From Chitinispirillaceae bacterium (GTDB lineage: Bacteria; Fibrobacterota; Chitinivibrionia; Chitinivibrionales; Chitinispirillaceae): a stretch of DNA of 64,000 bases. Below, in pieces: positions 1 through 64,000 of this stretch. How positions within the stretch are numbered: position 1 is the first letter of the stretch; every line of letters begins with the position of its first letter. Below the pieces are notes generated by a model that had not been told where the DNA came from, ran no database searches, and was given only the letters and a program-made list of their open reading frames with translations. The DNA is taken from NCBI GenBank assembly GCA_016930275.1, contig JAFGHA010000078.1:1-64000 (forward strand). The letters are read 5' to 3'. The translations under genes were made by a program, and so were the position numbers.

Positions 1-2
1 CG

Positions 3-425
3 TTCGGCCGGGAGGCTGCGCATGCCGTGGAGCATTATCGTTATTTTGCACGCGATACGCTGCTTGCGGCACGCGGGAGAGGCCGGTCGGTATCGCAGCG
101 CCAGAAAAAGGAAGTGCAGGCCGGGGCCGATCCTCTCTTTTTAACCGCCCAGGGCTACCGGATGCAGACCGGTACGGTAGGTCACCTCGTTAAATGCTGC
201 ACGAAAAAAGCGGCGATCGACAAGCCGATTACCCCGCACTGTTTACGGCACACCTGCGCAACCCACCTGCTGAAAAACGGGGCTGATATACGCCTTATCC
301 AGCGGCTTCTGCGGCATGCGGACATCAGCAGCACGCAGATATACACCCGTATTGCAATCGAGGATCTCAAGGAAGCGCAGCGGCGGTATCATCCGAGGGA
401 GCGTGACAGTGAAGAATCGCTTTGA
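3..425 (+). CDS. Tyrosine recombinase/integrase, C-terminal part (5' end outside window)
   Basis: Open frame from the window edge ([15 protein letters not shown]...) through [38 protein letters not shown]: the HxLRHxxATHLL and Y nucleophile motifs. Confidence 0.9.
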
Positions 426-1278
426 GCATTATCTGCGGGAAGTGGCGGGGCGCTGCTCGCCGGGAACGCTCAAGCGTGTCCGGGTAATGCTCGGCGACTT
501 CATGCGGTGGCTTGAGCGGCAGGGCGTAAGCGAGTGGTATGAGGTGACAGGTGAGCATCTGCGGGCATGGGCTGCATGGAAGAGTACGACAATAGTGCCG
601 CGAACCATGCACACTTATAAACTGGAAGTCCGCTTGTTTTTACGATGGCTGTACCGCAACGGGTACGTGCTTGTTAACCCGTGGGATGAATCGCTCGTTC
701 GTAAAAGGCCACCCTACCGCATGCGCAAGGTGCCCACGGTTGAGCAGGCGAAGCGCGTTCTTGACGAGGTTGTCGAAAACCCGAGGATCGGAGCGCGCGA
801 CCGGGCGATCCTTGAACTTGCGTACGGGTGTGGGTTGCGAAGGGGTGAGCTGCAGCGGCTCAATCTCTCCGACATCCGCGACGACTGGTTACGGGTACGC
901 GGCAAGGGAGATCGCGAACGGGTCGTTCCGATGGGGGAGCGGGCGAAAAAAGAGCTTCTGCGGTATGCGGCAACCGAACGGACGAATGCGGTATCGTTCT
1001 CATCGATGCATGAACCGGCATTGTTCGTCACCTGGTACGGCAAGCGGTTCGGTCTTGATGCATTCGGTTATGTGCTGCGACGCGGCGGGCTTAATAAAAC
1101 CACCACGCTGCACGGGCTGCGACACGCCTGCGCCACCCACATGCTCAAAAACGGCGCAGGTATCGCCGTGCTGCAGAAGATACTCGGCCATGCCAAACTG
1201 TCAAGTACGGTAATCTATACGAAAGTTGACAGAACCGATCTTGCGAAACTGCTTAAAGCGTTCCATCCGCGCGGTTAA
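409..1278 (+). CDS. Tyrosine recombinase (XerC/XerD-like), likely GTG start at 409 overlapping the upstream recombinase
   Basis: SAM-like N-terminal domain plus [10 protein letters not shown]...[11 protein letters not shown]...[39 protein letters not shown]. Confidence 0.9.
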
Positions 1279-1434
1279 AAAATCCTTCCTGCGAACTCCG
1301 TCGAAGATGTATAATTATGCCGTGAAGAGCGGTCTTCTTTTTTTAGCCGCTTATGCTCTTTGAAAGCCAGGCAGTCGGACACCCCCCTGGCGAAAAAGGC
1401 CTTATAGGGAAAAAATCGAGCTGGATCGAACTGT

Positions 1435-2082
1435 TTGGGGGAATCTTGGGATGCGAATGCGGGATTGTATTACAACAGGGCTCGGTGGATGGACCCAGTG
1501 ACGGGACGGTTTACCAGTGTCGATCCGTATGATGGTTTTGCTATGATGCCTGCAAGTTTGCATAAATATTTATATGCAAATAATAACCCAATTTATTACC
1601 TTGATCCATCCGGTGAATCAATACTGACAATGCAAAATTTATATGTGGCAATGGGGATAACTGCTATATTGTCATCTGTCCATACAATCGCAATGCAAAC
1701 TTCACCTGTATACCGATATCACCAAAGAGCTTTATTTACTACGTTATTTTATCCAATTGATGTTGCTCTCAGGAATGCCTCTATAGCAGCTTCTCTTGGT
1801 GATATTACTTTATTATCTGACCAAGCAAAACAAGCAGAAAAACATATTAAAAAGGCAATTGAACAGGCAGAAGAACACCTTGGGGCTGTAAAATCTACTC
1901 CACCAGATCCAAATTGGAATAAGGATAAGTTAAAGCATTTCAAAAAACATTTAAATAACATTCGAAAGTATGCAGAACGATTAGGTACTAAAGCCAAAGA
2001 AGAAGCTTTAAAACATGCCGATGACTTGGCTGCCAAAGCTCAAGAATTAGCGAATAAACTAAACATAGACATCACATTTTAA
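1435..2082 (+). CDS. Orphan RHS-repeat core fragment with C-terminal toxin-like domain (5' truncated, TTG start)
   Basis: WDANAGLYYNRARWMDPVTGRFTSVDPYDG...YLYANNNPIYYLDPSGE is the RHS-associated core, followed by an unrelated AT-rich variable tail; in-frame stop at 1405-1407. Confidence 0.8.
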   Translation: MGESWDANAGLYYNRARWMDPVTGRFTSVDPYDGFAMMPASLHKYLYANNNPIYYLDPSGESILTMQNLYVAMGITAILSSVHTIAMQTSPVYRYHQRALFTTLFYPIDVALRNASIAASLGDITLLSDQAKQAEKHIKKAIEQAEEHLGAVKSTPPDPNWNKDKLKHFKKHLNNIRKYAERLGTKAKEEALKHADDLAAKAQELANKLNIDITF

Positions 2083-2095
2083 GGATCGAAAAAGA

Positions 2096-2434
2096 ATGGA
2101 AGAAAAAAAATATGACTTTAGTATACATAGTAAACTATCAAATTTGTTAAAAGGGATAGTACCGGATATTGATTCAAGTGATATAATGAGTGCCTTACCG
2201 GGTCGCTTGAGTGAAATACATAATTATTGTTTTAAGGTGTCTTCTCTGATTGATGATTTATGTAAATATGACAATAGTAGATTGGGTAAAAATGAGTATG
2301 ACAAACTACTTGGCGACTTAGTTGATTTAAAGGTTCATATTTATGACGAATTGTTTGATTGGATAAAAGAATCCGAGATGCCGTTACAGAAAATGATAGA
2401 TGAAGTAGAAAAAAAACTAAATGCATTTGATTGA
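2096..2434 (+). CDS. Small acidic protein, candidate immunity protein for the RHS tail
   Basis: 112 aa ORF 13 bp downstream of the RHS-CT ORF, same strand and same AT-rich composition. Confidence 0.5.
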   Translation: MEEKKYDFSIHSKLSNLLKGIVPDIDSSDIMSALPGRLSEIHNYCFKVSSLIDDLCKYDNSRLGKNEYDKLLGDLVDLKVHIYDELFDWIKESEMPLQKMIDEVEKKLNAFD

Positions 2435-2582
2435 ACGCCGCAAGTGCCCTGGACGTGTGACAAAAAATGAAAGAAATATTCACGTGTGTTCTTGATCTCT
2501 TCTCGGTCCAGGCTTCATTTAAATCTGATCAACTAAAAGTGAACGCCGGATATTTGCCCCTCGGTCCGCCGGACCTTGGTCC

Positions 2583-2709
2583 GCATAATAACGTTATGTA
2601 AACCCGGCTCCGCCAGCCACGGCGAGCTGTGTGTTGCTCGCAGCTGTTCGCAGTGTCAGTCGGCTCCGGGTCCGGTCGAAGACTCCCTTTACATAACGTT
2701 GTATTATGC
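2583..2709. repeat. Hairpin element A: terminal inverted repeat gcataataacgttatgtaaa / tttacataacgttgtattatgc around a GC-rich centre
   Basis: 20-22 nt near-perfect inverted repeat read directly (2583-2602 / 2688-2709). Confidence 0.85.
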
Positions 2710-2810
2710 GTCCCGGCCGGACGTTCCTCGGGGACAGCGTTACGGTCGGCCTGACGTTCGCTCCGTTATACTTCGCGCACTCCCCGGCCTTCCTCCACGC
2801 GAAGAAAAAA

Positions 2811-2900
2811 CACAACGCAACCGTTCGCGCCAACCGCTGGCATGATTGAGGATACCCTCGGTTGTCACGCCGGTTGCTGCGGTAGGCCTGTCGGCAATGG
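2811..2900 (-). repeat. Copy C1 of an ~85 bp flanking inverted repeat (reverse complement of C2), itself imperfectly palindromic
   Basis: Reverse complement ccattgccg...gcctaccgcagcaacc...tgaca.ccgaggg...ccagcgg.tggcg aligns to 3538-3625 at roughly 70-75% by eye. Confidence 0.75.
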
Positions 2901-2906
2901 ATTTCT

Positions 2907-3524
2907 TTACGTCAGTTTAATTCTGACAACCTCTATGCATTTGGGGATGCAATTAAAATTCAGCTTATTATTTGTGAAAGCATTCTCATATAACCTGATT
3001 CCAGAACTATTTATTGTCTGATAAAGAAAACCGACAGCGCTGAAATATGCACTCTTATTTTCAGCGAATGACTGATTACGGCCATGGTATTGGTCAATGA
3101 ATTCATGTCGATTTTTGTCGATTACATAAGTTAAATCACCATACATTGCAGCAATAAAATCGTCCTGTCCTGTCCCGAACATTTGCAATCCATCCAGATT
3201 ATTGTATACCAATAAAATTGAAGGACATCCTTGATCGGCTCCGACTTTTATTTGTTTTCTTGCTGTTTTTATTTTTTCTCTGATATGAGATCCTACTGTT
3301 CTGCCACTTACTTCACCATCAATATGAAAATACTGATCTTTGTCTATTTGCTTAACTTCTATGAATACGAAATCATCTCCAAACTGTACTTTATAGTCGG
3401 GTGTTTTTTGATGGCCTTCCATGATTTTTTCCCATTTGATTTTGTTGGCATCGCAAAAATCTTCAAATACTTTTTCTGCTATGGTTTTCGGCATCATCGG
3501 ATAAAACCTCCTATTTTTATTCAC
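2907..3524 (-). CDS. PD-(D/E)XK-like nuclease domain protein
   Basis: TPDYKVQFGDDFVFIEVKQIDKD resembles the PD...(E)xK signature; lies between repeats C1 and C2. Confidence 0.5.
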   Translation of the reverse strand: MNKNRRFYPMMPKTIAEKVFEDFCDANKIKWEKIMEGHQKTPDYKVQFGDDFVFIEVKQIDKDQYFHIDGEVSGRTVGSHIREKIKTARKQIKVGADQGCPSILLVYNNLDGLQMFGTGQDDFIAAMYGDLTYVIDKNRHEFIDQYHGRNQSFAENKSAYFSAVGFLYQTINSSGIRLYENAFTNNKLNFNCIPKCIEVVRIKLT

Positions 3525-3537
3525 TGTAAAAATAATA

Positions 3538-3625
3538 CCATTGCCGTGCGGCCTACCGCAGCAACCATCATGACAGCCGAGGGATTATCGATAAATCCAG
3601 CGGCTGGCGTGCTGGTTGTGTTAAC
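3538..3625 (+). repeat. Copy C2 of the ~85 bp flanking inverted repeat
   Basis: ccattgccgtgcggcctaccgcagcaaccatcatgacagccgaggg...ccagcggctggcgtgctggttgtgtt; matches reverse complement of C1. Confidence 0.75.
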
Positions 3626-3690
3626 ATCCCGCGCCCTTTGAAGGGCGGGGCTTGGGGTGGGTAGATCGGAGTCGTTGCAGAGGCAAGTTT

Positions 3691-3763
3691 GCATAATACG
3701 AGTTTTGCGGCGTGAGCGGGACCCTTGCACATGACGTGCATGGGCGCAAAACTGGTATTATGT
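3691..3763. repeat. Hairpin element B: gcataatacgagttttgcg / cgcaaaactggtattatg
   Basis: 18 nt inverted repeat with one mismatch; shares terminal GCATAATA/TATTATG box with element A. Confidence 0.8.
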
Positions 3764-4037
3764 AAAGCGACCGGAATCAGGGATGTGGAGGGTGCGTACT
3801 TGTTGGCGGGCTACCCGCATTATTTTCACGGCTGATTGTAAGTATGCCATAACGTCCTCGACCATCGTGGAAGCTTGAAAATTTGTTGTAGTCGCTATGC
3901 TTCATCAAGTGAATATCAGAGGTTTTGTTCTTATAACAGCCCAGCCGTTGAAATGTCAATCTGCCACATCCTGTGACCGGTTCGTTACGCTCTGCCGGTT
4001 TAAGCTGAAACATGAAATCTTCCGGGAAACGCATCGC

Positions 4038-4835
4038 CTACCGGATATCCCGCACGGCTAGCACCGAACGTTCTATATCCGGTTTACCCAGATTACAGCG
4101 ACCATGTGACATCCGTACCACCCACATCCACCGTATCGAAAGAGAATCGCATGCGGGATTGCAGCTCCAGATGTCATCGGCGTTACTGTTCCACCGGTCG
4201 GGGAGGTAGTGTCCGAAGCGGTTACGGTCGGGGGTGAGCAGGGTAAGCAATTCTTCTATGGTCGGCATTCTCCAGTTCGCATATCCCTGCCACCTGCCGG
4301 TGTTCATTGCGGTAATCACCGATTCGAGTTTGCCGAAGGTGACCGGTCGGGGTGAGGCGAACCGCTGCCACATGATCCCGGTGAGCGTATCGGTGACGAC
4401 CGAGTCCTCGAAGGAGAGGCCTTCCTTTGTCAGCCGGATTCCCCTGCCTTTCGGGTTGGCCCAGTTTTTTGACCAGGGACTTTTTTTGCAGTAGAGATCG
4501 TTGCCGGAGATAATATCCGCCAGACTGCCGGCCGGAATCATTTGTTCACAGGAATAGGTCTTGTGGAAAACCGGTGCTGGAAATTCGTCGTTCCGGATTG
4601 TATCCGTCGCGGTGGAATCGGCGGTATTCATGTTTTCGGGATCGGTAAGTCGGTCGGGAATTCTTATGGCTTCATCGGTTCGTTCTGCGGTCGGACGTTT
4701 ATAGAACCGGTGCAGCAGTCCCGGTTTCCTTCCGTTCCCGTCGGAGGTCCGCAGAATAACGATGATAAGAAGAATACACCCGACGGCACAGAGCGATGCC
4801 AGTGTGGCGATAATGATGACGGGTAGATTTTTCAT
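4038..4835 (-). CDS. Membrane-anchored DUF1566 (Lcl C-terminal domain) protein
   Basis: N-terminal TM segment; LTGIMWQRF...WQGYANWRMPTIEELLTLL...VLAVRDIR. Confidence 0.75.
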   Translation of the reverse strand: MKNLPVIIIATLASLCAVGCILLIIVILRTSDGNGRKPGLLHRFYKRPTAERTDEAIRIPDRLTDPENMNTADSTATDTIRNDEFPAPVFHKTYSCEQMIPAGSLADIISGNDLYCKKSPWSKNWANPKGRGIRLTKEGLSFEDSVVTDTLTGIMWQRFASPRPVTFGKLESVITAMNTGRWQGYANWRMPTIEELLTLLTPDRNRFGHYLPDRWNSNADDIWSCNPACDSLSIRWMWVVRMSHGRCNLGKPDIERSVLAVRDIR

Positions 4836-5117
4836 AGTATTTGTCGGCAGTTTCCGGTGAATAGATGGTGTTCCAGCGGTGATGCATATCGCTTCCGGTA
4901 ACCGTATGCCGCGCTTTTTCCCGCAGCCGGAGCCGACCGGTTGACGATATTGTAAAAATGATAAAATGCGGGTGAAACGGGCAACTGCTTCGGTGCGGTA
5001 AGAATAGCACTACATGATTTTAATGGAAAATTATATACTTGAAGGGTGGCTGTGACTGTGGAGATTCCGGTATGATAACTGGACCGCCGAAAATACCATG
5101 CGCTGAATGGAGGGGGT

Positions 5118-6446
5118 ATGCATATCGATCGTCGTTGTAGGGAAACGGTTTCGTTTAGCCTGGCGGTTTTTCTGTACTCTACCGCCGGGGTGATGGCACA
5201 GGAGATGTCCGACTATACCGGGCCGGTTTTTCCGCCGGACCATGCGCTCAATACACGGATCGATTCTCTTCCGGTGCATCCCAATTCCGACAATTTCATC
5301 GCCTCGATCGGAGCGAATACTTCGTTTCATCCTGATTTCGGTACCGCCTGGGACGATGGCGGCACCATGCGACCGATGGGAATTCCCTACAACGTGGTGG
5401 GAACCGGTCAGCCGAAGGTGCCGATCACGTGGACCCTTTACGGAGACGAAAGCGATCCGGGTCCGTGGCCGATTCCACGGGAACCGTACATCGAGACGGT
5501 ATCCGACTGGAGAGTAACCGATGACGGCGACCGTCATATGCTTATTGTCGACAGCAGTGCGAAAATCCTGTACGAGACGGGAAATGTGTTCGGGAATGCC
5601 GATGGGACCAAATGGGAAGGGGGGTGCGGAGCGGTGTTCGATCTTACGTCGAATGATCTTCGCCCCGATGAATGGACTTCGGCGGATGCCGCGGGACTGC
5701 CCATTTTTCCTTTACTGATACGGTATGATGAGGTGGAACGTGCCCTGGCGGATGGCAGCGAAATTCCTCATGCGATCAGGTTTACGGTGCAGCGGAGTCA
5801 GAGAGCGTATCTGTGGCCGGCCCGGCACTTCGCATCCTCGTCGACCGATTCCAACCGGCCTCCCATGGGGTTACGGTTCCGGCTCAAGGCGGATTATGCG
5901 ACTTCAGCCTTCACGCCCCGTATACAGGTGATTCTGCGAACATTCAAAAAGTACGGAATTATCGTTGCCGATAACGGGAGCAACTGGTATTTCCAGGGGA
6001 CCCACGATGACCGGTGGGATGACGAGGAGATCAGCTCGCTCAAACAGCTCAGGGGCAGCGATTTTGAAGCGGTTGATATTTCGGAATGGCTTGAGCGGCC
6101 CGGTTTCGATACCAATTCAGCGGCGGTTCCGGCGTCGGCGGGTGTCGGGACTCCTGAGCGTGAACCGCGGTTCATTCCCGGTGGGGAGCTGCTGCGGTCG
6201 GTCGTGCAATACGCCTCCTCCCGTTCACTTGCGGTTACCTACACACTTCCCGGTTTTAGCATAGTCCGGATTGCCGTTACGGATCTCCGGGGCGGTACAT
6301 CATTTCAGATTCCCGACAGGGTGAGATCCGCGGGAACCTACACCGAAGAGATACACGAAGCACGATTATCCGCCGGTATATGTATTGTACAACTGATAAC
6401 CGGTTCATTCGGCAGCGCTAATCGGACCTTTGCGGTAATTCGATAA
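5118..6446 (+). CDS. Secreted hypothetical protein with C-terminal sorting-like beta module
   Basis: Signal peptide; C-terminal VRIAVTDLRGGTSFQ...AGTYTEEIHEARLSAGICIVQLITG. Confidence 0.6.
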   Translation: MHIDRRCRETVSFSLAVFLYSTAGVMAQEMSDYTGPVFPPDHALNTRIDSLPVHPNSDNFIASIGANTSFHPDFGTAWDDGGTMRPMGIPYNVVGTGQPKVPITWTLYGDESDPGPWPIPREPYIETVSDWRVTDDGDRHMLIVDSSAKILYETGNVFGNADGTKWEGGCGAVFDLTSNDLRPDEWTSADAAGLPIFPLLIRYDEVERALADGSEIPHAIRFTVQRSQRAYLWPARHFASSSTDSNRPPMGLRFRLKADYATSAFTPRIQVILRTFKKYGIIVADNGSNWYFQGTHDDRWDDEEISSLKQLRGSDFEAVDISEWLERPGFDTNSAAVPASAGVGTPEREPRFIPGGELLRSVVQYASSRSLAVTYTLPGFSIVRIAVTDLRGGTSFQIPDRVRSAGTYTEEIHEARLSAGICIVQLITGSFGSANRTFAVIR

Positions 6447-6572
6447 TCATTGTGGCTGCCTCTGTTTTGCCCCCCTGATTCCACAGTGTATTTTGTTTCC
6501 TGTCCGGACCCTGCGATGACGGGTCCGTGCACCGGGCAGCATACACTTCACCAGTCGGTTCCAGAGGAGTCA

Positions 6573-8771
6573 ATGAGCACTACTGCAGAAGCGGTTCCCG
6601 CAAAGGAGCAGGTAGCCGCGGCACTTGAACGGATTTTCGGTTTCAAAAATTTCAGACCCGGTCAGGAGGAGGTCGTCCGTGCTATCATGACCGGTCAGGA
6701 CACGCTTGCCGTCATGCCTACCGGCGGCGGCAAATCACTCTGTTACCAGTTGCCGGCTTGTCTGCTTCCCGGTACCTGTATCGTCGTGTCACCACTTATC
6801 GCGCTGATGAAAGATCAGGTGGATGCGGCCCGGTCGAACGGTATACGCGCTTCCTTTCTCAACAGTTCACTTTCCGCTGGCGAGCGCAACTCAGTGGAAC
6901 GGGATCTGGTGGATGGAAAACTCGATCTTCTCTACATATCCCCGGAACGGTTCGCCATTGATGCATTTACGGAAAATTTGCGTCAGTGCAGCATTTCGTT
7001 CGCCGCAATCGATGAAGCGCACTGTATCTGCGCGTGGGGACATGACTTCCGGCCCGATTATCTGCTGCTCTCGTCATTGAAAAGAAAACTGCCGCGTATT
7101 CCGGTCGCCGCATTCACCGCTTCGGCGAACAGGACGATGCGGCAGGATATTGTCAGGCAGCTCGTTCTGCATGAACCGTTTTTATATTGCGGTTCGTTCA
7201 ACCGGGAAAATCTGTTCTACGAAGTGGAGCCCAAGGAGGATGCCGAACGGCAGATATTGTCGTTTGTCGAGAAATACAAAGGAGAACCCGGGATCGTTTA
7301 CCGGATGACACGGGAAGGTGTCGAGAACACTACCGAATTTCTGCAGAGGGAGGGGATCAGCGCCCTGCCTTACCATGCCGGGCTTGATGACGCCGCGCGC
7401 AGTGCGAATCAGGAGGCGTTCAGCCGGGACAAGGCCGACGTGGTGGTCGCCACGATAGCTTTCGGTATGGGGATCGATAAATCGAATATCAGGTATGTGG
7501 TGCACGGTGATCTGCCCCGCTCACTCGAAAACTACTATCAGGAAACCGGCAGAGCGGGGCGCGACGGAGATCCGGCGCACTGCTTCCTGCTCTTCAACCG
7601 TGGCGATCTGCCGCGCCTGCATTATTTCATTGACCGGATGGAAAATGAGGAGATCGCACGCCAGCACCGGATCGCCCTTGCCGATATGGCGGCATTTGCC
7701 GCACAGTATATCTGCAGGCGTCGTACGCTTCTCGCTCATTTCGGGGAGATACTCCCGGGTGACAATTGTGGCGGTTGTGACGTCTGCACCGGGAGCAGCG
7801 AGACAGTGGATATCACCCGCGAGGCGCAGATACTGCTTTCGGCGGTTTTCCGCACCGGTGAGCGGTTCGGCATGAATCATGTCATCAACGTGGTCAGGGG
7901 AGCCGACACCCGGCAGATCCGCAGCTGTGGTCACCATACCATCAAAACGTACGGTGCGGGCAGGGATCTTCCCAAACGGCGCTGGCGGGAAATTTTTGAG
8001 GCATTACTGGCGGAGGAACTCTGCACCGTGACGGTTGACGCCTATCCTGTCGTTAAACTGACGAAAAAGGCTCTAACCGTACTCTTCGGCGATCGTACGG
8101 TATCGATACTGCAGAGAACGGTGCCGGTACGTGCGGTGACAGCCGCCAGGTACGGGGGAGCATCGAATCAGCTGTTTGAACAGTTACGCACACTGCGTCG
8201 GCAGCTGGCCGAAGAACGCGGGGTACCGCCGTACGTTATTTTTTCCGATCGCACGCTGCATGATATGACCGGCCGTCTTCCCTCCACACCGGGCGCGATG
8301 CTGGAAGTTGCCGGAGTGGGGGCCGTTAAACTCGAGCAATACGGAAAACGGTTTCTGGAGGTGGTTCTCCGTTATATCGATGAACATCCCGATGTAGTTG
8401 CCGAAAGGCGATCCGCACCGGCAGGCGCAGTGTCGCCGGCCGCAGCCCGGAAAAAACGACCGGGAAATTCGGCGCTTGAGACGGGAAAACTCGCGGCACA
8501 GGGTCTTTCCCTCGAGAAAATCGCCGGTGAACGGGGGTGTACCCGCGGAACTATCGTTACCCATCTCGAAACGCTCTTTTCACACGGTCATGACTATCCG
8601 ATAGGACAATTCATTGATGAAAAACTCCGGGATATCATTGCCGGACATTTTTCACGGCTCGGAACGACTGCACTGCGTCCGGTGGTGGAGGCGGCACAGG
8701 GAGAGTTTGGTTATGAAGAGGCCCGGCTGGTACGTGCATGGCTGCAACGGCAGCACGGAGAGGGCGCGTAA
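6573..8771 (+). CDS. recQ: ATP-dependent DNA helicase RecQ
   Basis: FRPGQEEVVRAIM, MPTGGGKSLCYQLPA, DEAHCICAWGHDFRPDY, QETGRAGRDG, zinc-binding cysteines and HRDC region; ATG 6573 chosen. Confidence 0.93.
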   Translation: MSTTAEAVPAKEQVAAALERIFGFKNFRPGQEEVVRAIMTGQDTLAVMPTGGGKSLCYQLPACLLPGTCIVVSPLIALMKDQVDAARSNGIRASFLNSSLSAGERNSVERDLVDGKLDLLYISPERFAIDAFTENLRQCSISFAAIDEAHCICAWGHDFRPDYLLLSSLKRKLPRIPVAAFTASANRTMRQDIVRQLVLHEPFLYCGSFNRENLFYEVEPKEDAERQILSFVEKYKGEPGIVYRMTREGVENTTEFLQREGISALPYHAGLDDAARSANQEAFSRDKADVVVATIAFGMGIDKSNIRYVVHGDLPRSLENYYQETGRAGRDGDPAHCFLLFNRGDLPRLHYFIDRMENEEIARQHRIALADMAAFAAQYICRRRTLLAHFGEILPGDNCGGCDVCTGSSETVDITREAQILLSAVFRTGERFGMNHVINVVRGADTRQIRSCGHHTIKTYGAGRDLPKRRWREIFEALLAEELCTVTVDAYPVVKLTKKALTVLFGDRTVSILQRTVPVRAVTAARYGGASNQLFEQLRTLRRQLAEERGVPPYVIFSDRTLHDMTGRLPSTPGAMLEVAGVGAVKLEQYGKRFLEVVLRYIDEHPDVVAERRSAPAGAVSPAAARKKRPGNSALETGKLAAQGLSLEKIAGERGCTRGTIVTHLETLFSHGHDYPIGQFIDEKLRDIIAGHFSRLGTTALRPVVEAAQGEFGYEEARLVRAWLQRQHGEGA

Positions 8772-8809
8772 CGCTTGTCGCTTTTCCGTCAAAGTGCTAT
8801 CTTTGTTCA

Positions 8810-9751
8810 ATGTCATTAAAATTCTACCTCGCTCCGCTTCGTGGTGTTACCGATGTCATCTTCAGATCCGCGTTTGAACGGTATTTCGGAAAAATCGATT
8901 ATCTGCTGACACCTTTTATCACGACGGTCAAGGGGAAAGAGGTGGCCCTTAGGCATCTCAAGGATATCGTCGGCAGTGAAAATGACCGGAAACGTGTTAT
9001 TCCGCAGATCATCGGCAACAATCCGGATGATCTGCTGCTGCTTGCGAAACATATTCACCTTTCAGGATATACGACGGTCAACTGGAATCTCGGTTGTCCC
9101 CATCCGCTGGTGACGAAAAAAAAACGGGGAAGCGGTCTGCTGCCGTTACCGGATCTGGTGATGTCCATTCTTGATCATGTCGTTCCTGCGTTACCGGGTA
9201 AATTATCGGTGAAGGTTCGTCTGGGGTTGAACGATGATGCCGAACTCGAACGGCTGATGCCGCTCCTGAACGACTATCCGCTCGATGAGGTGATCATCCA
9301 TCCCCGGACCGGGAAACAGGCCTACAGCGGTTTCGTCAATCTCGACCGGTTCGCCGCTGCAGCGGCACTCTGTCGCCATCCGATCGTATACAACGGGGAC
9401 ATCGTTTCTCCGGATGGATTTAGATCTCTGCAACATCGTTTTCCCGAAGTCGAACGATGGATGATCGGACGGGGTGTGGTACATCAGCTAACGCTGCTTG
9501 ATTCGCTACGTACCGGCACTGAGCGGAAGGGTGATCCGGTAGTACTTCGCCGGTTTCATGATGAACTTTTCAAGGAGAACGGCAGGGTGCTTTCCGGGTC
9601 TTCCCATCTGTTGGGAAAGATGAAGGAGTTCTGGGGGTATTTCGCTTCGAATTTCAATTCCGGAAAATCACTGCTTAAAAAGATACAGCGGTGTGCGACG
9701 ATCGATCAGTACCAACATCGGGTCGATGAGGCCTTCGGGGAAATCTCCTGA
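8810..9751 (+). CDS. tRNA-dihydrouridine synthase family protein
   Basis: FYLAPLRGVTDVIFR...NWNLGCPHPLVTKKKRGSGLL...IIHPRTGKQAYSG...YNGDI. Confidence 0.9.
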   Translation: MSLKFYLAPLRGVTDVIFRSAFERYFGKIDYLLTPFITTVKGKEVALRHLKDIVGSENDRKRVIPQIIGNNPDDLLLLAKHIHLSGYTTVNWNLGCPHPLVTKKKRGSGLLPLPDLVMSILDHVVPALPGKLSVKVRLGLNDDAELERLMPLLNDYPLDEVIIHPRTGKQAYSGFVNLDRFAAAAALCRHPIVYNGDIVSPDGFRSLQHRFPEVERWMIGRGVVHQLTLLDSLRTGTERKGDPVVLRRFHDELFKENGRVLSGSSHLLGKMKEFWGYFASNFNSGKSLLKKIQRCATIDQYQHRVDEAFGEIS

Positions 9752-9790
9752 GGGGTGAGGCGGGAAAGCGATAATTCATTGAATAAAAAA

Positions 9791-9814
9791 AGCGGTTCTT
9801 TGAAAAGAACCGCT
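9791..9814. terminator. Bidirectional rho-independent terminator candidate between convergent genes
   Basis: agcggttctt-tgaa-aagaaccgct perfect 10 bp stem with A-rich 5' and T-rich 3' flanks. Confidence 0.8.
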
Positions 9815-9841
9815 CCATTAATCGATTTTTACTGTTTGCAG

Positions 9842-12733
9842 TTACCAGCGTAATGCCAGTTTTTTCTTTTCGATCATGGGAGTACCGTCGGGAAACTGGA
9901 ATTTGAAAACGACCAGATAGGGACCGCTTGCGACCCTTCGACCGGTCCGGTTCGTACCGTTCCAGACGAAATAGTAGTTTCGCGGCCGGCGTGATGACTC
10001 GAATACATCCAGATCTGTTTGAATCAGGTTGCCGACAGGATCGTAGATCATCGCTTTTCCGTATACCGAATCACGTCTCGTGGTATTGAAATCCATCGCC
10101 TTCAAATCGCGTCGCGCGATCACCCGGACAACCTTTCCGTAGTCTTCGGGAATATTCAGGTTGTTTTTCACATTATCGTCGATTTCCAGGTCTCTTCCGG
10201 GTTCGTTGGGAATAGCGGTGATCTCGAGATCCGCCCCTGCACCCCAGACGATTTCACCTTTTTTATCGGTTTGTGCCGCGTTACCCGCAGCATCGGTAAT
10301 TGTTGTACGGACAATCCGGATACTGTCTTCCTCGGGTGTTATCTGTCCTGTCGGAACCAGTATTTTTATCGATGAGATGAAATCTCCTGAGCAGGGATTG
10401 CTTTCCAAATATTCTGATCCGTTGAGTGCCGCATTCTGATCGATGGACTGTTCATTGGATACCGTGAAAACCCGATCGGGGGTCGTGGCCGTGAGTTCAT
10501 CGCAGGTGATCGGCTCATTGAATTCCAAAAGAAGCGTATCGTATGGCTTGCCGATAGCTGCCGGCGTAAGAGTTCCTTTTTTGACATACGGTCCCTCAAG
10601 ATCGTCGGCGATTCTGACCGGATTACTGTTTTTCGACCACCCGGAAGCGATACTTCCCGCGCTTTTCTGACGCATGTTCACCAGAATACGTCCCGATACC
10701 GGGCTCGAGAACTGCAGATTAAGCTGTGCGTCTACCCAGCTGGTCGGTGGAACGGTAAGCACTTCACCTTTCGATTCGACATCAGCAAGGGTCCACGTGA
10801 TATTGGAAATCGTCGGAATGGCAAGTGTCCTGGTGCCTGCCTGGGTGCTTACTCTGGAACGGTTGCTGAAGCGGATTTCATCAACCGACCAGCGGTTCGG
10901 CACCGATACGGTGATTGCACCGGCGGCGATCGCGGTTGAAAATGATGCCTCATCGGAAACGGCAATCCCGTTGATGAAAAGCTGCACTTTGCCACTGGTA
11001 CGTACGACGGCGATATGTGACCAAGCGGCATCATCAAGCGGTACCAGGGCCGAAACGATTACGCTGTTATCCGATTTGAAGTACAGTTTCATTTCGTTGT
11101 CGACACCGATTTCATATCCGGAACCACTGAACAGGACGGCAGCTTCGTTTCGTCCGGGATTCACCCACTCTTCGATAACGAAGTCACCACCGAGCTGTGC
11201 GAGCGAATAGGAAAAATTTCCACTGGTAATGGCACCGGAGCCGAACAGCTGTGCGCTGGTGGTAAAGGTGGGACTTCCGGTCGCACCGGTACCACCCGTG
11301 GCATTGGTAAGGTCGCCGTCGAGATGGAAGGTGGCCAGTACACCGTTTTCGTTGTCGGGAAATCTGGTGAATATTCTCAGTTGTGTCGTGTCCAGTTTGA
11401 AATTCTGCGCATTGGAAATGGTCGCCTTGACATCGAATTTTTCATTCTGCAATCTGATTTCCGGCGTAACGGTGATGGTTAATCGGGCTGAAACCAGTTC
11501 ACAGTACTCCTTGAACAGGTCGGTATCAAGCGTTTCCCGGTACAGGGTACTCCTGACAATTATCACATTGGTGGTTTTCACGATAGTATCACCCAGCGAG
11601 GGACTGTAAATCCGCTGGCGTACTTCCAGATTATTCGGTCCTTCCACCAGTGTCAGATTGTCCAGCGTCGATTCCCAGACGGCGTCGCTTCCGACACGGG
11701 TAATGGTACGGCTGCTGCTGACCTCGCCATTGGTATTATTGGTGACGATCAGTTCAACCAGTTGTTGCGGTACCGTTCGGGTCATGCTGTCGAGGAGCGT
11801 CTGAAAATTGCTGACGATATTTTCAGGAGTCGATCCGGGAAAGTACATGCCACCAGTGAGGACCTTACTGGTGTACTCGAGATAGGACAGGTCCACCGGA
11901 TCGGTCGTGGAACAGCCTTCAGGTGGATAACCATGTTCGACATGCAGCGCGACATTGGAGAGAAACACGCCGTGGACCGCGGGAACCGCACGCCCCGGAT
12001 TGGTTCTGATGTAGGCACTGACGACGGAATCCGGATGACGGATATCGAGATCATCCCATGCGCCGTCCGTCAGCAGAATGACGTGACGGGTCATGAACGG
12101 GTCCATCTGGTCGAAATTGAAATCCGCGATTCGCAGGCCCGTCTGGAGACCGAGACCGAGGTAGGTGGCGAGGCTTTTCGTGGTTTTTCCGATACCGCGG
12201 TCCTGGCAGGCCGCACCGTCGATCCAGTCGTGTATCTGTGAGACATTGTTGTCGGAATTCAGAGGCAGCGGATTATGCGTTTCGGCGTTCTGTGCGTAAA
12301 TGACGATCCCGACCTGCGATTCAGGGCTCTTTGCTCTCAGGCTGTCAACAAAAAGGTGGGCTGCGGCAACGCGCTGATTGGTAGGGTCATTGAGCATACA
12401 GTTGTTCGTACCGTCTCCCTCGGTACAGCACTGATTGGAGTTTTCGCACATGCTTCCCGATTCGTCAAGAACCATGATCACCCGGATGGGGGCATACCCT
12501 GAATCGATGGTGTCAAGCTGCAGGCAGAACCGGAACGTACCGCCGAGCGCGGCGACGTCTCTTCCCACTGAATCGAGAGCACCTTCGTTCGGTTCAAAAC
12601 AGGATGTATCGGGTTGGGCAACACAATACTGAAAATAAATAGTCTGGTCCACCTGCCCGGAAACTCCTGCGGTCATCGAAAAAAGCAGCAACGAGGTAAG
12701 TAGCAGTATTCCTGATTTGAACGGTGAATTCAT
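9842..12733 (-). CDS. Secreted VWA + LamG-like domain protein with FlgD-like C-terminal domain
   Basis: VLDESGSM MIDAS motif; GDFVIEEWVNPG...WSHIAVVRTSGKVQLFINGI LamG-like; C-terminal YFVWNGTNRTGRRVASGPYLVVFKF. Confidence 0.8.
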   Translation of the reverse strand: MNSPFKSGILLLTSLLLFSMTAGVSGQVDQTIYFQYCVAQPDTSCFEPNEGALDSVGRDVAALGGTFRFCLQLDTIDSGYAPIRVIMVLDESGSMCENSNQCCTEGDGTNNCMLNDPTNQRVAAAHLFVDSLRAKSPESQVGIVIYAQNAETHNPLPLNSDNNVSQIHDWIDGAACQDRGIGKTTKSLATYLGLGLQTGLRIADFNFDQMDPFMTRHVILLTDGAWDDLDIRHPDSVVSAYIRTNPGRAVPAVHGVFLSNVALHVEHGYPPEGCSTTDPVDLSYLEYTSKVLTGGMYFPGSTPENIVSNFQTLLDSMTRTVPQQLVELIVTNNTNGEVSSSRTITRVGSDAVWESTLDNLTLVEGPNNLEVRQRIYSPSLGDTIVKTTNVIIVRSTLYRETLDTDLFKEYCELVSARLTITVTPEIRLQNEKFDVKATISNAQNFKLDTTQLRIFTRFPDNENGVLATFHLDGDLTNATGGTGATGSPTFTTSAQLFGSGAITSGNFSYSLAQLGGDFVIEEWVNPGRNEAAVLFSGSGYEIGVDNEMKLYFKSDNSVIVSALVPLDDAAWSHIAVVRTSGKVQLFINGIAVSDEASFSTAIAAGAITVSVPNRWSVDEIRFSNRSRVSTQAGTRTLAIPTISNITWTLADVESKGEVLTVPPTSWVDAQLNLQFSSPVSGRILVNMRQKSAGSIASGWSKNSNPVRIADDLEGPYVKKGTLTPAAIGKPYDTLLLEFNEPITCDELTATTPDRVFTVSNEQSIDQNAALNGSEYLESNPCSGDFISSIKILVPTGQITPEEDSIRIVRTTITDAAGNAAQTDKKGEIVWGAGADLEITAIPNEPGRDLEIDDNVKNNLNIPEDYGKVVRVIARRDLKAMDFNTTRRDSVYGKAMIYDPVGNLIQTDLDVFESSRRPRNYYFVWNGTNRTGRRVASGPYLVVFKFQFPDGTPMIEKKKLALRW

Positions 12734-13122
12734 ACGTACGCTCCTTGATTGAGAACCTTTTCCTGTTCCGAATGCTCCGGTATGTTTTCGTATTTGTAGG
12801 TGGTATTACCGGATGTGTTCATTAATAATATAATGCAGTCAATACCATTGTAACGTTCAAATACTTTTTTTTTCATCATTTATGTTCTCAGATTGGTTAA
12901 AAATGTATTCAATGAGAATACATCGCGCCTATCACCGTTCGCAATGAGCAGTTCATTTCGTGAAGTACGGTAAAAAGCATGTCCGGTTTTTACGAAAGGC
13001 TATCTGTAATCGCTTGAATTTTAACACTGCTTCCATGAGTGGTCATTAATGGTTACGGAAGATCGGGCGCAAACACGAAACACGGTTTTTAAACCGGATT
13101 CAACGGATGTGTCCCCGTGGAA

Positions 13123-14361
13123 TCAGCTGATTGTCCGTCGCAACATATCACCCCGCTGTAATGATTCTGAACTATGAACAGCGATTACCCGGTTGGACGA
13201 AATACGGTCGAGCACATTTCCGCAGAGGTCGGTACATCGGGAAATGGAAACAGGGAACGGAGTGCGGGATTGGTTGACTGGAAGTACTTCAAGTGTTTCA
13301 TCGATGGAAAAACTGTTTTTAACATCGATTACCGGCAGATTCTCCTTTAGATGTCCCTTTACCACCCCGACGATGCGTGAGGCGGAGGTCGCTTTTGATG
13401 AAAAGACTTCCTGCATCTGCAGTTCACCGGTATAGAATCCGGTGGTGTACGGGCGATGATCAATCGATGCAAGGAGTGTTTTCCATTCATCCGGCACCGT
13501 GTATTCCTGCGGGTTGCGGATGAAAAGATCGATGGCGGCTCGGTAGGTTTTCACGACCGCGGCGATATAATGCGCACTTTTATTACGACCTTCGATTTTA
13601 AGAGCGGTAACGCCGCTGCGGATCAACCCGGGAAGTATCTCGATGGTACAGAGATCCCGGGCATTGAGCAGATAGGTGCCGTTGTTGTTTTCTTCGGCTT
13701 CCAGCCACGGTTCCTGCAGCGGATTTCCGGAATCCGACATGAGTGGAGTGATACGGTAACTCCAGCGGCACGGTTGCGGGCAGTCGCCTCTGTTCGGATG
13801 TCGTCCTGAAAAGTACGCCCCCATGAGACAACGGCCTGAAACGGAGACACACATGGCGCCATGGATAAAAATTTCGGTTTCGAGGATTCCTGTCGAGGCC
13901 AGATCGCTGATCTGCTTGAGATTGAGTTCTCGCGGAAGTACGACACGTCGTATCCCCTGTTGCTGCCAGAACCGGAGTGATCGTTGATTGAAAGTTCCGG
14001 TCTGCGTACTGAGATGAAGAGGTACGTCCGGTATGAGTTCTCTGCAGAGATGAACGACTCCCGGATCGCTCACTATAAAGGCATCCGGAAGAAGAGTGTC
14101 GAGCCTGAGCTTTCGGACCAGCGATTCGATTTCCGGTATCTGCTCCGGACCGGGCATGATATTAAGTGCAAAATATATCCGCCGGTTCCCGGCATGGACG
14201 CGGTCGAGCAGTTCAGAAAGGTCCTGCAGGGCAAAGTTCGGTGCATGAGCCCGGAGGTTGTAGGGACCGATACCGACATATACGGCATCGGCGCCGTGAT
14301 CAAGCGCGGCATCAACTGAGGAAAAATCGCCGGCAGGCGCAAGCAGCTGGGGAGAAATCAC
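13123..14361 (-). CDS. Peptidase U32 family protein
   Basis: LLAPAGDFSSVDAALDHGADAVYVG...FIHGAMCVSVSGRCLMGAYFSGRHPNRGDCPQPCRW...KIEGRNKS. Confidence 0.9.
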   Translation of the reverse strand: MISPQLLAPAGDFSSVDAALDHGADAVYVGIGPYNLRAHAPNFALQDLSELLDRVHAGNRRIYFALNIMPGPEQIPEIESLVRKLRLDTLLPDAFIVSDPGVVHLCRELIPDVPLHLSTQTGTFNQRSLRFWQQQGIRRVVLPRELNLKQISDLASTGILETEIFIHGAMCVSVSGRCLMGAYFSGRHPNRGDCPQPCRWSYRITPLMSDSGNPLQEPWLEAEENNNGTYLLNARDLCTIEILPGLIRSGVTALKIEGRNKSAHYIAAVVKTYRAAIDLFIRNPQEYTVPDEWKTLLASIDHRPYTTGFYTGELQMQEVFSSKATSASRIVGVVKGHLKENLPVIDVKNSFSIDETLEVLPVNQSRTPFPVSISRCTDLCGNVLDRISSNRVIAVHSSESLQRGDMLRRTIS

Positions 14362-14786
14362 TGCGATGCTTCCGGTGGATCCGGGGGGGGAAGAGCGAGG
14401 GCCTTATCAAGTTCCTCAATGTAGCGTTCTTTGGGCTGAACCCCCCGCATGGCTGCCACAACGTTTTTGTTTTTGATAACAAAAACCGATGGAATCGACT
14501 GCACACCGAAATAGGCGCTGAGGGCGCGATGAATATCGACGTTCACCTTGACGAAGAGCACCCGTTTCCGGTACGTTTTCTCCAGATCTTCGATGATCGG
14601 ATTGAGCATTTTGCACGGACCGCACCAGACCGCCCAGAAATCCACAAGTACCGGCAATTCCGATTGAACGATCCGGTCGGCAATCAGTTGGGATGAATCT
14701 TCGGGAGCTTTCATCGGCTGCCCGGAGCTGTTCAGCGTGGTGCACAACATGAATAATGTGAAAACGGGAATCAGGATGTTTTTCAT
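14358..14786 (-). CDS. Secreted thioredoxin-family protein
   Basis: Signal peptide; VDFWAVWCGPCKMLNPIIEDL. Confidence 0.9.
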   Translation of the reverse strand: MKNILIPVFTLFMLCTTLNSSGQPMKAPEDSSQLIADRIVQSELPVLVDFWAVWCGPCKMLNPIIEDLEKTYRKRVLFVKVNVDIHRALSAYFGVQSIPSVFVIKNKNVVAAMRGVQPKERYIEELDKALALPPPDPPEASQ

Positions 14787-14801
14787 AGGTGCCGCCTCAT
14801 T

Positions 14802-15638
14802 CTAAAACTGCGCGAAATATGCGAGCTTGATCTCTCTGTTCCATCCGATGCGTCTGCCGTCGGAGGTCGTCCGTCGCTCCAAAAGGTCACGGACGTCAAG
14901 TTCGATATAGAAGTTGGGAGAGAACGCCCATCGCAGACCCGCATTGAGATAGCCGTCCGACGGACGGGCATAGAGCGGGGGCTTACCGGGATGCGCATCA
15001 AGGTTGTTGAAAGCGAAGTCATACTCGAAAACAAGAGATAGCTCCTCGTTGAGGCCGAGATCGATTCCGGCGATGAAATCGGGCCATTTAACTGTTCGTA
15101 TCTGCTCCATCGAATAGCTGCACATGCCGTGCAGGCCGAGCTGCAGCGCGTTGAACAGCAGATAATTTTTACTCAGTGCGAGAAAGAAACCGGGAGATTT
15201 GAAGATATAGCCTTTATAGTCGAAACGTGCGGTGTCGGTAAGGCCGCCGTGGCCCTGGTGATCGTAGCCGATCGTGAGACCCGGAAAGTGGACGCGTTCC
15301 TCGATCAGGCGGTACTTGACAAGCCATCCGGGAAGCGAATGGGGACGGACCCGGTTCCCTCTCCCGACGAGACCTTCCCCTCCGTAACTCAATCCGAGGG
15401 TGAGCCGGTTGGTGACACCGATATCAAATCCGAACGTGATTCCCGCTCCAAGCGTGCTGTCACCCGCTTCATAAAACCGGCATTCGATATCGTACTGACC
15501 TTTTGCAAGGATACCCGCAGTATGGGCATCCACCAGTTTTCGCGGCTGAATCATTTCGGCGGTACTACTGCCGGAAAGTCCGCAGAGTAAAAGAAACGCT
15601 GTTCCCAGTCGACTCAAACCAGTATGTTTACTTCCCAC
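14802..15638 (-). CDS. Outer-membrane-like hypothetical protein
   Basis: Signal peptide and alternating beta-strand pattern. Confidence 0.5.
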   Translation of the reverse strand: MGSKHTGLSRLGTAFLLLCGLSGSSTAEMIQPRKLVDAHTAGILAKGQYDIECRFYEAGDSTLGAGITFGFDIGVTNRLTLGLSYGGEGLVGRGNRVRPHSLPGWLVKYRLIEERVHFPGLTIGYDHQGHGGLTDTARFDYKGYIFKSPGFFLALSKNYLLFNALQLGLHGMCSYSMEQIRTVKWPDFIAGIDLGLNEELSLVFEYDFAFNNLDAHPGKPPLYARPSDGYLNAGLRWAFSPNFYIELDVRDLLERRTTSDGRRIGWNREIKLAYFAQF

Positions 15639-16782
15639 GTTTTCCCTTTCGTTTCAGACGACGATTGTTTCTTCTTCGGATCTCCAGTTTCTTCCGGTCG
15701 TGCTCGGCATTGGTTACCGAGAAATCATGTTCCCCCGAGCCGTCCCATTTGGCGACGAAAAAGAGTTCGTCGGTTGCAAGCGGTTTTGCAGCCGCAGCAA
15801 GCGCACCCTTGCCGGGTGAACAGATCGGCCCGGGCGGCAGCCCCGGAAAACGGCGGGTGTTGTACGGAGAGTTGCAGTTGAGCTCCGATACCCGCAGGGG
15901 ACCACCGAACCTTTTAAGAGCGAACCGGACCGTCGGGTCTGCTCCGAGCGGATCTCCCAGGCGGAGCCGGTTATGGAATACGCCGCTGATACGTGGTTGC
16001 TCGGCGATAAGCGTTGCCTCACGTTCAACGATCGATGCGAGCGTCACCAATTGATGGTGGGTGAATTTTTTTGCGATATCTTCATCTATTTCGATCGATT
16101 GCCATGTTTTCTGGTGATTTGCGACCATCCGTTTTATAAGATCCCTTTCGGTAAAATCCTTTGGAAGACGGTAGGTGTCCGGAAAAAGGTACCCCTCAAG
16201 TGATGGCACACCAAAGGAGAAACCGGCGATAAAAGTGCTGTCGTAACAGATGGCGATAAATCGCGTGGTATCGATGGGGATACTTCGGCGGATATGATAC
16301 GCGGTTTGTTCGATGGTCAACCCTTCAGGGACCATGATGCTGATTTCAAGCGGAGTCGCATGGAGCAGCTTATCGGCTGCGCGGATGGCACCGTCCCCCT
16401 GATGAAGGGTCACCAGACCAGCCTGAATGGAACGCTCCGTTTTTTTGAACCGCATCCAGGCTATCAGGGCACGGGGTGATCGTATCACCCCGCGTTTTTT
16501 CAGTATCGTGGCAACTTCGTACAACGACATGTTCTGCTCGATAATCACCTCGACGGGATGTCCACTGGTACGAAACGGCAGAAAAAGCATTTTTCCCGTT
16601 ACCAGTAATGAACCGACGATAATGAAAACGATCGAGAGAATGGTAAGGGCGAGAAACAACGGTTTACGCTGCATTAATCGAATAATCCTTAACATGCTGT
16701 AAAGTAGATACCCTGCAATGAACAGTATAAAAATAATACCATTCAGTCCAAGCTGAAAAAAGTATCGGATAGTCTTCATCAT
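15628..16782 (-). CDS. mltG: Endolytic transglycosylase MltG (YceG-like)
   Basis: N-terminal TM; VPEGLTIEQTA, LEGYLFPDTYRLPK, LASIVEREA...VFHNRL, YNTRRFPGLPPGPICSPGKGAL. Confidence 0.9.
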   Translation of the reverse strand: MMKTIRYFFQLGLNGIIFILFIAGYLLYSMLRIIRLMQRKPLFLALTILSIVFIIVGSLLVTGKMLFLPFRTSGHPVEVIIEQNMSLYEVATILKKRGVIRSPRALIAWMRFKKTERSIQAGLVTLHQGDGAIRAADKLLHATPLEISIMVPEGLTIEQTAYHIRRSIPIDTTRFIAICYDSTFIAGFSFGVPSLEGYLFPDTYRLPKDFTERDLIKRMVANHQKTWQSIEIDEDIAKKFTHHQLVTLASIVEREATLIAEQPRISGVFHNRLRLGDPLGADPTVRFALKRFGGPLRVSELNCNSPYNTRRFPGLPPGPICSPGKGALAAAAKPLATDELFFVAKWDGSGEHDFSVTNAEHDRKKLEIRRRNNRRLKRKGKRGK

Positions 16783-16911
16783 TCCTTTCCGTGGAGCTGT
16801 ACGGTGAAGCGTGCAATGTCCCGTTCCTTTTCCGGACGGAAATCAGGAAAAGGCAATCAGAATCACCCTGATTATCACGGAAAATACCTGATACCGTAAC
16901 GGGTGGGAGAA

Positions 16912-19533
16912 TCAGTCGGCTTCGATATCCAGTTGCCGGAGTTTTCTGAACAGGGTCGCCTTGTGAATACCCAGACGCTTTGCTGCCAGATGCTTATTCC
17001 ATTTACACTCATTGAGAATCGATTTCACGTACAGCCGTTCAAGTTCCTCGAAATTTCTTATTCCGGCGAACGCCATCCCCTCGGCATTGTTGCACCGTTC
17101 CCTGAATGCTACGGGAAGGTGCATCGTATCGATCACCGGTTCCTTGCAGAAGATGAAAGCGTGTTCGATGACATTTTCGAGTTCACGGATATTACCGGGA
17201 AAATCATGTGCCAGAAGAAGCTGCAATGCGGCTTCGGTAATACCCTTGATTGATTTTTCGTAGCGGCTGTTGAACCGTTCGATGAAATGGTCGCACAGCA
17301 GCGGAATGTCACAGCGGCGTTGTTTGAGCGGCGGAAGGTGAATGGTCACCACATTGATTCGGTAGAAAAGGTCCTCACGGAATGTTCCGGTGGCTACCAG
17401 TTCCTCGAGGTTTTTATTGGTGGCCACGATAATCCGCGCGTTCGTTGTTTGTGCCTGGGTCGCACCGAGCGGCTCGTAGATTTTTTCCTGCAGTACCCGA
17501 AGCAGCTTCACCTGCATTGCTATTGAGATATCACCGATTTCATCGAGAAAAATGGTACCGTTTTCAGCAAGCGCGAATCTGCCGGGTTTGTCTTTTTTGG
17601 CGTCGGTAAATGCCCCCGCCTTGTAGCCGAACAGTTCCGATTCAAGGAGCGCGTCGGGCAGGGCGCTGCAGTTGATGGCGATGAACGGTTTCCCTTTGCG
17701 GGAACCGAGTTCGTGGAGTGAGCGGGCGATGAGTTCCTTGCCGGTCCCGCTGTCGCCGGTAACCAGTACGGCTGCACTTGCCTGCGACACTTCGGGCAGA
17801 ATATCAAAAATCTGTTTCATGTCGGGGCTGCGGCTGACGATATTGTTGAATCCGGTATACTCACGCAGTTCTTTGCGCAACCCGGCGACCATGGCCTCGG
17901 CGCGTGCGGTGGCTTCACGTTCCTTTTGGAGACGGGCCTCCTGTGCTTCTTTACGGGAAGTGATCTCCTGTACCTGCACGAGGTACATTGACGGTTGCGC
18001 CGTTGTGGAACCGATTGAGGAAACATACCATTCAAACCACCGTTTTCCACTTTCCGTCGCGGGATCCTCCGGCAGCTCCGTTTCGGTATTGAAGGGAGCA
18101 CCCGGATGAAGCTTGCTCTCCAGGTCCGGATCGATTCCGGCCGCCGAAAAAAGACGGTCAGGGAGCCGTGTTTTCTTGAACATACGCTCAAACGAAGTGT
18201 TGTTGTCGAGCAGCTTTCCCGCGGTGTCGTACAGCGCGATACCGATGGGGGAACTCGCGTATACCGATCTGAACCGCTCTTCGCTCTCGCGAAGCTGATT
18301 CTCGGCCCGGATACGATCTGAAATATCAATAAGGCAGCTGCGGATTCCTATGATGTCACCGTTTCTGGTGATCGGTGCGCTGTTGATGATCAGCTGGAGA
18401 CGTGACCGGTCTTTCCGGAAGAGTTCATAGAGTTTCGGGTTGCCGAAATCACCGTGCGTGACGTTAAATACATCCTGCCTGAAACGTTCATGGTCGGCTT
18501 CGGGTACCAGATCCCAGACCGAAACGCCGTGTTTAAAATCCTCGTGAGTAAAACCGAACGAAGTGAGTCCTATTTCGTTGACGTAGGTCAGTTTCATCGA
18601 TGTATCGATTTCACAGATGATACCGGGCAGCAGATCCGCTGTTTCCTTGAACCGCTGCCGGCTTTCCCGCAGTTGTTCCTCGTGGTATTTTCGTTCGGTG
18701 ATGTCGCGGGCGATTCCCTGTATACCGACGGAGCGGTTGGCTTCCCTGATCAGGCGGGTACTCAATTCGACCCAGACCGGTTTTCCGTCGCGGGTGCGGG
18801 TGAGCAGTTCATAACGATCCGAAGAGGTGGAATGGGATTGTTTGTCGGCAAGCTTTTCCATGACGAATTGCATCCATGCAGGGTCGATTAGCTGCCGGAT
18901 ATTGGTTTTGAGAATATCGTCAACATTGTAACCGAAGGTGGAGAGCGCGGAGTTGTTCGCCGAGGTGAAGTTGCCTTCGAGATCGGTGGTGAAAACGATA
19001 TCGGTGGCATTTTCAAACAGCTCACGGTAACGGTGTTCACTCTCTCTGAGTGCGCGTTCAGAGTGCTTCAGCCGGGTTATATCGACGAGTGAAACAAGGC
19101 TGTCGCCGGTGCCCGGTATCATCGAGGCGGTGAGCAGCATGTCCCGTACGTTACCATCCTTGTCGATCAGCCTGAATTCGTATTCACTGGGAACCGATGA
19201 AGGATCGGATCGGCGCTTCCGGTGATATTCCATCATCCGGTCGATATCTTCGGGAACGACCACTTCCGTCCATTTCCGCCGTTTGAAACTTTCCTCGTGG
19301 GCATAACCGGTAATCTCTTCGAGTTTGTGATTGGCCATGGTAATGGTCATCTCTTCATCGATGACGATCATCGCCGTTCCGGTATGATCGAAAACGGTCC
19401 GGTAGCGTTCTTCACTTTCGTTCAGATGTTTCTTGACACGATAATGCTCCTCGGCGGCGGATTTGAGTTCAGAGAGTTCAGCTCTGGTCGCTTCGAGTTC
19501 ACGAAGGAGTTCTTCATAACTGGGTTGCTGCAT
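16912..19533 (-). CDS. Multi-PAS sigma54-dependent transcriptional activator
   Basis: Several PAS repeats (ESEERYRTVF...); AAA+ GDSGTGKELIARSLH, LFGYKAGAFTDAKKDKPGRFALAENGTIFLDEIGD; Fis-type HTH end. Confidence 0.92.
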   Translation of the reverse strand: MQQPSYEELLRELEATRAELSELKSAAEEHYRVKKHLNESEERYRTVFDHTGTAMIVIDEEMTITMANHKLEEITGYAHEESFKRRKWTEVVVPEDIDRMMEYHRKRRSDPSSVPSEYEFRLIDKDGNVRDMLLTASMIPGTGDSLVSLVDITRLKHSERALRESEHRYRELFENATDIVFTTDLEGNFTSANNSALSTFGYNVDDILKTNIRQLIDPAWMQFVMEKLADKQSHSTSSDRYELLTRTRDGKPVWVELSTRLIREANRSVGIQGIARDITERKYHEEQLRESRQRFKETADLLPGIICEIDTSMKLTYVNEIGLTSFGFTHEDFKHGVSVWDLVPEADHERFRQDVFNVTHGDFGNPKLYELFRKDRSRLQLIINSAPITRNGDIIGIRSCLIDISDRIRAENQLRESEERFRSVYASSPIGIALYDTAGKLLDNNTSFERMFKKTRLPDRLFSAAGIDPDLESKLHPGAPFNTETELPEDPATESGKRWFEWYVSSIGSTTAQPSMYLVQVQEITSRKEAQEARLQKEREATARAEAMVAGLRKELREYTGFNNIVSRSPDMKQIFDILPEVSQASAAVLVTGDSGTGKELIARSLHELGSRKGKPFIAINCSALPDALLESELFGYKAGAFTDAKKDKPGRFALAENGTIFLDEIGDISIAMQVKLLRVLQEKIYEPLGATQAQTTNARIIVATNKNLEELVATGTFREDLFYRINVVTIHLPPLKQRRCDIPLLCDHFIERFNSRYEKSIKGITEAALQLLLAHDFPGNIRELENVIEHAFIFCKEPVIDTMHLPVAFRERCNNAEGMAFAGIRNFEELERLYVKSILNECKWNKHLAAKRLGIHKATLFRKLRQLDIEAD

Positions 19534-19882
19534 GAAACCGGCTCCGGAAATGATCGACAGCGGTCTTTTTTACGAATGGGTAGTGATTAGACGGCGCTGG
19601 CGCAGATGGAAAGATATCCTGATAAAACAGGTCGATGAAACGGATCGTTTCATCATACCATGGACATTCGTCTGTCAGCCTGTTCACCTATAATCTAATT
19701 AATGCCCTGTTTGACTGAACAGGATTCCCACCTCTCTGTTTATGTAAAAAAAAGGATCCATGGTTGACTTGATGAAGAGGAATAGGTATTATAAAAACGG
19801 GTGCTAACCGTTTTACTGCCTATGTCATGCGGATGCAGAGGGCTAAGTTGCTGTATTTAAAAAAAATAGCCGGGAACATTCT

Positions 19883-20260
19883 ATGGGTACACAGCAGAAA
19901 AAGGTGCTGATCGTCGAAGACGATCAGATGAACGCATCATTGATAGCGGCGGTTCTCGAAGAACGGGGATACAATGTTCTCACGGCCGGTGACGGGGATG
20001 TCGGTCTTGAAATTCTGGCGAAAGATCAGGAAATTGCGGGGGTGGTAACCGACATTTTCATGCCGAACCGCGAAGGCATCGGGTTTATTCGTGCCGTTAA
20101 AAGTCGACATGCCGCGGTAAGGATTGCAGCGATGACCGGAGCCGTCAATTACGAGTCAATATTTTCGACTGCTCAGGATTTCGGTGCTGACTACACCATA
20201 AAAAAGCCGTTTGATATCGATGAATTCGCCGATAAAATCGACGAGATGCTCAGAAATTGA
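19883..20260 (+). CDS. Stand-alone response regulator receiver protein
   Basis: KVLIVEDDQMN...GVVTDIFMPNREG...MTGA...IKKPFD. Confidence 0.93.
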   Translation: MGTQQKKVLIVEDDQMNASLIAAVLEERGYNVLTAGDGDVGLEILAKDQEIAGVVTDIFMPNREGIGFIRAVKSRHAAVRIAAMTGAVNYESIFSTAQDFGADYTIKKPFDIDEFADKIDEMLRN

Positions 20261-20299
20261 AAAGGGCCAATGCCCCTTTCCAGGTTTGGTGATGAATGA

Positions 20300-20332
20300 C
20301 TGCATCGGTGGTATACCGATGCAGTTTTTTTT
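20300..20332 (+). terminator. Rho-independent terminator
   Basis: ctgcatcggt-ggtat-accgatgcag followed by 8 T. Confidence 0.9.
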
Positions 20333-20364
20333 CGTGGTGTTCTGTCTGATGCTGGAACAGGGGA

Positions 20365-20379
20365 CGGATTTGAAATCCG
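20365..20379. repeat. Short REP-like palindrome cggattt-g-aaatccg
   Basis: Perfect 7 bp stem in the intergenic region. Confidence 0.4.
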
Positions 20380-20494
20380 CCCTTACCGTTATCCGCTTGG
20401 TGTGAGGTGACGATTCGCGGGTATTTATCCCTGACGGATTGCTATTTTAAAGGTGTACTCTATTGGACACTGATCCCGCAAGGAACTGCTGCAT

Positions 20495-21811
20495 ATGAAA
20501 AACTATCTGCTCGATACCACCGTTCTGCTGCATGATGCACAGGCGATGTTCAATTTCGGAAAAAACAATGTGATCATTCCCGTTCCGGTGATTGAAGATG
20601 TCGACCATTTTAAAAAAGACGTCAGTGAAATCGGCAGGAGCGCCCGGCAGGTTTCCCGGATTCTCGACGGGATGCGACAGCGGTCTTCTCTGGCGGCGGG
20701 GGTGCCGCTTGACGGCGGCGGGAGGCTCTTTGTTAAAATGAGCACCGGAGCCATGCTTCGTCGCATGCCCGAAGAACTGCGGATACGCAACCGGGATAAC
20801 ATGATTCTGGCGATCGCCCTTGAGGTGAAGGAGCGTGATCCGGCGGTGCCGACGATCTTCGTGAGTAAAAACATCAATCTGCGGATAAAGGCCGATGCGC
20901 TCGGGCTCCGGGTGGAGGATTACGAGTCGGATGCGGTTGCGATAGACGAACTGTACACCGGTATCAGGGAGTTGCACTGCTCCGATGAGGAGGTGGCGGC
21001 GTTTCGTACCGAAGGAAGACTCAAAGCCGCAGGAGAGTTTCTGCCGAATCAGTATGTGGTGATCACGGGAACCTCGGGGGGAGTCGGTTCGGTACCGGGA
21101 CGATTCGATCCGCAGTCGGGAAAAATCATACGTCTGCAATCGGAGGAGCGGCAGGGTGCCTGGCGAATTGTCCCGCGCAACCGGGAGCAGCTTTTCGCGA
21201 TGGATGCGCTGCTCAACGACGAGATTCAGCTTGTGACGCTTGTGGGAAAAGCGGGAACCGGAAAAACGCTGCTTGCCGTTGCGGCGAGCCTGTATAAAAC
21301 AGTCGACGAAAATATCTATTCACGCGTGCTGGTTTCCCGGCCGACGCTGCCGCTCGGAAAAGATATCGGGTTTCTGCCCGGAACGGTTGAAGAGAAACTC
21401 AGTCCGTGGATGTACCCGATCGCCGATAACGTCGAACTTATCATGCGCCAGGGGAACCGTTCAAACAGGACGATACGGGGATTCAGAGAGCTTGTTGACA
21501 TGGGTATTCTGGTGATTGAGCCACTCACGTACATCCGGGGAAGATCGATACATAATCAGTTCCTGATCATCGATGAGGCCCAGAACCTCACTCCCCATGA
21601 GATTAAGACAATTATTACCCGTGCCGGTGACGGAACGAAAATCGTAGTAACCGGTGATCCGTACCAGATCGACAATCCGTATATCGATTCGTCAAGTAAC
21701 GGACTGACCTTCCTGGTGGAACGGCTCAAGGAGCAGGATATCACCGCGCATATCACGTTCTCCAAGGGTGAACGGTCGCGTCTGAGCGAGCTGGCGGCGA
21801 ATCTGCTGTAG
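20495..21811 (+). CDS. PhoH family protein with N-terminal PIN domain
   Basis: YLLDTTVLLHD PIN start; GKAGTGKTLLAVAASL...RGRSIHNQFLIIDEAQNLTPHEIKTIITRAGDGTKIVVTGD. Confidence 0.93.
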   Translation: MKNYLLDTTVLLHDAQAMFNFGKNNVIIPVPVIEDVDHFKKDVSEIGRSARQVSRILDGMRQRSSLAAGVPLDGGGRLFVKMSTGAMLRRMPEELRIRNRDNMILAIALEVKERDPAVPTIFVSKNINLRIKADALGLRVEDYESDAVAIDELYTGIRELHCSDEEVAAFRTEGRLKAAGEFLPNQYVVITGTSGGVGSVPGRFDPQSGKIIRLQSEERQGAWRIVPRNREQLFAMDALLNDEIQLVTLVGKAGTGKTLLAVAASLYKTVDENIYSRVLVSRPTLPLGKDIGFLPGTVEEKLSPWMYPIADNVELIMRQGNRSNRTIRGFRELVDMGILVIEPLTYIRGRSIHNQFLIIDEAQNLTPHEIKTIITRAGDGTKIVVTGDPYQIDNPYIDSSSNGLTFLVERLKEQDITAHITFSKGERSRLSELAANLL

Positions 21812-21955
21812 AAAAGTAAGAATCCAAGAGTCAGAATTCAGAATGTTGGAACCGACGAAACGGGCTTGTCTATTCTGGAACCCGCCTCTGACGGGTGACG
21901 GTAGGTCGTCTGTTCAGAGACGGTTAACCACGCCTGAATTCTGAAGTTTCAGAAT

Positions 21956-22429
21956 TCACCCGCACAGCGCACCGACCATCCGATCGATGTAGGGTCTCAG
22001 TGTCGCATCATTACCCGTTTTCGCTCTTAAAATCATCTCTCCGGGAAAAACCGAAGCATCGGAAAGTGAAAGTTCCGCTTCAATCTCTTTCAGCGCACGC
22101 GTTCCGCCGGTCCACGAAAACGGTAATCCTTTCGTGACATAGCAGAGGACCTTTTTACCGCTGAGTTTTCCCAGCCCGCGAACGTATTTGAGGATGACCG
22201 GACAGATGGTAAATGCCCAAACCGGACCGGCTACAACCAACGCATCAAATTCATCGACTGATGGTGCATTTTTAATCTCGAAATCGGTCGAACGGGGTTT
22301 CAACTTTCCGATCGTACGAAGCAGTGTGATGTCGATGTCGTGTCCTTTGGCGGTGAGTGCGGTCGCGAGAGTTCTGGCAACTTTCGCCGTGATACCCGAC
22401 TGAGAATAAACAACAATACCGATTTTCAT
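21956..22429 (-). CDS. Flavodoxin-like protein
   Basis: MKIGIVVYSQSGITAKVARTLATAL...ALVVAGPVWAFT. Confidence 0.85.
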   Translation of the reverse strand: MKIGIVVYSQSGITAKVARTLATALTAKGHDIDITLLRTIGKLKPRSTDFEIKNAPSVDEFDALVVAGPVWAFTICPVILKYVRGLGKLSGKKVLCYVTKGLPFSWTGGTRALKEIEAELSLSDASVFPGEMILRAKTGNDATLRPYIDRMVGALCG

Positions 22430-22451
22430 AAAGAGCGCTCCTTTATAAGAG

Positions 22452-23993
22452 TCAGGGAAGTGTCGGAAGGGCTGCAGGGGTAACCGTTTTCCGGGGGCGG
22501 TCTGCAAGAGAGAATCCGTCGGCCTTTTGAGCGATGAGTGCAGTGGAGTCTCCCACCACGGCGATTGTCATACTGTCAATCGTAAGATAGGTATGTGCAA
22601 CGCGCTGGAGATCCTCGCGGGTGATCGCGCGGATCTTGTCGGCATATACCCGGTAATGATCGGGTGCGCGATGGTAGTACTCATTCCACCCGTAGGTGGA
22701 AACGATATCGTCCACACTGCGGAACATCGACGGCAGTTCTCCGACAAGTGATGATTTGGCGTTCGCGAGTTCCTCGTCGGTGACGCCGCTGTCGATCAAG
22801 GTCTGCACTTCTTTGAGACTCAGAACGACCGCCTCGGCGAAACTTTCGTTTTTCGTGAAGAAACTAATGTAAAAAGTTGACGGATAGGTATAGTTCGATT
22901 CGGCGGTGGAGTAGATCGAATAGGTGAGACCGGCGTCACTGCGGACCGATTTCCCCAGGCGGGAAGTGAATCCGCCGCCACCGATGATCTCATTGAGCAC
23001 CGACAGCGGGTAGTAGTCGGGATGCGGCCGTTGAAACAGGGGAAGACCAAGTCGCACATACGCCTGAGAAATATCCTTATGGACAAAAAGACAACCCGGT
23101 GAACGGTTGACGGTTACCAGAGGGAACGTCGTCGCTGCCTGTACGGTTGTGTCGGCGGGTCGAAGCCCTTCCAGAAAAGCCCGAACCGTATCCGGATCGA
23201 TGGAACCCGCGATGCAGAAAATAATATTGGAAGGGGTGAACACTTTACGGTGCAGGGCGACCAGATCGTTCCGGGAAATCGATTTCACCGATTTCTCGGT
23301 GCTCAATCTGCTTGACGGTTGACCCGGATACATGAGTTTCTCAAATGCCGTTCCGAGCGTGGGGCCGGGATTGTCAAACCGGTGGTGGATCGCTTCAATC
23401 ATGATTGTCCGTTCCTTCTGCAGTTTTTTCTCTTCAAAAACCGGACGGAACAGGATTTCTCTCATGATGGTAAAAGCGTTGGCACGGTATTCGGAAAGAA
23501 ACGAGCCGCTGAAGGTGCACTGGGTTTCTCCGGCCGAAATGCCGAAACGCAAGGCAAGGAGGTCGATGAGCTCGTCAAGGGTATCGGCCGGAAATTTTTT
23601 TGTTCCGCCGGTACGCATGAGGGTCGTCATGAGCGCAGTGCACCCCTCTTTGCCTTCCGGATCGGCGAGTGTACCGTGACGGATATAGGCCGTGACTTTT
23701 ACCAGCGGCAGTTGTGAATCAGCGGCGATGTAGGCGATGCAGCCGTTGTCCAGTTCCAGCCGGTACGGATCGCCGAGCGGTATCTGCCAGTCGAGGGAAT
23801 CAAAAACGATTCTGGAGGGATGGACCGGAATCGCTGAAGAGTGCCGCTGTTTTGCGGTTCCGGCGGTTGCCGAACAGAATACGATAATGCCGATGAACAG
23901 CAGCGTTTTCGTTATTGACGGTTGCGTAGAGCCGCTTGAATTCTTTATGCGGTGATGAGGCAGTGCTGGGAAATTGCGGTATTCGTTCTTCAC
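22452..23993 (-). CDS. M16-family peptidase-like protein, probable non-catalytic partner
   Basis: M16 fold (LDNGCIAYIAADSQLPLVKVTAYIRHGTLADPEGKEGCTALM) without HxxEH; GTG start 23993 with upstream AGGAG. Confidence 0.85.
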   Translation of the reverse strand: MKNEYRNFPALPHHRIKNSSGSTQPSITKTLLFIGIIVFCSATAGTAKQRHSSAIPVHPSRIVFDSLDWQIPLGDPYRLELDNGCIAYIAADSQLPLVKVTAYIRHGTLADPEGKEGCTALMTTLMRTGGTKKFPADTLDELIDLLALRFGISAGETQCTFSGSFLSEYRANAFTIMREILFRPVFEEKKLQKERTIMIEAIHHRFDNPGPTLGTAFEKLMYPGQPSSRLSTEKSVKSISRNDLVALHRKVFTPSNIIFCIAGSIDPDTVRAFLEGLRPADTTVQAATTFPLVTVNRSPGCLFVHKDISQAYVRLGLPLFQRPHPDYYPLSVLNEIIGGGGFTSRLGKSVRSDAGLTYSIYSTAESNYTYPSTFYISFFTKNESFAEAVVLSLKEVQTLIDSGVTDEELANAKSSLVGELPSMFRSVDDIVSTYGWNEYYHRAPDHYRVYADKIRAITREDLQRVAHTYLTIDSMTIAVVGDSTALIAQKADGFSLADRPRKTVTPAALPTLP

Positions 23994-24009
23994 GGAGGCG
24001 CTCCTGAGT

Positions 24010-25542
24010 CTATTTCTTCGCCGAAGATTTTTTGTCGTTATGCTTGGTTGCCGCCGCTTTTTTCGGCAGCAGCAGCCCGATGGTTGCCAGATCCGGATCA
24101 AGATACTTTGCAGCCACCGCGGGTATCTCTTCGGGTTTGACCGCCGTGATGTGCGACGGATAACTCATCAGGTCTTTCCAGCTGCGGAGCCGCTCGAACC
24201 AGGCTAATCGGTCGGAGAGTCCTTCGAGGCTTTTAAGTCCCGATATGAACGACATCCGGATATCATTGGTAATACGCATGATCTCTTTTTCGGTCGGACG
24301 TTTCTGACCGACTTTACGCAGTTCCTCACGGATGATTTTTTCGACCTTCCCGGGATCAGTGCCGGTTTTCAGTTCCGCCCATATATGGAATTCCCCGTTA
24401 TGGAGACGGATGTTATTTCCCGCGCCGACATCGGTACACAACCCCTCCTTGTCGACAAGCCGACGGAAGAGCCGTCCGCTGCGCCCCGAAAAAATGCCTT
24501 CGATGATGTCAAGTTTATACAATGCGTCGTCGGGATAACCCGGGGTGTGAAATATCATATCCAGCCGGGGCTCCGCATCGTCACGCATGGTGAAACGGGT
24601 GGTGCCGACAGGTTCGGGTTCCCTGGTGACCACTTCCTGTTTAGGTATCTTCGCACGGGGGATGGAACCGAAATAGCGGTTGATTTCTGCTTTCGTTGCA
24701 ACAGGATCGACGTTTCCCACCATGACAATAAGTGCGTTATCCGGGGTATAGAATTTTTTAACATGTTTCTCCATCTTTTTCCGGGTATAGGCCTGGATAT
24801 CCGACATCCATCCGATAGTGGGAAGACGGTAGGGATGTGCAACGTAAAAAAGGGCATTGAGCCGCTCCCAGTACTTGCCGATCGCCCGGTTCTCGTACCT
24901 CATGCGTCGCTCTTCGGTAACGACCTCCCTTTCACTGTAAAACTCCCGCAGTATAGGGTCGCGCATCCGGTCCGATTCAATCCAGTAAAATAGTTCCACT
25001 TTATTTCGGGGAAGCGTAACGATATAGGCGGTCATGTCGTCGGCGGTCCAGGCATTGAGTTGTGTGCCGCCGTTGTTCTGATAGATTTCCCAGATCTCGT
25101 CTTTTTTTATCAGTTTGCGCTGCTGGTTGAGCAATGTCATGACCTGATCATGCAGGATTGTCTTCATGGAATCGGTGAACTCTTCATTCTTCTGTTGGAG
25201 CTGAGATATCTTCGCTTCGAGAGTATCAATTTTCTTCATGATAGGCACTTCTTTGCGATAATTGGAAGTGCCGAGGTGTTTTGTTCCTTTGAACATCATA
25301 TGTTCATACATATGGGACAGACCGGAGGTGCCGGGACCTTCGTACATCGATCCCATGAAGTAATACAGGCGGCAGGAGACCACCGGGACATTGGTATCGG
25401 GAACGATGATGTATCGCAGGCCGTTTTTCAAGGTGTCGTAGGTGACCGGAAGCTGGAAATCGCTTGAGTAGGCGAGTGATGCGAGAATAAGTACAAAGAC
25501 AAGTATGATTTTTTTCATGAAATGACTGCTCCAACCGTGCAT
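24010..25542 (-). CDS. M16-family zinc metallopeptidase
   Basis: LSHMYEHMMFKGTKHLG (HxxEH) and downstream EERRMRYENR. Confidence 0.92.
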   Translation of the reverse strand: MHGWSSHFMKKIILVFVLILASLAYSSDFQLPVTYDTLKNGLRYIIVPDTNVPVVSCRLYYFMGSMYEGPGTSGLSHMYEHMMFKGTKHLGTSNYRKEVPIMKKIDTLEAKISQLQQKNEEFTDSMKTILHDQVMTLLNQQRKLIKKDEIWEIYQNNGGTQLNAWTADDMTAYIVTLPRNKVELFYWIESDRMRDPILREFYSEREVVTEERRMRYENRAIGKYWERLNALFYVAHPYRLPTIGWMSDIQAYTRKKMEKHVKKFYTPDNALIVMVGNVDPVATKAEINRYFGSIPRAKIPKQEVVTREPEPVGTTRFTMRDDAEPRLDMIFHTPGYPDDALYKLDIIEGIFSGRSGRLFRRLVDKEGLCTDVGAGNNIRLHNGEFHIWAELKTGTDPGKVEKIIREELRKVGQKRPTEKEIMRITNDIRMSFISGLKSLEGLSDRLAWFERLRSWKDLMSYPSHITAVKPEEIPAVAAKYLDPDLATIGLLLPKKAAATKHNDKKSSAKK

Positions 25543-25752
25543 GGGTGGAAAATGGTTAACTGTTTAAAAATAATTACGGATAGGGGAGGTTTGTATTTAA
25601 TAAGAAGTATATCGGTGAAGGGCGGTAATGTTGTAGCGATACAAGGCCATGCGTCTCTGCAATAAGACCCTTTTTTACCAGGATTAAAAGGCGGAAGGTG
25701 ATATTTCGTTTATCCGCATTCGATACCAATCCGTTTCAACAAAGGAAGTGGT

Positions 25753-26218
25753 GTGATGAACAAAATCATCCTGTTTTTCATCCTGGTACTCTGTATTGGT
25801 TGTCAGAAAAAAGTATGCGTGGTCGAACCGGTGGTGGAACCTTCCGTCTCTGCAACGGAGAACATCTCGACTTCAGAAGCAGCACAGCCTGCTGTTTCCA
25901 CAAAAGAGAATGCATCGATTCCAGAATCACCGGAGCCGGCTGTGACCATTCCGGGAATCAGCTCTGGAGAAACTGCCCTCCCGTACCGATGCCGCCGTTA
26001 TTGAACGTCAACGAATGGAGGAGGTCCTCAAAGAACAGGCACTCAGCCTGAGCGGGGTGACTGATGACAACGGTGGTGCAGCGGTCGGAAAGCTGCTGAA
26101 TGCCGATTATATGATCCTCTCACGCCTGCAGTTTCTCGGGGTACTGCGTTTCTGCAGCATGCGGCTGGTCGATTGCGGCAGCGGTGAAGTGCTGCGGGCC
26201 GCGAGGGTGAAACTGTAG
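25753..26218 (+). pseudogene. Lipoprotein signal plus CsgG-like C-terminal fragment in two frames
   Basis: ORF 25753-26004 begins MMNKIILFFILVLCIGCQ; next frame reads LEKLPSRTDAAVIERQRMEEVLKEQALSLSG...GKLLNADYMILSRL (CsgG-like). Confidence 0.5.
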
Positions 26219-26225
26219 TTGCAGA

Positions 26226-26993
26226 TCACAACCCGGCCGCGAACAGTGCCGCGCCGAAGGCGCCGGTAAATTGCGCATCGGGGACGATCATCGCCTTGGT
26301 GGAAAACAGTTCGCCGAGAATTGCGGCGAGCACCGGGTTGTGCGCAACCACGCCGCCGGTGAGCACCATGCACCCGTCAATGCGGTCCATTTCGAAAATT
26401 CTCCGTGCCACCGACTTGAAAGCACCGTAGACGATATCTTCCACCGGTACTCCCGCACGGATTTTTTCAATCACTTCGGTGGCGGCGAAAACAGTGCAGA
26501 AACTGCCCAGCTCCACCGTGCCGGTCGATTTTTCGGCAAGGTCATTGAGATCACTGATGTCAATAGCAAGTTTGTGGGCGACTTCCTCAATGAAGGCGCC
26601 GGTGCCTGCTGCGCATTTCCGGTTCATTTTGAAACCGGTTCGTTTACCCGTTTCGTCAATATGGATTACCTTGCTGTCCTGTGCTCCTATATCGATGACG
26701 GTCATCCGTCCATGAACGTGAAAGAACGCACCTCTGCCATGACAGGCGATTTCGGTCATGGTGTCGTCGGACCAGTCGACATTGCCGCGTCCATAACCGG
26801 TGGAAATGACCTTCATGATATTGTTACGATCAATTCCCGCCTTTTCGCAACAGGTCGTGAGCAGTGCTTCGGCGGTTTCGCCGTAGTTGACTCCCGACCG
26901 CTGCAGATTTTTTGCGACAATGTTTCCGGTCGTGTCGGTGACAACCAGCTTGGCGGTTGATGCACCGATGTCAATTCCACCGAAATACGCCAT
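26226..26993 (-). CDS. 2-hydroxyacyl-CoA dehydratase activator-type ATPase (HgdC/BcrA/BadF family)
   Basis: FGGIDIGASTAKLVVTD, DIGAQDSKVI, NRKCAAGTGAFIE, GSFCTVFAATEV (cluster cysteines). Confidence 0.93.
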   Translation of the reverse strand: MAYFGGIDIGASTAKLVVTDTTGNIVAKNLQRSGVNYGETAEALLTTCCEKAGIDRNNIMKVISTGYGRGNVDWSDDTMTEIACHGRGAFFHVHGRMTVIDIGAQDSKVIHIDETGKRTGFKMNRKCAAGTGAFIEEVAHKLAIDISDLNDLAEKSTGTVELGSFCTVFAATEVIEKIRAGVPVEDIVYGAFKSVARRIFEMDRIDGCMVLTGGVVAHNPVLAAILGELFSTKAMIVPDAQFTGAFGAALFAAGL

Positions 26994-27003
26994 TCAGTTT
27001 CCC

Positions 27004-28233
27004 TTACTGTTGAGCGAGCTGTTCGACGAACGCTTCGATATTGGTACGGGCCTGTTCTTCGGAATAGAGGCGCAGGTCGTTGAGATCACCGTCGATGACA
27101 ACGTACGGCTTGCCGGTTTTCTCCTGCAGACGACGGGGCATGTCGTACCTGCTGTTTGAATTGTTCGGACAGGTTTTGGCATTGTGGTAAAGAATTCCGT
27201 CCACCTTGAACTCATCGACCATACGGGCGATATACGCTTCTTTCGGTCCGTCGCTGCGGCAGATAAAGAGGTTGCTGTAGGCACGCGCCATGCTTTCGAA
27301 CGGATTGTCGGGATCGAAATCCTCGAAAATCCAGCTGTTGCAGTAGGTCGAAGCCACAACGGCGGTATGCAGTTCCATAAACTGGACTGCGTTGCTTTTC
27401 AGTTTGCCCCACACCGGCATGCCTTCCCAGTAGATCCGGTATGATTCTCCGTCAACTGCAGCGATCCCGCCGGTGATCCGTTCTTTGAGTTCCGGCAGCA
27501 GGATGTTGTAATAATCGATGGCCTCCTGCGTACCGCGCAGTACTACCGCCGGTCCCATCTGAATCGTTCCGTCGAAAAAAGAAAGCGGTGCCGGTACATT
27601 GGCGGCAGTGTGCAGTACTTCTTTCCAGAGCTCACTGCATTTACGTGACAGGGCGATGACCTCTCTCAAACGGTCAATGTCGAATCGTTTACCGATAATC
27701 GATTCAAGCGGTCGCACGAGCCCTTCGATCTGCCGGGTTACGGTATCGATAACCGGTTTGTCAACCTCACCGATTCCTCTGGGGGTATGAATGCCGATAC
27801 AGGGAACGTTCCATTCGCGGGCGTAAAATTCAAACCAGTCCTTGACGTCGCGGCACTGGTTGGTGTTGTAGACGAGCACATCCGCCTGCGGAGGTCCCGT
27901 GAATCCCATTTTACGGAAAGGACCGTCTCCCTTGAGATAGGAACCGATATCACTGGTGAGGTAGGAGCAGATATCGGGTGAGTACCCGCGGGCATTCGCG
28001 AAAGGGATCGTCTCGCCTGCCATACGGGTGGCACCGAGCATCGCGCCGTAATTTTCTGGAAAATACACGCGAAATCCAAGGGCACGCAAAAGCTCCGCCG
28101 GACCAACGCTGGTACACCAGGCGATTTTCGCTTTTTCCGCTTCCGGGCCCATGAGACTGTTGAAATAGGCATCCATGAACCCCTTCATGGCTTTCGTGGC
28201 GGCGATTTTCCTGGGCTCTACGGTTTTCGGCAT
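27004..28233 (-). CDS. 2-hydroxyacyl-CoA dehydratase D-component-like protein (HgdB/BcrC/DCCP superfamily)
   Basis: KIAWCTSVGPAELLRALGF, YSPDICSYLTSDIG, YNTNQCRDVKDWFEFYARE, YHNAKTCPNNSN...VIDGDLND. Confidence 0.88.
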   Translation of the reverse strand: MPKTVEPRKIAATKAMKGFMDAYFNSLMGPEAEKAKIAWCTSVGPAELLRALGFRVYFPENYGAMLGATRMAGETIPFANARGYSPDICSYLTSDIGSYLKGDGPFRKMGFTGPPQADVLVYNTNQCRDVKDWFEFYAREWNVPCIGIHTPRGIGEVDKPVIDTVTRQIEGLVRPLESIIGKRFDIDRLREVIALSRKCSELWKEVLHTAANVPAPLSFFDGTIQMGPAVVLRGTQEAIDYYNILLPELKERITGGIAAVDGESYRIYWEGMPVWGKLKSNAVQFMELHTAVVASTYCNSWIFEDFDPDNPFESMARAYSNLFICRSDGPKEAYIARMVDEFKVDGILYHNAKTCPNNSNSRYDMPRRLQEKTGKPYVVIDGDLNDLRLYSEEQARTNIEAFVEQLAQQ

Positions 28234-28294
28234 CGGTTATTCCTCAATCATTTGTTTCCGGTAGTGTGCAATCCGGATGGTGATCCGTGGTAGA

Positions 28295-28312
28295 GACGTT
28301 GCGCGCAACGTC
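28295..28312. repeat. Perfect 18 bp palindrome gacgttgcgcgcaacgtc, REP-like
   Basis: Read directly; flanking gtagaGACGTTGC resembles widespread GTAGAGACGTTGCatGCAACGTCTCTAC elements. Confidence 0.6.
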
Positions 28313-28359
28313 GCTGCGGGTATGAACCGGAAGATAACGGTTGCGCGGTTGCAACGGAA

Positions 28360-29331
28360 TCAGAATTCCAGTGTGACCTTGAGCGCATCGGTTGCATTGG
28401 CTGCGTACAGGGCGAACGCTTCCGGCGCTTTATCCCACGGAAAGCGGGGGGTGACAATATCCCGGAGCGCGGAGGCGCGGTTGTCAACCACCATATCGGC
28501 AGCGGTCTGGAAATAGGCGCCGCACTCGGGGCCCACACAGGTGTTGATCTGAATGTTTGAACGGAACACATGATACCAGGGGAACCGGACAAGTTCCGTA
28601 TGCGGCATACCGAACACCAGCAGGCGTCCGTAATTACGCAGGCAGAAGACCGCCGTGTTGAGTGAGGATTCCTTCCCCGCGGCATCGACGATGAAATCGC
28701 ATTTTTCCCCGCCGGTCAGGTCGTTGATTGCAGCGACAGGATCGTCCTTGGAAGCGTTGATGACCGCATCCGCCATGTAACGTTTCGACCACTTCAGTCT
28801 CCAGTCCAGAATATCAACGGCAAATACCTTGCGTGCCCCGAACAACCGGAGGATATGGGTGAAAATAAGTCCCATTGATCCCTGACCGATGACCGCACAG
28901 GTTTTATTGATTATCGATTCTTCCGTAAGGGCGAGTGCGCGGAGGACGGTTGATAGCGGTTGGGCGATGATGAGGGTGCAGGGATCCGGATCATCCTGGG
29001 GAAGACGCGCAATGGAGGGCGGGCGACTGACGATATATTCCGCGAATCCGAAGTGTCCTTCCGGCTGCGCCAGAACCAGGGTTCCCTCTTTCCAGGCGGG
29101 GTGACGCGAACGGGTGATGAAACCGATATTTTCGTGCCCGGTACTCCCGGCGGGGGCCGGGTACGACATGATTTTTTCCCAGACTCCCTCGCCGGTATAA
29201 TGACCCATATTGCTGCCGCACATACCGACCGAAGTACACTTGACCTGTATTTCACCTTCCACCGGTTCCGGGACGGTAACGTCGTCGAGCATGGTTATCT
29301 GCCCGGGAGCGGTAAACTGGAGCGCTTTCAT
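28360..29331 (-). CDS. Zinc-dependent alcohol dehydrogenase family protein
   Basis: MKALQFTAPGQITMLDDVTVPEP...CTSVGMCGSN...AVIGQGSMGLIFTHILRLFGARKVFAVD. Confidence 0.75.
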   Translation of the reverse strand: MKALQFTAPGQITMLDDVTVPEPVEGEIQVKCTSVGMCGSNMGHYTGEGVWEKIMSYPAPAGSTGHENIGFITRSRHPAWKEGTLVLAQPEGHFGFAEYIVSRPPSIARLPQDDPDPCTLIIAQPLSTVLRALALTEESIINKTCAVIGQGSMGLIFTHILRLFGARKVFAVDILDWRLKWSKRYMADAVINASKDDPVAAINDLTGGEKCDFIVDAAGKESSLNTAVFCLRNYGRLLVFGMPHTELVRFPWYHVFRSNIQINTCVGPECGAYFQTAADMVVDNRASALRDIVTPRFPWDKAPEAFALYAANATDALKVTLEF

Positions 29332-29712
29332 CAATGCATTCACCTCAAACTTTGTCTGATCTTGCTGTTGCAATCATATTATACGGGAAGTTCCTGCTTC
29401 CGGCGCGGGAGGCGGGGAATTTTCACCGGATGTAGGTACAGAAAACGGATGACTTTCTAACATAAAATACGGTCCTGTTGTAATGCAAGCGTCAAAAAGG
29501 ATAATGGCATGAAAACAGGCCTGAAAAGGTTGTTTCGGATACCATTCAGCGAAATCCGGACCGGGTAATTGGTATTGCTTTCGGAGGGTTGGCGCTGACC
29601 ATCCGGCGCTCCAGCTTGAATGAGGCATATACCGGTAATATTCCGATAGTATTTTTCGATTCGTACGATGTTAACAGTTGAACTCAAAATTTACTACACC
29701 TAGGGAGAATGC

Positions 29713-30744
29713 ATGCAGGCTGTCCGCCTTACCGCCGGAAGAACACTTGAACTCACCGATGTGCCTGCCCCGAAGCCGGGGCCGGATGAAATTCTTGTTG
29801 CGGTAAGATCGGTCGGTATCTGCGCATCGGATGTTCACTATTACAAACACGGGGGTATCGGTAATCAGCGTTGTGTTTATCCGCATTCACTCGGCCATGA
29901 ATGTTCCGCCAAAGTGGTGAAGGCACCGTCGCACTCCGTTTTCAGGGAAGGCGACCGGGTTGCGGTTGAACCCGGCCGGTATTGTTTCAGGTGTGAACAC
30001 TGCCGGGAAGGAAAGTACAACCGGTGTCCGAATGTCAGATTTTTAGGCGGGCCGAATGAAGCGGGGGCGTTTCAGGAGTATCTTTCTCTGCATGAGAGTC
30101 AGTTGGTGAAGATTCCCGACAGCATGAGTTTTGATGAGGCCGCACTGCTGGAACCGATGGGAGTCGGGTATCACGCGGTGGTACTGAGTGCGCTTAAACC
30201 CGGAGAAAGCATCGCGGTGTTCGGTGCGGGGGCGGTCGGATTGTGTACTCTTGCGCTTGCCAGAGCATGCGGTGCGGGGGAGACGTTTCTCTTCGACCGT
30301 GTTCAGTATCGTCTTGATTTTTCAGGAAAACAGTACGGGCCGGATCACTGTGTCAACAGTGATGTCGTTGATCCGCTGGAATATATCAGAGAAACGACCG
30401 GTGGCAGGATGGTTGATTGTGTATTCGAGGCGGTCGGGGCCGGGCAGACGTTCGGCTGGGCTTTCGAGGCGGCCCGTATCGGCGGCAGGGTTATGCTGAT
30501 CGGTATTCCTCCCGATGAACAAATTTGGTTCGATCCGCATTCACAACGTCGCCGTGAATTGCTGGTGCAGAATGTGCGGCGCTCCAATAGGGCATTGCAT
30601 CCCTGTATACGACTCATCGAAAGAAAAACGGTATCTATTGCACCGCTGGCGACGCACCGTTTTCCTCTGGATCGGATTTCCGAAGCAATGTATCTGGCTG
30701 AAACGTATGAGGATGGAGCCGTCCGGGTAATGATCCGAATGTAA
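29713..30744 (+). CDS. Zinc-dependent alcohol dehydrogenase (sorbitol/threonine dehydrogenase-like)
   Basis: SVGICASDVHYYKHG, SLGHECSAKVV, CFRCEHCREGKYNRCPN, AVFGAGAVGLCTLALARACG. Confidence 0.9.
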   Translation: MQAVRLTAGRTLELTDVPAPKPGPDEILVAVRSVGICASDVHYYKHGGIGNQRCVYPHSLGHECSAKVVKAPSHSVFREGDRVAVEPGRYCFRCEHCREGKYNRCPNVRFLGGPNEAGAFQEYLSLHESQLVKIPDSMSFDEAALLEPMGVGYHAVVLSALKPGESIAVFGAGAVGLCTLALARACGAGETFLFDRVQYRLDFSGKQYGPDHCVNSDVVDPLEYIRETTGGRMVDCVFEAVGAGQTFGWAFEAARIGGRVMLIGIPPDEQIWFDPHSQRRRELLVQNVRRSNRALHPCIRLIERKTVSIAPLATHRFPLDRISEAMYLAETYEDGAVRVMIRM

Positions 30745-30798
30745 TTTCGGGAGTCATTGACGTTTCGTCTGCTGAGTCATGTCACTCAGAGTGAAATA

Positions 30799-31956
30799 TC
30801 AGAACACCACTTCCGTAGTGCCGCTTCTCCGGCCGATTCCGTCGATATAGGTTGTTCCGCTCTGGGCTTCGTAGTCCCTCCACCGCGGGATTTTTCTGAG
30901 CATCACCGTGTTGTTGACGTTTCCTTCAACCGAGTAAAGCGTATCGTTCGATACGTACCGCACGATTCCGCTGTGACCGCCGCCCGAGGTTTCGTACCGG
31001 ATATAATCGCCGGGTGCGGGCTGAAACGTCTCCCAGTTATCGGAGGTACGATCGATGAACTGCGCCTTCTGCCGAAACCAGGACCGGATCTGCGTCGAGC
31101 CCTGCAGCATCCAGCCTCCCTGAGTACCACCGGTAAAGGGGTAGCCACCTGCTTCATACGCCCATGCAACGAATTCAGAACACCAGGCTTCGTAATCATG
31201 GGCGCCGTCGCCGGTTTTCATGAGATAGTTCACGATACCGTTGGGATAGTCCGTCAGATCCTTTCCGACTTCATCGGGGTAACGTCCATTCTCGGCGATT
31301 GCAAGATCGATCACTTCATAGGGAATCAGATCGAGTTTGATCGAGAGGTTATCCTCCAGCGAGGAACGAAAAATTGCAAGCTCGACGGTTTCTTTCCGGG
31401 TGATAACGAGTGAATCACCGGCGCTTCCATCTGCCTGTTTCAACAATACGGCTCCTTCATTCCGTATCGTACCATCCAGCCATCTGCAGATGATTCTGTC
31501 GTTTACTTTCATTATCGCGAACCGGAACGATTGACGGTCACACGTGAGTATCGCAAGCTGCATTTTCGAGGAAATGATACCATCGGCAATCCGGATCGGC
31601 TGTCCGGGCCGGATATGGTCAACTGCACGGAGCTGTGATCCGTTCAGGCCGAAAATCTTCAGGCTGATTGATGAATACCGTCGGGATTCCGGAATCGTCA
31701 ATTGACCTTCTTTGAAGGTAATCCGTTCGCCTGAAAAGGGTACCGACCGGGTGACCGAGGTTCCGCTTTTTCTGAGGAGAAATTTCCCCTCAGCATCGGT
31801 GGTGTCGCGGACCCGGCTCTGCTGTAGTGAAATTATCAGTCCCTCAACCGGCACATTTGCCTGATTAACGATCGTACCGCTTAAATTAACTTCCTGTGCA
31901 ACGATGATCGAAGCTGAGAGAAGACCGACAATAGCGATGGATTGCCACATATGCAC
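30799..31956 (-). CDS. Secreted CHAP-domain protein with N-terminal carboxypeptidase-regulatory-like repeat
   Basis: AWCSEFVAWAYEAGGYPF...APGDYIRYETSGGGHSGIVRYV...SVEGNVNN; N-terminal LSGTIVNQANVPVEGLIISLQQSRVRDTTDAEGKFLL. Confidence 0.85.
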   Translation of the reverse strand: MHMWQSIAIVGLLSASIIVAQEVNLSGTIVNQANVPVEGLIISLQQSRVRDTTDAEGKFLLRKSGTSVTRSVPFSGERITFKEGQLTIPESRRYSSISLKIFGLNGSQLRAVDHIRPGQPIRIADGIISSKMQLAILTCDRQSFRFAIMKVNDRIICRWLDGTIRNEGAVLLKQADGSAGDSLVITRKETVELAIFRSSLEDNLSIKLDLIPYEVIDLAIAENGRYPDEVGKDLTDYPNGIVNYLMKTGDGAHDYEAWCSEFVAWAYEAGGYPFTGGTQGGWMLQGSTQIRSWFRQKAQFIDRTSDNWETFQPAPGDYIRYETSGGGHSGIVRYVSNDTLYSVEGNVNNTVMLRKIPRWRDYEAQSGTTYIDGIGRRSGTTEVVF

Positions 31957-32497
31957 TCCTTGATCGTTTGAACGGCGGCCGGAATAGAAATGTGAAAGTA
32001 TATCTGTTCAAAGGAACAATAATGACTACTAGTATAAATGAAAATCCAGTAAAAACAAAATTGAAACACTTTCCCTGGAGTATTCACGATCACCGGGGAT
32101 GTTACGCAGTATATTCGTTAAAAAAGGTGTTTTTTCTGTTCAGTTTTCCATCCACTGCTGTCAAATATAATGAGACCGGTAACAGCAGAAAACCTCAGTA
32201 ACGGCGCTAGTATATTTTCATCATTCATTTCACCGGTTCTGCCGCTGCACCGGAAGAAGAAATAGGAAGCATACGACCGTTCCGCAAAACGAACAGCTGG
32301 AAGTGCTGTACACGCGTATTCATACCGACAGTTGCATCGACATCGTGAACACCGGTGTGCAACCGGATGAATTTCTGCGGAATCCTGAAACGGATGGACG
32401 TTTCGGCTTGACCCTGCTTATTGAAATTGACTCTGGAATCACGGGGTCGCTATGTTCGCACCTGTTTTTTATTCCGGTTGATGTGTCCGTGATACCT

Positions 32498-34324
32498 TTA
32501 CTGCAGTGCGAAGGCATGAACAGAGGGAGTGTCGCCCGAGTTGATTCGCGCAACATACACCCCCGGTGCGACATTTCCGCCATGTTCATTGGTACGATCC
32601 CAGATCATGGCGGTGTGATTGTTTACCGCCGATCGTTCCAGTTTCTTCATCGTTCTGCCGAAGGCATCGAGTATTACGCACGTAACGGTTGTACCTGATG
32701 CCGCGGGAATTGAAAACCGGACGGTTGCCCCGACGGATCTCACCGAGACAGTCTGTTTTTTTACGACCGAAACCGCATCACGCCTGACGGCGACCGGATC
32801 TGAAATCAGAAAGGTATTCAGTGAATTCGCCGGAATGGTAGGTTTGAATTTCATCGATCCGATTTTAACGGCAACGGTTATATCCGTGGGCGATGAGTTC
32901 CGTGCAACCAGTATTTTGTCACCGTTGGGATTACGGAACGCCATCATATCACCATCGGTAACGCCTTCCCCGATATTCTCGCTCAACAGATACATGCCGC
33001 CAACGTTATAATTTCCTCCGGTCGCTATTCTATGCGCTCCCGGTTTCACGAAGTGACTGAAGTGCTGAGCCGCGTAGAACTGCGGGTTATACCGTACCTC
33101 TTTCGTTGTCTGATCAACGGATATCATGGAATTCTGCGGCCAGGGATTGGTGATGGAATTGCTGATTCCTTTCTCGTCGAGGACGATGTTCCATTGACAG
33201 TAGGAATTGATGCCCGCGCGAAACCACTGCAGCATCCGGTGGAAGGTGAATACCCCGTAGGCCCAGTCGTTTGGCGCAGCCTCAGCGTTGTACTCCGGCT
33301 GCCAGTAAAAGTTGCCGCACTGGGTTTCCGTTTGCATCATTTTCACCTCAGGATAGTTCGTCACCACTTCTGCGGTGAACTGCAGCGCATTCCATTGCAT
33401 ACCGACTCCCGAGATGTAAGGATTCGCATCGGGGTCGCCGAGTGTCGGCGGAATGTATTCCGGATAAAAACTGGTAAAGCCGGGGTTGGTGCTATGCAGA
33501 GTGCCGGCCCAGATCTCGGTGGCGAGTCCGTTGGTTCTCAGCTGCGGGCCGATGTAATCCTTGATGAGTATTCCCATTTCCGCACCGGACATTTCACAGG
33601 CGGGGTAACCGTTTCCGGTGATGTTCGGTTCATTCTGGATGTGGACGGCGTAGATATGAATTCCTTCCAGCTCCATATTTTCGATCCATTTCTGGAAGTA
33701 AAGTGCATAGGCTTTTCTCGTCGCATCATCGGTTTTCAGACTGCCGTCGATCATGTTGTTGTTCTGCTTCATCCAGGCCGGGGGAGAGTGCGGGGATCCC
33801 CAGAAAAGCATGGCCGGGTTGATCGCCTTTGCCGCGAGTGCGAACGGTATGACATTGACCCGGTCCTTTTCGAGTGAAAAGTTGCTCATGGTATAGTCAT
33901 CGGGGGTGTCGTCACAGGAATACAGCGACAGGGAATAATCGTTCGCACCCATGCTGATCCGGCCGATATTCATGGCGCATGCCGCAGTATCGAAAATCGC
34001 TTTCATGACCTCATCTCTTTTGGCGTCTGAAAGCACCTTCATCGCATGCCATCCGTGTTCGTTGATTGCGCCGCCCCACCCGTCGATTACCTGGTATTTT
34101 GTTTCTTCGTCTATTTCGATATACCGGGTGGTATCGTCATCCCATTCACTCAGATCAAGCGTTTCCTTATCCACCCACCTGTTCTGCTCGGTGGTACTTA
34201 TCCACGAGACACTTTCCAGTGTACTTTCAGCATTGATCCCGATGGCAACTGAACAGACCGCGATGCTGAATATGGTATGCCATCCCGATTTCAATAACTT
34301 TCTGCGCATCTTTAATTCTCCCAT
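32498..34324 (-). CDS. Secreted GH30-family glycoside hydrolase with C-terminal sorting-like module
   Basis: YQVIDGWGGAINEHG...NIGRISMGANDYS...WGSPHSPPAWMK...VHIQNEPN...MMQTETQCG. Confidence 0.88.
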   Translation of the reverse strand: MGELKMRRKLLKSGWHTIFSIAVCSVAIGINAESTLESVSWISTTEQNRWVDKETLDLSEWDDDTTRYIEIDEETKYQVIDGWGGAINEHGWHAMKVLSDAKRDEVMKAIFDTAACAMNIGRISMGANDYSLSLYSCDDTPDDYTMSNFSLEKDRVNVIPFALAAKAINPAMLFWGSPHSPPAWMKQNNNMIDGSLKTDDATRKAYALYFQKWIENMELEGIHIYAVHIQNEPNITGNGYPACEMSGAEMGILIKDYIGPQLRTNGLATEIWAGTLHSTNPGFTSFYPEYIPPTLGDPDANPYISGVGMQWNALQFTAEVVTNYPEVKMMQTETQCGNFYWQPEYNAEAAPNDWAYGVFTFHRMLQWFRAGINSYCQWNIVLDEKGISNSITNPWPQNSMISVDQTTKEVRYNPQFYAAQHFSHFVKPGAHRIATGGNYNVGGMYLLSENIGEGVTDGDMMAFRNPNGDKILVARNSSPTDITVAVKIGSMKFKPTIPANSLNTFLISDPVAVRRDAVSVVKKQTVSVRSVGATVRFSIPAASGTTVTCVILDAFGRTMKKLERSAVNNHTAMIWDRTNEHGGNVAPGVYVARINSGDTPSVHAFALQ

Positions 34325-34870
34325 GTAGGTAGATTGAAATATATCCCGATCGACCGATACAACCGCTGCTTCGCAGAATTCTTGAGATGAAAACCTGCAC
34401 GGCCGGCAACCAACCGATTATACAACTCGGCTGACGACAGTCACTTGTCAGTACCGATAAAGTGTCTGATTTCTGTATCCGGTAATATATAAAAAATATG
34501 CGGGATAAACTGCCTATTTGCGGTAATCTCCCCATCACCGCTTCGATTCTGCTCGTTAAAAAATAGGTCTGTTCCGGGATGATGTCAAATTGTCCGTCCG
34601 GGTATCGGGGGTGTCGTTGCAGACGGTTACAACGGAAGCGACGGCTTCTATATAAACACCCCCGGAAGGATTCCCGATAATTATTCCGCTTATCGGTAAT
34701 TCAGTAATAGGGGCAATACGATCCCGTTATCACATGAACCGAAAACCGTCGAACAAAATTGTACCAGCTTCCAAAACTGCAAAACAAAAATGTTGTGGCT
34801 GCAATGTACTGCCGTGGTATGACAGGGCATAATCCGGTAATTCCGGTGTGTTTTCGGGAATTTTCCGGGT

Positions 34871-34885
34871 TGGCATACCGATTGC
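34871..34885 (+). promoter_or_regulatory. Sigma54 (-24/-12) promoter candidate for amtB-glnK
   Basis: TGGCATACCGATTGC: TGGCAYR-N4-TTGC with GG-N10-GC spacing, about 200 bp upstream of amtB. Confidence 0.75.
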
Positions 34886-34897
34886 GAATATACCAAG

Positions 34898-34911
34898 CGG
34901 AAATCATTCCG
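34898..34911. promoter_or_regulatory. Palindrome cggaa-atca-ttccg just downstream of the predicted sigma54 start site
   Basis: Perfect 5 bp arms with 4 nt centre; operator-like position. Confidence 0.4.
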
Positions 34912-35083
34912 GCCGATTGATGCGTGTTGAGAATCGAATTATCCGCAGTAATCAAGGAGGTGGAAGGAACACTAAAGAAGGGGTTAGGGTAAACCGGATC
35001 GGTACGAAACCGTTTACAACAGGATCGGAAGTATGCCTGAACCGTGTTGAATACGTTCTTTACAAGATACAGGAGGTGTTTTA

Positions 35084-36427
35084 ATGAAAGGTAAATTGCT
35101 TTTGACAACGGGTGCCATTGCGGCACTGTGCGCATCGCCGGTATTCGCCGACGAGGTGGAGATGCTCACTCAGGAACGCGGCAACGTGCTCTGGACACTT
35201 ATCGCCGCAGTACTCGTGTTTTTTATGCAGGCCGGATTCGCCATGGTGGAGACGGGATTCACCCGTGCCAAAAACGCGGTGAACATCATGATGAAAAATC
35301 TGATGGATTTTTCGATCGGCTCACTCGGTTTCTGGGCGGTCGGATTCGCACTCATGTTCGGTACCACTGCCGGGCATCTTATCGGTAAAGAAGGATTCTT
35401 TCTATCCGATGCGATGGTCGGAAAAGAGGGAGGGGAGTGGACCCTGGTGTTTTTCATGTTCCAGACCGTGTTTGCGGCAACGGCGGCAACCATCGTTTCC
35501 GGTGCAATGGCTGAACGGACGAAGTTTACATCGTACCTCATCTACAGCATCGTTATTTCGGCGATTATTTATCCGATTTCCGGTCACTGGGCATGGGGCA
35601 GTCTTTATCACGGCGATGGTTGGCTGGAGAAACTGGGATTCATCGATTTCGCCGGTTCCACCGTGGTGCATTCCGTCGGAGGCTGGTGCGCGCTTGCCGG
35701 TGCCATAGTGCTCGGTCCGCGGGTCGGAAAATACGGTAACGACGGAAAACCCCGCGCAATTCCCGGGCACAGCATCACCCTTGCTGCGCTTGGCGTATTT
35801 ATTCTCTGGTTTGGATGGTTCGGTTTCAATCCCGGTTCCACGACGACTGCCGATATGTCAATCGGTCGTATCGCGGTAACCACGAATCTCGCTGCCGCGG
35901 CAGGAGCGGTAACGGCGATGTTCGCCGCCTGGATGCTTCTCGGTAAACCGGATGCCTCGATGGCGCTCAACGGTGTACTCGCAGGGCTGGTGGCAATCAC
36001 TGCTCCATGTGCCGATGTCTCGCCGCTCAGTGCGGTAATTATCGGTGCGATTGCAGGCGTCATAGTGGTAGTCTCGGTACTGTTCATCGACCGGGTTCTG
36101 AAAATCGATGATCCGGTTGGCGCCGTGAGTGTGCATGCGGTCAACGGTGTCTGGGGTACGCTTGCGGCAGGTTTGTTCGCGCAGGAAGCGATCAACGGCA
36201 ATGCCGGTCTGTTTTTCGGCGGCGGCATGAAACCGGTAATGGTACAGCTTGCCGGTATCGGCTCGGTATTCGTGTGGGCGTTCGGTGGAGCAATGCTGCT
36301 TTTTACCCTTATCAAGGTAACCGTCGGACTGCGCGTGAAACGTGAAGAGGAAATCGCCGGTCTTGATATCGGTGAGCACGGTATGGAAGCCTACAGCGGA
36401 TTCCAGATATTCACTACTGAGAACTGA
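35084..36427 (+). CDS. amtB: Ammonium transporter
   Basis: [31 protein letters not shown]...GHWAWG...[20 protein letters not shown]...[13 protein letters not shown]. Confidence 0.96.
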
Positions 36428-36461
36428 ACCGGACCGAAGAAACAAAAAGGAGGATATATTT

Positions 36462-36803
36462 ATGAAAATGATTGTCGCTATAATTCAGCCGACCAGGTTG
36501 CCCGATGTCAAACAGGCGCTTTTTGACGCGGAAGTTCGGAAGATGACCGTCACGAATGTCATCGGATGCGGGCAGCAGGGCGGGTATACCGAAAGTTACC
36601 GCGGAAGCATTATTGAAGTGAACCTGATCAAGAAAATCCGGCTCGAGATCGCGGTCAATGACGACTTTGTCAAGCCAACCGTCGATGCGATCATCAAAGG
36701 AGCCCGCAGCGGAAATATCGGTGACGGGAAAATATTCGTACTCGAACTGCCGCAGTGTATCCGTATCCGAACCGGAGAGGAAGGAAAAGAGGCTATCGGG
36801 TAA
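36462..36803 (+). CDS. glnK: P-II nitrogen regulatory protein
   Basis: [20 protein letters not shown]...[14 protein letters not shown]...[27 protein letters not shown]; follows amtB. Confidence 0.93.
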
Positions 36804-36840
36804 AAAGGTATCTTTCTGAAATGTGTAAAAGCTGTTGTGT

Positions 36841-36876
36841 ATCATCCGGCGGGGACTCGCCGGATGATTTTTTTTT
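36841..36876 (+). terminator. Rho-independent terminator after glnK
   Basis: atcatccggc-ggggactc-gccggatgat followed by T tract. Confidence 0.92.
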
Positions 36877-37349
36877 ATCCTTTAGGCCAAGAAGTCGGAT
36901 GTAATGCGACTTTAAAAACCACCAGCTATGCAGGATGATGGCAAGCTGAAAAATAACTCATCCCGTACATTAAAATACAGAAGATATCATCAAATGTTTT
37001 TTCAATCCTTTCCGACATTTGGAGTCACCGATGTTAACAGTTTCAGTGGTTTGTCACTGATTTTATAAGAGACTCCTTCAAGCCGTGCGGTAGTTTAGTG
37101 AGTAACACTGTTTTAATGTATCACTTTTTTTGACTGCGCGTATCATCATAATGGAATATCCTCTAATATTTTGTAATAGAGCATCGATGGCTGCGGTATG
37201 AACATGAATTGCACAAAAATGTTTTCCGGCAGAAAACTGCGACGATAAAATATGCTCCCGCCAAAAGTCCGGTTTTTAGCCATAAACTCATTTTCGGAAA
37301 AATTAGTTGTTATATTACAATCAGCCTATTCAGGAAAAAAGGGGGTAGT

Positions 37350-39221
37350 ATGCGCATTACGTCACATTTCTGTGGCGTTTTCCTTATGATGTTCGGAATT
37401 CCCACTCTGGTGTCGGCAGCGCCGGTCTCAAACAAACCATATGCATTCCGGCAGCCGGACGGTTCGCTCGTATCGGTCATTGTTTCCGGCGATGAGTTCT
37501 ACCAGGACGTTGAGACTCCGGACGGGTATTCGCTCATCCGGGACCCGACGACCGGATGGATCTGTTACTCAACGCTTTCCAATGACGGCAACGAATGGAT
37601 TTCAACAGGAATGGTGTACGATCCAGATACGGCACCGGGGCGGATGCTCCTGTCAAGGGGCATCGGAAAACATCTGCGGCTGAACAAGGAGGCGGTGGCG
37701 GCAATTCAGGATGCAAAGTTCCGGGAACTCAATAACATGACAATGAAAGAGGCTCGGCAGCACTTTCAGAACAGGGTTAAAACGAGGCTTGCCAAGGCAG
37801 CTGCATCGGCAGGCAGTGACACTATCCCGGCGCGCACAACACCCGATACCTGCGTCGGGCTTGCCATTCTCATTAACTTCCCGGATAAAACGAGTGATAT
37901 CCCGAGAGACTCGATCGTCAATTTTTTTAACATGCGCGGGTACTCGGGGTATGGCAACAACGGGTCTCTTTTTGATTATTACTACGACATTTCGGATGGA
38001 AAGATGGTTTATACCAATATCGTTACGCAGTTTATTACCGCCGATTACAACAAATCACATTATGATGCCGGCACCGGATTTGGCGGTACGTATGAACTGC
38101 TCGATGAAATCGGCACAAAGATACAGCGCTTGAATATCGATCTGAGCCCGCTCACCCTGTCCGGGAGTTACATCAGGGCGACCAATGTCTTTTATGCCGG
38201 TACTCCTCAGGCCGGCTGGGCGAACGGTTTGTGGCCCAATTCCGGATACCGCAAGGTGACGCTTGCCACCGGCTTTTCCACAAACCGCTACCAGCTGTCG
38301 GATATCGGCTCCTCACTCGCCATGGGCGGAAGCATCCATGAAAACGGCCACATGCTGTGTAACTGGCCCGACCTGTATACCTATGACGACCACGACAACG
38401 GCGCCGGTAATTACTGCATAATGTCCAAAGTCAACGACAATAACCCATTACAGCCCAATGGTTTTTTCCGTGTTTTACAGGAATGGATTCCGGCCATTAA
38501 CATAACCAGCGACGGGACCGGCAATCTCTATTCCCATACGAGCAACGGGCCTTCGATATATCTCTGGTCGGGCGCAACCAATGGTACCAGCACCAATGAA
38601 GCCTATTACATAGAGGCGAGGCGCAAGGAGGGCAGAAGCAAGACACTGCCTGATGAGGGCCTGCTTATCTGGCATGTTGATAAAAAGGGGAGTAACACGG
38701 AAAGCGGTACTGACTATGTCATGCCCGAGCAGGCAGATGGTCTGTCAGACCTCGAAAGAAAGCGTAATTCAGGCGGTGCAAATGATCTGTTTCATGCGGG
38801 ATATAAAACCGAATTTGACGATAATACAACGCCTTCGGCGAAATGGCATAACAACACCAACTCAGGAATTCAGATCGCCAATATAAGTGATGTGGGTGAA
38901 GTGATGACCTTCTCCCTTGGAATGACTGTCGGCACCAGCCCGGATAGTCCGCAAAGCGACAACCGGACCTGCACGCCCCGCGTGAACGGCAACTGCATCA
39001 CCTATTCGATCCCGCAATTTGTACCATCCCGTATGAGGGTCAGGATCGATCTGTACGATCTGAATGGGACACGCATTACAACCTTTTTCAATGAAAACCA
39101 AACAGCCGGGCGGCGGTATTCCGTAACTCTCGCAGGCAGAAACGCCATCTCGACAGGAATGTATCTCTTCGTCATGAATGCTGCAGGAGTAACTCTACCA
39201 AACAAGGTTTTTATCAAATAG
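37350..39221 (+). CDS. M6-family secreted metalloprotease with C-terminal sorting-like module
   Basis: Signal peptide at ATG 37350; GGSIHENGHMLCNWPDLYTYD; GAGNYCIMS; C-terminal IDLYDLNGTRITTFFNENQTAGRRYSVTLAGRNAISTGMYLFVMNA. Confidence 0.85.
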   Translation: MRITSHFCGVFLMMFGIPTLVSAAPVSNKPYAFRQPDGSLVSVIVSGDEFYQDVETPDGYSLIRDPTTGWICYSTLSNDGNEWISTGMVYDPDTAPGRMLLSRGIGKHLRLNKEAVAAIQDAKFRELNNMTMKEARQHFQNRVKTRLAKAAASAGSDTIPARTTPDTCVGLAILINFPDKTSDIPRDSIVNFFNMRGYSGYGNNGSLFDYYYDISDGKMVYTNIVTQFITADYNKSHYDAGTGFGGTYELLDEIGTKIQRLNIDLSPLTLSGSYIRATNVFYAGTPQAGWANGLWPNSGYRKVTLATGFSTNRYQLSDIGSSLAMGGSIHENGHMLCNWPDLYTYDDHDNGAGNYCIMSKVNDNNPLQPNGFFRVLQEWIPAINITSDGTGNLYSHTSNGPSIYLWSGATNGTSTNEAYYIEARRKEGRSKTLPDEGLLIWHVDKKGSNTESGTDYVMPEQADGLSDLERKRNSGGANDLFHAGYKTEFDDNTTPSAKWHNNTNSGIQIANISDVGEVMTFSLGMTVGTSPDSPQSDNRTCTPRVNGNCITYSIPQFVPSRMRVRIDLYDLNGTRITTFFNENQTAGRRYSVTLAGRNAISTGMYLFVMNAAGVTLPNKVFIK

Positions 39222-39250
39222 TCGTGCCGCCCTGCGACATGGCGGCACGA
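39222..39250. terminator. Hairpin between convergent genes
   Basis: tcgtgccgcc-ctgcgacat-ggcggcacga, 10 bp stem, weak T tract. Confidence 0.5.
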
Positions 39251-39271
39251 GATTCTCAAGGGGATTTTTAC

Positions 39272-40066
39272 TTAATCCCGATAAGCCCGGAGCGAGCAGA
39301 GTGTACTTACCGTTACTCCGCTCAAACCGTTGTTTTTCATCTCGCCAAGCAGCGATCTGAGGCTGTTGAGAAAAAGATCCGGATTCTTTTCATCAGGAAG
39401 GCAGTCGTGAAGGAGAACTATGCTGCCGGGTTTCGCAAGATGCGGCATACGGGTAAACGTGGAAACAAACCGGTTTCCTCCATCGCCGAGGCCGCGGTCC
39501 CATCCGATGCAGCGCATACCAAGTTCGGCAAGTGCGGTACGCAGATGCGGATTTGAAAGCCCCACCGGCGGACGGTACAGGAGGGGGGATTTCCCGGTTG
39601 CATCGGCGATGATGGTGCAGGCGGTGTTTATTTCCCGGACCATACGGTGATGGCGTCTGAAATTGGCGGTGAAATGATGATCAAGATCATGACACGCCAC
39701 TTCATGCCCCCGGTTGACGATCTCACGGGCGAGTTCAGCGTGTTGTCGCGCTTTACGGGCGATGAGAAAGAACGTGGCGGTAACGTTGAATTCATCGAGC
39801 AGATCGAGTACCGCCGGGGTCAGCCGCGGATCGGGGCCGTCGTCGAAGGTGAGTGCGCAGCGATGTAATTCTCCCGGAATCCGGCAATAGGATCTGCAGA
39901 AAAAACCTGCCTGAAGATTGGTTATGCCGAAAATGAGTACCGGAAGGTGTGCAAGCAATACTACGGAAAGAAACGGACGGAACGGTGGCAGGAATATCCA
40001 GGCAATAAACGAGACAGCAAGAGAAAATGACCAGATGACGTCAGGTCGTAGGTCCGATTTCGACAA
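39272..40066 (-). CDS. Membrane-anchored polysaccharide deacetylase (NodB domain)
   Basis: N-terminal TM; ALTFDDGPDPRLTPAVLDLLDEFNVTATFFLI, HEVACHDLDHH, LYRPPVG. Confidence 0.9.
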   Translation of the reverse strand: MSKSDLRPDVIWSFSLAVSFIAWIFLPPFRPFLSVVLLAHLPVLIFGITNLQAGFFCRSYCRIPGELHRCALTFDDGPDPRLTPAVLDLLDEFNVTATFFLIARKARQHAELAREIVNRGHEVACHDLDHHFTANFRRHHRMVREINTACTIIADATGKSPLLYRPPVGLSNPHLRTALAELGMRCIGWDRGLGDGGNRFVSTFTRMPHLAKPGSIVLLHDCLPDEKNPDLFLNSLRSLLGEMKNNGLSGVTVSTLCSLRAYRD

Positions 40067-40844
40067 GTGCTACCGCTCCCGAGGTCGGTGAATAGGATCC
40101 GATAATCGTATGGTCGGTACCGGTGTGCACGACATCCGCGGCGGTTATCGCCGGCTGTACGAAAGAAGTGGTACTTTCGTTGAACCTGAAGGTACCGGTA
40201 AAGAGCGGCAGTTCTTTCTGCAGCACCGAGCGGCAGACGAATTCGGGGTCTCTGCGTTGCGTGCTGAGCGGCCCGAATGCCCGGATCGGACGGCCGGGGG
40301 CACCGTTTGCATCGATACTGAATGCGATCGCCGCATCTTCCCAGTCAGGACTCAGGTACGGCCGGCAGCGGCGTGAAAAATACGGGTAGAGTTCATCAAG
40401 AATCGGTATACGTTCGTCGATGATGCAGATGAGGACCGGAAAGTCGTGTTCAGTAAGAAGATCGGCGGTAATGACGGATGATGCAAACGAGTTGTGACTG
40501 TCGCAGATGGTGAGATTCGGACCGCGTATGCCGAATTCAAGGGCAATTTTGCCCGCGATGCTGTTATGTACCGAGGACATGAAACTACGTGGAGAACCAA
40601 GTCCGTCGGTAAATACTCCATCGAGAAACTGCCGTGTTTCCTCAAGTGCGCCTAATGCGGTACCGACAATAACGGAACGGGGTGAGCGTTCGTTTGCGCT
40701 GACAAGGGGGGCGACCGCAGCACACGCCATCTGCCAGATGCGTGCATCACGTCGTTTCATTTTCGCCGGAACCGATTCTTTCCAGTCATCATTTCTGCCG
40801 GGAAATACCACGTTATGGCCGGTTATGGCAAGGTATCGTTTCAT
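40041..40844 (-). CDS. Short beta-ketoacyl synthase-like (chain-length-factor-like) protein, no catalytic Cys
   Basis: KS N-terminal-like fold; GPNLTICDSHNSFASSVITADLL at the active-site position, no HGTGT/GHT. Confidence 0.75.
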   Translation of the reverse strand: MKRYLAITGHNVVFPGRNDDWKESVPAKMKRRDARIWQMACAAVAPLVSANERSPRSVIVGTALGALEETRQFLDGVFTDGLGSPRSFMSSVHNSIAGKIALEFGIRGPNLTICDSHNSFASSVITADLLTEHDFPVLICIIDERIPILDELYPYFSRRCRPYLSPDWEDAAIAFSIDANGAPGRPIRAFGPLSTQRRDPEFVCRSVLQKELPLFTGTFRFNESTTSFVQPAITAADVVHTGTDHTIIGSYSPTSGAVALVEIGPTT

Positions 40845-42025
40845 GAGGCATCATCCTCCAGGCGGGAGATGATACAGGTCGCGTTATTACCACCGAATCC
40901 GAAGGCATTTTTAAGTATATGCCGCATGGATAATGTGCCGCCGGTAAACGGGATCGCACCGATTTCTTCGTCGGGTTCAGAAAATCCCGCGGTTGCCGGA
41001 AGGTATTCTTCGTGCAGCATGGTTACGGCGAAGACCGCTTCGAGTATTCCCGAAGCGGCAAGGGTATGACCAAGTACCCGTTTGAGGGAACAGAATGGAG
41101 GCAGTTTCTGAAAAACTGACTTGAGAACGGCAATTTCCGATTTGTCGTTGTCGGGTGTTCCGGTGCCGTGGCTGATGACGGCGCTTATCGCTTCCGGAGG
41201 TAGTTGCGCCTCCTTGAGTGCTCCTTCGATGGCACTGCGCGCACCTTCACCATCGGGGTGCGGAGCGGTCATGTGAAAACAGTCTGAAGAGGCTCCCCAT
41301 CCTGAAATTCCGGCAAGAGCTCCTCCAGGGCACCGGGAAAGAACCTGCGGTCCAACCAGCAGCATCGCACCGGCACCTTCACCGAGACTTATGCCTGCCC
41401 TGGTTTTATCGAACGGACGGCACCCGTTAGGGTCGAGTAGAGTAAGACTGCCGAATCCCCGAACCGTGGTGATGCAGAGGGCATCCGCACCGACGACCAG
41501 ACATGCATCGTAATATTCCCGTTCAATCATCCTTTTCGCCATACCGATCGCATGAAGACTGCTGGAACAGGCGGTGGATACCGTATGGAATCCGTACGCG
41601 GAAAATCTTCGACAGAGTTCGGAAGAGAGCACTACCGGTTCATGAACGGCGCATTCAATGGCGAGCGGGGTGATGGCGGCCGGGTCGGTACGAAACTGCT
41701 TGTACGCATGTTCGGTTTGAGAGATTCCGCCAACCGTTGTGGCGGCAACGACTCCGAGACGCAGGTTTCCATGTTCGGGAAGGGCGGCCATGGCTTCGTC
41801 GGCGGCAACGAGAGCCAGAGCGAGGGTTTTATACATACCCTCACGCCCGGCCAGAATTTCGAGATCACATTCGACCTGGGCACATAACGGCATGGGAGTC
41901 GTTGTCAGATCCGGATGCGGAAATGATTTGAGATAATTCTCACTTTTAACCAATGCGCCGAAACCGACCGGTACCCCGTTGCCTGCTGCACAGACTGCTC
42001 CGGTTCCTGCTACAAAAACCGCCAT
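40841..42025 (-). CDS. Beta-ketoacyl-ACP synthase (FabF-like), catalytically complete
   Basis: VSTACSSSLHAIG, SHGTGTPDNDKSE, KRVLGHTLAASG, NAFGFGGNNA. Confidence 0.93.
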   Translation of the reverse strand: MAVFVAGTGAVCAAGNGVPVGFGALVKSENYLKSFPHPDLTTTPMPLCAQVECDLEILAGREGMYKTLALALVAADEAMAALPEHGNLRLGVVAATTVGGISQTEHAYKQFRTDPAAITPLAIECAVHEPVVLSSELCRRFSAYGFHTVSTACSSSLHAIGMAKRMIEREYYDACLVVGADALCITTVRGFGSLTLLDPNGCRPFDKTRAGISLGEGAGAMLLVGPQVLSRCPGGALAGISGWGASSDCFHMTAPHPDGEGARSAIEGALKEAQLPPEAISAVISHGTGTPDNDKSEIAVLKSVFQKLPPFCSLKRVLGHTLAASGILEAVFAVTMLHEEYLPATAGFSEPDEEIGAIPFTGGTLSMRHILKNAFGFGGNNATCIISRLEDDAS

Positions 42026-42041
42026 TCTTCAGTCCGGTTCC

Positions 42042-42299
42042 CTAATTCGCCTGTTGTTGCCGGATATGTTCCGCCATCGATCGTACCGATGCGAAAACGC
42101 GACGGCCCGCATTGACATCAGGAACGGTTGCACGATAATCGCGCTCGAGCATAACCAGAAGTTCGAGTGTATCAATGGAATCGAGGCCGAGTCCTTCACC
42201 GATCAGTGGTGCATCAACGTCGATATCATCCGGTGTTACATCCGAAAGCTTGAGTGAGGTGATGATTTTTTCTTTTAATTCCTGCATCAATGCTTCCAT
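42042..42299 (-). CDS. Acyl carrier protein
   Basis: GEGLGLDSIDTLELLVMLERDY phosphopantetheine site; ATG with GGGAG upstream. Confidence 0.92.
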   Translation of the reverse strand: MEALMQELKEKIITSLKLSDVTPDDIDVDAPLIGEGLGLDSIDTLELLVMLERDYRATVPDVNAGRRVFASVRSMAEHIRQQQAN

Positions 42300-42310
42300 C
42301 AAACTCCCTT

Positions 42311-43078
42311 TCATGTATAGTGCAATGAAATATAACCTTTGAAACCGCAAACCGGAACAGCTATCCGTGATGATTTTTTCCGATGCAGTAGATCAAGCAG
42401 TACTGTCGCAAGGGAACGGTCGTCGCTGAACGTGCATTCCGACGGTTCCGTTTTTTTCGTGAGGTGATAACTGAATTCCGGAAACGCTTCCGGGACTGTG
42501 CCTCCAGCTTCAAAATACACTGCCGATGCGAACGGAGGGCGATAGCCGTTTCCCGGAGGATTTCCGGCAGTCTCCTCAACGAAAATCACGAGGGCTCCCG
42601 TCAATTTACCCCTCTGGAGCAGGTGCTGTGCCCGCTCAATCGCGGAGAGCAGCGGTGAGTCGCCACCGGGAAATACCGCGTCGGGACCTTTGAATTTGTA
42701 GTAAATGGCAATGTCTGCAATCGGTGAAGACGGTAAGGTCGCCGAGAAGAGCGCAGGACTGGGACTTCCCTGCTCGACGGATTGCCGGTAGAGAAGGTCG
42801 GTTGAGCAGGAACCGAACGGGATTCCCAGAAAAATACCGGTGTTTTCAGGGTCGCGGACCGAACATTCGTTCAACACCAGTGAGGCTGCACTGAACGCCA
42901 GTTTATCGGGGAGATTGAGTTTGCCGAATGCCATGTATGGTTGCCCGAGTACCTGTGCACGTTTGATTGCCGCCGGTCCATCCTGATCATCTTCCCATGC
43001 CCGCGACGTCCCGATTGTCCGAATCCCCGAGTCATCGATAACCGAACATCCGGAGCAGTATATCGATGGCTGAGTCAT
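42311..43078 (-). CDS. Short beta-ketoacyl synthase-like (chain-length-factor-like) protein, no catalytic Cys
   Basis: KS-like LNECSVRDPENTGIFLGIPFGS...FKGPDAVFPGGDSPLLSAIERAQHLL; no Cys nucleophile or His motifs. Confidence 0.7.
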   Translation of the reverse strand: MTQPSIYCSGCSVIDDSGIRTIGTSRAWEDDQDGPAAIKRAQVLGQPYMAFGKLNLPDKLAFSAASLVLNECSVRDPENTGIFLGIPFGSCSTDLLYRQSVEQGSPSPALFSATLPSSPIADIAIYYKFKGPDAVFPGGDSPLLSAIERAQHLLQRGKLTGALVIFVEETAGNPPGNGYRPPFASAVYFEAGGTVPEAFPEFSYHLTKKTEPSECTFSDDRSLATVLLDLLHRKKSSRIAVPVCGFKGYISLHYT

Positions 43079-44184
43079 GCCGCCTCCGAGAGAACTACTG
43101 CAGCATTGAGACCGCCGAATCCGGCACTGAGGCAGAGGATCGATGGTGTGGTGAATTCCTGAATCGCTGAAGATACCGGCAGTGGCGCATCGGGATCTGC
43201 TTCGGAAAAATGTATCGTCGGTGGAATACTGCGGCGCCGGAGAAACTCGGCGGCCAGAAGCAGTTCCAGAAGTGACCCGGCTCCGCTGGTATGGCCGATG
43301 GCCCCCTTCAACGAAAAGCAGGGAGGAGGGTTGTCGCTGAAGAGACGATTGACCGCTTTCGATTCCATCGCATCGTTATAGACGGTCGCCGTACCGTGAC
43401 ATTTGACCGCACCGATACGGTCGGGCTGGATTGAAGCGTCTTCGAGCGCACCTGCTGCCGCCAGGTACAGCCCCTCACCGGTTCGCGACGGTCCGGTCCG
43501 GTGGTTCGCATCATTCGACTGATCGGCTCCGGAAATGATGATGTCTCCCTTTCGTGGTTTCCCCCGTCGCAGCACCGCTACTGCTGCACCGTCACCCAGC
43601 GACAATCCGTCACGGGTTCTGTCGAATGGACGTGGCCCGGTGGGGCTGAGAGCTCCCAGGGCATGAAATCCGCTGATGACGAAAAGAGAGATTACATCAA
43701 ATCCTGCAATCACGACTTCAGAACAGCTGTCATTTTCAAGCAGATTTTTGGCGATGGCTACTGCCACGGCTCCCGAAGCACAGGCATTGGAAACCACCTG
43801 GGTACGATATGGTTTAATACCTAAAAGGGTGGCGAAATGGTTGGCCTGATCGGCGAGACAGGGAGAAACTTCAGCGGGCAGACCAGTCTGCCGGTGATAC
43901 GGTTCGAGGGCGCGAATGTCTCCTTTTGCCGCCGCATATATGAAAAACGGTTGCTGTGGAAGGACCGGCATCGCATTTTTCAGAACCGGAACGATCTGTT
44001 CGGGTGCCCGAAATGCGGAGTCGTCAAACGGTGCAAAGGCGACGGGAAGGTCGAAGCAGGGGCCGGGTCTGATTGCCGACATGCCCCTCAGAAGTGCTGT
44101 TGTACTTGTCTCCAGTGTTCCCAGTGCGCAATAAAGGGCTCGATGATCAAGAATAACCGCATGTTCCATACACGGAAAATACAC
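43075..44184 (-). CDS. Beta-ketoacyl-ACP synthase, catalytically complete
   Basis: VVSNACASGAVAVAIAKNLL, VKCHGTATVYNDAMES, GAIGHTSGAGSLLE. Confidence 0.92.
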   Translation of the reverse strand: MYFPCMEHAVILDHRALYCALGTLETSTTALLRGMSAIRPGPCFDLPVAFAPFDDSAFRAPEQIVPVLKNAMPVLPQQPFFIYAAAKGDIRALEPYHRQTGLPAEVSPCLADQANHFATLLGIKPYRTQVVSNACASGAVAVAIAKNLLENDSCSEVVIAGFDVISLFVISGFHALGALSPTGPRPFDRTRDGLSLGDGAAVAVLRRGKPRKGDIIISGADQSNDANHRTGPSRTGEGLYLAAAGALEDASIQPDRIGAVKCHGTATVYNDAMESKAVNRLFSDNPPPCFSLKGAIGHTSGAGSLLELLLAAEFLRRRSIPPTIHFSEADPDAPLPVSSAIQEFTTPSILCLSAGFGGLNAAVVLSEAA

Positions 44185-44246
44185 TCTGCTGCCTGAAAAT
44201 GGGAGGCAAAGAACCCGTTCGTTCCGCGATCAGACGGCGGGGAAAT

Positions 44247-45041
44247 TCAACAGGAACCGTTGCGGTGGTACCTTGCCTTGAAAATACGCATTGCAGGAAG
44301 GAAAAGTATGCTTACCGTCAGCAGCACCGCGGTGGACGGTTCGGGAACCCGGGCAGTACGGGTGATGGAAACGATCTTCGTATCGATGGACGTAAGAAAG
44401 GTAAACCGGGGGACAAGGGTTTCTTCGACGAGACGTTCGCTTATGTACCCTTCCATGACCGTCATTGCCTGCCCTTCAATCAGTGATTCGAGACTGGAAT
44501 TGATGTACACTGATAAAAAATAATAGTCCCAGAGCGTCTGCTCAGATTCCGCTGAGGAGACTTTTCCGAGAAATTGATCAACTATTATGTTGGTGGAGTT
44601 CTGACTGATCGAGGTTAATTCCCGGACGTTCTGTATTTCCATATCTGGTGCCGAACTCAGATAGAGATCCTGTATCGAAGGAAAACCTGAAGAGGTAATT
44701 GACAGAAGAAGGTGGGAGGTCGTTATCTGGTTGCTGATTGACGATGCGGATTTCGTCGGACTTTGAGCGACGCCCTTGACCACGGCAAAACCTTGACGGT
44801 CGGTATCAATGAGGAAATCGAGTGAATAAGGAGCTTTCTCCTGAGGTATGGCGGAAAATGCATTTTCCTCGGTTTCCAGAGCAGATATGCTGATGGCTTG
44901 GGACGGATGACTTTCAAAAACCTCGGAAATGCTTCCTTGCGCGCTGATTTGAATCAGTTCGGCTCTGATACCTGCGCATGCCGTCAGGAGAAACAGGATT
45001 GTTTTAATTGACATTGGAACCTCCCCGGTTACTGCATCCAC
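44247..45041 (-). CDS. PEP-CTERM sorting-domain protein
   Basis: Signal peptide; C-terminus VPEPSTAVLLTVSILFLPAMRIFKARYHRN. Confidence 0.85.
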   Translation of the reverse strand: MDAVTGEVPMSIKTILFLLTACAGIRAELIQISAQGSISEVFESHPSQAISISALETEENAFSAIPQEKAPYSLDFLIDTDRQGFAVVKGVAQSPTKSASSISNQITTSHLLLSITSSGFPSIQDLYLSSAPDMEIQNVRELTSISQNSTNIIVDQFLGKVSSAESEQTLWDYYFLSVYINSSLESLIEGQAMTVMEGYISERLVEETLVPRFTFLTSIDTKIVSITRTARVPEPSTAVLLTVSILFLPAMRIFKARYHRNGSC

Positions 45042-45253
45042 GTCCGAGATAGAATCCCTGTCTGCATATTCTGGGCGTCAGGATGGAAAAAATCAATTCG
45101 TTAATGACGCCCTGTGAGGAGCCCTGTCGTGAAGAAAACCACCGGATTCAGGGCGTGACATTAATTCTATAATAAAATAGGTGTTTCCACAATAACGGTG
45201 CAAGAGTCAGGTCTGATTCAATGCAGGAAAGCCGCCTTACGGTAGGTCCGGAG

Positions 45254-46609
<1,356 letters not shown>

Positions 46610-46894
46610 TCAGTTTTTATCGATAACCAGTAGCACACTGTTTTTTTTTCAATCGAAACGCGGGAATTTGTTTACAGTCATCCCGGTGGAAACAGGGATA
46701 CCGTCAGAGTAAGCAGCTTCCGTGTGGACTCCGGGTTGGCTTGCGCCGCTGCTTCGCGATCACCGAAATGATGTACTATTAAACATTTAATATTTCACCG
46801 TCAGCACAGGCATCGGAAAAATACAGTCTTTATAAGTACGGTAACAAGAAGGTTCATTTCTATATTATGTATATAATCGGTTTTTAGTGCGTAA

Positions 46895-46914
46895 GGACGG
46901 CAAAGTTGCCGTCC
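46895..46914. promoter_or_regulatory. Perfect hairpin ggacggcaa-ag-ttgccgtcc in the leader upstream of the nrpR-like gene
   Basis: 9 bp arms; TATAAT at 46872-46877; no T tract after it. Confidence 0.4.
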
Positions 46915-47038
46915 ATTTATCCGAAAATCTACCAATAGAGAAATTGAAGATAAATGATAGCGGAAATTATGCGGCACAAACTATTTTGAAAAACCTTTTT
47001 TAGCTACTCACAAAATAATACCGAGAAGTTGTGCTTAG

Positions 47039-48118
47039 ATGGCTAATTTAAACGTTTCAAATCCCAACCTTCAAACAGATCACGCAGGTTTTTCCTCCAA
47101 TGGGGGGCGCACAGCACGGGCACGTATCGCAATTCTTCAGGTACTCGAAGAATTGGGGGAATCCGCAGGGGCACAAAAAATCGCCGATATGCTGAACGCT
47201 TCCGGGGTTGAACTTCAGGCACGTTCCATCCGGTTTCATCTCCAGAGAATGGATCAGGAAGGTCTGACAACATCAACCGCCCGGCATGAAGGTCGTCAGA
47301 TTACCGATACCGGACGGGAACTGTTATCCCGTAACAGCGTCGTCAATAAAGTCGGCTTTATCAGTTCCGTGATGGATGATCTCGGCTATCGTATGACGTT
47401 TGAGGTGAAAAGCGGTCGCGGAAATGTTATTGCGAACATTGTCCGGATATCTGAAGCGGATCTTTCCCGTGCAATTCATTATATGAAACCTGTTTTTCGT
47501 GCGGGACTGAGTATGGGTGACCGGATTGCGGTACGGATGCCGGGGCATTATTTCGGAAGCCATGAGGTAAAAAGGGGTAAGGTCATACTCTCGACGATCT
47601 GCAGTGTCACCATCAACGGAATATTCCAAAAAGCGGGAATTCCGGTGATTTCCCGATTCGGCGGGTTGGTCGAAATGCGCGGTGGTACGCCAAGACGGTT
47701 TCTTGAAGTTACGGAGTATCGGGGTACTTCAACGGATCCCCATAAAATGTTTATCATGTCAGGTATGACGGATGTCAACAAATTTGCCGCCACCGGAAAC
47801 GGCATCATCGGGGTGAGTTTTCGGGAATTTCCCTCTGCCGCCGCGGAAAAAGCGAGAAAACTGGTTACCCGGCTCCGGGAATCCAATTTGAATGGAGTAC
47901 TTGCAATCGGCCACCCGAATCGGCCGTTGATGGATATTCGTGTCAGTGACGGACGGACCGCAATGGTTACTATCGATGGTCTGAATCCGATTGCCGCGCT
48001 GCATGAAGCCGGTATCCCGTTGCACCTCAACCCGCTGTCGGGACTGGAAGAAATTTCCGAGTATGTGCCGTTCGGTGATGTCGCACCGATGGAACGTCGA
48101 AGTACCTACGTTGAATAG
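47039..48118 (+). CDS. NrpR-like nitrogen regulator (winged helix + one DUF128/NrpR regulatory domain)
   Basis: ARIAILQVLEELGESAGAQKIADMLNASGVELQARSIRFHLQRMDQEGLT; VGFISSVMDDLGYRMTFEV...GIIGVSFREFPSAA. Confidence 0.85.
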   Translation: MANLNVSNPNLQTDHAGFSSNGGRTARARIAILQVLEELGESAGAQKIADMLNASGVELQARSIRFHLQRMDQEGLTTSTARHEGRQITDTGRELLSRNSVVNKVGFISSVMDDLGYRMTFEVKSGRGNVIANIVRISEADLSRAIHYMKPVFRAGLSMGDRIAVRMPGHYFGSHEVKRGKVILSTICSVTINGIFQKAGIPVISRFGGLVEMRGGTPRRFLEVTEYRGTSTDPHKMFIMSGMTDVNKFAATGNGIIGVSFREFPSAAAEKARKLVTRLRESNLNGVLAIGHPNRPLMDIRVSDGRTAMVTIDGLNPIAALHEAGIPLHLNPLSGLEEISEYVPFGDVAPMERRSTYVE

Positions 48119-48120
48119 AA

Positions 48121-48543
48121 GTGTTTTCGGATATGAATCAGGAAAATAACATGGCGGAATTTGCAGTTTACCTCTGTAAAAACAGTCTTCCGGATATCAG
48201 TTCGTTTCCCGTCCAATGGACCGAATCGGGTATGCACGTCCGGGTCAAGCTGGTTCCCTGCAGTGGTAAGATCGATATACAGTACATGCTTCATACGCTT
48301 GAGGCGGGGAGAGCGGGTATATGCGTGATCACCTGCCCGCACGGGGAATGTACGTTGTCGCAGGGCAATTACCGTGCGGATATACGGGTGCGTTCACTCA
48401 AGAATCTGCTTGGAGAAATTGGTCTGGATCCTGATTGCGTAACGGTTATTCATACGCCGTCGGGTTCGACCGCGGATGACCTTAAAGGGCTGGTCGATTC
48501 GATGGTGAAAACGCTTGCCGGTAAAACTGCGGCCAGGGTATAG
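48121..48543 (+). CDS. Hydrogenase iron-sulfur subunit MvhD-like (copy 1)
   Basis: RVKLVPCSGKIDIQYMLHTLEAGRAGICVITCPHGECTLSQGNYRADIRVRSLKNLL. Confidence 0.85.
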   Translation: MFSDMNQENNMAEFAVYLCKNSLPDISSFPVQWTESGMHVRVKLVPCSGKIDIQYMLHTLEAGRAGICVITCPHGECTLSQGNYRADIRVRSLKNLLGEIGLDPDCVTVIHTPSGSTADDLKGLVDSMVKTLAGKTAARV

Positions 48544-48573
48544 GTCAGAATCAAATCAGTTAAAGGTACCATT

Positions 48574-49458
48574 ATGCCACAAGAAAAAAAGACGTTACAG
48601 CAGCGGATTGAATCGGGAAAGCGGATCATTATTACCGAAATCGCCCCTCCTGAAAACGGGAATGCTGCACTGGTGCGGGAGACTGCCGGAACATTCTCGG
48701 GCAAAGTGCACGCGATCGGCGTGAGTGATAACCGGGAGAGGATAGGCATGTCCGCCCTGGTCGTTTCCGCACTTGTCAAAGAGGCGGGAGGCGAGCCGAT
48801 TCTGCACATGTCGACCCGTGACCGTAACCGCGCGGCACTCTCATCCGACTGCCTGGGCGCGCATGCGCTGGGTATCCGCAACATCCTGTGTACCAGCGGA
48901 ACCCATCAGACGCTGCTGCCGTTTCCCACGGTGAAAAATGTTTTTGATATCGATGCGACGGTACTGCTGCAGCACTGCCGTGAACTTGAAAGGAAAGCCG
49001 GGATGGAGGTGCCCTTCTGCCTTGGTGCGGTTGCCTCTCCCTTCGCAGATCCTGCGGAACTGCAGCTTGTCCGGCTTGCACAGAAGGTGCATGTCGGGGC
49101 CGGTTTCTTTGTCACACAGCCGGTATTCGACGTTGAACGGTTCGGCACCTGGTGTAAAGAGATTGTTTCGCGGCAGCTGCATACCAAAGCGGCTTGCATT
49201 GCCGGTGTTCAGATAGTGACCGATGCAGCGCAGGCAAGGGAACTGGCAGTCAAACGGCCGGATCCGCTTCTGCCGGAGGCGGTTATAGAACGTCTGGAAA
49301 AGGCCGGTGACGCCCGAGCGGAGGGAATCGCGCTCGCACGAGAGACGATCGAAAAGGTGTTGTCTTTTGAAGGGGTCCGCGGGATTTCGGTGATTTGTGA
49401 CGAGGATCCGACCGCGGTACTGGAAGTTCTTGACTCTATGGAATCTGATCTGGAGTAG
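48574..49458 (+). CDS. metF: Methylenetetrahydrofolate reductase
   Basis: IITEIAPPENGN, HMSTRDRNRAALSSDCLGAHALGIRNILCTSG, LGAVASPF, VGAGFFVTQPVFD. Confidence 0.92.
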   Translation: MPQEKKTLQQRIESGKRIIITEIAPPENGNAALVRETAGTFSGKVHAIGVSDNRERIGMSALVVSALVKEAGGEPILHMSTRDRNRAALSSDCLGAHALGIRNILCTSGTHQTLLPFPTVKNVFDIDATVLLQHCRELERKAGMEVPFCLGAVASPFADPAELQLVRLAQKVHVGAGFFVTQPVFDVERFGTWCKEIVSRQLHTKAACIAGVQIVTDAAQARELAVKRPDPLLPEAVIERLEKAGDARAEGIALARETIEKVLSFEGVRGISVICDEDPTAVLEVLDSMESDLE

Positions 49459-49464
49459 ACGAAC

Positions 49465-50862
49465 ATGCCGGCCAAATATCACATTCATGCTCATGCCGCT
49501 CCACCGCGATTTCCCACCGAGGGAAAACTCGGCATCGTCGACTGGCGGGAAGACTGTTCCAGCTGTCATAACTGTGTAAAAAAAGGGTGCGTCTACGGGT
49601 TCTACCGGGAAGAGACGGACCTGCTTCGCGATGATATCGGTTATCTCGATTATATATATAAATGTAAAGGGTGTCTGACCTGTATTCAGAACTGCACCAA
49701 GAACATACTCACCCGCGTTGTCAACCCTGAGTATGAACGTCTGGGAGACGAATATTTCAGACCGGACATCATTCTGACCACCTGGTATCAAGCGGAAACG
49801 GGTGCGGTGCCGGTATCGGGGTGCGGTTACGGCGGTCCGTTCAGCGGCAGCGGTTTCGATTCCATGTGGACCGATATGTCGGAAATCGTCCGGCCGACCC
49901 GTGACGGAATCCATGGCCGCGAGTACATCAACACCAGTGTGGATATCGGCCGAAAACTCAAACGCCTCAATTTTTCCGGCGATACCATTACCGATACCGT
50001 TCCGCCGCTCCTCAGCAGTCCGCTGCCGCTTATGTTCGATATGGTTGCGGAGCAGTGGCGGCACCCGGTGATACTCTCGGCAATGGTCAAGGTCGCCGCG
50101 GAACTCAAACTCTTTGCCATTATCGACAGTGAAGTGCTTGCCGGGATGTCCGTCGAGGAACGTGCTCCGGTCATACCGCTCTTCACCGGAACGGATCCGG
50201 TCCGTGAAGCCGCCGGTGCTCAGGCGCCGATGATTATCCTTCCCGATTCGGAAAATATTCTCGAAACGGTGAAGGAATGCAAAAGTCAGAATTCGCAACG
50301 GATCGTTGCCGTACGTGTTACCGCCGGTACCGATTCATTCAAAAGGGTTACTGAACTGGCCGGAAACGGCGTGGAGGTAATCAATCTCCGGTTCGACAGC
50401 CACGGTCGAGAGGAGGCGGGAAAGCAGCGCCACATGCGCGATGTCATCCGTGAAGTGCACGGTGAACTCATCAGGCAGGGCTTGCGCGACGAAGTGACCC
50501 TGTTTACCTCAGGGGGAATCGCACTCCCGGAACACATGGCGAAGGCGATTATCTGCGGGACCGATCTGGTGGCAATCGATATACCGCTGATCGTGGCACT
50601 GGAATGCCGGTTGTGCGGGCAGTGTGCACTCGGCGGGCAGTGCTCCATAGGCCTCGCGACGATCGATGAACACTATGCCGTGAGCAGAATGATAAATCTC
50701 ATGGGGTCGTGGCACAGTCAGCTGCTCGAAATGCTGGGTGCCATGGGAATCCGTGAAGCACGGCGGCTTCGTGGCGAGGTCGGCCGCTGCATGTTTTTTG
50801 AAGACCTTGAACGGGCAGCATTCGGAAGACTGTTCGGGAAACGTCTGGACAGAAAGAATTAA
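49465..50862 (+). CDS. Ferredoxin + divergent glutamate synthase FMN-domain-like protein
   Basis: DCSSCHNCVKKGCV...CKGCLTCIQNCTK; GOGAT-like barrel end CRLCGQCALGGQCSIGLAT...LLEMLGAMGIREARRLRGEVGR. Confidence 0.8.
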   Translation: MPAKYHIHAHAAPPRFPTEGKLGIVDWREDCSSCHNCVKKGCVYGFYREETDLLRDDIGYLDYIYKCKGCLTCIQNCTKNILTRVVNPEYERLGDEYFRPDIILTTWYQAETGAVPVSGCGYGGPFSGSGFDSMWTDMSEIVRPTRDGIHGREYINTSVDIGRKLKRLNFSGDTITDTVPPLLSSPLPLMFDMVAEQWRHPVILSAMVKVAAELKLFAIIDSEVLAGMSVEERAPVIPLFTGTDPVREAAGAQAPMIILPDSENILETVKECKSQNSQRIVAVRVTAGTDSFKRVTELAGNGVEVINLRFDSHGREEAGKQRHMRDVIREVHGELIRQGLRDEVTLFTSGGIALPEHMAKAIICGTDLVAIDIPLIVALECRLCGQCALGGQCSIGLATIDEHYAVSRMINLMGSWHSQLLEMLGAMGIREARRLRGEVGRCMFFEDLERAAFGRLFGKRLDRKN

Positions 50863-50871
50863 CAACAGGAA

Positions 50872-52440
50872 GTGTTGACCGATATGAGTGGAACCACAAC
50901 CGCCCGGCAATCTCAGACCGCGGAACAGTTCGCGGAGAACCCCGATTTCGCTGCAGTGTCACGCGAGGTATGTATCGCGCCACCGCGCTACCGCAATGAG
51001 ATCGGGAAGTACTCCATTCACCGGGCGTCAACCTGCATTTCATGCGGCAAATGCGTTGAGGTGTGTACAAAGGGTGTTCATGTCCGGCCGGAAGGGTATC
51101 GGCAGGTGCTCCGTCCGTTCGATTACCGCTGCAATGGTGACGAGTGCAGGGAAACCGACCATTTCTGTGTCGATCACTGTCCGCAGCAGGCGCTTTCGCT
51201 TGATGAGAGCCCGGTGTTTAAAACACTGGGTGATTACCGCTGGACTCCCGACCTTTTGGCGAGCAACTGGTTCATGGCCGAGACCGGGGAGATGCCGCCT
51301 TCTTTTCTTGAGAGTGAAATCGGCGACTCGGGCGGCGGATTTGACCGTCTGCGTTTCATTTTCCCCGAGAAACCGCCTGAAGATCTGCGTCGGGAAGATA
51401 TCAATACGCAGGTACTCCTGAACAAACGAAAAAATGATTCGCGCCCCAAGATCACCATCGATGTTCCCTGGTACGGCGGCGGTATGTCCTTCGGATCGAC
51501 CAATATCCGTGCACAGCTCGGCAAGGTCCGTTGCGCAAAGGCGTGGAACACCTTCAGCTGTACCGGTGAAGGCGGGTATCCCGACCGTTTTATTCCCTAT
51601 CGTGATCATATGATTACGCAGGTCGCCACCGGTCTGTTCGGTGTACGTGAAGAGACGATTCAGCACGCGCGTATCGTCGAGTTCAAGTATGCCCAAGGGG
51701 CGAAACCGGGACTGGGCGGACATCTGCTCGGCAGTAAAAATACGCCGGCGGTTGCCGCGATGCGCGAAGCGGTCGTCGGAACGTCGCTGTTTTCACCATT
51801 TCCTTTTCACAGCGTCTATTCCATCGAGGATCACAAGAAACATCTCGACTGGATCGGGCATGTCAACCGTAAAACGCTGCTCAGTGCGAAAGTATCGACG
51901 CCCAACGACGTGGAAATGGTTGCCGTGGGTTCCTACTGCGCGGGTGCGCATATCGTGCATCTTGACGGGAGCTACGGTGGTACGGGAGCGGCGCCCAATA
52001 TCGCGAAAAAGAACATTGCCATGCCCATCGAATATGCGATCAGCAACGTGCACCAGTTCCTGGTCGCCGAAGGTGTCCGTGACGAAGTGGCACTGATCGT
52101 CAGCGGCGGGATCCGCAATCCGTGGGATATCGCCAAGGCGATCGCAATGGGTGCCGACGGTATCGTGATAGGTACGGCGGAACTGGCCGCTTTCGGCTGC
52201 ATCAGATGCGGCTGCTGTGAAAGCGGACGGGGATGTCCCCGTGGTATCTGTACGACCGATCCGGAACTTCTTGAACTGTTGACCCTTGAGTGGTGCACCC
52301 AGCGTCTTGTCAATCTGTACTGCGCATTCAGGAAGTGTCTTGTTGACATCCTTTACCGGCTGGGAATCGAATCGGTCGCCGCTCTGCGGGGACGTACCGA
52401 TCTGCTGATGCATCTGGACTACGATAATAAACGGACATAA
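50872..52440 (+). CDS. Ferredoxin + glutamate synthase FMN-domain protein (canonical motifs)
   Basis: CISCGKCVEVCTKG; MSFGSTNIRAQLG, SCTGEGG, YAQGAKPGLGGHL, YSIEDHKKHLDW, LDGSYGGTGAAP, FGCIRCGCCESGRGCPRGICTTD. Confidence 0.88.
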   Translation: MLTDMSGTTTARQSQTAEQFAENPDFAAVSREVCIAPPRYRNEIGKYSIHRASTCISCGKCVEVCTKGVHVRPEGYRQVLRPFDYRCNGDECRETDHFCVDHCPQQALSLDESPVFKTLGDYRWTPDLLASNWFMAETGEMPPSFLESEIGDSGGGFDRLRFIFPEKPPEDLRREDINTQVLLNKRKNDSRPKITIDVPWYGGGMSFGSTNIRAQLGKVRCAKAWNTFSCTGEGGYPDRFIPYRDHMITQVATGLFGVREETIQHARIVEFKYAQGAKPGLGGHLLGSKNTPAVAAMREAVVGTSLFSPFPFHSVYSIEDHKKHLDWIGHVNRKTLLSAKVSTPNDVEMVAVGSYCAGAHIVHLDGSYGGTGAAPNIAKKNIAMPIEYAISNVHQFLVAEGVRDEVALIVSGGIRNPWDIAKAIAMGADGIVIGTAELAAFGCIRCGCCESGRGCPRGICTTDPELLELLTLEWCTQRLVNLYCAFRKCLVDILYRLGIESVAALRGRTDLLMHLDYDNKRT

Positions 52441-52446
52441 CACATT

Positions 52447-55107
52447 ATGACAATGAACAGCAACCAGTTTGATCATGCCGAAAAAATTCTGCGCAGCCGT
52501 GAGGAGCTGCGGCCGCAGGGCGAGTGGTTTCAGACGCCACCCGAAGCTGAAGGCGGGTGCGGTGTCACCGGGTTCGCCTGTACCATACCGGTACGCGGAA
52601 AACATATCTACGAACCGAGCATTCAGATGCGCAACCGCGGTAACGGGAAAGGCGGCGGTATCGCGGCATGCGGTCTTCATCCCGATGATTTCGGTGTGTC
52701 ACGTTCGACGCTCGATAAGGATTATCTCCTGCAGGTCGCTCTGCTCGATCCTTCAGCCAGGGAAGAGGTTGAAAAAGAGTTCGTTGAGCCGTACTTTACC
52801 ATAGACCATGGTGGCCTCATCGATACGGTGCAGGATTTCCGTGACGTGCCGCTTCTCGAGGTTCGGCCGCCGGATGTCGCCAGGTATTTTGTCCGAGTAA
52901 AGCCAGACGCGGCAGACCGGTTTGCGAGCGAGAAGAAACTGACCGGACTTTCGGACCGTGAAATCGAAGATGAGTTCGTCTACCAGAATTCAAACAGGAT
53001 CAACAGTAAATATTACGCTTCGCTCGGCGAGAAACGCGCATTTGTCCTGTCTCATGCACGGAATCTACTTATTCTGAAAGTGGTCGGTTACGCCGAAGCG
53101 GTTGTACAGTACTATTGCATGGAAGATTCACGGGCGCATGTCTGGATCGCCCATCAGCGATATCCCACACGCGGTCGTGTGTGGCATCCCGGCGGGTGCC
53201 ATCCGTTCATCGGTATGCACGAGGCACTGGTGCACAACGGCGATTTCGCGAATTACCATTCGGTATGCGAGTATCTCGCGCAGCGGAACCTCTTTCCCCA
53301 GTTTCTTACCGATACCGAAACATCGGTAATGCTGTTCGACCTCATGAACCGTGTCTACAACTACCCGATCGAATACATCATCGAATCGCTGGCGCCGACG
53401 ACCGAGCTTGACTTCGACCGGTTGCCGCCCGAAAAGCAGCGCGTCTACCGTGAGCTGCAGGCGGCGCAGATGCATTCGTCGCCCGATGGCCCGTGGTTTT
53501 TCATTATTGCACGGAATATGGCGGAGAAGGGTTTCCAGCTGCTGGGTATCACGGATACCGCCATGTTGCGACCGCAGGTTTTCGCGGTTCAGGAGTCCGA
53601 AGAAGTTTCCATCGGACTGATCTGTTCCGAAAAACAGGCAATCGATGCGACTCTCGCCAGCCTTGCTGAAGAGGATCCGCGTTTCAATCCGATAGCTGAT
53701 AAATACTGGAATGCCCGTGGCGGCAGTTCGACCGACGGGGGCGCGTTCCTTTTGAATATTGTTCCTGACGTAACAGACAGGCCCGCCCGCAGGGACGGAT
53801 TCCCGTCATATACCATGCAGGTGACCAACAAGTTCGGTATTCCGGTTATTGCCGGTACCGGACAGGTTCCGTGTAACCTTTCTCACCCGGTGTCGGAACC
53901 AACCGACAGCAAAGCGATTGGCGATGCATTGACAGCCGCAGGCACCGTCCATGATGCGGAGCGCCTGTTCTCTTATTTAAGCGAAGCGACACGGATCATG
54001 GATTACAACGGATTCCGCTGGAGTGTCAACACGTTCGCGGACCAATGCGTGGACCATGATCCGCTGCTGGGCATTCAGGTGCTCACGTTATGCATCGACC
54101 GCCGGTATCCGACGGGTGACAAGAAACGCAGTTCCGTCATTTCCCTATGCAGGCAGGGGTTGCAGCGGATTTTCGACCGCCAGCCACTCTTTACGGAAGA
54201 TGCATCGGCGGATATCGTCTGCCGGAGGGTGACCTTCGCGACGAGGGGCTCACTGCGCGGTCCGGCCGGAAACGAAAAAACCCTGCTCATTGACGCACGG
54301 GGATTCCAGCCGGAAGGAATCGACTGCGATGCTTATACAGCAGTGGATGCGTATCATCTCGGCTGGCGCCATCTCGTTCATTACAATTCTCGGGGCACAC
54401 GGTTTCATGCCGCCGGTTTCGGACCGGCGACCGACGGACTGCGGGTCGACTGTTACGACAATCCCGGCGACTACCTCGGTTCAGGTATCGACGGACTTGA
54501 AGCATACGTGCATTGCAATGCACAGGATCAGCTCTGCCAGATTTCGAAGCGCGGCAAGGTGGTTATTTACGGCGATGTCGGGCAGACGTTTCTGTACGGT
54601 GCCAAAGGCGGTGAAGTATATGTACTCGGCAATGCGGCCGGTCGGCCGATGATCAATGCGGTGGGAAAACCGCGGGTGGTGATCAACGGGACCGCGCTTG
54701 ATTTTCTTGCGGAGTCGTTCATGGCCGGTGTCCCCCTTAACGGTGGTGGATTTGCCATTGTCAATGGTGTTACGGTCGCCGACGACGGAACAGTGGAGCC
54801 TCTTGAACTTCCGTATCCCGGCAGCAACCTCCTGTCACTCGCATCGGGCGGAGCAATCTACATGCGCGATCCGCAGCGGACGCTTGTCAGTGAACAGCTC
54901 AATGGCGGCATGTTTCAGCGGTTTACCGGTGAAGACTGGAAGCTGATCCTTCCGTATCTGCAGGAGAACCAGCGGTTGTTCGGTATCGATATAGAACGTG
55001 ATCTTTTAACCGTCAATGGCGTGCGGAAGGAGCCGGGACAGGTGTATCGGAAGGTCGCTCCGCAGGATCATACGGCGGAAGAGGAAATGGATGACTTTGG
55101 GGATTGA
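52447..55107 (+). CDS. Class II glutamine amidotransferase + GXGXG domain protein (GOGAT-like)
   Basis: GCGVTGFACTIPVRG, HQRYPTRGRVWHPGGCHPFIGMHEALVHNGDFANYHS; C-terminal GKVVIYGDVGQTFLYGAKGGEVYVLGNAAGRPM. Confidence 0.9.
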   Translation: MTMNSNQFDHAEKILRSREELRPQGEWFQTPPEAEGGCGVTGFACTIPVRGKHIYEPSIQMRNRGNGKGGGIAACGLHPDDFGVSRSTLDKDYLLQVALLDPSAREEVEKEFVEPYFTIDHGGLIDTVQDFRDVPLLEVRPPDVARYFVRVKPDAADRFASEKKLTGLSDREIEDEFVYQNSNRINSKYYASLGEKRAFVLSHARNLLILKVVGYAEAVVQYYCMEDSRAHVWIAHQRYPTRGRVWHPGGCHPFIGMHEALVHNGDFANYHSVCEYLAQRNLFPQFLTDTETSVMLFDLMNRVYNYPIEYIIESLAPTTELDFDRLPPEKQRVYRELQAAQMHSSPDGPWFFIIARNMAEKGFQLLGITDTAMLRPQVFAVQESEEVSIGLICSEKQAIDATLASLAEEDPRFNPIADKYWNARGGSSTDGGAFLLNIVPDVTDRPARRDGFPSYTMQVTNKFGIPVIAGTGQVPCNLSHPVSEPTDSKAIGDALTAAGTVHDAERLFSYLSEATRIMDYNGFRWSVNTFADQCVDHDPLLGIQVLTLCIDRRYPTGDKKRSSVISLCRQGLQRIFDRQPLFTEDASADIVCRRVTFATRGSLRGPAGNEKTLLIDARGFQPEGIDCDAYTAVDAYHLGWRHLVHYNSRGTRFHAAGFGPATDGLRVDCYDNPGDYLGSGIDGLEAYVHCNAQDQLCQISKRGKVVIYGDVGQTFLYGAKGGEVYVLGNAAGRPMINAVGKPRVVINGTALDFLAESFMAGVPLNGGGFAIVNGVTVADDGTVEPLELPYPGSNLLSLASGGAIYMRDPQRTLVSEQLNGGMFQRFTGEDWKLILPYLQENQRLFGIDIERDLLTVNGVRKEPGQVYRKVAPQDHTAEEEMDDFGD

Positions 55108-55116
55108 GGAACGGAC

Positions 55117-56028
55117 ATGATTGTCGAAAGTGATATCGGAACAAAAACGACGACGGCCGCCAAGAAGGATCTGAGCGGTGCCGTTCTGGTGAGCGGCGGA
55201 GGAATCGCCGGTATTCAGGCGGCGATTGATCTGAGTGCGGCAGGTTTTCTGGTGTATCTCGTCGAGGAGAGCCCGACCATTGGTGGAAACATGGCGCGTC
55301 TTGACAAAACGTTTCCCACCGGAGACTGCGCGACCTGTATCATTTCGCCCAAGATTGTTGCCTGTATGCGTGATCTGAACATAGAAGTAATGACCATGTC
55401 GGAAGTCATCGCCCTTGACGGCGAGGCAGGTAACTTCACCGCGAAAGTGCGGACGAAACCGCGCAGTGTCAAAATGGATGCCTGCACCGGATGCGGCGAC
55501 TGCATTGAACATTGTCCGGTACGCAACCGGGTCCAGGACGTGAAGCCGTTTGCACCGGTGGTACCGGTTGCCGATGACGACAGAAAACTGCTCAATACGA
55601 TCGTGGCGAAGTATCCGAAGGAACAGGCGTCGCTCATACCCGTTCTGCAGGATATTACCGAAGCACGCGGGTATCTGCCGCGTCCGATGCTCGAGAGTTT
55701 GTCCGTCGATATCGATGTTGCGCTTGCCGATATTCTGCGGGTTGCCAGTTTCTACAACGGTTTCAGTCTGAAGCCGGTCGGACGCATTACCATCGAGGTG
55801 TGTCTGGGTACCGCCTGTTTCGTCAGGGGTTCGGGCCTGCTTTTTGAACGGCTCGAGGAAGAACTCGGCGTTGGTGACGGAGAGACCGATACCGAGGGGC
55901 GCTTTACGCTCAGGTCGGTACGGTGTATCGGCTGTTGTGCACTCGCTCCGGCGATGCGCATTAATGGTGTAACCTTCGGAAAAGTGAAACTTGATAAAGT
56001 AATAGATATACTGAAACGGTTCGAATGA
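55117..56028 (+). CDS. HdrA N-terminal segment fused to NuoE/24 kDa-type subunit
   Basis: VSGGGIAGIQAAIDLSAAGFLVYLVEESPTIGGNMARLDKTFPTGDCATCIISPK...CTGCGDCIEHCP; then IPVLQDITEARGYLP...VCLGTACFVRGSG...RCIGCCALAPAM. Confidence 0.9.
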   Translation: MIVESDIGTKTTTAAKKDLSGAVLVSGGGIAGIQAAIDLSAAGFLVYLVEESPTIGGNMARLDKTFPTGDCATCIISPKIVACMRDLNIEVMTMSEVIALDGEAGNFTAKVRTKPRSVKMDACTGCGDCIEHCPVRNRVQDVKPFAPVVPVADDDRKLLNTIVAKYPKEQASLIPVLQDITEARGYLPRPMLESLSVDIDVALADILRVASFYNGFSLKPVGRITIEVCLGTACFVRGSGLLFERLEEELGVGDGETDTEGRFTLRSVRCIGCCALAPAMRINGVTFGKVKLDKVIDILKRFE

Positions 56029-57929
56029 CTATAACAACTGAAAAAGATCTCGACAGAGTTGCCGTGGCCGGTGAATCGACCCTGTACCCGAAAACGATGA
56101 AAATCATGATCGGTTCGGCGAGCTGCGGTATCGGAGCGGGCGCGCGCACGGTTGAAGAGGCGGCGATAAAAACGGTGAAGGAGCTGGGAATCGATGCGGT
56201 TGTCACCCGTACCGGGTGCGTGGGATGGTGCCAGCGTGAACCGCTTGTCGACATACTGGTTCCCGGTGCTCCGCGACTGTGCTACGAACTGATGACACCT
56301 GCGAAAATGGAAAAAGTACTCACCGAGTACGCCGAAAAGGGAGTGTTGCCGACAGACGGAGTGCTTTACCGCTACGAAAAAGAGGAAAATGTACTGCAGG
56401 ATACGGCATTTGTTTATCCGCAACCGAACGGGTATGCGCAGCTGCCGGAACGTTCGACACTCGATTTTTTCAGCAGACAGAAACGGGTGATCCTGCGTAA
56501 CTGCGGCTCCATCGATGCGATGAATATTGCCGAGGCGATTGCCCGCGGGGCGTATCGCGGTGCTTTCCGTGCGCTGACGACCATGAAACCGTCCGAGGTG
56601 TTCGAGGTCGTGCTTGCTTCGGGATTGCGCGGCCGCGGCGGAGCGGGATTTCCGACCGCCCGGAAATGGGAAACGGCGATGCGGCAGGAATCCGATGTCA
56701 AGTATATCATCTGCAATGCCGACGAGGGTGATCCGGGCGCGTTCATGGACCGCAGCGTTCTCGAAGGCGATCCGCATGCCCTGGTCGAGGGGTTGCTCAT
56801 CGGGGCTTACGCTATCGGGGCGTCCAGGGCGTTCATTTACGTGCGGAGTGAATATCCGCTTGCGGTTGAAACGCTGCAGCAGGCCCTCAAAGAGGCTGCC
56901 GAACACGGTATTACGGGAGATAATATTTTCGGAAGCGGTTTCTCTCTCGCAATAGAGATCCGCAAAGGAGCGGGAGCGTTCGTCTGTGGTGAGGAGACCG
57001 CTCTTCTGGCTTCGATTGAGGGACGTGCCGGAGAACCCCGCCCGCGTCCGCCATTCCCGGCGGTCAAGGGGTTGTGGGGGAAACCGACGGTCATCAACAA
57101 TGTGAAAACGCTTTCGAGTATCGGCCCCATCCTCAGCCGGGGCGCCGAGTGGTATGCCTCCCGGGGGGCCGAGAACAATCGCGGAACGACGGTTTTCGCG
57201 ATTGTCGGTGCGGTGAAAAATACCGGGCTCGTGGAAGTACCGCTCGGGATATCCCTCAGGGAGATGGTGGAGGTAATCGGCGGAGGTTCACAGAGCAGCC
57301 GGCCGATCAAAGCGGTCCAGACGGGCGGTCCTTCGGGCGGTTGCATTCCCGAATCGCTGTTCGATCTGCCGATTGACTACGAGAAACTGGCGGGAGCCGG
57401 GGCGATGATGGGATCGGGAGGTATGATCGCCATTGATACGGCTACCTGTATCGTCGATCTCGCCCGGTTTTTTCTTACATTTACCACCGAAGAATCGTGC
57501 GGGAAATGCACTCCCTGTCGTGAAGGAACAAAGCAGATGCTGCATCTGCTCGAAAAGATTTGTGAAGGTAAAGGAACCGAAACCGATCTGGCAATCCTCG
57601 AGGACCTCGCGGCGACCATTAAATCCGCATCGTTGTGCGGACTGGGGCAGACCGCACCGAATCCGGTGCTCACGGCGCTGCGGCATTTCAGGAGTGAATT
57701 TGAGGCGCATGTCGTGGATAAGAAATGTCCCGCGGGGGTGTGCCGCAATCTGATAACGGTAGCAATAGATGCGCAGCGCTGCAGCGGATGCGGGCAGTGC
57801 GTAAAAGTCTGTGCGGTCAACGCGATCAGCGGTGAACGTAAAAAGGCGCACATGATTGATGCGGGCGTATGTACCCGCTGCGGTGCATGCAGGAATATCT
57901 GTACATTCGAGGCGGTAATAAGTAACTGA
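56025..57929 (+). CDS. NuoF/HndC-type NADH-binding subunit with C-terminal ferredoxin
   Basis: GLRGRGGAGFPTARKWE, CNADEGDPGAFMDRS, GAGAFVCGEETALLASIEG, ESCGKCTPCREG, C-terminal CSGCGQCVKVC...CTRCGACRNIC. Confidence 0.95.
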   Translation: MTITTEKDLDRVAVAGESTLYPKTMKIMIGSASCGIGAGARTVEEAAIKTVKELGIDAVVTRTGCVGWCQREPLVDILVPGAPRLCYELMTPAKMEKVLTEYAEKGVLPTDGVLYRYEKEENVLQDTAFVYPQPNGYAQLPERSTLDFFSRQKRVILRNCGSIDAMNIAEAIARGAYRGAFRALTTMKPSEVFEVVLASGLRGRGGAGFPTARKWETAMRQESDVKYIICNADEGDPGAFMDRSVLEGDPHALVEGLLIGAYAIGASRAFIYVRSEYPLAVETLQQALKEAAEHGITGDNIFGSGFSLAIEIRKGAGAFVCGEETALLASIEGRAGEPRPRPPFPAVKGLWGKPTVINNVKTLSSIGPILSRGAEWYASRGAENNRGTTVFAIVGAVKNTGLVEVPLGISLREMVEVIGGGSQSSRPIKAVQTGGPSGGCIPESLFDLPIDYEKLAGAGAMMGSGGMIAIDTATCIVDLARFFLTFTTEESCGKCTPCREGTKQMLHLLEKICEGKGTETDLAILEDLAATIKSASLCGLGQTAPNPVLTALRHFRSEFEAHVVDKKCPAGVCRNLITVAIDAQRCSGCGQCVKVCAVNAISGERKKAHMIDAGVCTRCGACRNICTFEAVISN

Positions 57930-57966
57930 ATAAAATCTGTTAAGAATAAGTTTTTGATGGAAAATG

Positions 57967-58045
57967 GTCACTCCCGAGAAGGCGGGAATCCACAGGTTTG
58001 GATGTTCAAACGAGGGGGATACCCGATATTGAACTCGGGTATGAC
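57967..58045. repeat. REPIN-like pair of inverted REP palindromes
   Basis: gtcactcccgagaaggcgggaatcc ... ggatacccgatattgaactcgggtatgac: two hairpins in inverted orientation. Confidence 0.65.
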
Positions 58046-58114
58046 AGGAAGTGATTTATATCCAACAGGAACTAATGGGCGGATAAACGAAACGGGTTTG
58101 AAGAAACGGATCTG

Positions 58115-61100
58115 ATGAATAACGAATCGACAGCACCGGTTTTTGTGAAGGTAACGATCGACGGCCGTACTGCGGAGGTGGCGGCGGGCACCATGCTGCT
58201 TGATGCCGCCCGGGGTATGGGTATCGCTATTCCGACATTGTGCGCCTATCGTGGCCTGTCTCCGTATGGCGCCTGTCGTGTCTGTATCGTTGAGATCGAT
58301 ACACCGCGTGGTCGTAAACAGGTCGCATCCTGTTCCCATCCGGTCGATGACGGTCTGGTGGCGTATACCGATACACCGCAGGTGCTCAAAAGCAGAAAGA
58401 TAATCCTCGAACTGCTGCTGGCTCAGGCGCCTGATTCGGAACAACTTGCCGCCTTTGCACGGGAACAGGGGGTTGTCACCACAACGTATCGGAAAGCGAG
58501 CGATAATTCCTGTATCCTCTGCGGGCTCTGCGTCAGAACCTGCAGTGACGTTATGGGAAGGCATGCCATCAGCATGTTCGGGCGCGGACACGAGCGCAAG
58601 GTGCAACCGGCGTTCGGGGAACAGAGTGACCAGTGTCAATTGTGCGGCGGCTGTGATTACGTCTGTCCGACCGGAGCCATTGAACTGACAAAAATAGGGA
58701 CACGGGAGGCACGGCCTCATCTGACTGCCTATGCCCAGTATCTGCAGAAACGGCCGAATATCGACATGGCTCACCCGCAGGCGGTTCCCCGAGTACCGGT
58801 CATCGACCGTGAAAACTGTGTACATTTCAAAACGGGTGAATGCGGCATTTGTGAAAAAGTCTGTCAGGCGAAGGCGATCGATTACGACCAGCAGGAAACA
58901 ACGGTTGACATCGATGTGGGTGCGGTACTGCTCACGCCGGGTTTCAGTGCCTTTGATCCGATTGAACGTATCGAATACGGCAGCGCCTTCAGCAGGAATG
59001 TACTCACGAATCTCCAGTTCGAACGTCTGCTCTCTGCGGCGGGACCGACCGGTGGACACATACGGCGCCCGTCGGACAGCACGACGCCGAAACATATCGC
59101 ATTCATCCAGTGTGTAGGTTCACGGGACGGCAAATGCGGTAATGAATACTGCTCGTCGGTGTGCTGCATGGCCGCGACCAAGGAGGCGATACTCGCCCGT
59201 CAGCATGAACCCGATACGGAAGTGACGATTTATTATATGGATATGCGGGCATACGGCAAGGATTTTGACCGGTATGTCAAGCGGGCACAGGAGGAAGGTG
59301 TCAACTACATCCGTTGCCGTCCCTCATCGGTTGACGAAATCATGACAACCGGCAACCTCACCATTTCTTATATGAACGAGGATAACCGCTGTATTTACCG
59401 GGAACACGATATGGTCGTTCTGTCACTCGGACTTGAGCCGAGTGCGAGTCTTTCACGGCAGGTGGAACAGTTCAACATCATGCTCAACGAATGGGGGTTC
59501 GTGAAGAGCCGCGAACTGCATCCGCTCGAGACATCGCGTCCCGGCGTGTTTGCGGCAGGCGTCCTGCAGGAACCGAAGGATATTCCCGATACCGTCATGC
59601 AGGCGAGTGCAGCAGCGGCGATGGCGATGACTCTGCTTGCTCCGGCACGCGGTACGAAAGTGCGGACAAAGACCTATCCGCCGCAGCGTGATATCACCGA
59701 TGAACCGCCGCGTATCGGCGTATTCGTCTGTCACTGCGGCAGCAACATCGCCTCGGTAGTCGATGTCGCCTCGGTGGTCGAGCGAACAAGAAATCACCCC
59801 TATGTGGTATATGCCGATCATAATGTCTATACCTGTGCGGATGACACGCAGGACCAGATCAAGGACCTGATCAAGGAGCACCGGCTCAACCGTGTCATCG
59901 TGGCGTCATGCACACCCCGTACTCATGAGGCGATCTTTCGTGATACGTTGCGGGATGCGGGGCTCAATCCTTACCTGCTTGAAATGGCCAATATCCGTGA
60001 CCAGTGTTCGTGGGTACATTCATCACAGGCGGATGCGGCAACCGACAAGGCCGCGGATCTGGTGCGCATGGCCATCGGCCGCACCGCAGGGCTCCGGCCG
60101 CTCAAGGATGAAACCATACCGGTCAAGAACAGCGCGCTGATCATCGGCGGCGGTATCGCCGGTATAACCGCCGCGCTGTCGATAGCCGATCAGGGATTCC
60201 GCGTATATCTTGTCGAAAAGGAAAACATGCTCGGCGGAACCGCCCGCGACATCCATCAGACGCTGGACAGGAGTAACGTGCAGGCGCATCTGACGAGAGC
60301 CATCGAGCAGGTTGTCAAGCATCCGAAGATAACGACCTGTCTGACTTCCCGGGTTACCAAAGTTGACGGGCATGTCGGTGATTTCACCTCGACGATAACG
60401 ACTGAGGACGGGACGGTCGAAGTGGAACACGGTATTGTCGTTCTGGCGACGGGAGCGGTCGAACAGAAACCGCGTTCCTATGGTTACGGACAGCATGCCG
60501 GCGTCGTGACGCAGCTTGAACTTTCCGGAAAACTGGGGCGTGGTGAGCTGGAACTTTCCGACGGCGCAAGTGTCGTCATGATACAGTGTGTCGAACAGCG
60601 CAATGACGAACATCAGTACTGCAGCCGCGTGTGCTGCACCACGGCGGTCAAGAATGCGCTTCTGGTGAAGGAGCGTTTCCCGAAAGCAAGAATCTACGTG
60701 CTGTATCGTGAAATGAGAACCTTCGGATTCCGGGAGGCGGCATACGCCGAAGCCCGTGAAAAGGGAATCGTTTTCATCCGTTATAACGAGGACCGGTTGC
60801 CGGAAGTAAATGTCGGTGAAACACTGACCGTACGTACCGTGGATCCGGTTCTCGGTCGTGAACTGATCGTTAAGCCGGAACTCCTGGTTCTTGCCGCGCC
60901 GATTGTCGGGCGTCCCGACCGTGAAGTCGTTTCCGAACTGCTTCGTGTTCCGATCAATGCCGACGGTTTTTTCCTGGAGGCGCACGTCAAACTGCGTCCG
61001 GTCGATTTCGCCAGTGAAGGACTGTTTCTGTGCGGTACGGCGCATGCACCGAAATTCGTCGGTGAGACGATATCGCAGGCGAATGCGGTTGCCGCCCGGG

Positions 61101-61465
61101 CGGCATCGATTCTTTCGCGTAAAGAAATGCCGGTGAGCGCACAGGTCGCCTGGGTTGATCCCCAGAAGTGCATTGCCTGCATGACCTGTGTGCATGTCTG
61201 CCCGTACATGGCACCGCAGATCGGTAAGGACAACAAGGCGGAAGTCCAGTCTGCCGTCTGCATGGGATGCGGAAGCTGTACCGCGGCATGTCCGGCAAAG
61301 GCCATATCGCTGCATCACTACCTTGATATGCAGATTTTCGCGGCGATCGACAACCTGCTGGGAAAAGAGAGTGCAGACCGACCGGAGAAACCCTATTTTC
61401 TCGAACAGGTGGGTATTGCCAGACCGCCGCTGAAGATCAAAGAAAAAACCGTTCAACCGGGATAA
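58115..61465 (+). CDS. NuoG-type N-terminal ferredoxin region fused to long-form HdrA lacking its first segment
   Basis: [51 protein letters not shown]; then [30 protein letters not shown]...[12 protein letters not shown]...[13 protein letters not shown]...[20 protein letters not shown]. Confidence 0.92.
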   Translation: [1116 protein letters not shown]

Positions 61466-61475
61466 ATGCGACATT

Positions 61476-61958
61476 ATGGATAACAAACCTGTAATTCTTG
61501 CTTTCTGCTGCCACTACTGCGCGTATGCCGCCGCTGACATGGCCGGTTCGATGCGCCTGCAGTATCCGGCGAACATCCGGGTATTGCGGTTTCCCTGTAC
61601 CGGGAAAATCGAGGAGAACCATATCCTCGCGGCTTTCGAAAAGGGAGTCGACGGCGTTATGGTTGCCGGTTGCCTCGAAGGGGGTTGCCATTTTCTCGAG
61701 GGAAATCTACGGGCGCGCAAACGTGTGGAGCGTGTCAAGCAGTTGCTCGATGAGATCGGTGTTGGTGGTGAACGTCTCGATATGTTCAACCTCTCCTCTG
61801 CCGAAGGTCCCCGCTTTGCGGAGATCGCACGGGTGATGTATGAACGGATTGAACCGCTTGGCCCGAGTCCGCTGCGGACCGGTGCCGCGGAATTGAATGC
61901 GGGTATTGCTCAGATGGCTCAAGAGGCTGAAATGGCGATTCAAGGAGGTCAGAAATGA
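61476..61958 (+). CDS. Hydrogenase iron-sulfur subunit MvhD-like (copy 2)
   Basis: CCHYCAYAAADMAGSMRLQYPANIRVLRFPCTGKIEENHILAAFEKGVDGVMVAGCLEGGCHFLEGN. Confidence 0.93.
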   Translation: MDNKPVILAFCCHYCAYAAADMAGSMRLQYPANIRVLRFPCTGKIEENHILAAFEKGVDGVMVAGCLEGGCHFLEGNLRARKRVERVKQLLDEIGVGGERLDMFNLSSAEGPRFAEIARVMYERIEPLGPSPLRTGAAELNAGIAQMAQEAEMAIQGGQK

Positions 61959-62647
61959 TTGTTGCCGATCGGAAGAAAATTCCGGAGATCAGGGATATGA
62001 TTCAGGACTATGACCGCATTTTACTGGTTGGGTGCGGTACCTGCGTGACCGTTTGTCTTGCCGGAGGCGAGCGTGAGGTGGGAATCATCGGCGCTGCGTT
62101 GCGTATGGCACTGAAACTTTCCGGACGGCAGGGAGTGACCGTCGATGAATTTACCATAGAACGTCAGTGTGAAGATGCTTTCATTGATATGCTCGCGGAG
62201 CGGGCGGAACACTACGATGCGATCATCTCGCTGGGTTGCGGTGCCGGTGTACAGACACTGGCTGAACGGTTTCCGGGGAAACCCGTTTTTCCGGGACTCA
62301 ATACTCAGTTTATCGGCATTTTAGAATCGCAGGGCGTGTGGACCGAGAAATGTGCGGCATGCGGGAACTGCAGAATAGGCGAATATTTCGGCATCTGTCC
62401 GATTACCCGCTGTGCGAAACGCCAGTTGAACGGACCATGCGGCGGTTCACGCGGGGGAAAATGCGAAGTGAGTGATACGGTCGACTGTGCCTGGCAGCTG
62501 ATTTACGATCGTGCCAAAGCCCTCAATAAAGTTGAGATACTCGAACGGGTTGCTCTTCCTCATGACTGGTCGACCTCCAATGACGGCAGTGTCCGTAAAG
62601 TCATTCGTGAAGATCAGTGTATCGCCGGAATGGGCCCCAAGGCCTGA
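61955..62647 (+). CDS. metV: MTHFR C-terminal/zinc-finger-type protein (MetV-like)
   Basis: LLVGCGTCVTVCLAGGEREV...CAACGNCRIGEYFGICPITRCAKRQLNGPCGGSRGGKCEV. Confidence 0.88.
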   Translation: MIVADRKKIPEIRDMIQDYDRILLVGCGTCVTVCLAGGEREVGIIGAALRMALKLSGRQGVTVDEFTIERQCEDAFIDMLAERAEHYDAIISLGCGAGVQTLAERFPGKPVFPGLNTQFIGILESQGVWTEKCAACGNCRIGEYFGICPITRCAKRQLNGPCGGSRGGKCEVSDTVDCAWQLIYDRAKALNKVEILERVALPHDWSTSNDGSVRKVIREDQCIAGMGPKA

Positions 62648-62678
62648 TGATCCTGTTGGACAAAGACGAAAGGTAGTT

Positions 62679-63098
62679 ATGAGTGCAGAAAATGTCGAAG
62701 TGATTGTTGCGGAAAAGCTGGATCCGGGGTTCTGCGATGAGATCGCGTCAATGCCGGGTGGCGGCAATATCCGGAAGTGTTTCGCCTGCGGTACCTGTGC
62801 CGCCGGCTGTCCGGTGACCAGCATCGACGATGAGTACAACTGTCGTACCATCATCCGTCAGATACAGTACGGCATGCGCGAAGAAGTACTCAAGTCGCCG
62901 GTAATATGGCTCTGCGTCATGTGTTACCGCTGCTACGCCCGCTGTCCGCAGCAGGTGAATTTCACCGATATCATGCGTGCGCTCCGTCATCTGGCGGTGA
63001 AAGAGGGGTACGCTCCGGTTGAAATGCTCAACAAAGAGGATGAGTTTGACAAAAAAGCGCACCAGCTTCGTCGGGAAATGGTTAAAAAAGCTCAATAG
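62679..63098 (+). CDS. hdrC: Heterodisulfide reductase subunit C-like
   Basis: RKCFACGTCAAGCPVTSID...VIWLCVMCYRCYARCPQQVNFTDIMRALRHLAVKEG. Confidence 0.92.
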   Translation: MSAENVEVIVAEKLDPGFCDEIASMPGGGNIRKCFACGTCAAGCPVTSIDDEYNCRTIIRQIQYGMREEVLKSPVIWLCVMCYRCYARCPQQVNFTDIMRALRHLAVKEGYAPVEMLNKEDEFDKKAHQLRREMVKKAQ

Positions 63099-63127
63099 TA
63101 TGAACAGACAGGGAAGAAACGGCCAAT

Positions 63128-64000
63128 ATGCATAAACGAGCGATGGTTATCGGTGGCGGTGTCGCGGGAATTCAGGCTGCCCTGGATCTCGCCGAGATGG
63201 GTGTCGAGACATTTCTGGTCGAGAAAGGTCCCTCCATCGGCGGACGCATGGCACAGCTTGACAAAACATTTCCGACCAACGACTGCGCGATGTGTATCCT
63301 TTCACCGAAACTGGTCAGTGCGGGAAGTCACCCCTATCTGTCCATCATCACCAATGCCGAAGTTGTCGGGATAGAAGGCAACGCTCCCGACTTGAAGGTC
63401 AGGATTCTGAAAAAACCTCGGTATGTAAAGGAAGACGCCTGTACGGGATGCGGTATATGTGTTTCGAAATGTCCCACAAAGATCCCCGATCCCTACAACA
63501 AGGGCCTGAGTCAGACCAAGGCAATCCGTATTCCGTTTCCTCAGGCGGTTCCGGCGGTCGCGGTCATTGATGCGGAGAACTGCCGTTATCTTAAGGAGGG
63601 TAAATGTCGCGTTTGTGAAAAAGTCTGCGGGACCAATGCGATTGATTTTTCCCAGACGGAAGAGCTGATCGATCTTAAGGTGGGATCGGTTATACTTTCC
63701 TGCGGTACCACCGAGTTTGACGTGAAACTCAAAGGGGAGTACGGCTACGGTATATTCCCGAATGTCCTCACCAGTATCGAATACGAACGCATTCTCAGCG
63801 CTTCGGGGCCTTCGGCGGGGCATATAACACGCCCATCGGATCATAAAGAGCCGAAGAAAATCGCCATTCTCCAGTGTGTCGGGTCCCGGGATGTGCAGGC
63901 GGGGAACGAACACTGCTCCGCAATCTGCTGTATGCAGGCGGCAAAGGATGCCATCATTACGCAGGAGCATCTCCCCGGTGCGCAGACAACGATTTTTTAC
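63128..64000 (+). CDS. hdrA: Heterodisulfide reductase subunit A-like, truncated by window end
   Basis: Open frame from ATG 63128: VIGGGVAGIQAALDLAEMGVETFLVEKGPSIGGRMAQLDKTFPTNDCAMCILSPK...CTGCGICVSKCP...IAILQCVGSRD; absent from ORF track because no stop in window. Confidence 0.93.
   Translation, partial: MHKRAMVIGGGVAGIQAALDLAEMGVETFLVEKGPSIGGRMAQLDKTFPTNDCAMCILSPKLVSAGSHPYLSIITNAEVVGIEGNAPDLKVRILKKPRYVKEDACTGCGICVSKCPTKIPDPYNKGLSQTKAIRIPFPQAVPAVAVIDAENCRYLKEGKCRVCEKVCGTNAIDFSQTEELIDLKVGSVILSCGTTEFDVKLKGEYGYGIFPNVLTSIEYERILSASGPSAGHITRPSDHKEPKKIAILQCVGSRDVQAGNEHCSAICCMQAAKDAIITQEHLPGAQTTIFY

Follow-up and report, generated by a model that had tools for sequence, protein, structure and literature searches.

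Nitrogen enters biomass mainly through glutamate synthase (GOGAT). An operon in a Chitinispirillaceae bacterium (GCA_016930275.1, contig JAFGHA010000078.1, positions 1 to 64,000; we refer to this whole 64,000-nt stretch as the window) raises the question of what a degenerate copy of a GOGAT FMN-domain protein does directly beside an intact one. An earlier note on this DNA had proposed that the catalytic and degenerate proteins form either a heteromeric GOGAT or an enzyme repurposed for another amide acceptor. Our analysis points to a heteromeric GOGAT in which the degenerate protein, GltBdeg, probably serves as an Fe-S electron-entry adaptor fed through FlpD from Hdr/NADH-dehydrogenase-type modules.

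The operon and its likely reaction

The ORFs 49465-50862, 50872-52440 and 52447-55107 belong to a single operon, with intergenic gaps of 6–9 bp, that extends far beyond them, from 47039 to beyond 64000:

47039..48118, + strand: NrpR-type nitrogen regulator (HTH_12 + NRD), the first gene of the operon (PF01995, E 1.7e-72)
48121..48543, + strand: FlpD1, FlpD/MvhD-like [2Fe-2S] electron-transfer protein (PF02662, E 1.8e-19)
48574..49458, + strand: MetF-like protein with the Asp120 equivalent lost, Thr here (PF02219; residue table)
49465..50862, + strand: GltBdeg, two [4Fe-4S] ferredoxin motifs, an FMN-type barrel without FMN/substrate motifs, and C-terminal cluster cysteines (PF01645 over 327-429, E 2e-14)
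50872..52440, + strand: GltB2, ferredoxin and catalytic FMN/2-oxoglutarate domain of glutamate synthase (PF01645 over 184-499, E 2e-82; PDB GltS E 2.8e-48)
52447..55107, + strand: class II glutamine amidotransferase (Cys38 after propeptide) with GXGXG domain, 886 aa (GXGXG, PF01493, E 2.4e-9)
55117..56028, + strand: HdrA N-terminal part fused to a NuoE-type [2Fe-2S] protein (domain matches)
56025..57929, + strand: NuoF-type NADH-oxidising FMN/[4Fe-4S] protein with an extra ferredoxin domain (TIGR01959, E 7.7e-143)
58115..61465, + strand: NuoG N-terminal domain fused to double HdrA (FAD, several 4Fe-4S; domain matches)
61476..61958, + strand: second FlpD/MvhD (PF02662, E 1.7e-48)
61955..62647, + strand: MetV-like Fe-S protein (PF12225, E 1.5e-33)
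62679..63098, + strand: HdrC-like dicluster ferredoxin (start ATG 62679 likely; longest ORF from 62511)
63128..64000 (start part), + strand: second double HdrA, 1004 aa, running past the window and followed by a third FlpD

The operon scheme can be written FlpD-MetF-GltBdeg-GltB2-GAT/GXGXG-(HdrCB)-HdrA/NuoEFG-FlpD-MetV. HdrA, HdrC and FlpD genes all lie inside the window; HdrB was not seen in it or on to the contig end, and is present in 33 other loci.

The window GltB2 carries CTGEGG, AQGAKPG, SPFPFHSVYSIED and DGSYGGTGA together with the cluster cysteines, bearing out the GOGAT motifs that the earlier note had read in this ORF. GEGG, AQGAKPG, Lys999, GGTGA, GT1093-1094 and C1102/C1108/C1113 are kept in 98–100% of 68 GltB2 sequences, and loop 4 is PFPFHS throughout the family, as opposed to PPPHHD in Azospirillum GltS. 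The amidotransferase and GXGXG domains do share one third protein, as had been claimed, in which the glutaminase residues Cys38, Arg238, Asn264-Gly265 and Asp289 are kept in 62/62 members and no central domain was detectable by profile comparison (prob 0.1). Both proteins have canonical residues and genes for NrpR or glutamine synthetase often adjoin, which makes ordinary glutamate synthesis the most likely reaction. Among 86 loci, 11 have NrpR upstream of GltBdeg, and NrpR adjoins it in 5 of 8 further loci; GlnA (glutamine synthetase) genes are also among the operon neighbours. The window's genome also encodes a conventional one-piece-type GOGAT, and 7 of 12 sampled host genomes revealed no other full one-piece GOGAT.

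Lost and retained residues in GltBdeg

Sequence comparison identifies GltBdeg as a paralogue of GltB2 that has lost its active-site motifs and kept its Fe-S ligands. Pairwise BLAST finds 33–34% identity at the two ends only, and profile-profile alignment (hhalign) extends over 420 columns (prob 100, E 6.5e-57); together with an FMN-oxidase barrel fold found for GltBdeg, this alignment rejects an unrelated ferredoxin protein. The layout described in the earlier note, like that of GltB2 with most motifs gone, holds well beyond the window: GEGG, AQGAKPG, the loop-4 motif and GGTGA are absent (lost or deleted) in 80/80 aligned homologues, so that the FMN and 2-oxoglutarate ligands expected of an active FMN-domain member are lacking (n = 80 aligned). 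Mapping of residues, a check the note had suggested, places the canonical set in GltB2, and the two outcomes that would have spoken against its reading, complete active sites in both proteins or an unrelated family for ORF 49465-50862, were not what we found. All eight ferredoxin cysteines are kept in 80/80 homologues, and of the C-terminal cluster cysteines C381/C384/C393 are kept in 79/80 and C387 in 70/80; the window protein has the SGGI loop and all four of these GltB-type cysteines (C381/C384/C387/C393), and one relative (L012) lacks the C-terminal set. As the 80 homologues share the same losses and retentions, the pattern is more than chance.

GltBdeg is under purifying selection. Its N- and C-terminal thirds are conserved among the 80 homologues and the barrel (176-325) drifts, with dN/dS values of 0.06–0.16 overall and 0.09–0.28 in the barrel, well below 1. 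The protein forms one clade with 100/100 support in the phylogeny of FMN proteins that the earlier note had called for, and it has open frames in more than ten phyla. The acceleration of the barrel region could be read as the mark of a decaying gene hitch-hiking in the operon, but the open frames, the dN/dS of that same barrel and the natural fusions described below already refute this reading, to which we give practically no credence; intactness in many phyla likewise rejects a pseudogene or assembly artefact.

Probable pairing with GltB2, and electron-transfer neighbours

GltB2 lies directly downstream of GltBdeg in 81 of 86 loci, and in at least 8 genomes from at least 2 phyla the two are a single polypeptide (L070 and L095, plus six confirmed in another phylum). 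Because of these fusions, a physical GltBdeg-GltB2 pair is the best reading, and a heteromer of a catalytic and a degenerate protein is well supported by adjacency, fusions, monophyly and purifying selection. Distances for the two proteins correlate with an r of 0.93, within the 0.89–0.94 given by all operon pairs. In a PDB fold search with the fused protein, GltB chains ranked first, with up to 983 columns aligned. The structure model of the fusion is of moderate confidence (pTM 0.64); the alignment behind it was restricted to fusions and GltB2, as one that combined fused with separate proteins misplaced GltBdeg on the GltB2 half. Modelled without clusters, GltBdeg comes out poorly in its ferredoxin part.

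Upstream of GltBdeg, FlpD is an essentially constant neighbour: it was identified there in 79 of the 86 loci, and of the remaining seven, five are at contig edges and two have a tblastn match. A MetF-like gene lies directly upstream in 77 of 86 loci. The Glu28 equivalent is found in 75/77 of these proteins and the Asp120 equivalent is replaced in 68/77, the window included, and kept in six MetV-adjacent MetFs, so that the operon MetF usually lacks the full Glu28 and Asp120 pair expected of an active MetF/MTHFR. The D120N variant of E. coli MetF keeps 0.3% of kcat (PMC11094777), and with Asp120 lost and a canonical MTHFR encoded elsewhere in the genome, the window MetF is unlikely to be a working methylene-THF reductase. 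Of the 51 loci with room downstream, 45 have HdrA-type genes there and six have none, and two minimal operons (L107, L108) consist of FlpD-fusion-GAT only. A GltD-type gene cluster did not recur in GltBdeg operons. A strict tie to the Wood-Ljungdahl pathway is unsupported, with acetyl-CoA synthase in just 17 of 34 GltBdeg genomes.

In the arrangement we favour, GltB2 would hold FMN and form glutamate while the amidotransferase/GXGXG protein would supply ammonia from glutamine. GltBdeg appears to be an ancient duplicate of GltB2 in which the binding of flavin and substrate was lost and the [4Fe-4S] and C-terminal cluster cysteines were kept. It would bind GltB2, probably at the place of the central domain in one-piece GltB, and act as its electron-entry adaptor; electrons from the HdrA, NuoEF and MetV/MetF-like modules of the operon would reach it through FlpD, replacing the usual GltD subunit. 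Paralogy, active-site loss, retained ligands, strict linkage, fusions and selection are read from the sequences themselves; we infer physical contact, the direction of electron flow, FlpD docking and the final donor. Gene order alone is no proof that HdrA/NuoF and GOGAT form one complex.

The role of GltBdeg and its relation to known systems

GltBdeg could instead be mainly structural, standing in for the non-catalytic central domain of GltB and organising the ammonia tunnel, with clusters that are inherited and non-essential. The missing central domain in the amidotransferase/GXGXG protein is consistent with this, as are the fusion order, which matches the central-FMN order of GltB, the alignment of the fusion across GltB in the fold search, and the central domain as second-best match of GltBdeg to full GltB (254 columns, prob 25.6, E 7e-4). 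This similarity is weak, so that GltBdeg is not simply a detached central domain, and its homology to GltB2 is far stronger; moreover, the ferredoxin cysteines are invariant in 80/80 despite the drifting barrel, and a purely structural protein would not be expected to keep two clusters. We retain a structural role as an unlikely explanation. The note's other proposal, a pair repurposed for another amination (for example N-methylglutamate-synthase-like) with an acceptor other than 2-oxoglutarate, could draw on the invariant PFPFHS loop and on the additional conventional GOGAT in the window's genome, but it did not hold up as the heteromer did: every GOGAT catalytic motif is kept in GltB2, NrpR and GlnA are neighbours, and no other full one-piece GOGAT was seen in 7 of the 12 host genomes, which leaves it very improbable.

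The electron-entry reading has a stronger form that is compatible with it and possible, if on the doubtful side: an electron-bifurcating or confurcating GOGAT, in which NADH oxidised by NuoF would be split at the HdrA flavin, one branch passing through FlpD/GltBdeg to GOGAT and the other to ferredoxin. NuoE/NuoF/NuoG-HdrA fusions, FlpD and HdrC/HdrB share the operon, and HdrA complexes bifurcate in other systems. The second acceptor of Moorella MetFV-HdrABC-MvhD is described as unknown (PMC9012536, PMC5736913). The minimal FlpD-fusion-GAT operons argue that bifurcation is not required for all members.

According to the same sources, the Moorella complex has in common with the operon the gene set FlpD/MvhD, MetF, MetV, double HdrA, HdrB and HdrC (PMC5736913, PMC9012536), and the operon differs in its inserted GOGAT subunits, the loss of MetF Asp120 (68/77) and an added NuoEFG-type NADH module. 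F420-dependent GOGATs of ANME/methanogens likewise cluster with an unusual electron-input protein, but there the input is FrhB/F420, and the source passages mention no dead FMN paralogue (PMC9012536). N-methylglutamate synthase (MgsABC) is described with separate A, B and C subunits and a methylamine acceptor; the operon here has GAT and GXGXG in one protein. The catalytic FMN domain is the same as in one-piece GltB (NADPH-GOGAT alpha, PDB 1ea0/2vdc) and Fd-GOGAT (1ofd), the top fold-search matches, whose order of a barrel without FMN followed by an FMN barrel is repeated in the GltBdeg-GltB2 fusions; one-piece GltB, however, lacks ferredoxin domains and a second cluster set and has GltD as its electron-input subunit. 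The archaeal-type split glutamate synthase GltB1/GltB2/GltB3 has a separate FMN-domain protein with an N-terminal two-cluster ferredoxin domain. The operon resembles it in this protein, the class II amidotransferase and the GXGXG domains, and differs in fusing the latter two, in the extra, catalytically dead paralogue of GltB2 that every examined locus carries, and in its FlpD/MetF/Hdr/Nuo genes.

Targeted searches of open-licence papers found no published description of this operon. More than ten anaerobic phyla appear to share a GOGAT with an Fe-S pseudo-enzyme partner, with gene order suggesting its linkage to FlpD/Hdr/NADH modules, and the analysis gives a testable function to genes found in hundreds of genomes and unnamed by any curated family model. 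Few electron inputs to GOGAT are known: NADPH/NADH via GltD, ferredoxin, and F420 via FrhB. The GltBdeg route, if true, would add a new one, and nitrogen assimilation could join energy conservation in energy-limited anaerobes. We think it rather less likely that the operon represents an undescribed, widespread bifurcating GOGAT, with ammonia assimilation as the high-potential sink of an HdrA/NuoF complex and the dead GltBdeg and dead MetF as wiring; were this so, anaerobes would regain reduced ferredoxin while making glutamate.

A conserved degenerate subunit in a split glutamate synthase

The window's source genome bin has a completeness of 87% and a contamination of 7.4%, and the operon in question starts with NrpR at 47039 and ends beyond the window end, in the order NrpR, FlpD, MetF-like, GltBdeg, GltB2, GAT/GXGXG, HdrA(N-part)-NuoE, NuoF, NuoG-HdrA-HdrA, FlpD, MetV, HdrC, double HdrA, FlpD. 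Its three glutamate synthase (GOGAT) ORFs are separated by gaps of 6–9 bp:

49465-50862, GltBdeg, the degenerate FMN-domain paralogue
50872-52440, GltB2, FMN domain of glutamate synthase fused to ferredoxin
52447-55107, GAT/GXGXG, class II amidotransferase and GXGXG domains

GltBdeg is a genuine and conserved degenerate subunit. Scanning 84,980 species genomes by sequence pattern yielded at least 537 candidate relatives, of which the best 80 were used. In the window protein, the glutamate synthase family match is confined to the last third, BLAST finds similarity to GltB2 at both ends, and profile comparison with GltB2 aligns 420 columns (probability 100, E 6.5e-57). None of the eight N-terminal ferredoxin cysteines varies among the 80 aligned sequences, and those at the GltB cluster site are nearly invariant (C381, C384 and C393, each 79/80) or, for C387, somewhat less so (70/80). 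The GEGG, AQGAKPG, loop-4 and GGTGA motifs are absent from 80/80 members, and the phosphate-site GT is replaced by other residues. Conservation is high at both ends and low in the barrel (176-325), and residues 135-155 form a near-invariant signature, WTDMSEIVRPTRDGIHGREYI, that has no counterpart in GltB2. Close pairs give dN/dS of 0.06-0.16 for the whole protein and 0.09-0.28 for the barrel. Structure prediction folds the window protein into a barrel of the FMN-oxidase type, with pLDDT >85 across most of 161-420. All GltBdeg sequences form one clade (support 100/100) with a long branch between it and GltB2, which points to a single old duplication.

By record titles the hosts include Fibrobacteres, Omnitrophota, Planctomycetota, Desulfobacterota-type lineages, Chloroflexi, Acidobacteria, Sumerlaeota, Hydrogenedentota, Armatimonadota, Bacteroidia and Latescibacterota, among others. 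GltBdeg occurs in 7/168 Fibrobacterota genomes and, as a single copy each, in 59/218 sampled genomes of one other phylum. No curated family model is specific to GltBdeg, and we found no published description of the operon in the open-licence literature.

Pairing with GltB2 and the surrounding operon

The gene directly after GltBdeg is GltB2 in 81/86 loci, and the two are joined in single proteins of 998 aa in Fibrobacterota (locus L095) and 1090 aa in Latescibacterota (L070), with six more fusions confirmed in another phylum (L105-L110). That unrelated lineages carry such fusions argues strongly that the two proteins associate physically. The pairwise distances of GltBdeg track those of GltB2 (r 0.93); all operon members behave alike in this respect (0.89-0.94), however, and the correlation shows joint inheritance only. 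The predicted structure of one fusion (pTM 0.64, too low to define an interface) has one-piece GltB chains as its top PDB matches, with up to 983 columns aligned. As no central domain was found in the GAT/GXGXG protein, and the GltB central domain is the second-best, weak match of GltBdeg within GltB (probability 25.6), GltBdeg may take the place of that domain.

FlpD lies upstream of GltBdeg in 79/86 loci; of the other seven, five are at contig edges and two have a tblastn match. MetF is immediately 5′ in 77/86, and HdrA-type genes follow in 45/51 loci having at least 8 kb downstream. These counts, together with minimal forms consisting of FlpD-fusion-GAT with or without MetV/MetF or GlnA, define a constant core of FlpD, GltBdeg, GltB2 and GAT/GXGXG. 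The window gene order is repeated in four relatives as far as their contigs reach, and recurs across phyla with HdrC-HdrB added; besides HdrB, no further gene cluster is widely shared by these operons. Within 55117-61465 of the window, HdrA is seemingly split and mixed with complex-I parts, and NuoF is flanked by an HdrA N-terminus-NuoE fusion and a NuoG N-terminus-double HdrA fusion.

The MetF-like protein

The window MetF-like ORF (48574-49458) and its homologues are variable at the folate-binding Asp120 site (E. coli numbering). In 68/77 operon MetFs another residue (Thr, Tyr, Phe, His, Asn, Ala, Ser, Lys or Gln) stands in place of the Asp, which is kept in the six that directly adjoin MetV and in three others (Fisher p 4e-7 for retention vs MetV adjacency, counting sequences regardless of shared descent). 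In the E. coli enzyme the D120N substitution leaves 0.3% of kcat, and Km rises by a factor of more than 40 (PMC11094777). Judging by this residue, most operon MetFs, the window's included, are therefore probably poor methylene-THF reductases, a further enzyme that is likely dead; their role may be confined to that of flavin electron carriers. The link to the Wood-Ljungdahl pathway is loose, as acetyl-CoA synthase was found in 17/34 host genomes. Locus L036 carries tandem GltBdeg operons, the first of MetV-MetF type with MetF Asp120 kept and the second of Hdr type with it lost.

Nitrogen context and proposed mechanism

GltB2 keeps all GOGAT motifs (68 sequences), and the amidotransferase residues Cys38, Arg238, Asn264-Gly265 and Asp289 are present in 62/62. 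NrpR, a nitrogen regulator responsive to 2-oxoglutarate, stands at the head of the operon in the window and in 10 other GltBdeg loci, and adjoins 5 of 8 extra loci. Glutamine synthetase lies within or beside the cluster in three loci (L083, L108, L112) and nearby in two (L061, L082). One-piece GOGAT was not seen in 7 of the 12 host genomes examined, whose assemblies are possibly incomplete. Elsewhere in the window genome there are a fragment of a one-piece-type GOGAT and a canonical methylene-THF reductase, which makes the window operon a second, specialised system there. Divergent from the operon is a glutamate dehydrogenase gene (45254-46594, minus strand), and 43075-45041 (minus strand) holds a beta-ketoacyl-synthase-like ORF and an ORF with a PEP-CTERM-like C-terminus (VPEPSTAVLLT). 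Three loci encode a very divergent Glu_synthase-domain protein of 520-530 aa (L059:6231-7817, L044:6337-7923, L084:8099-9661), which in L059 and L044 stands between NrpR and FlpD.

The nearest biochemical precedent is the Moorella MetFV-HdrABC-MvhD complex (PMC5736913, PMC9012536). In the mechanism we propose, an NADH/Hdr or MetV-type module would deliver electrons, relayed by FlpD, to the clusters of GltBdeg, the input subunit in place of GltD; from there they would pass to GltB2, whose FMN would reduce 2-iminoglutarate. The potential of glutamate formation is far more positive than that of NADH, so a bifurcating GOGAT reaction via HdrA would be energetically possible.
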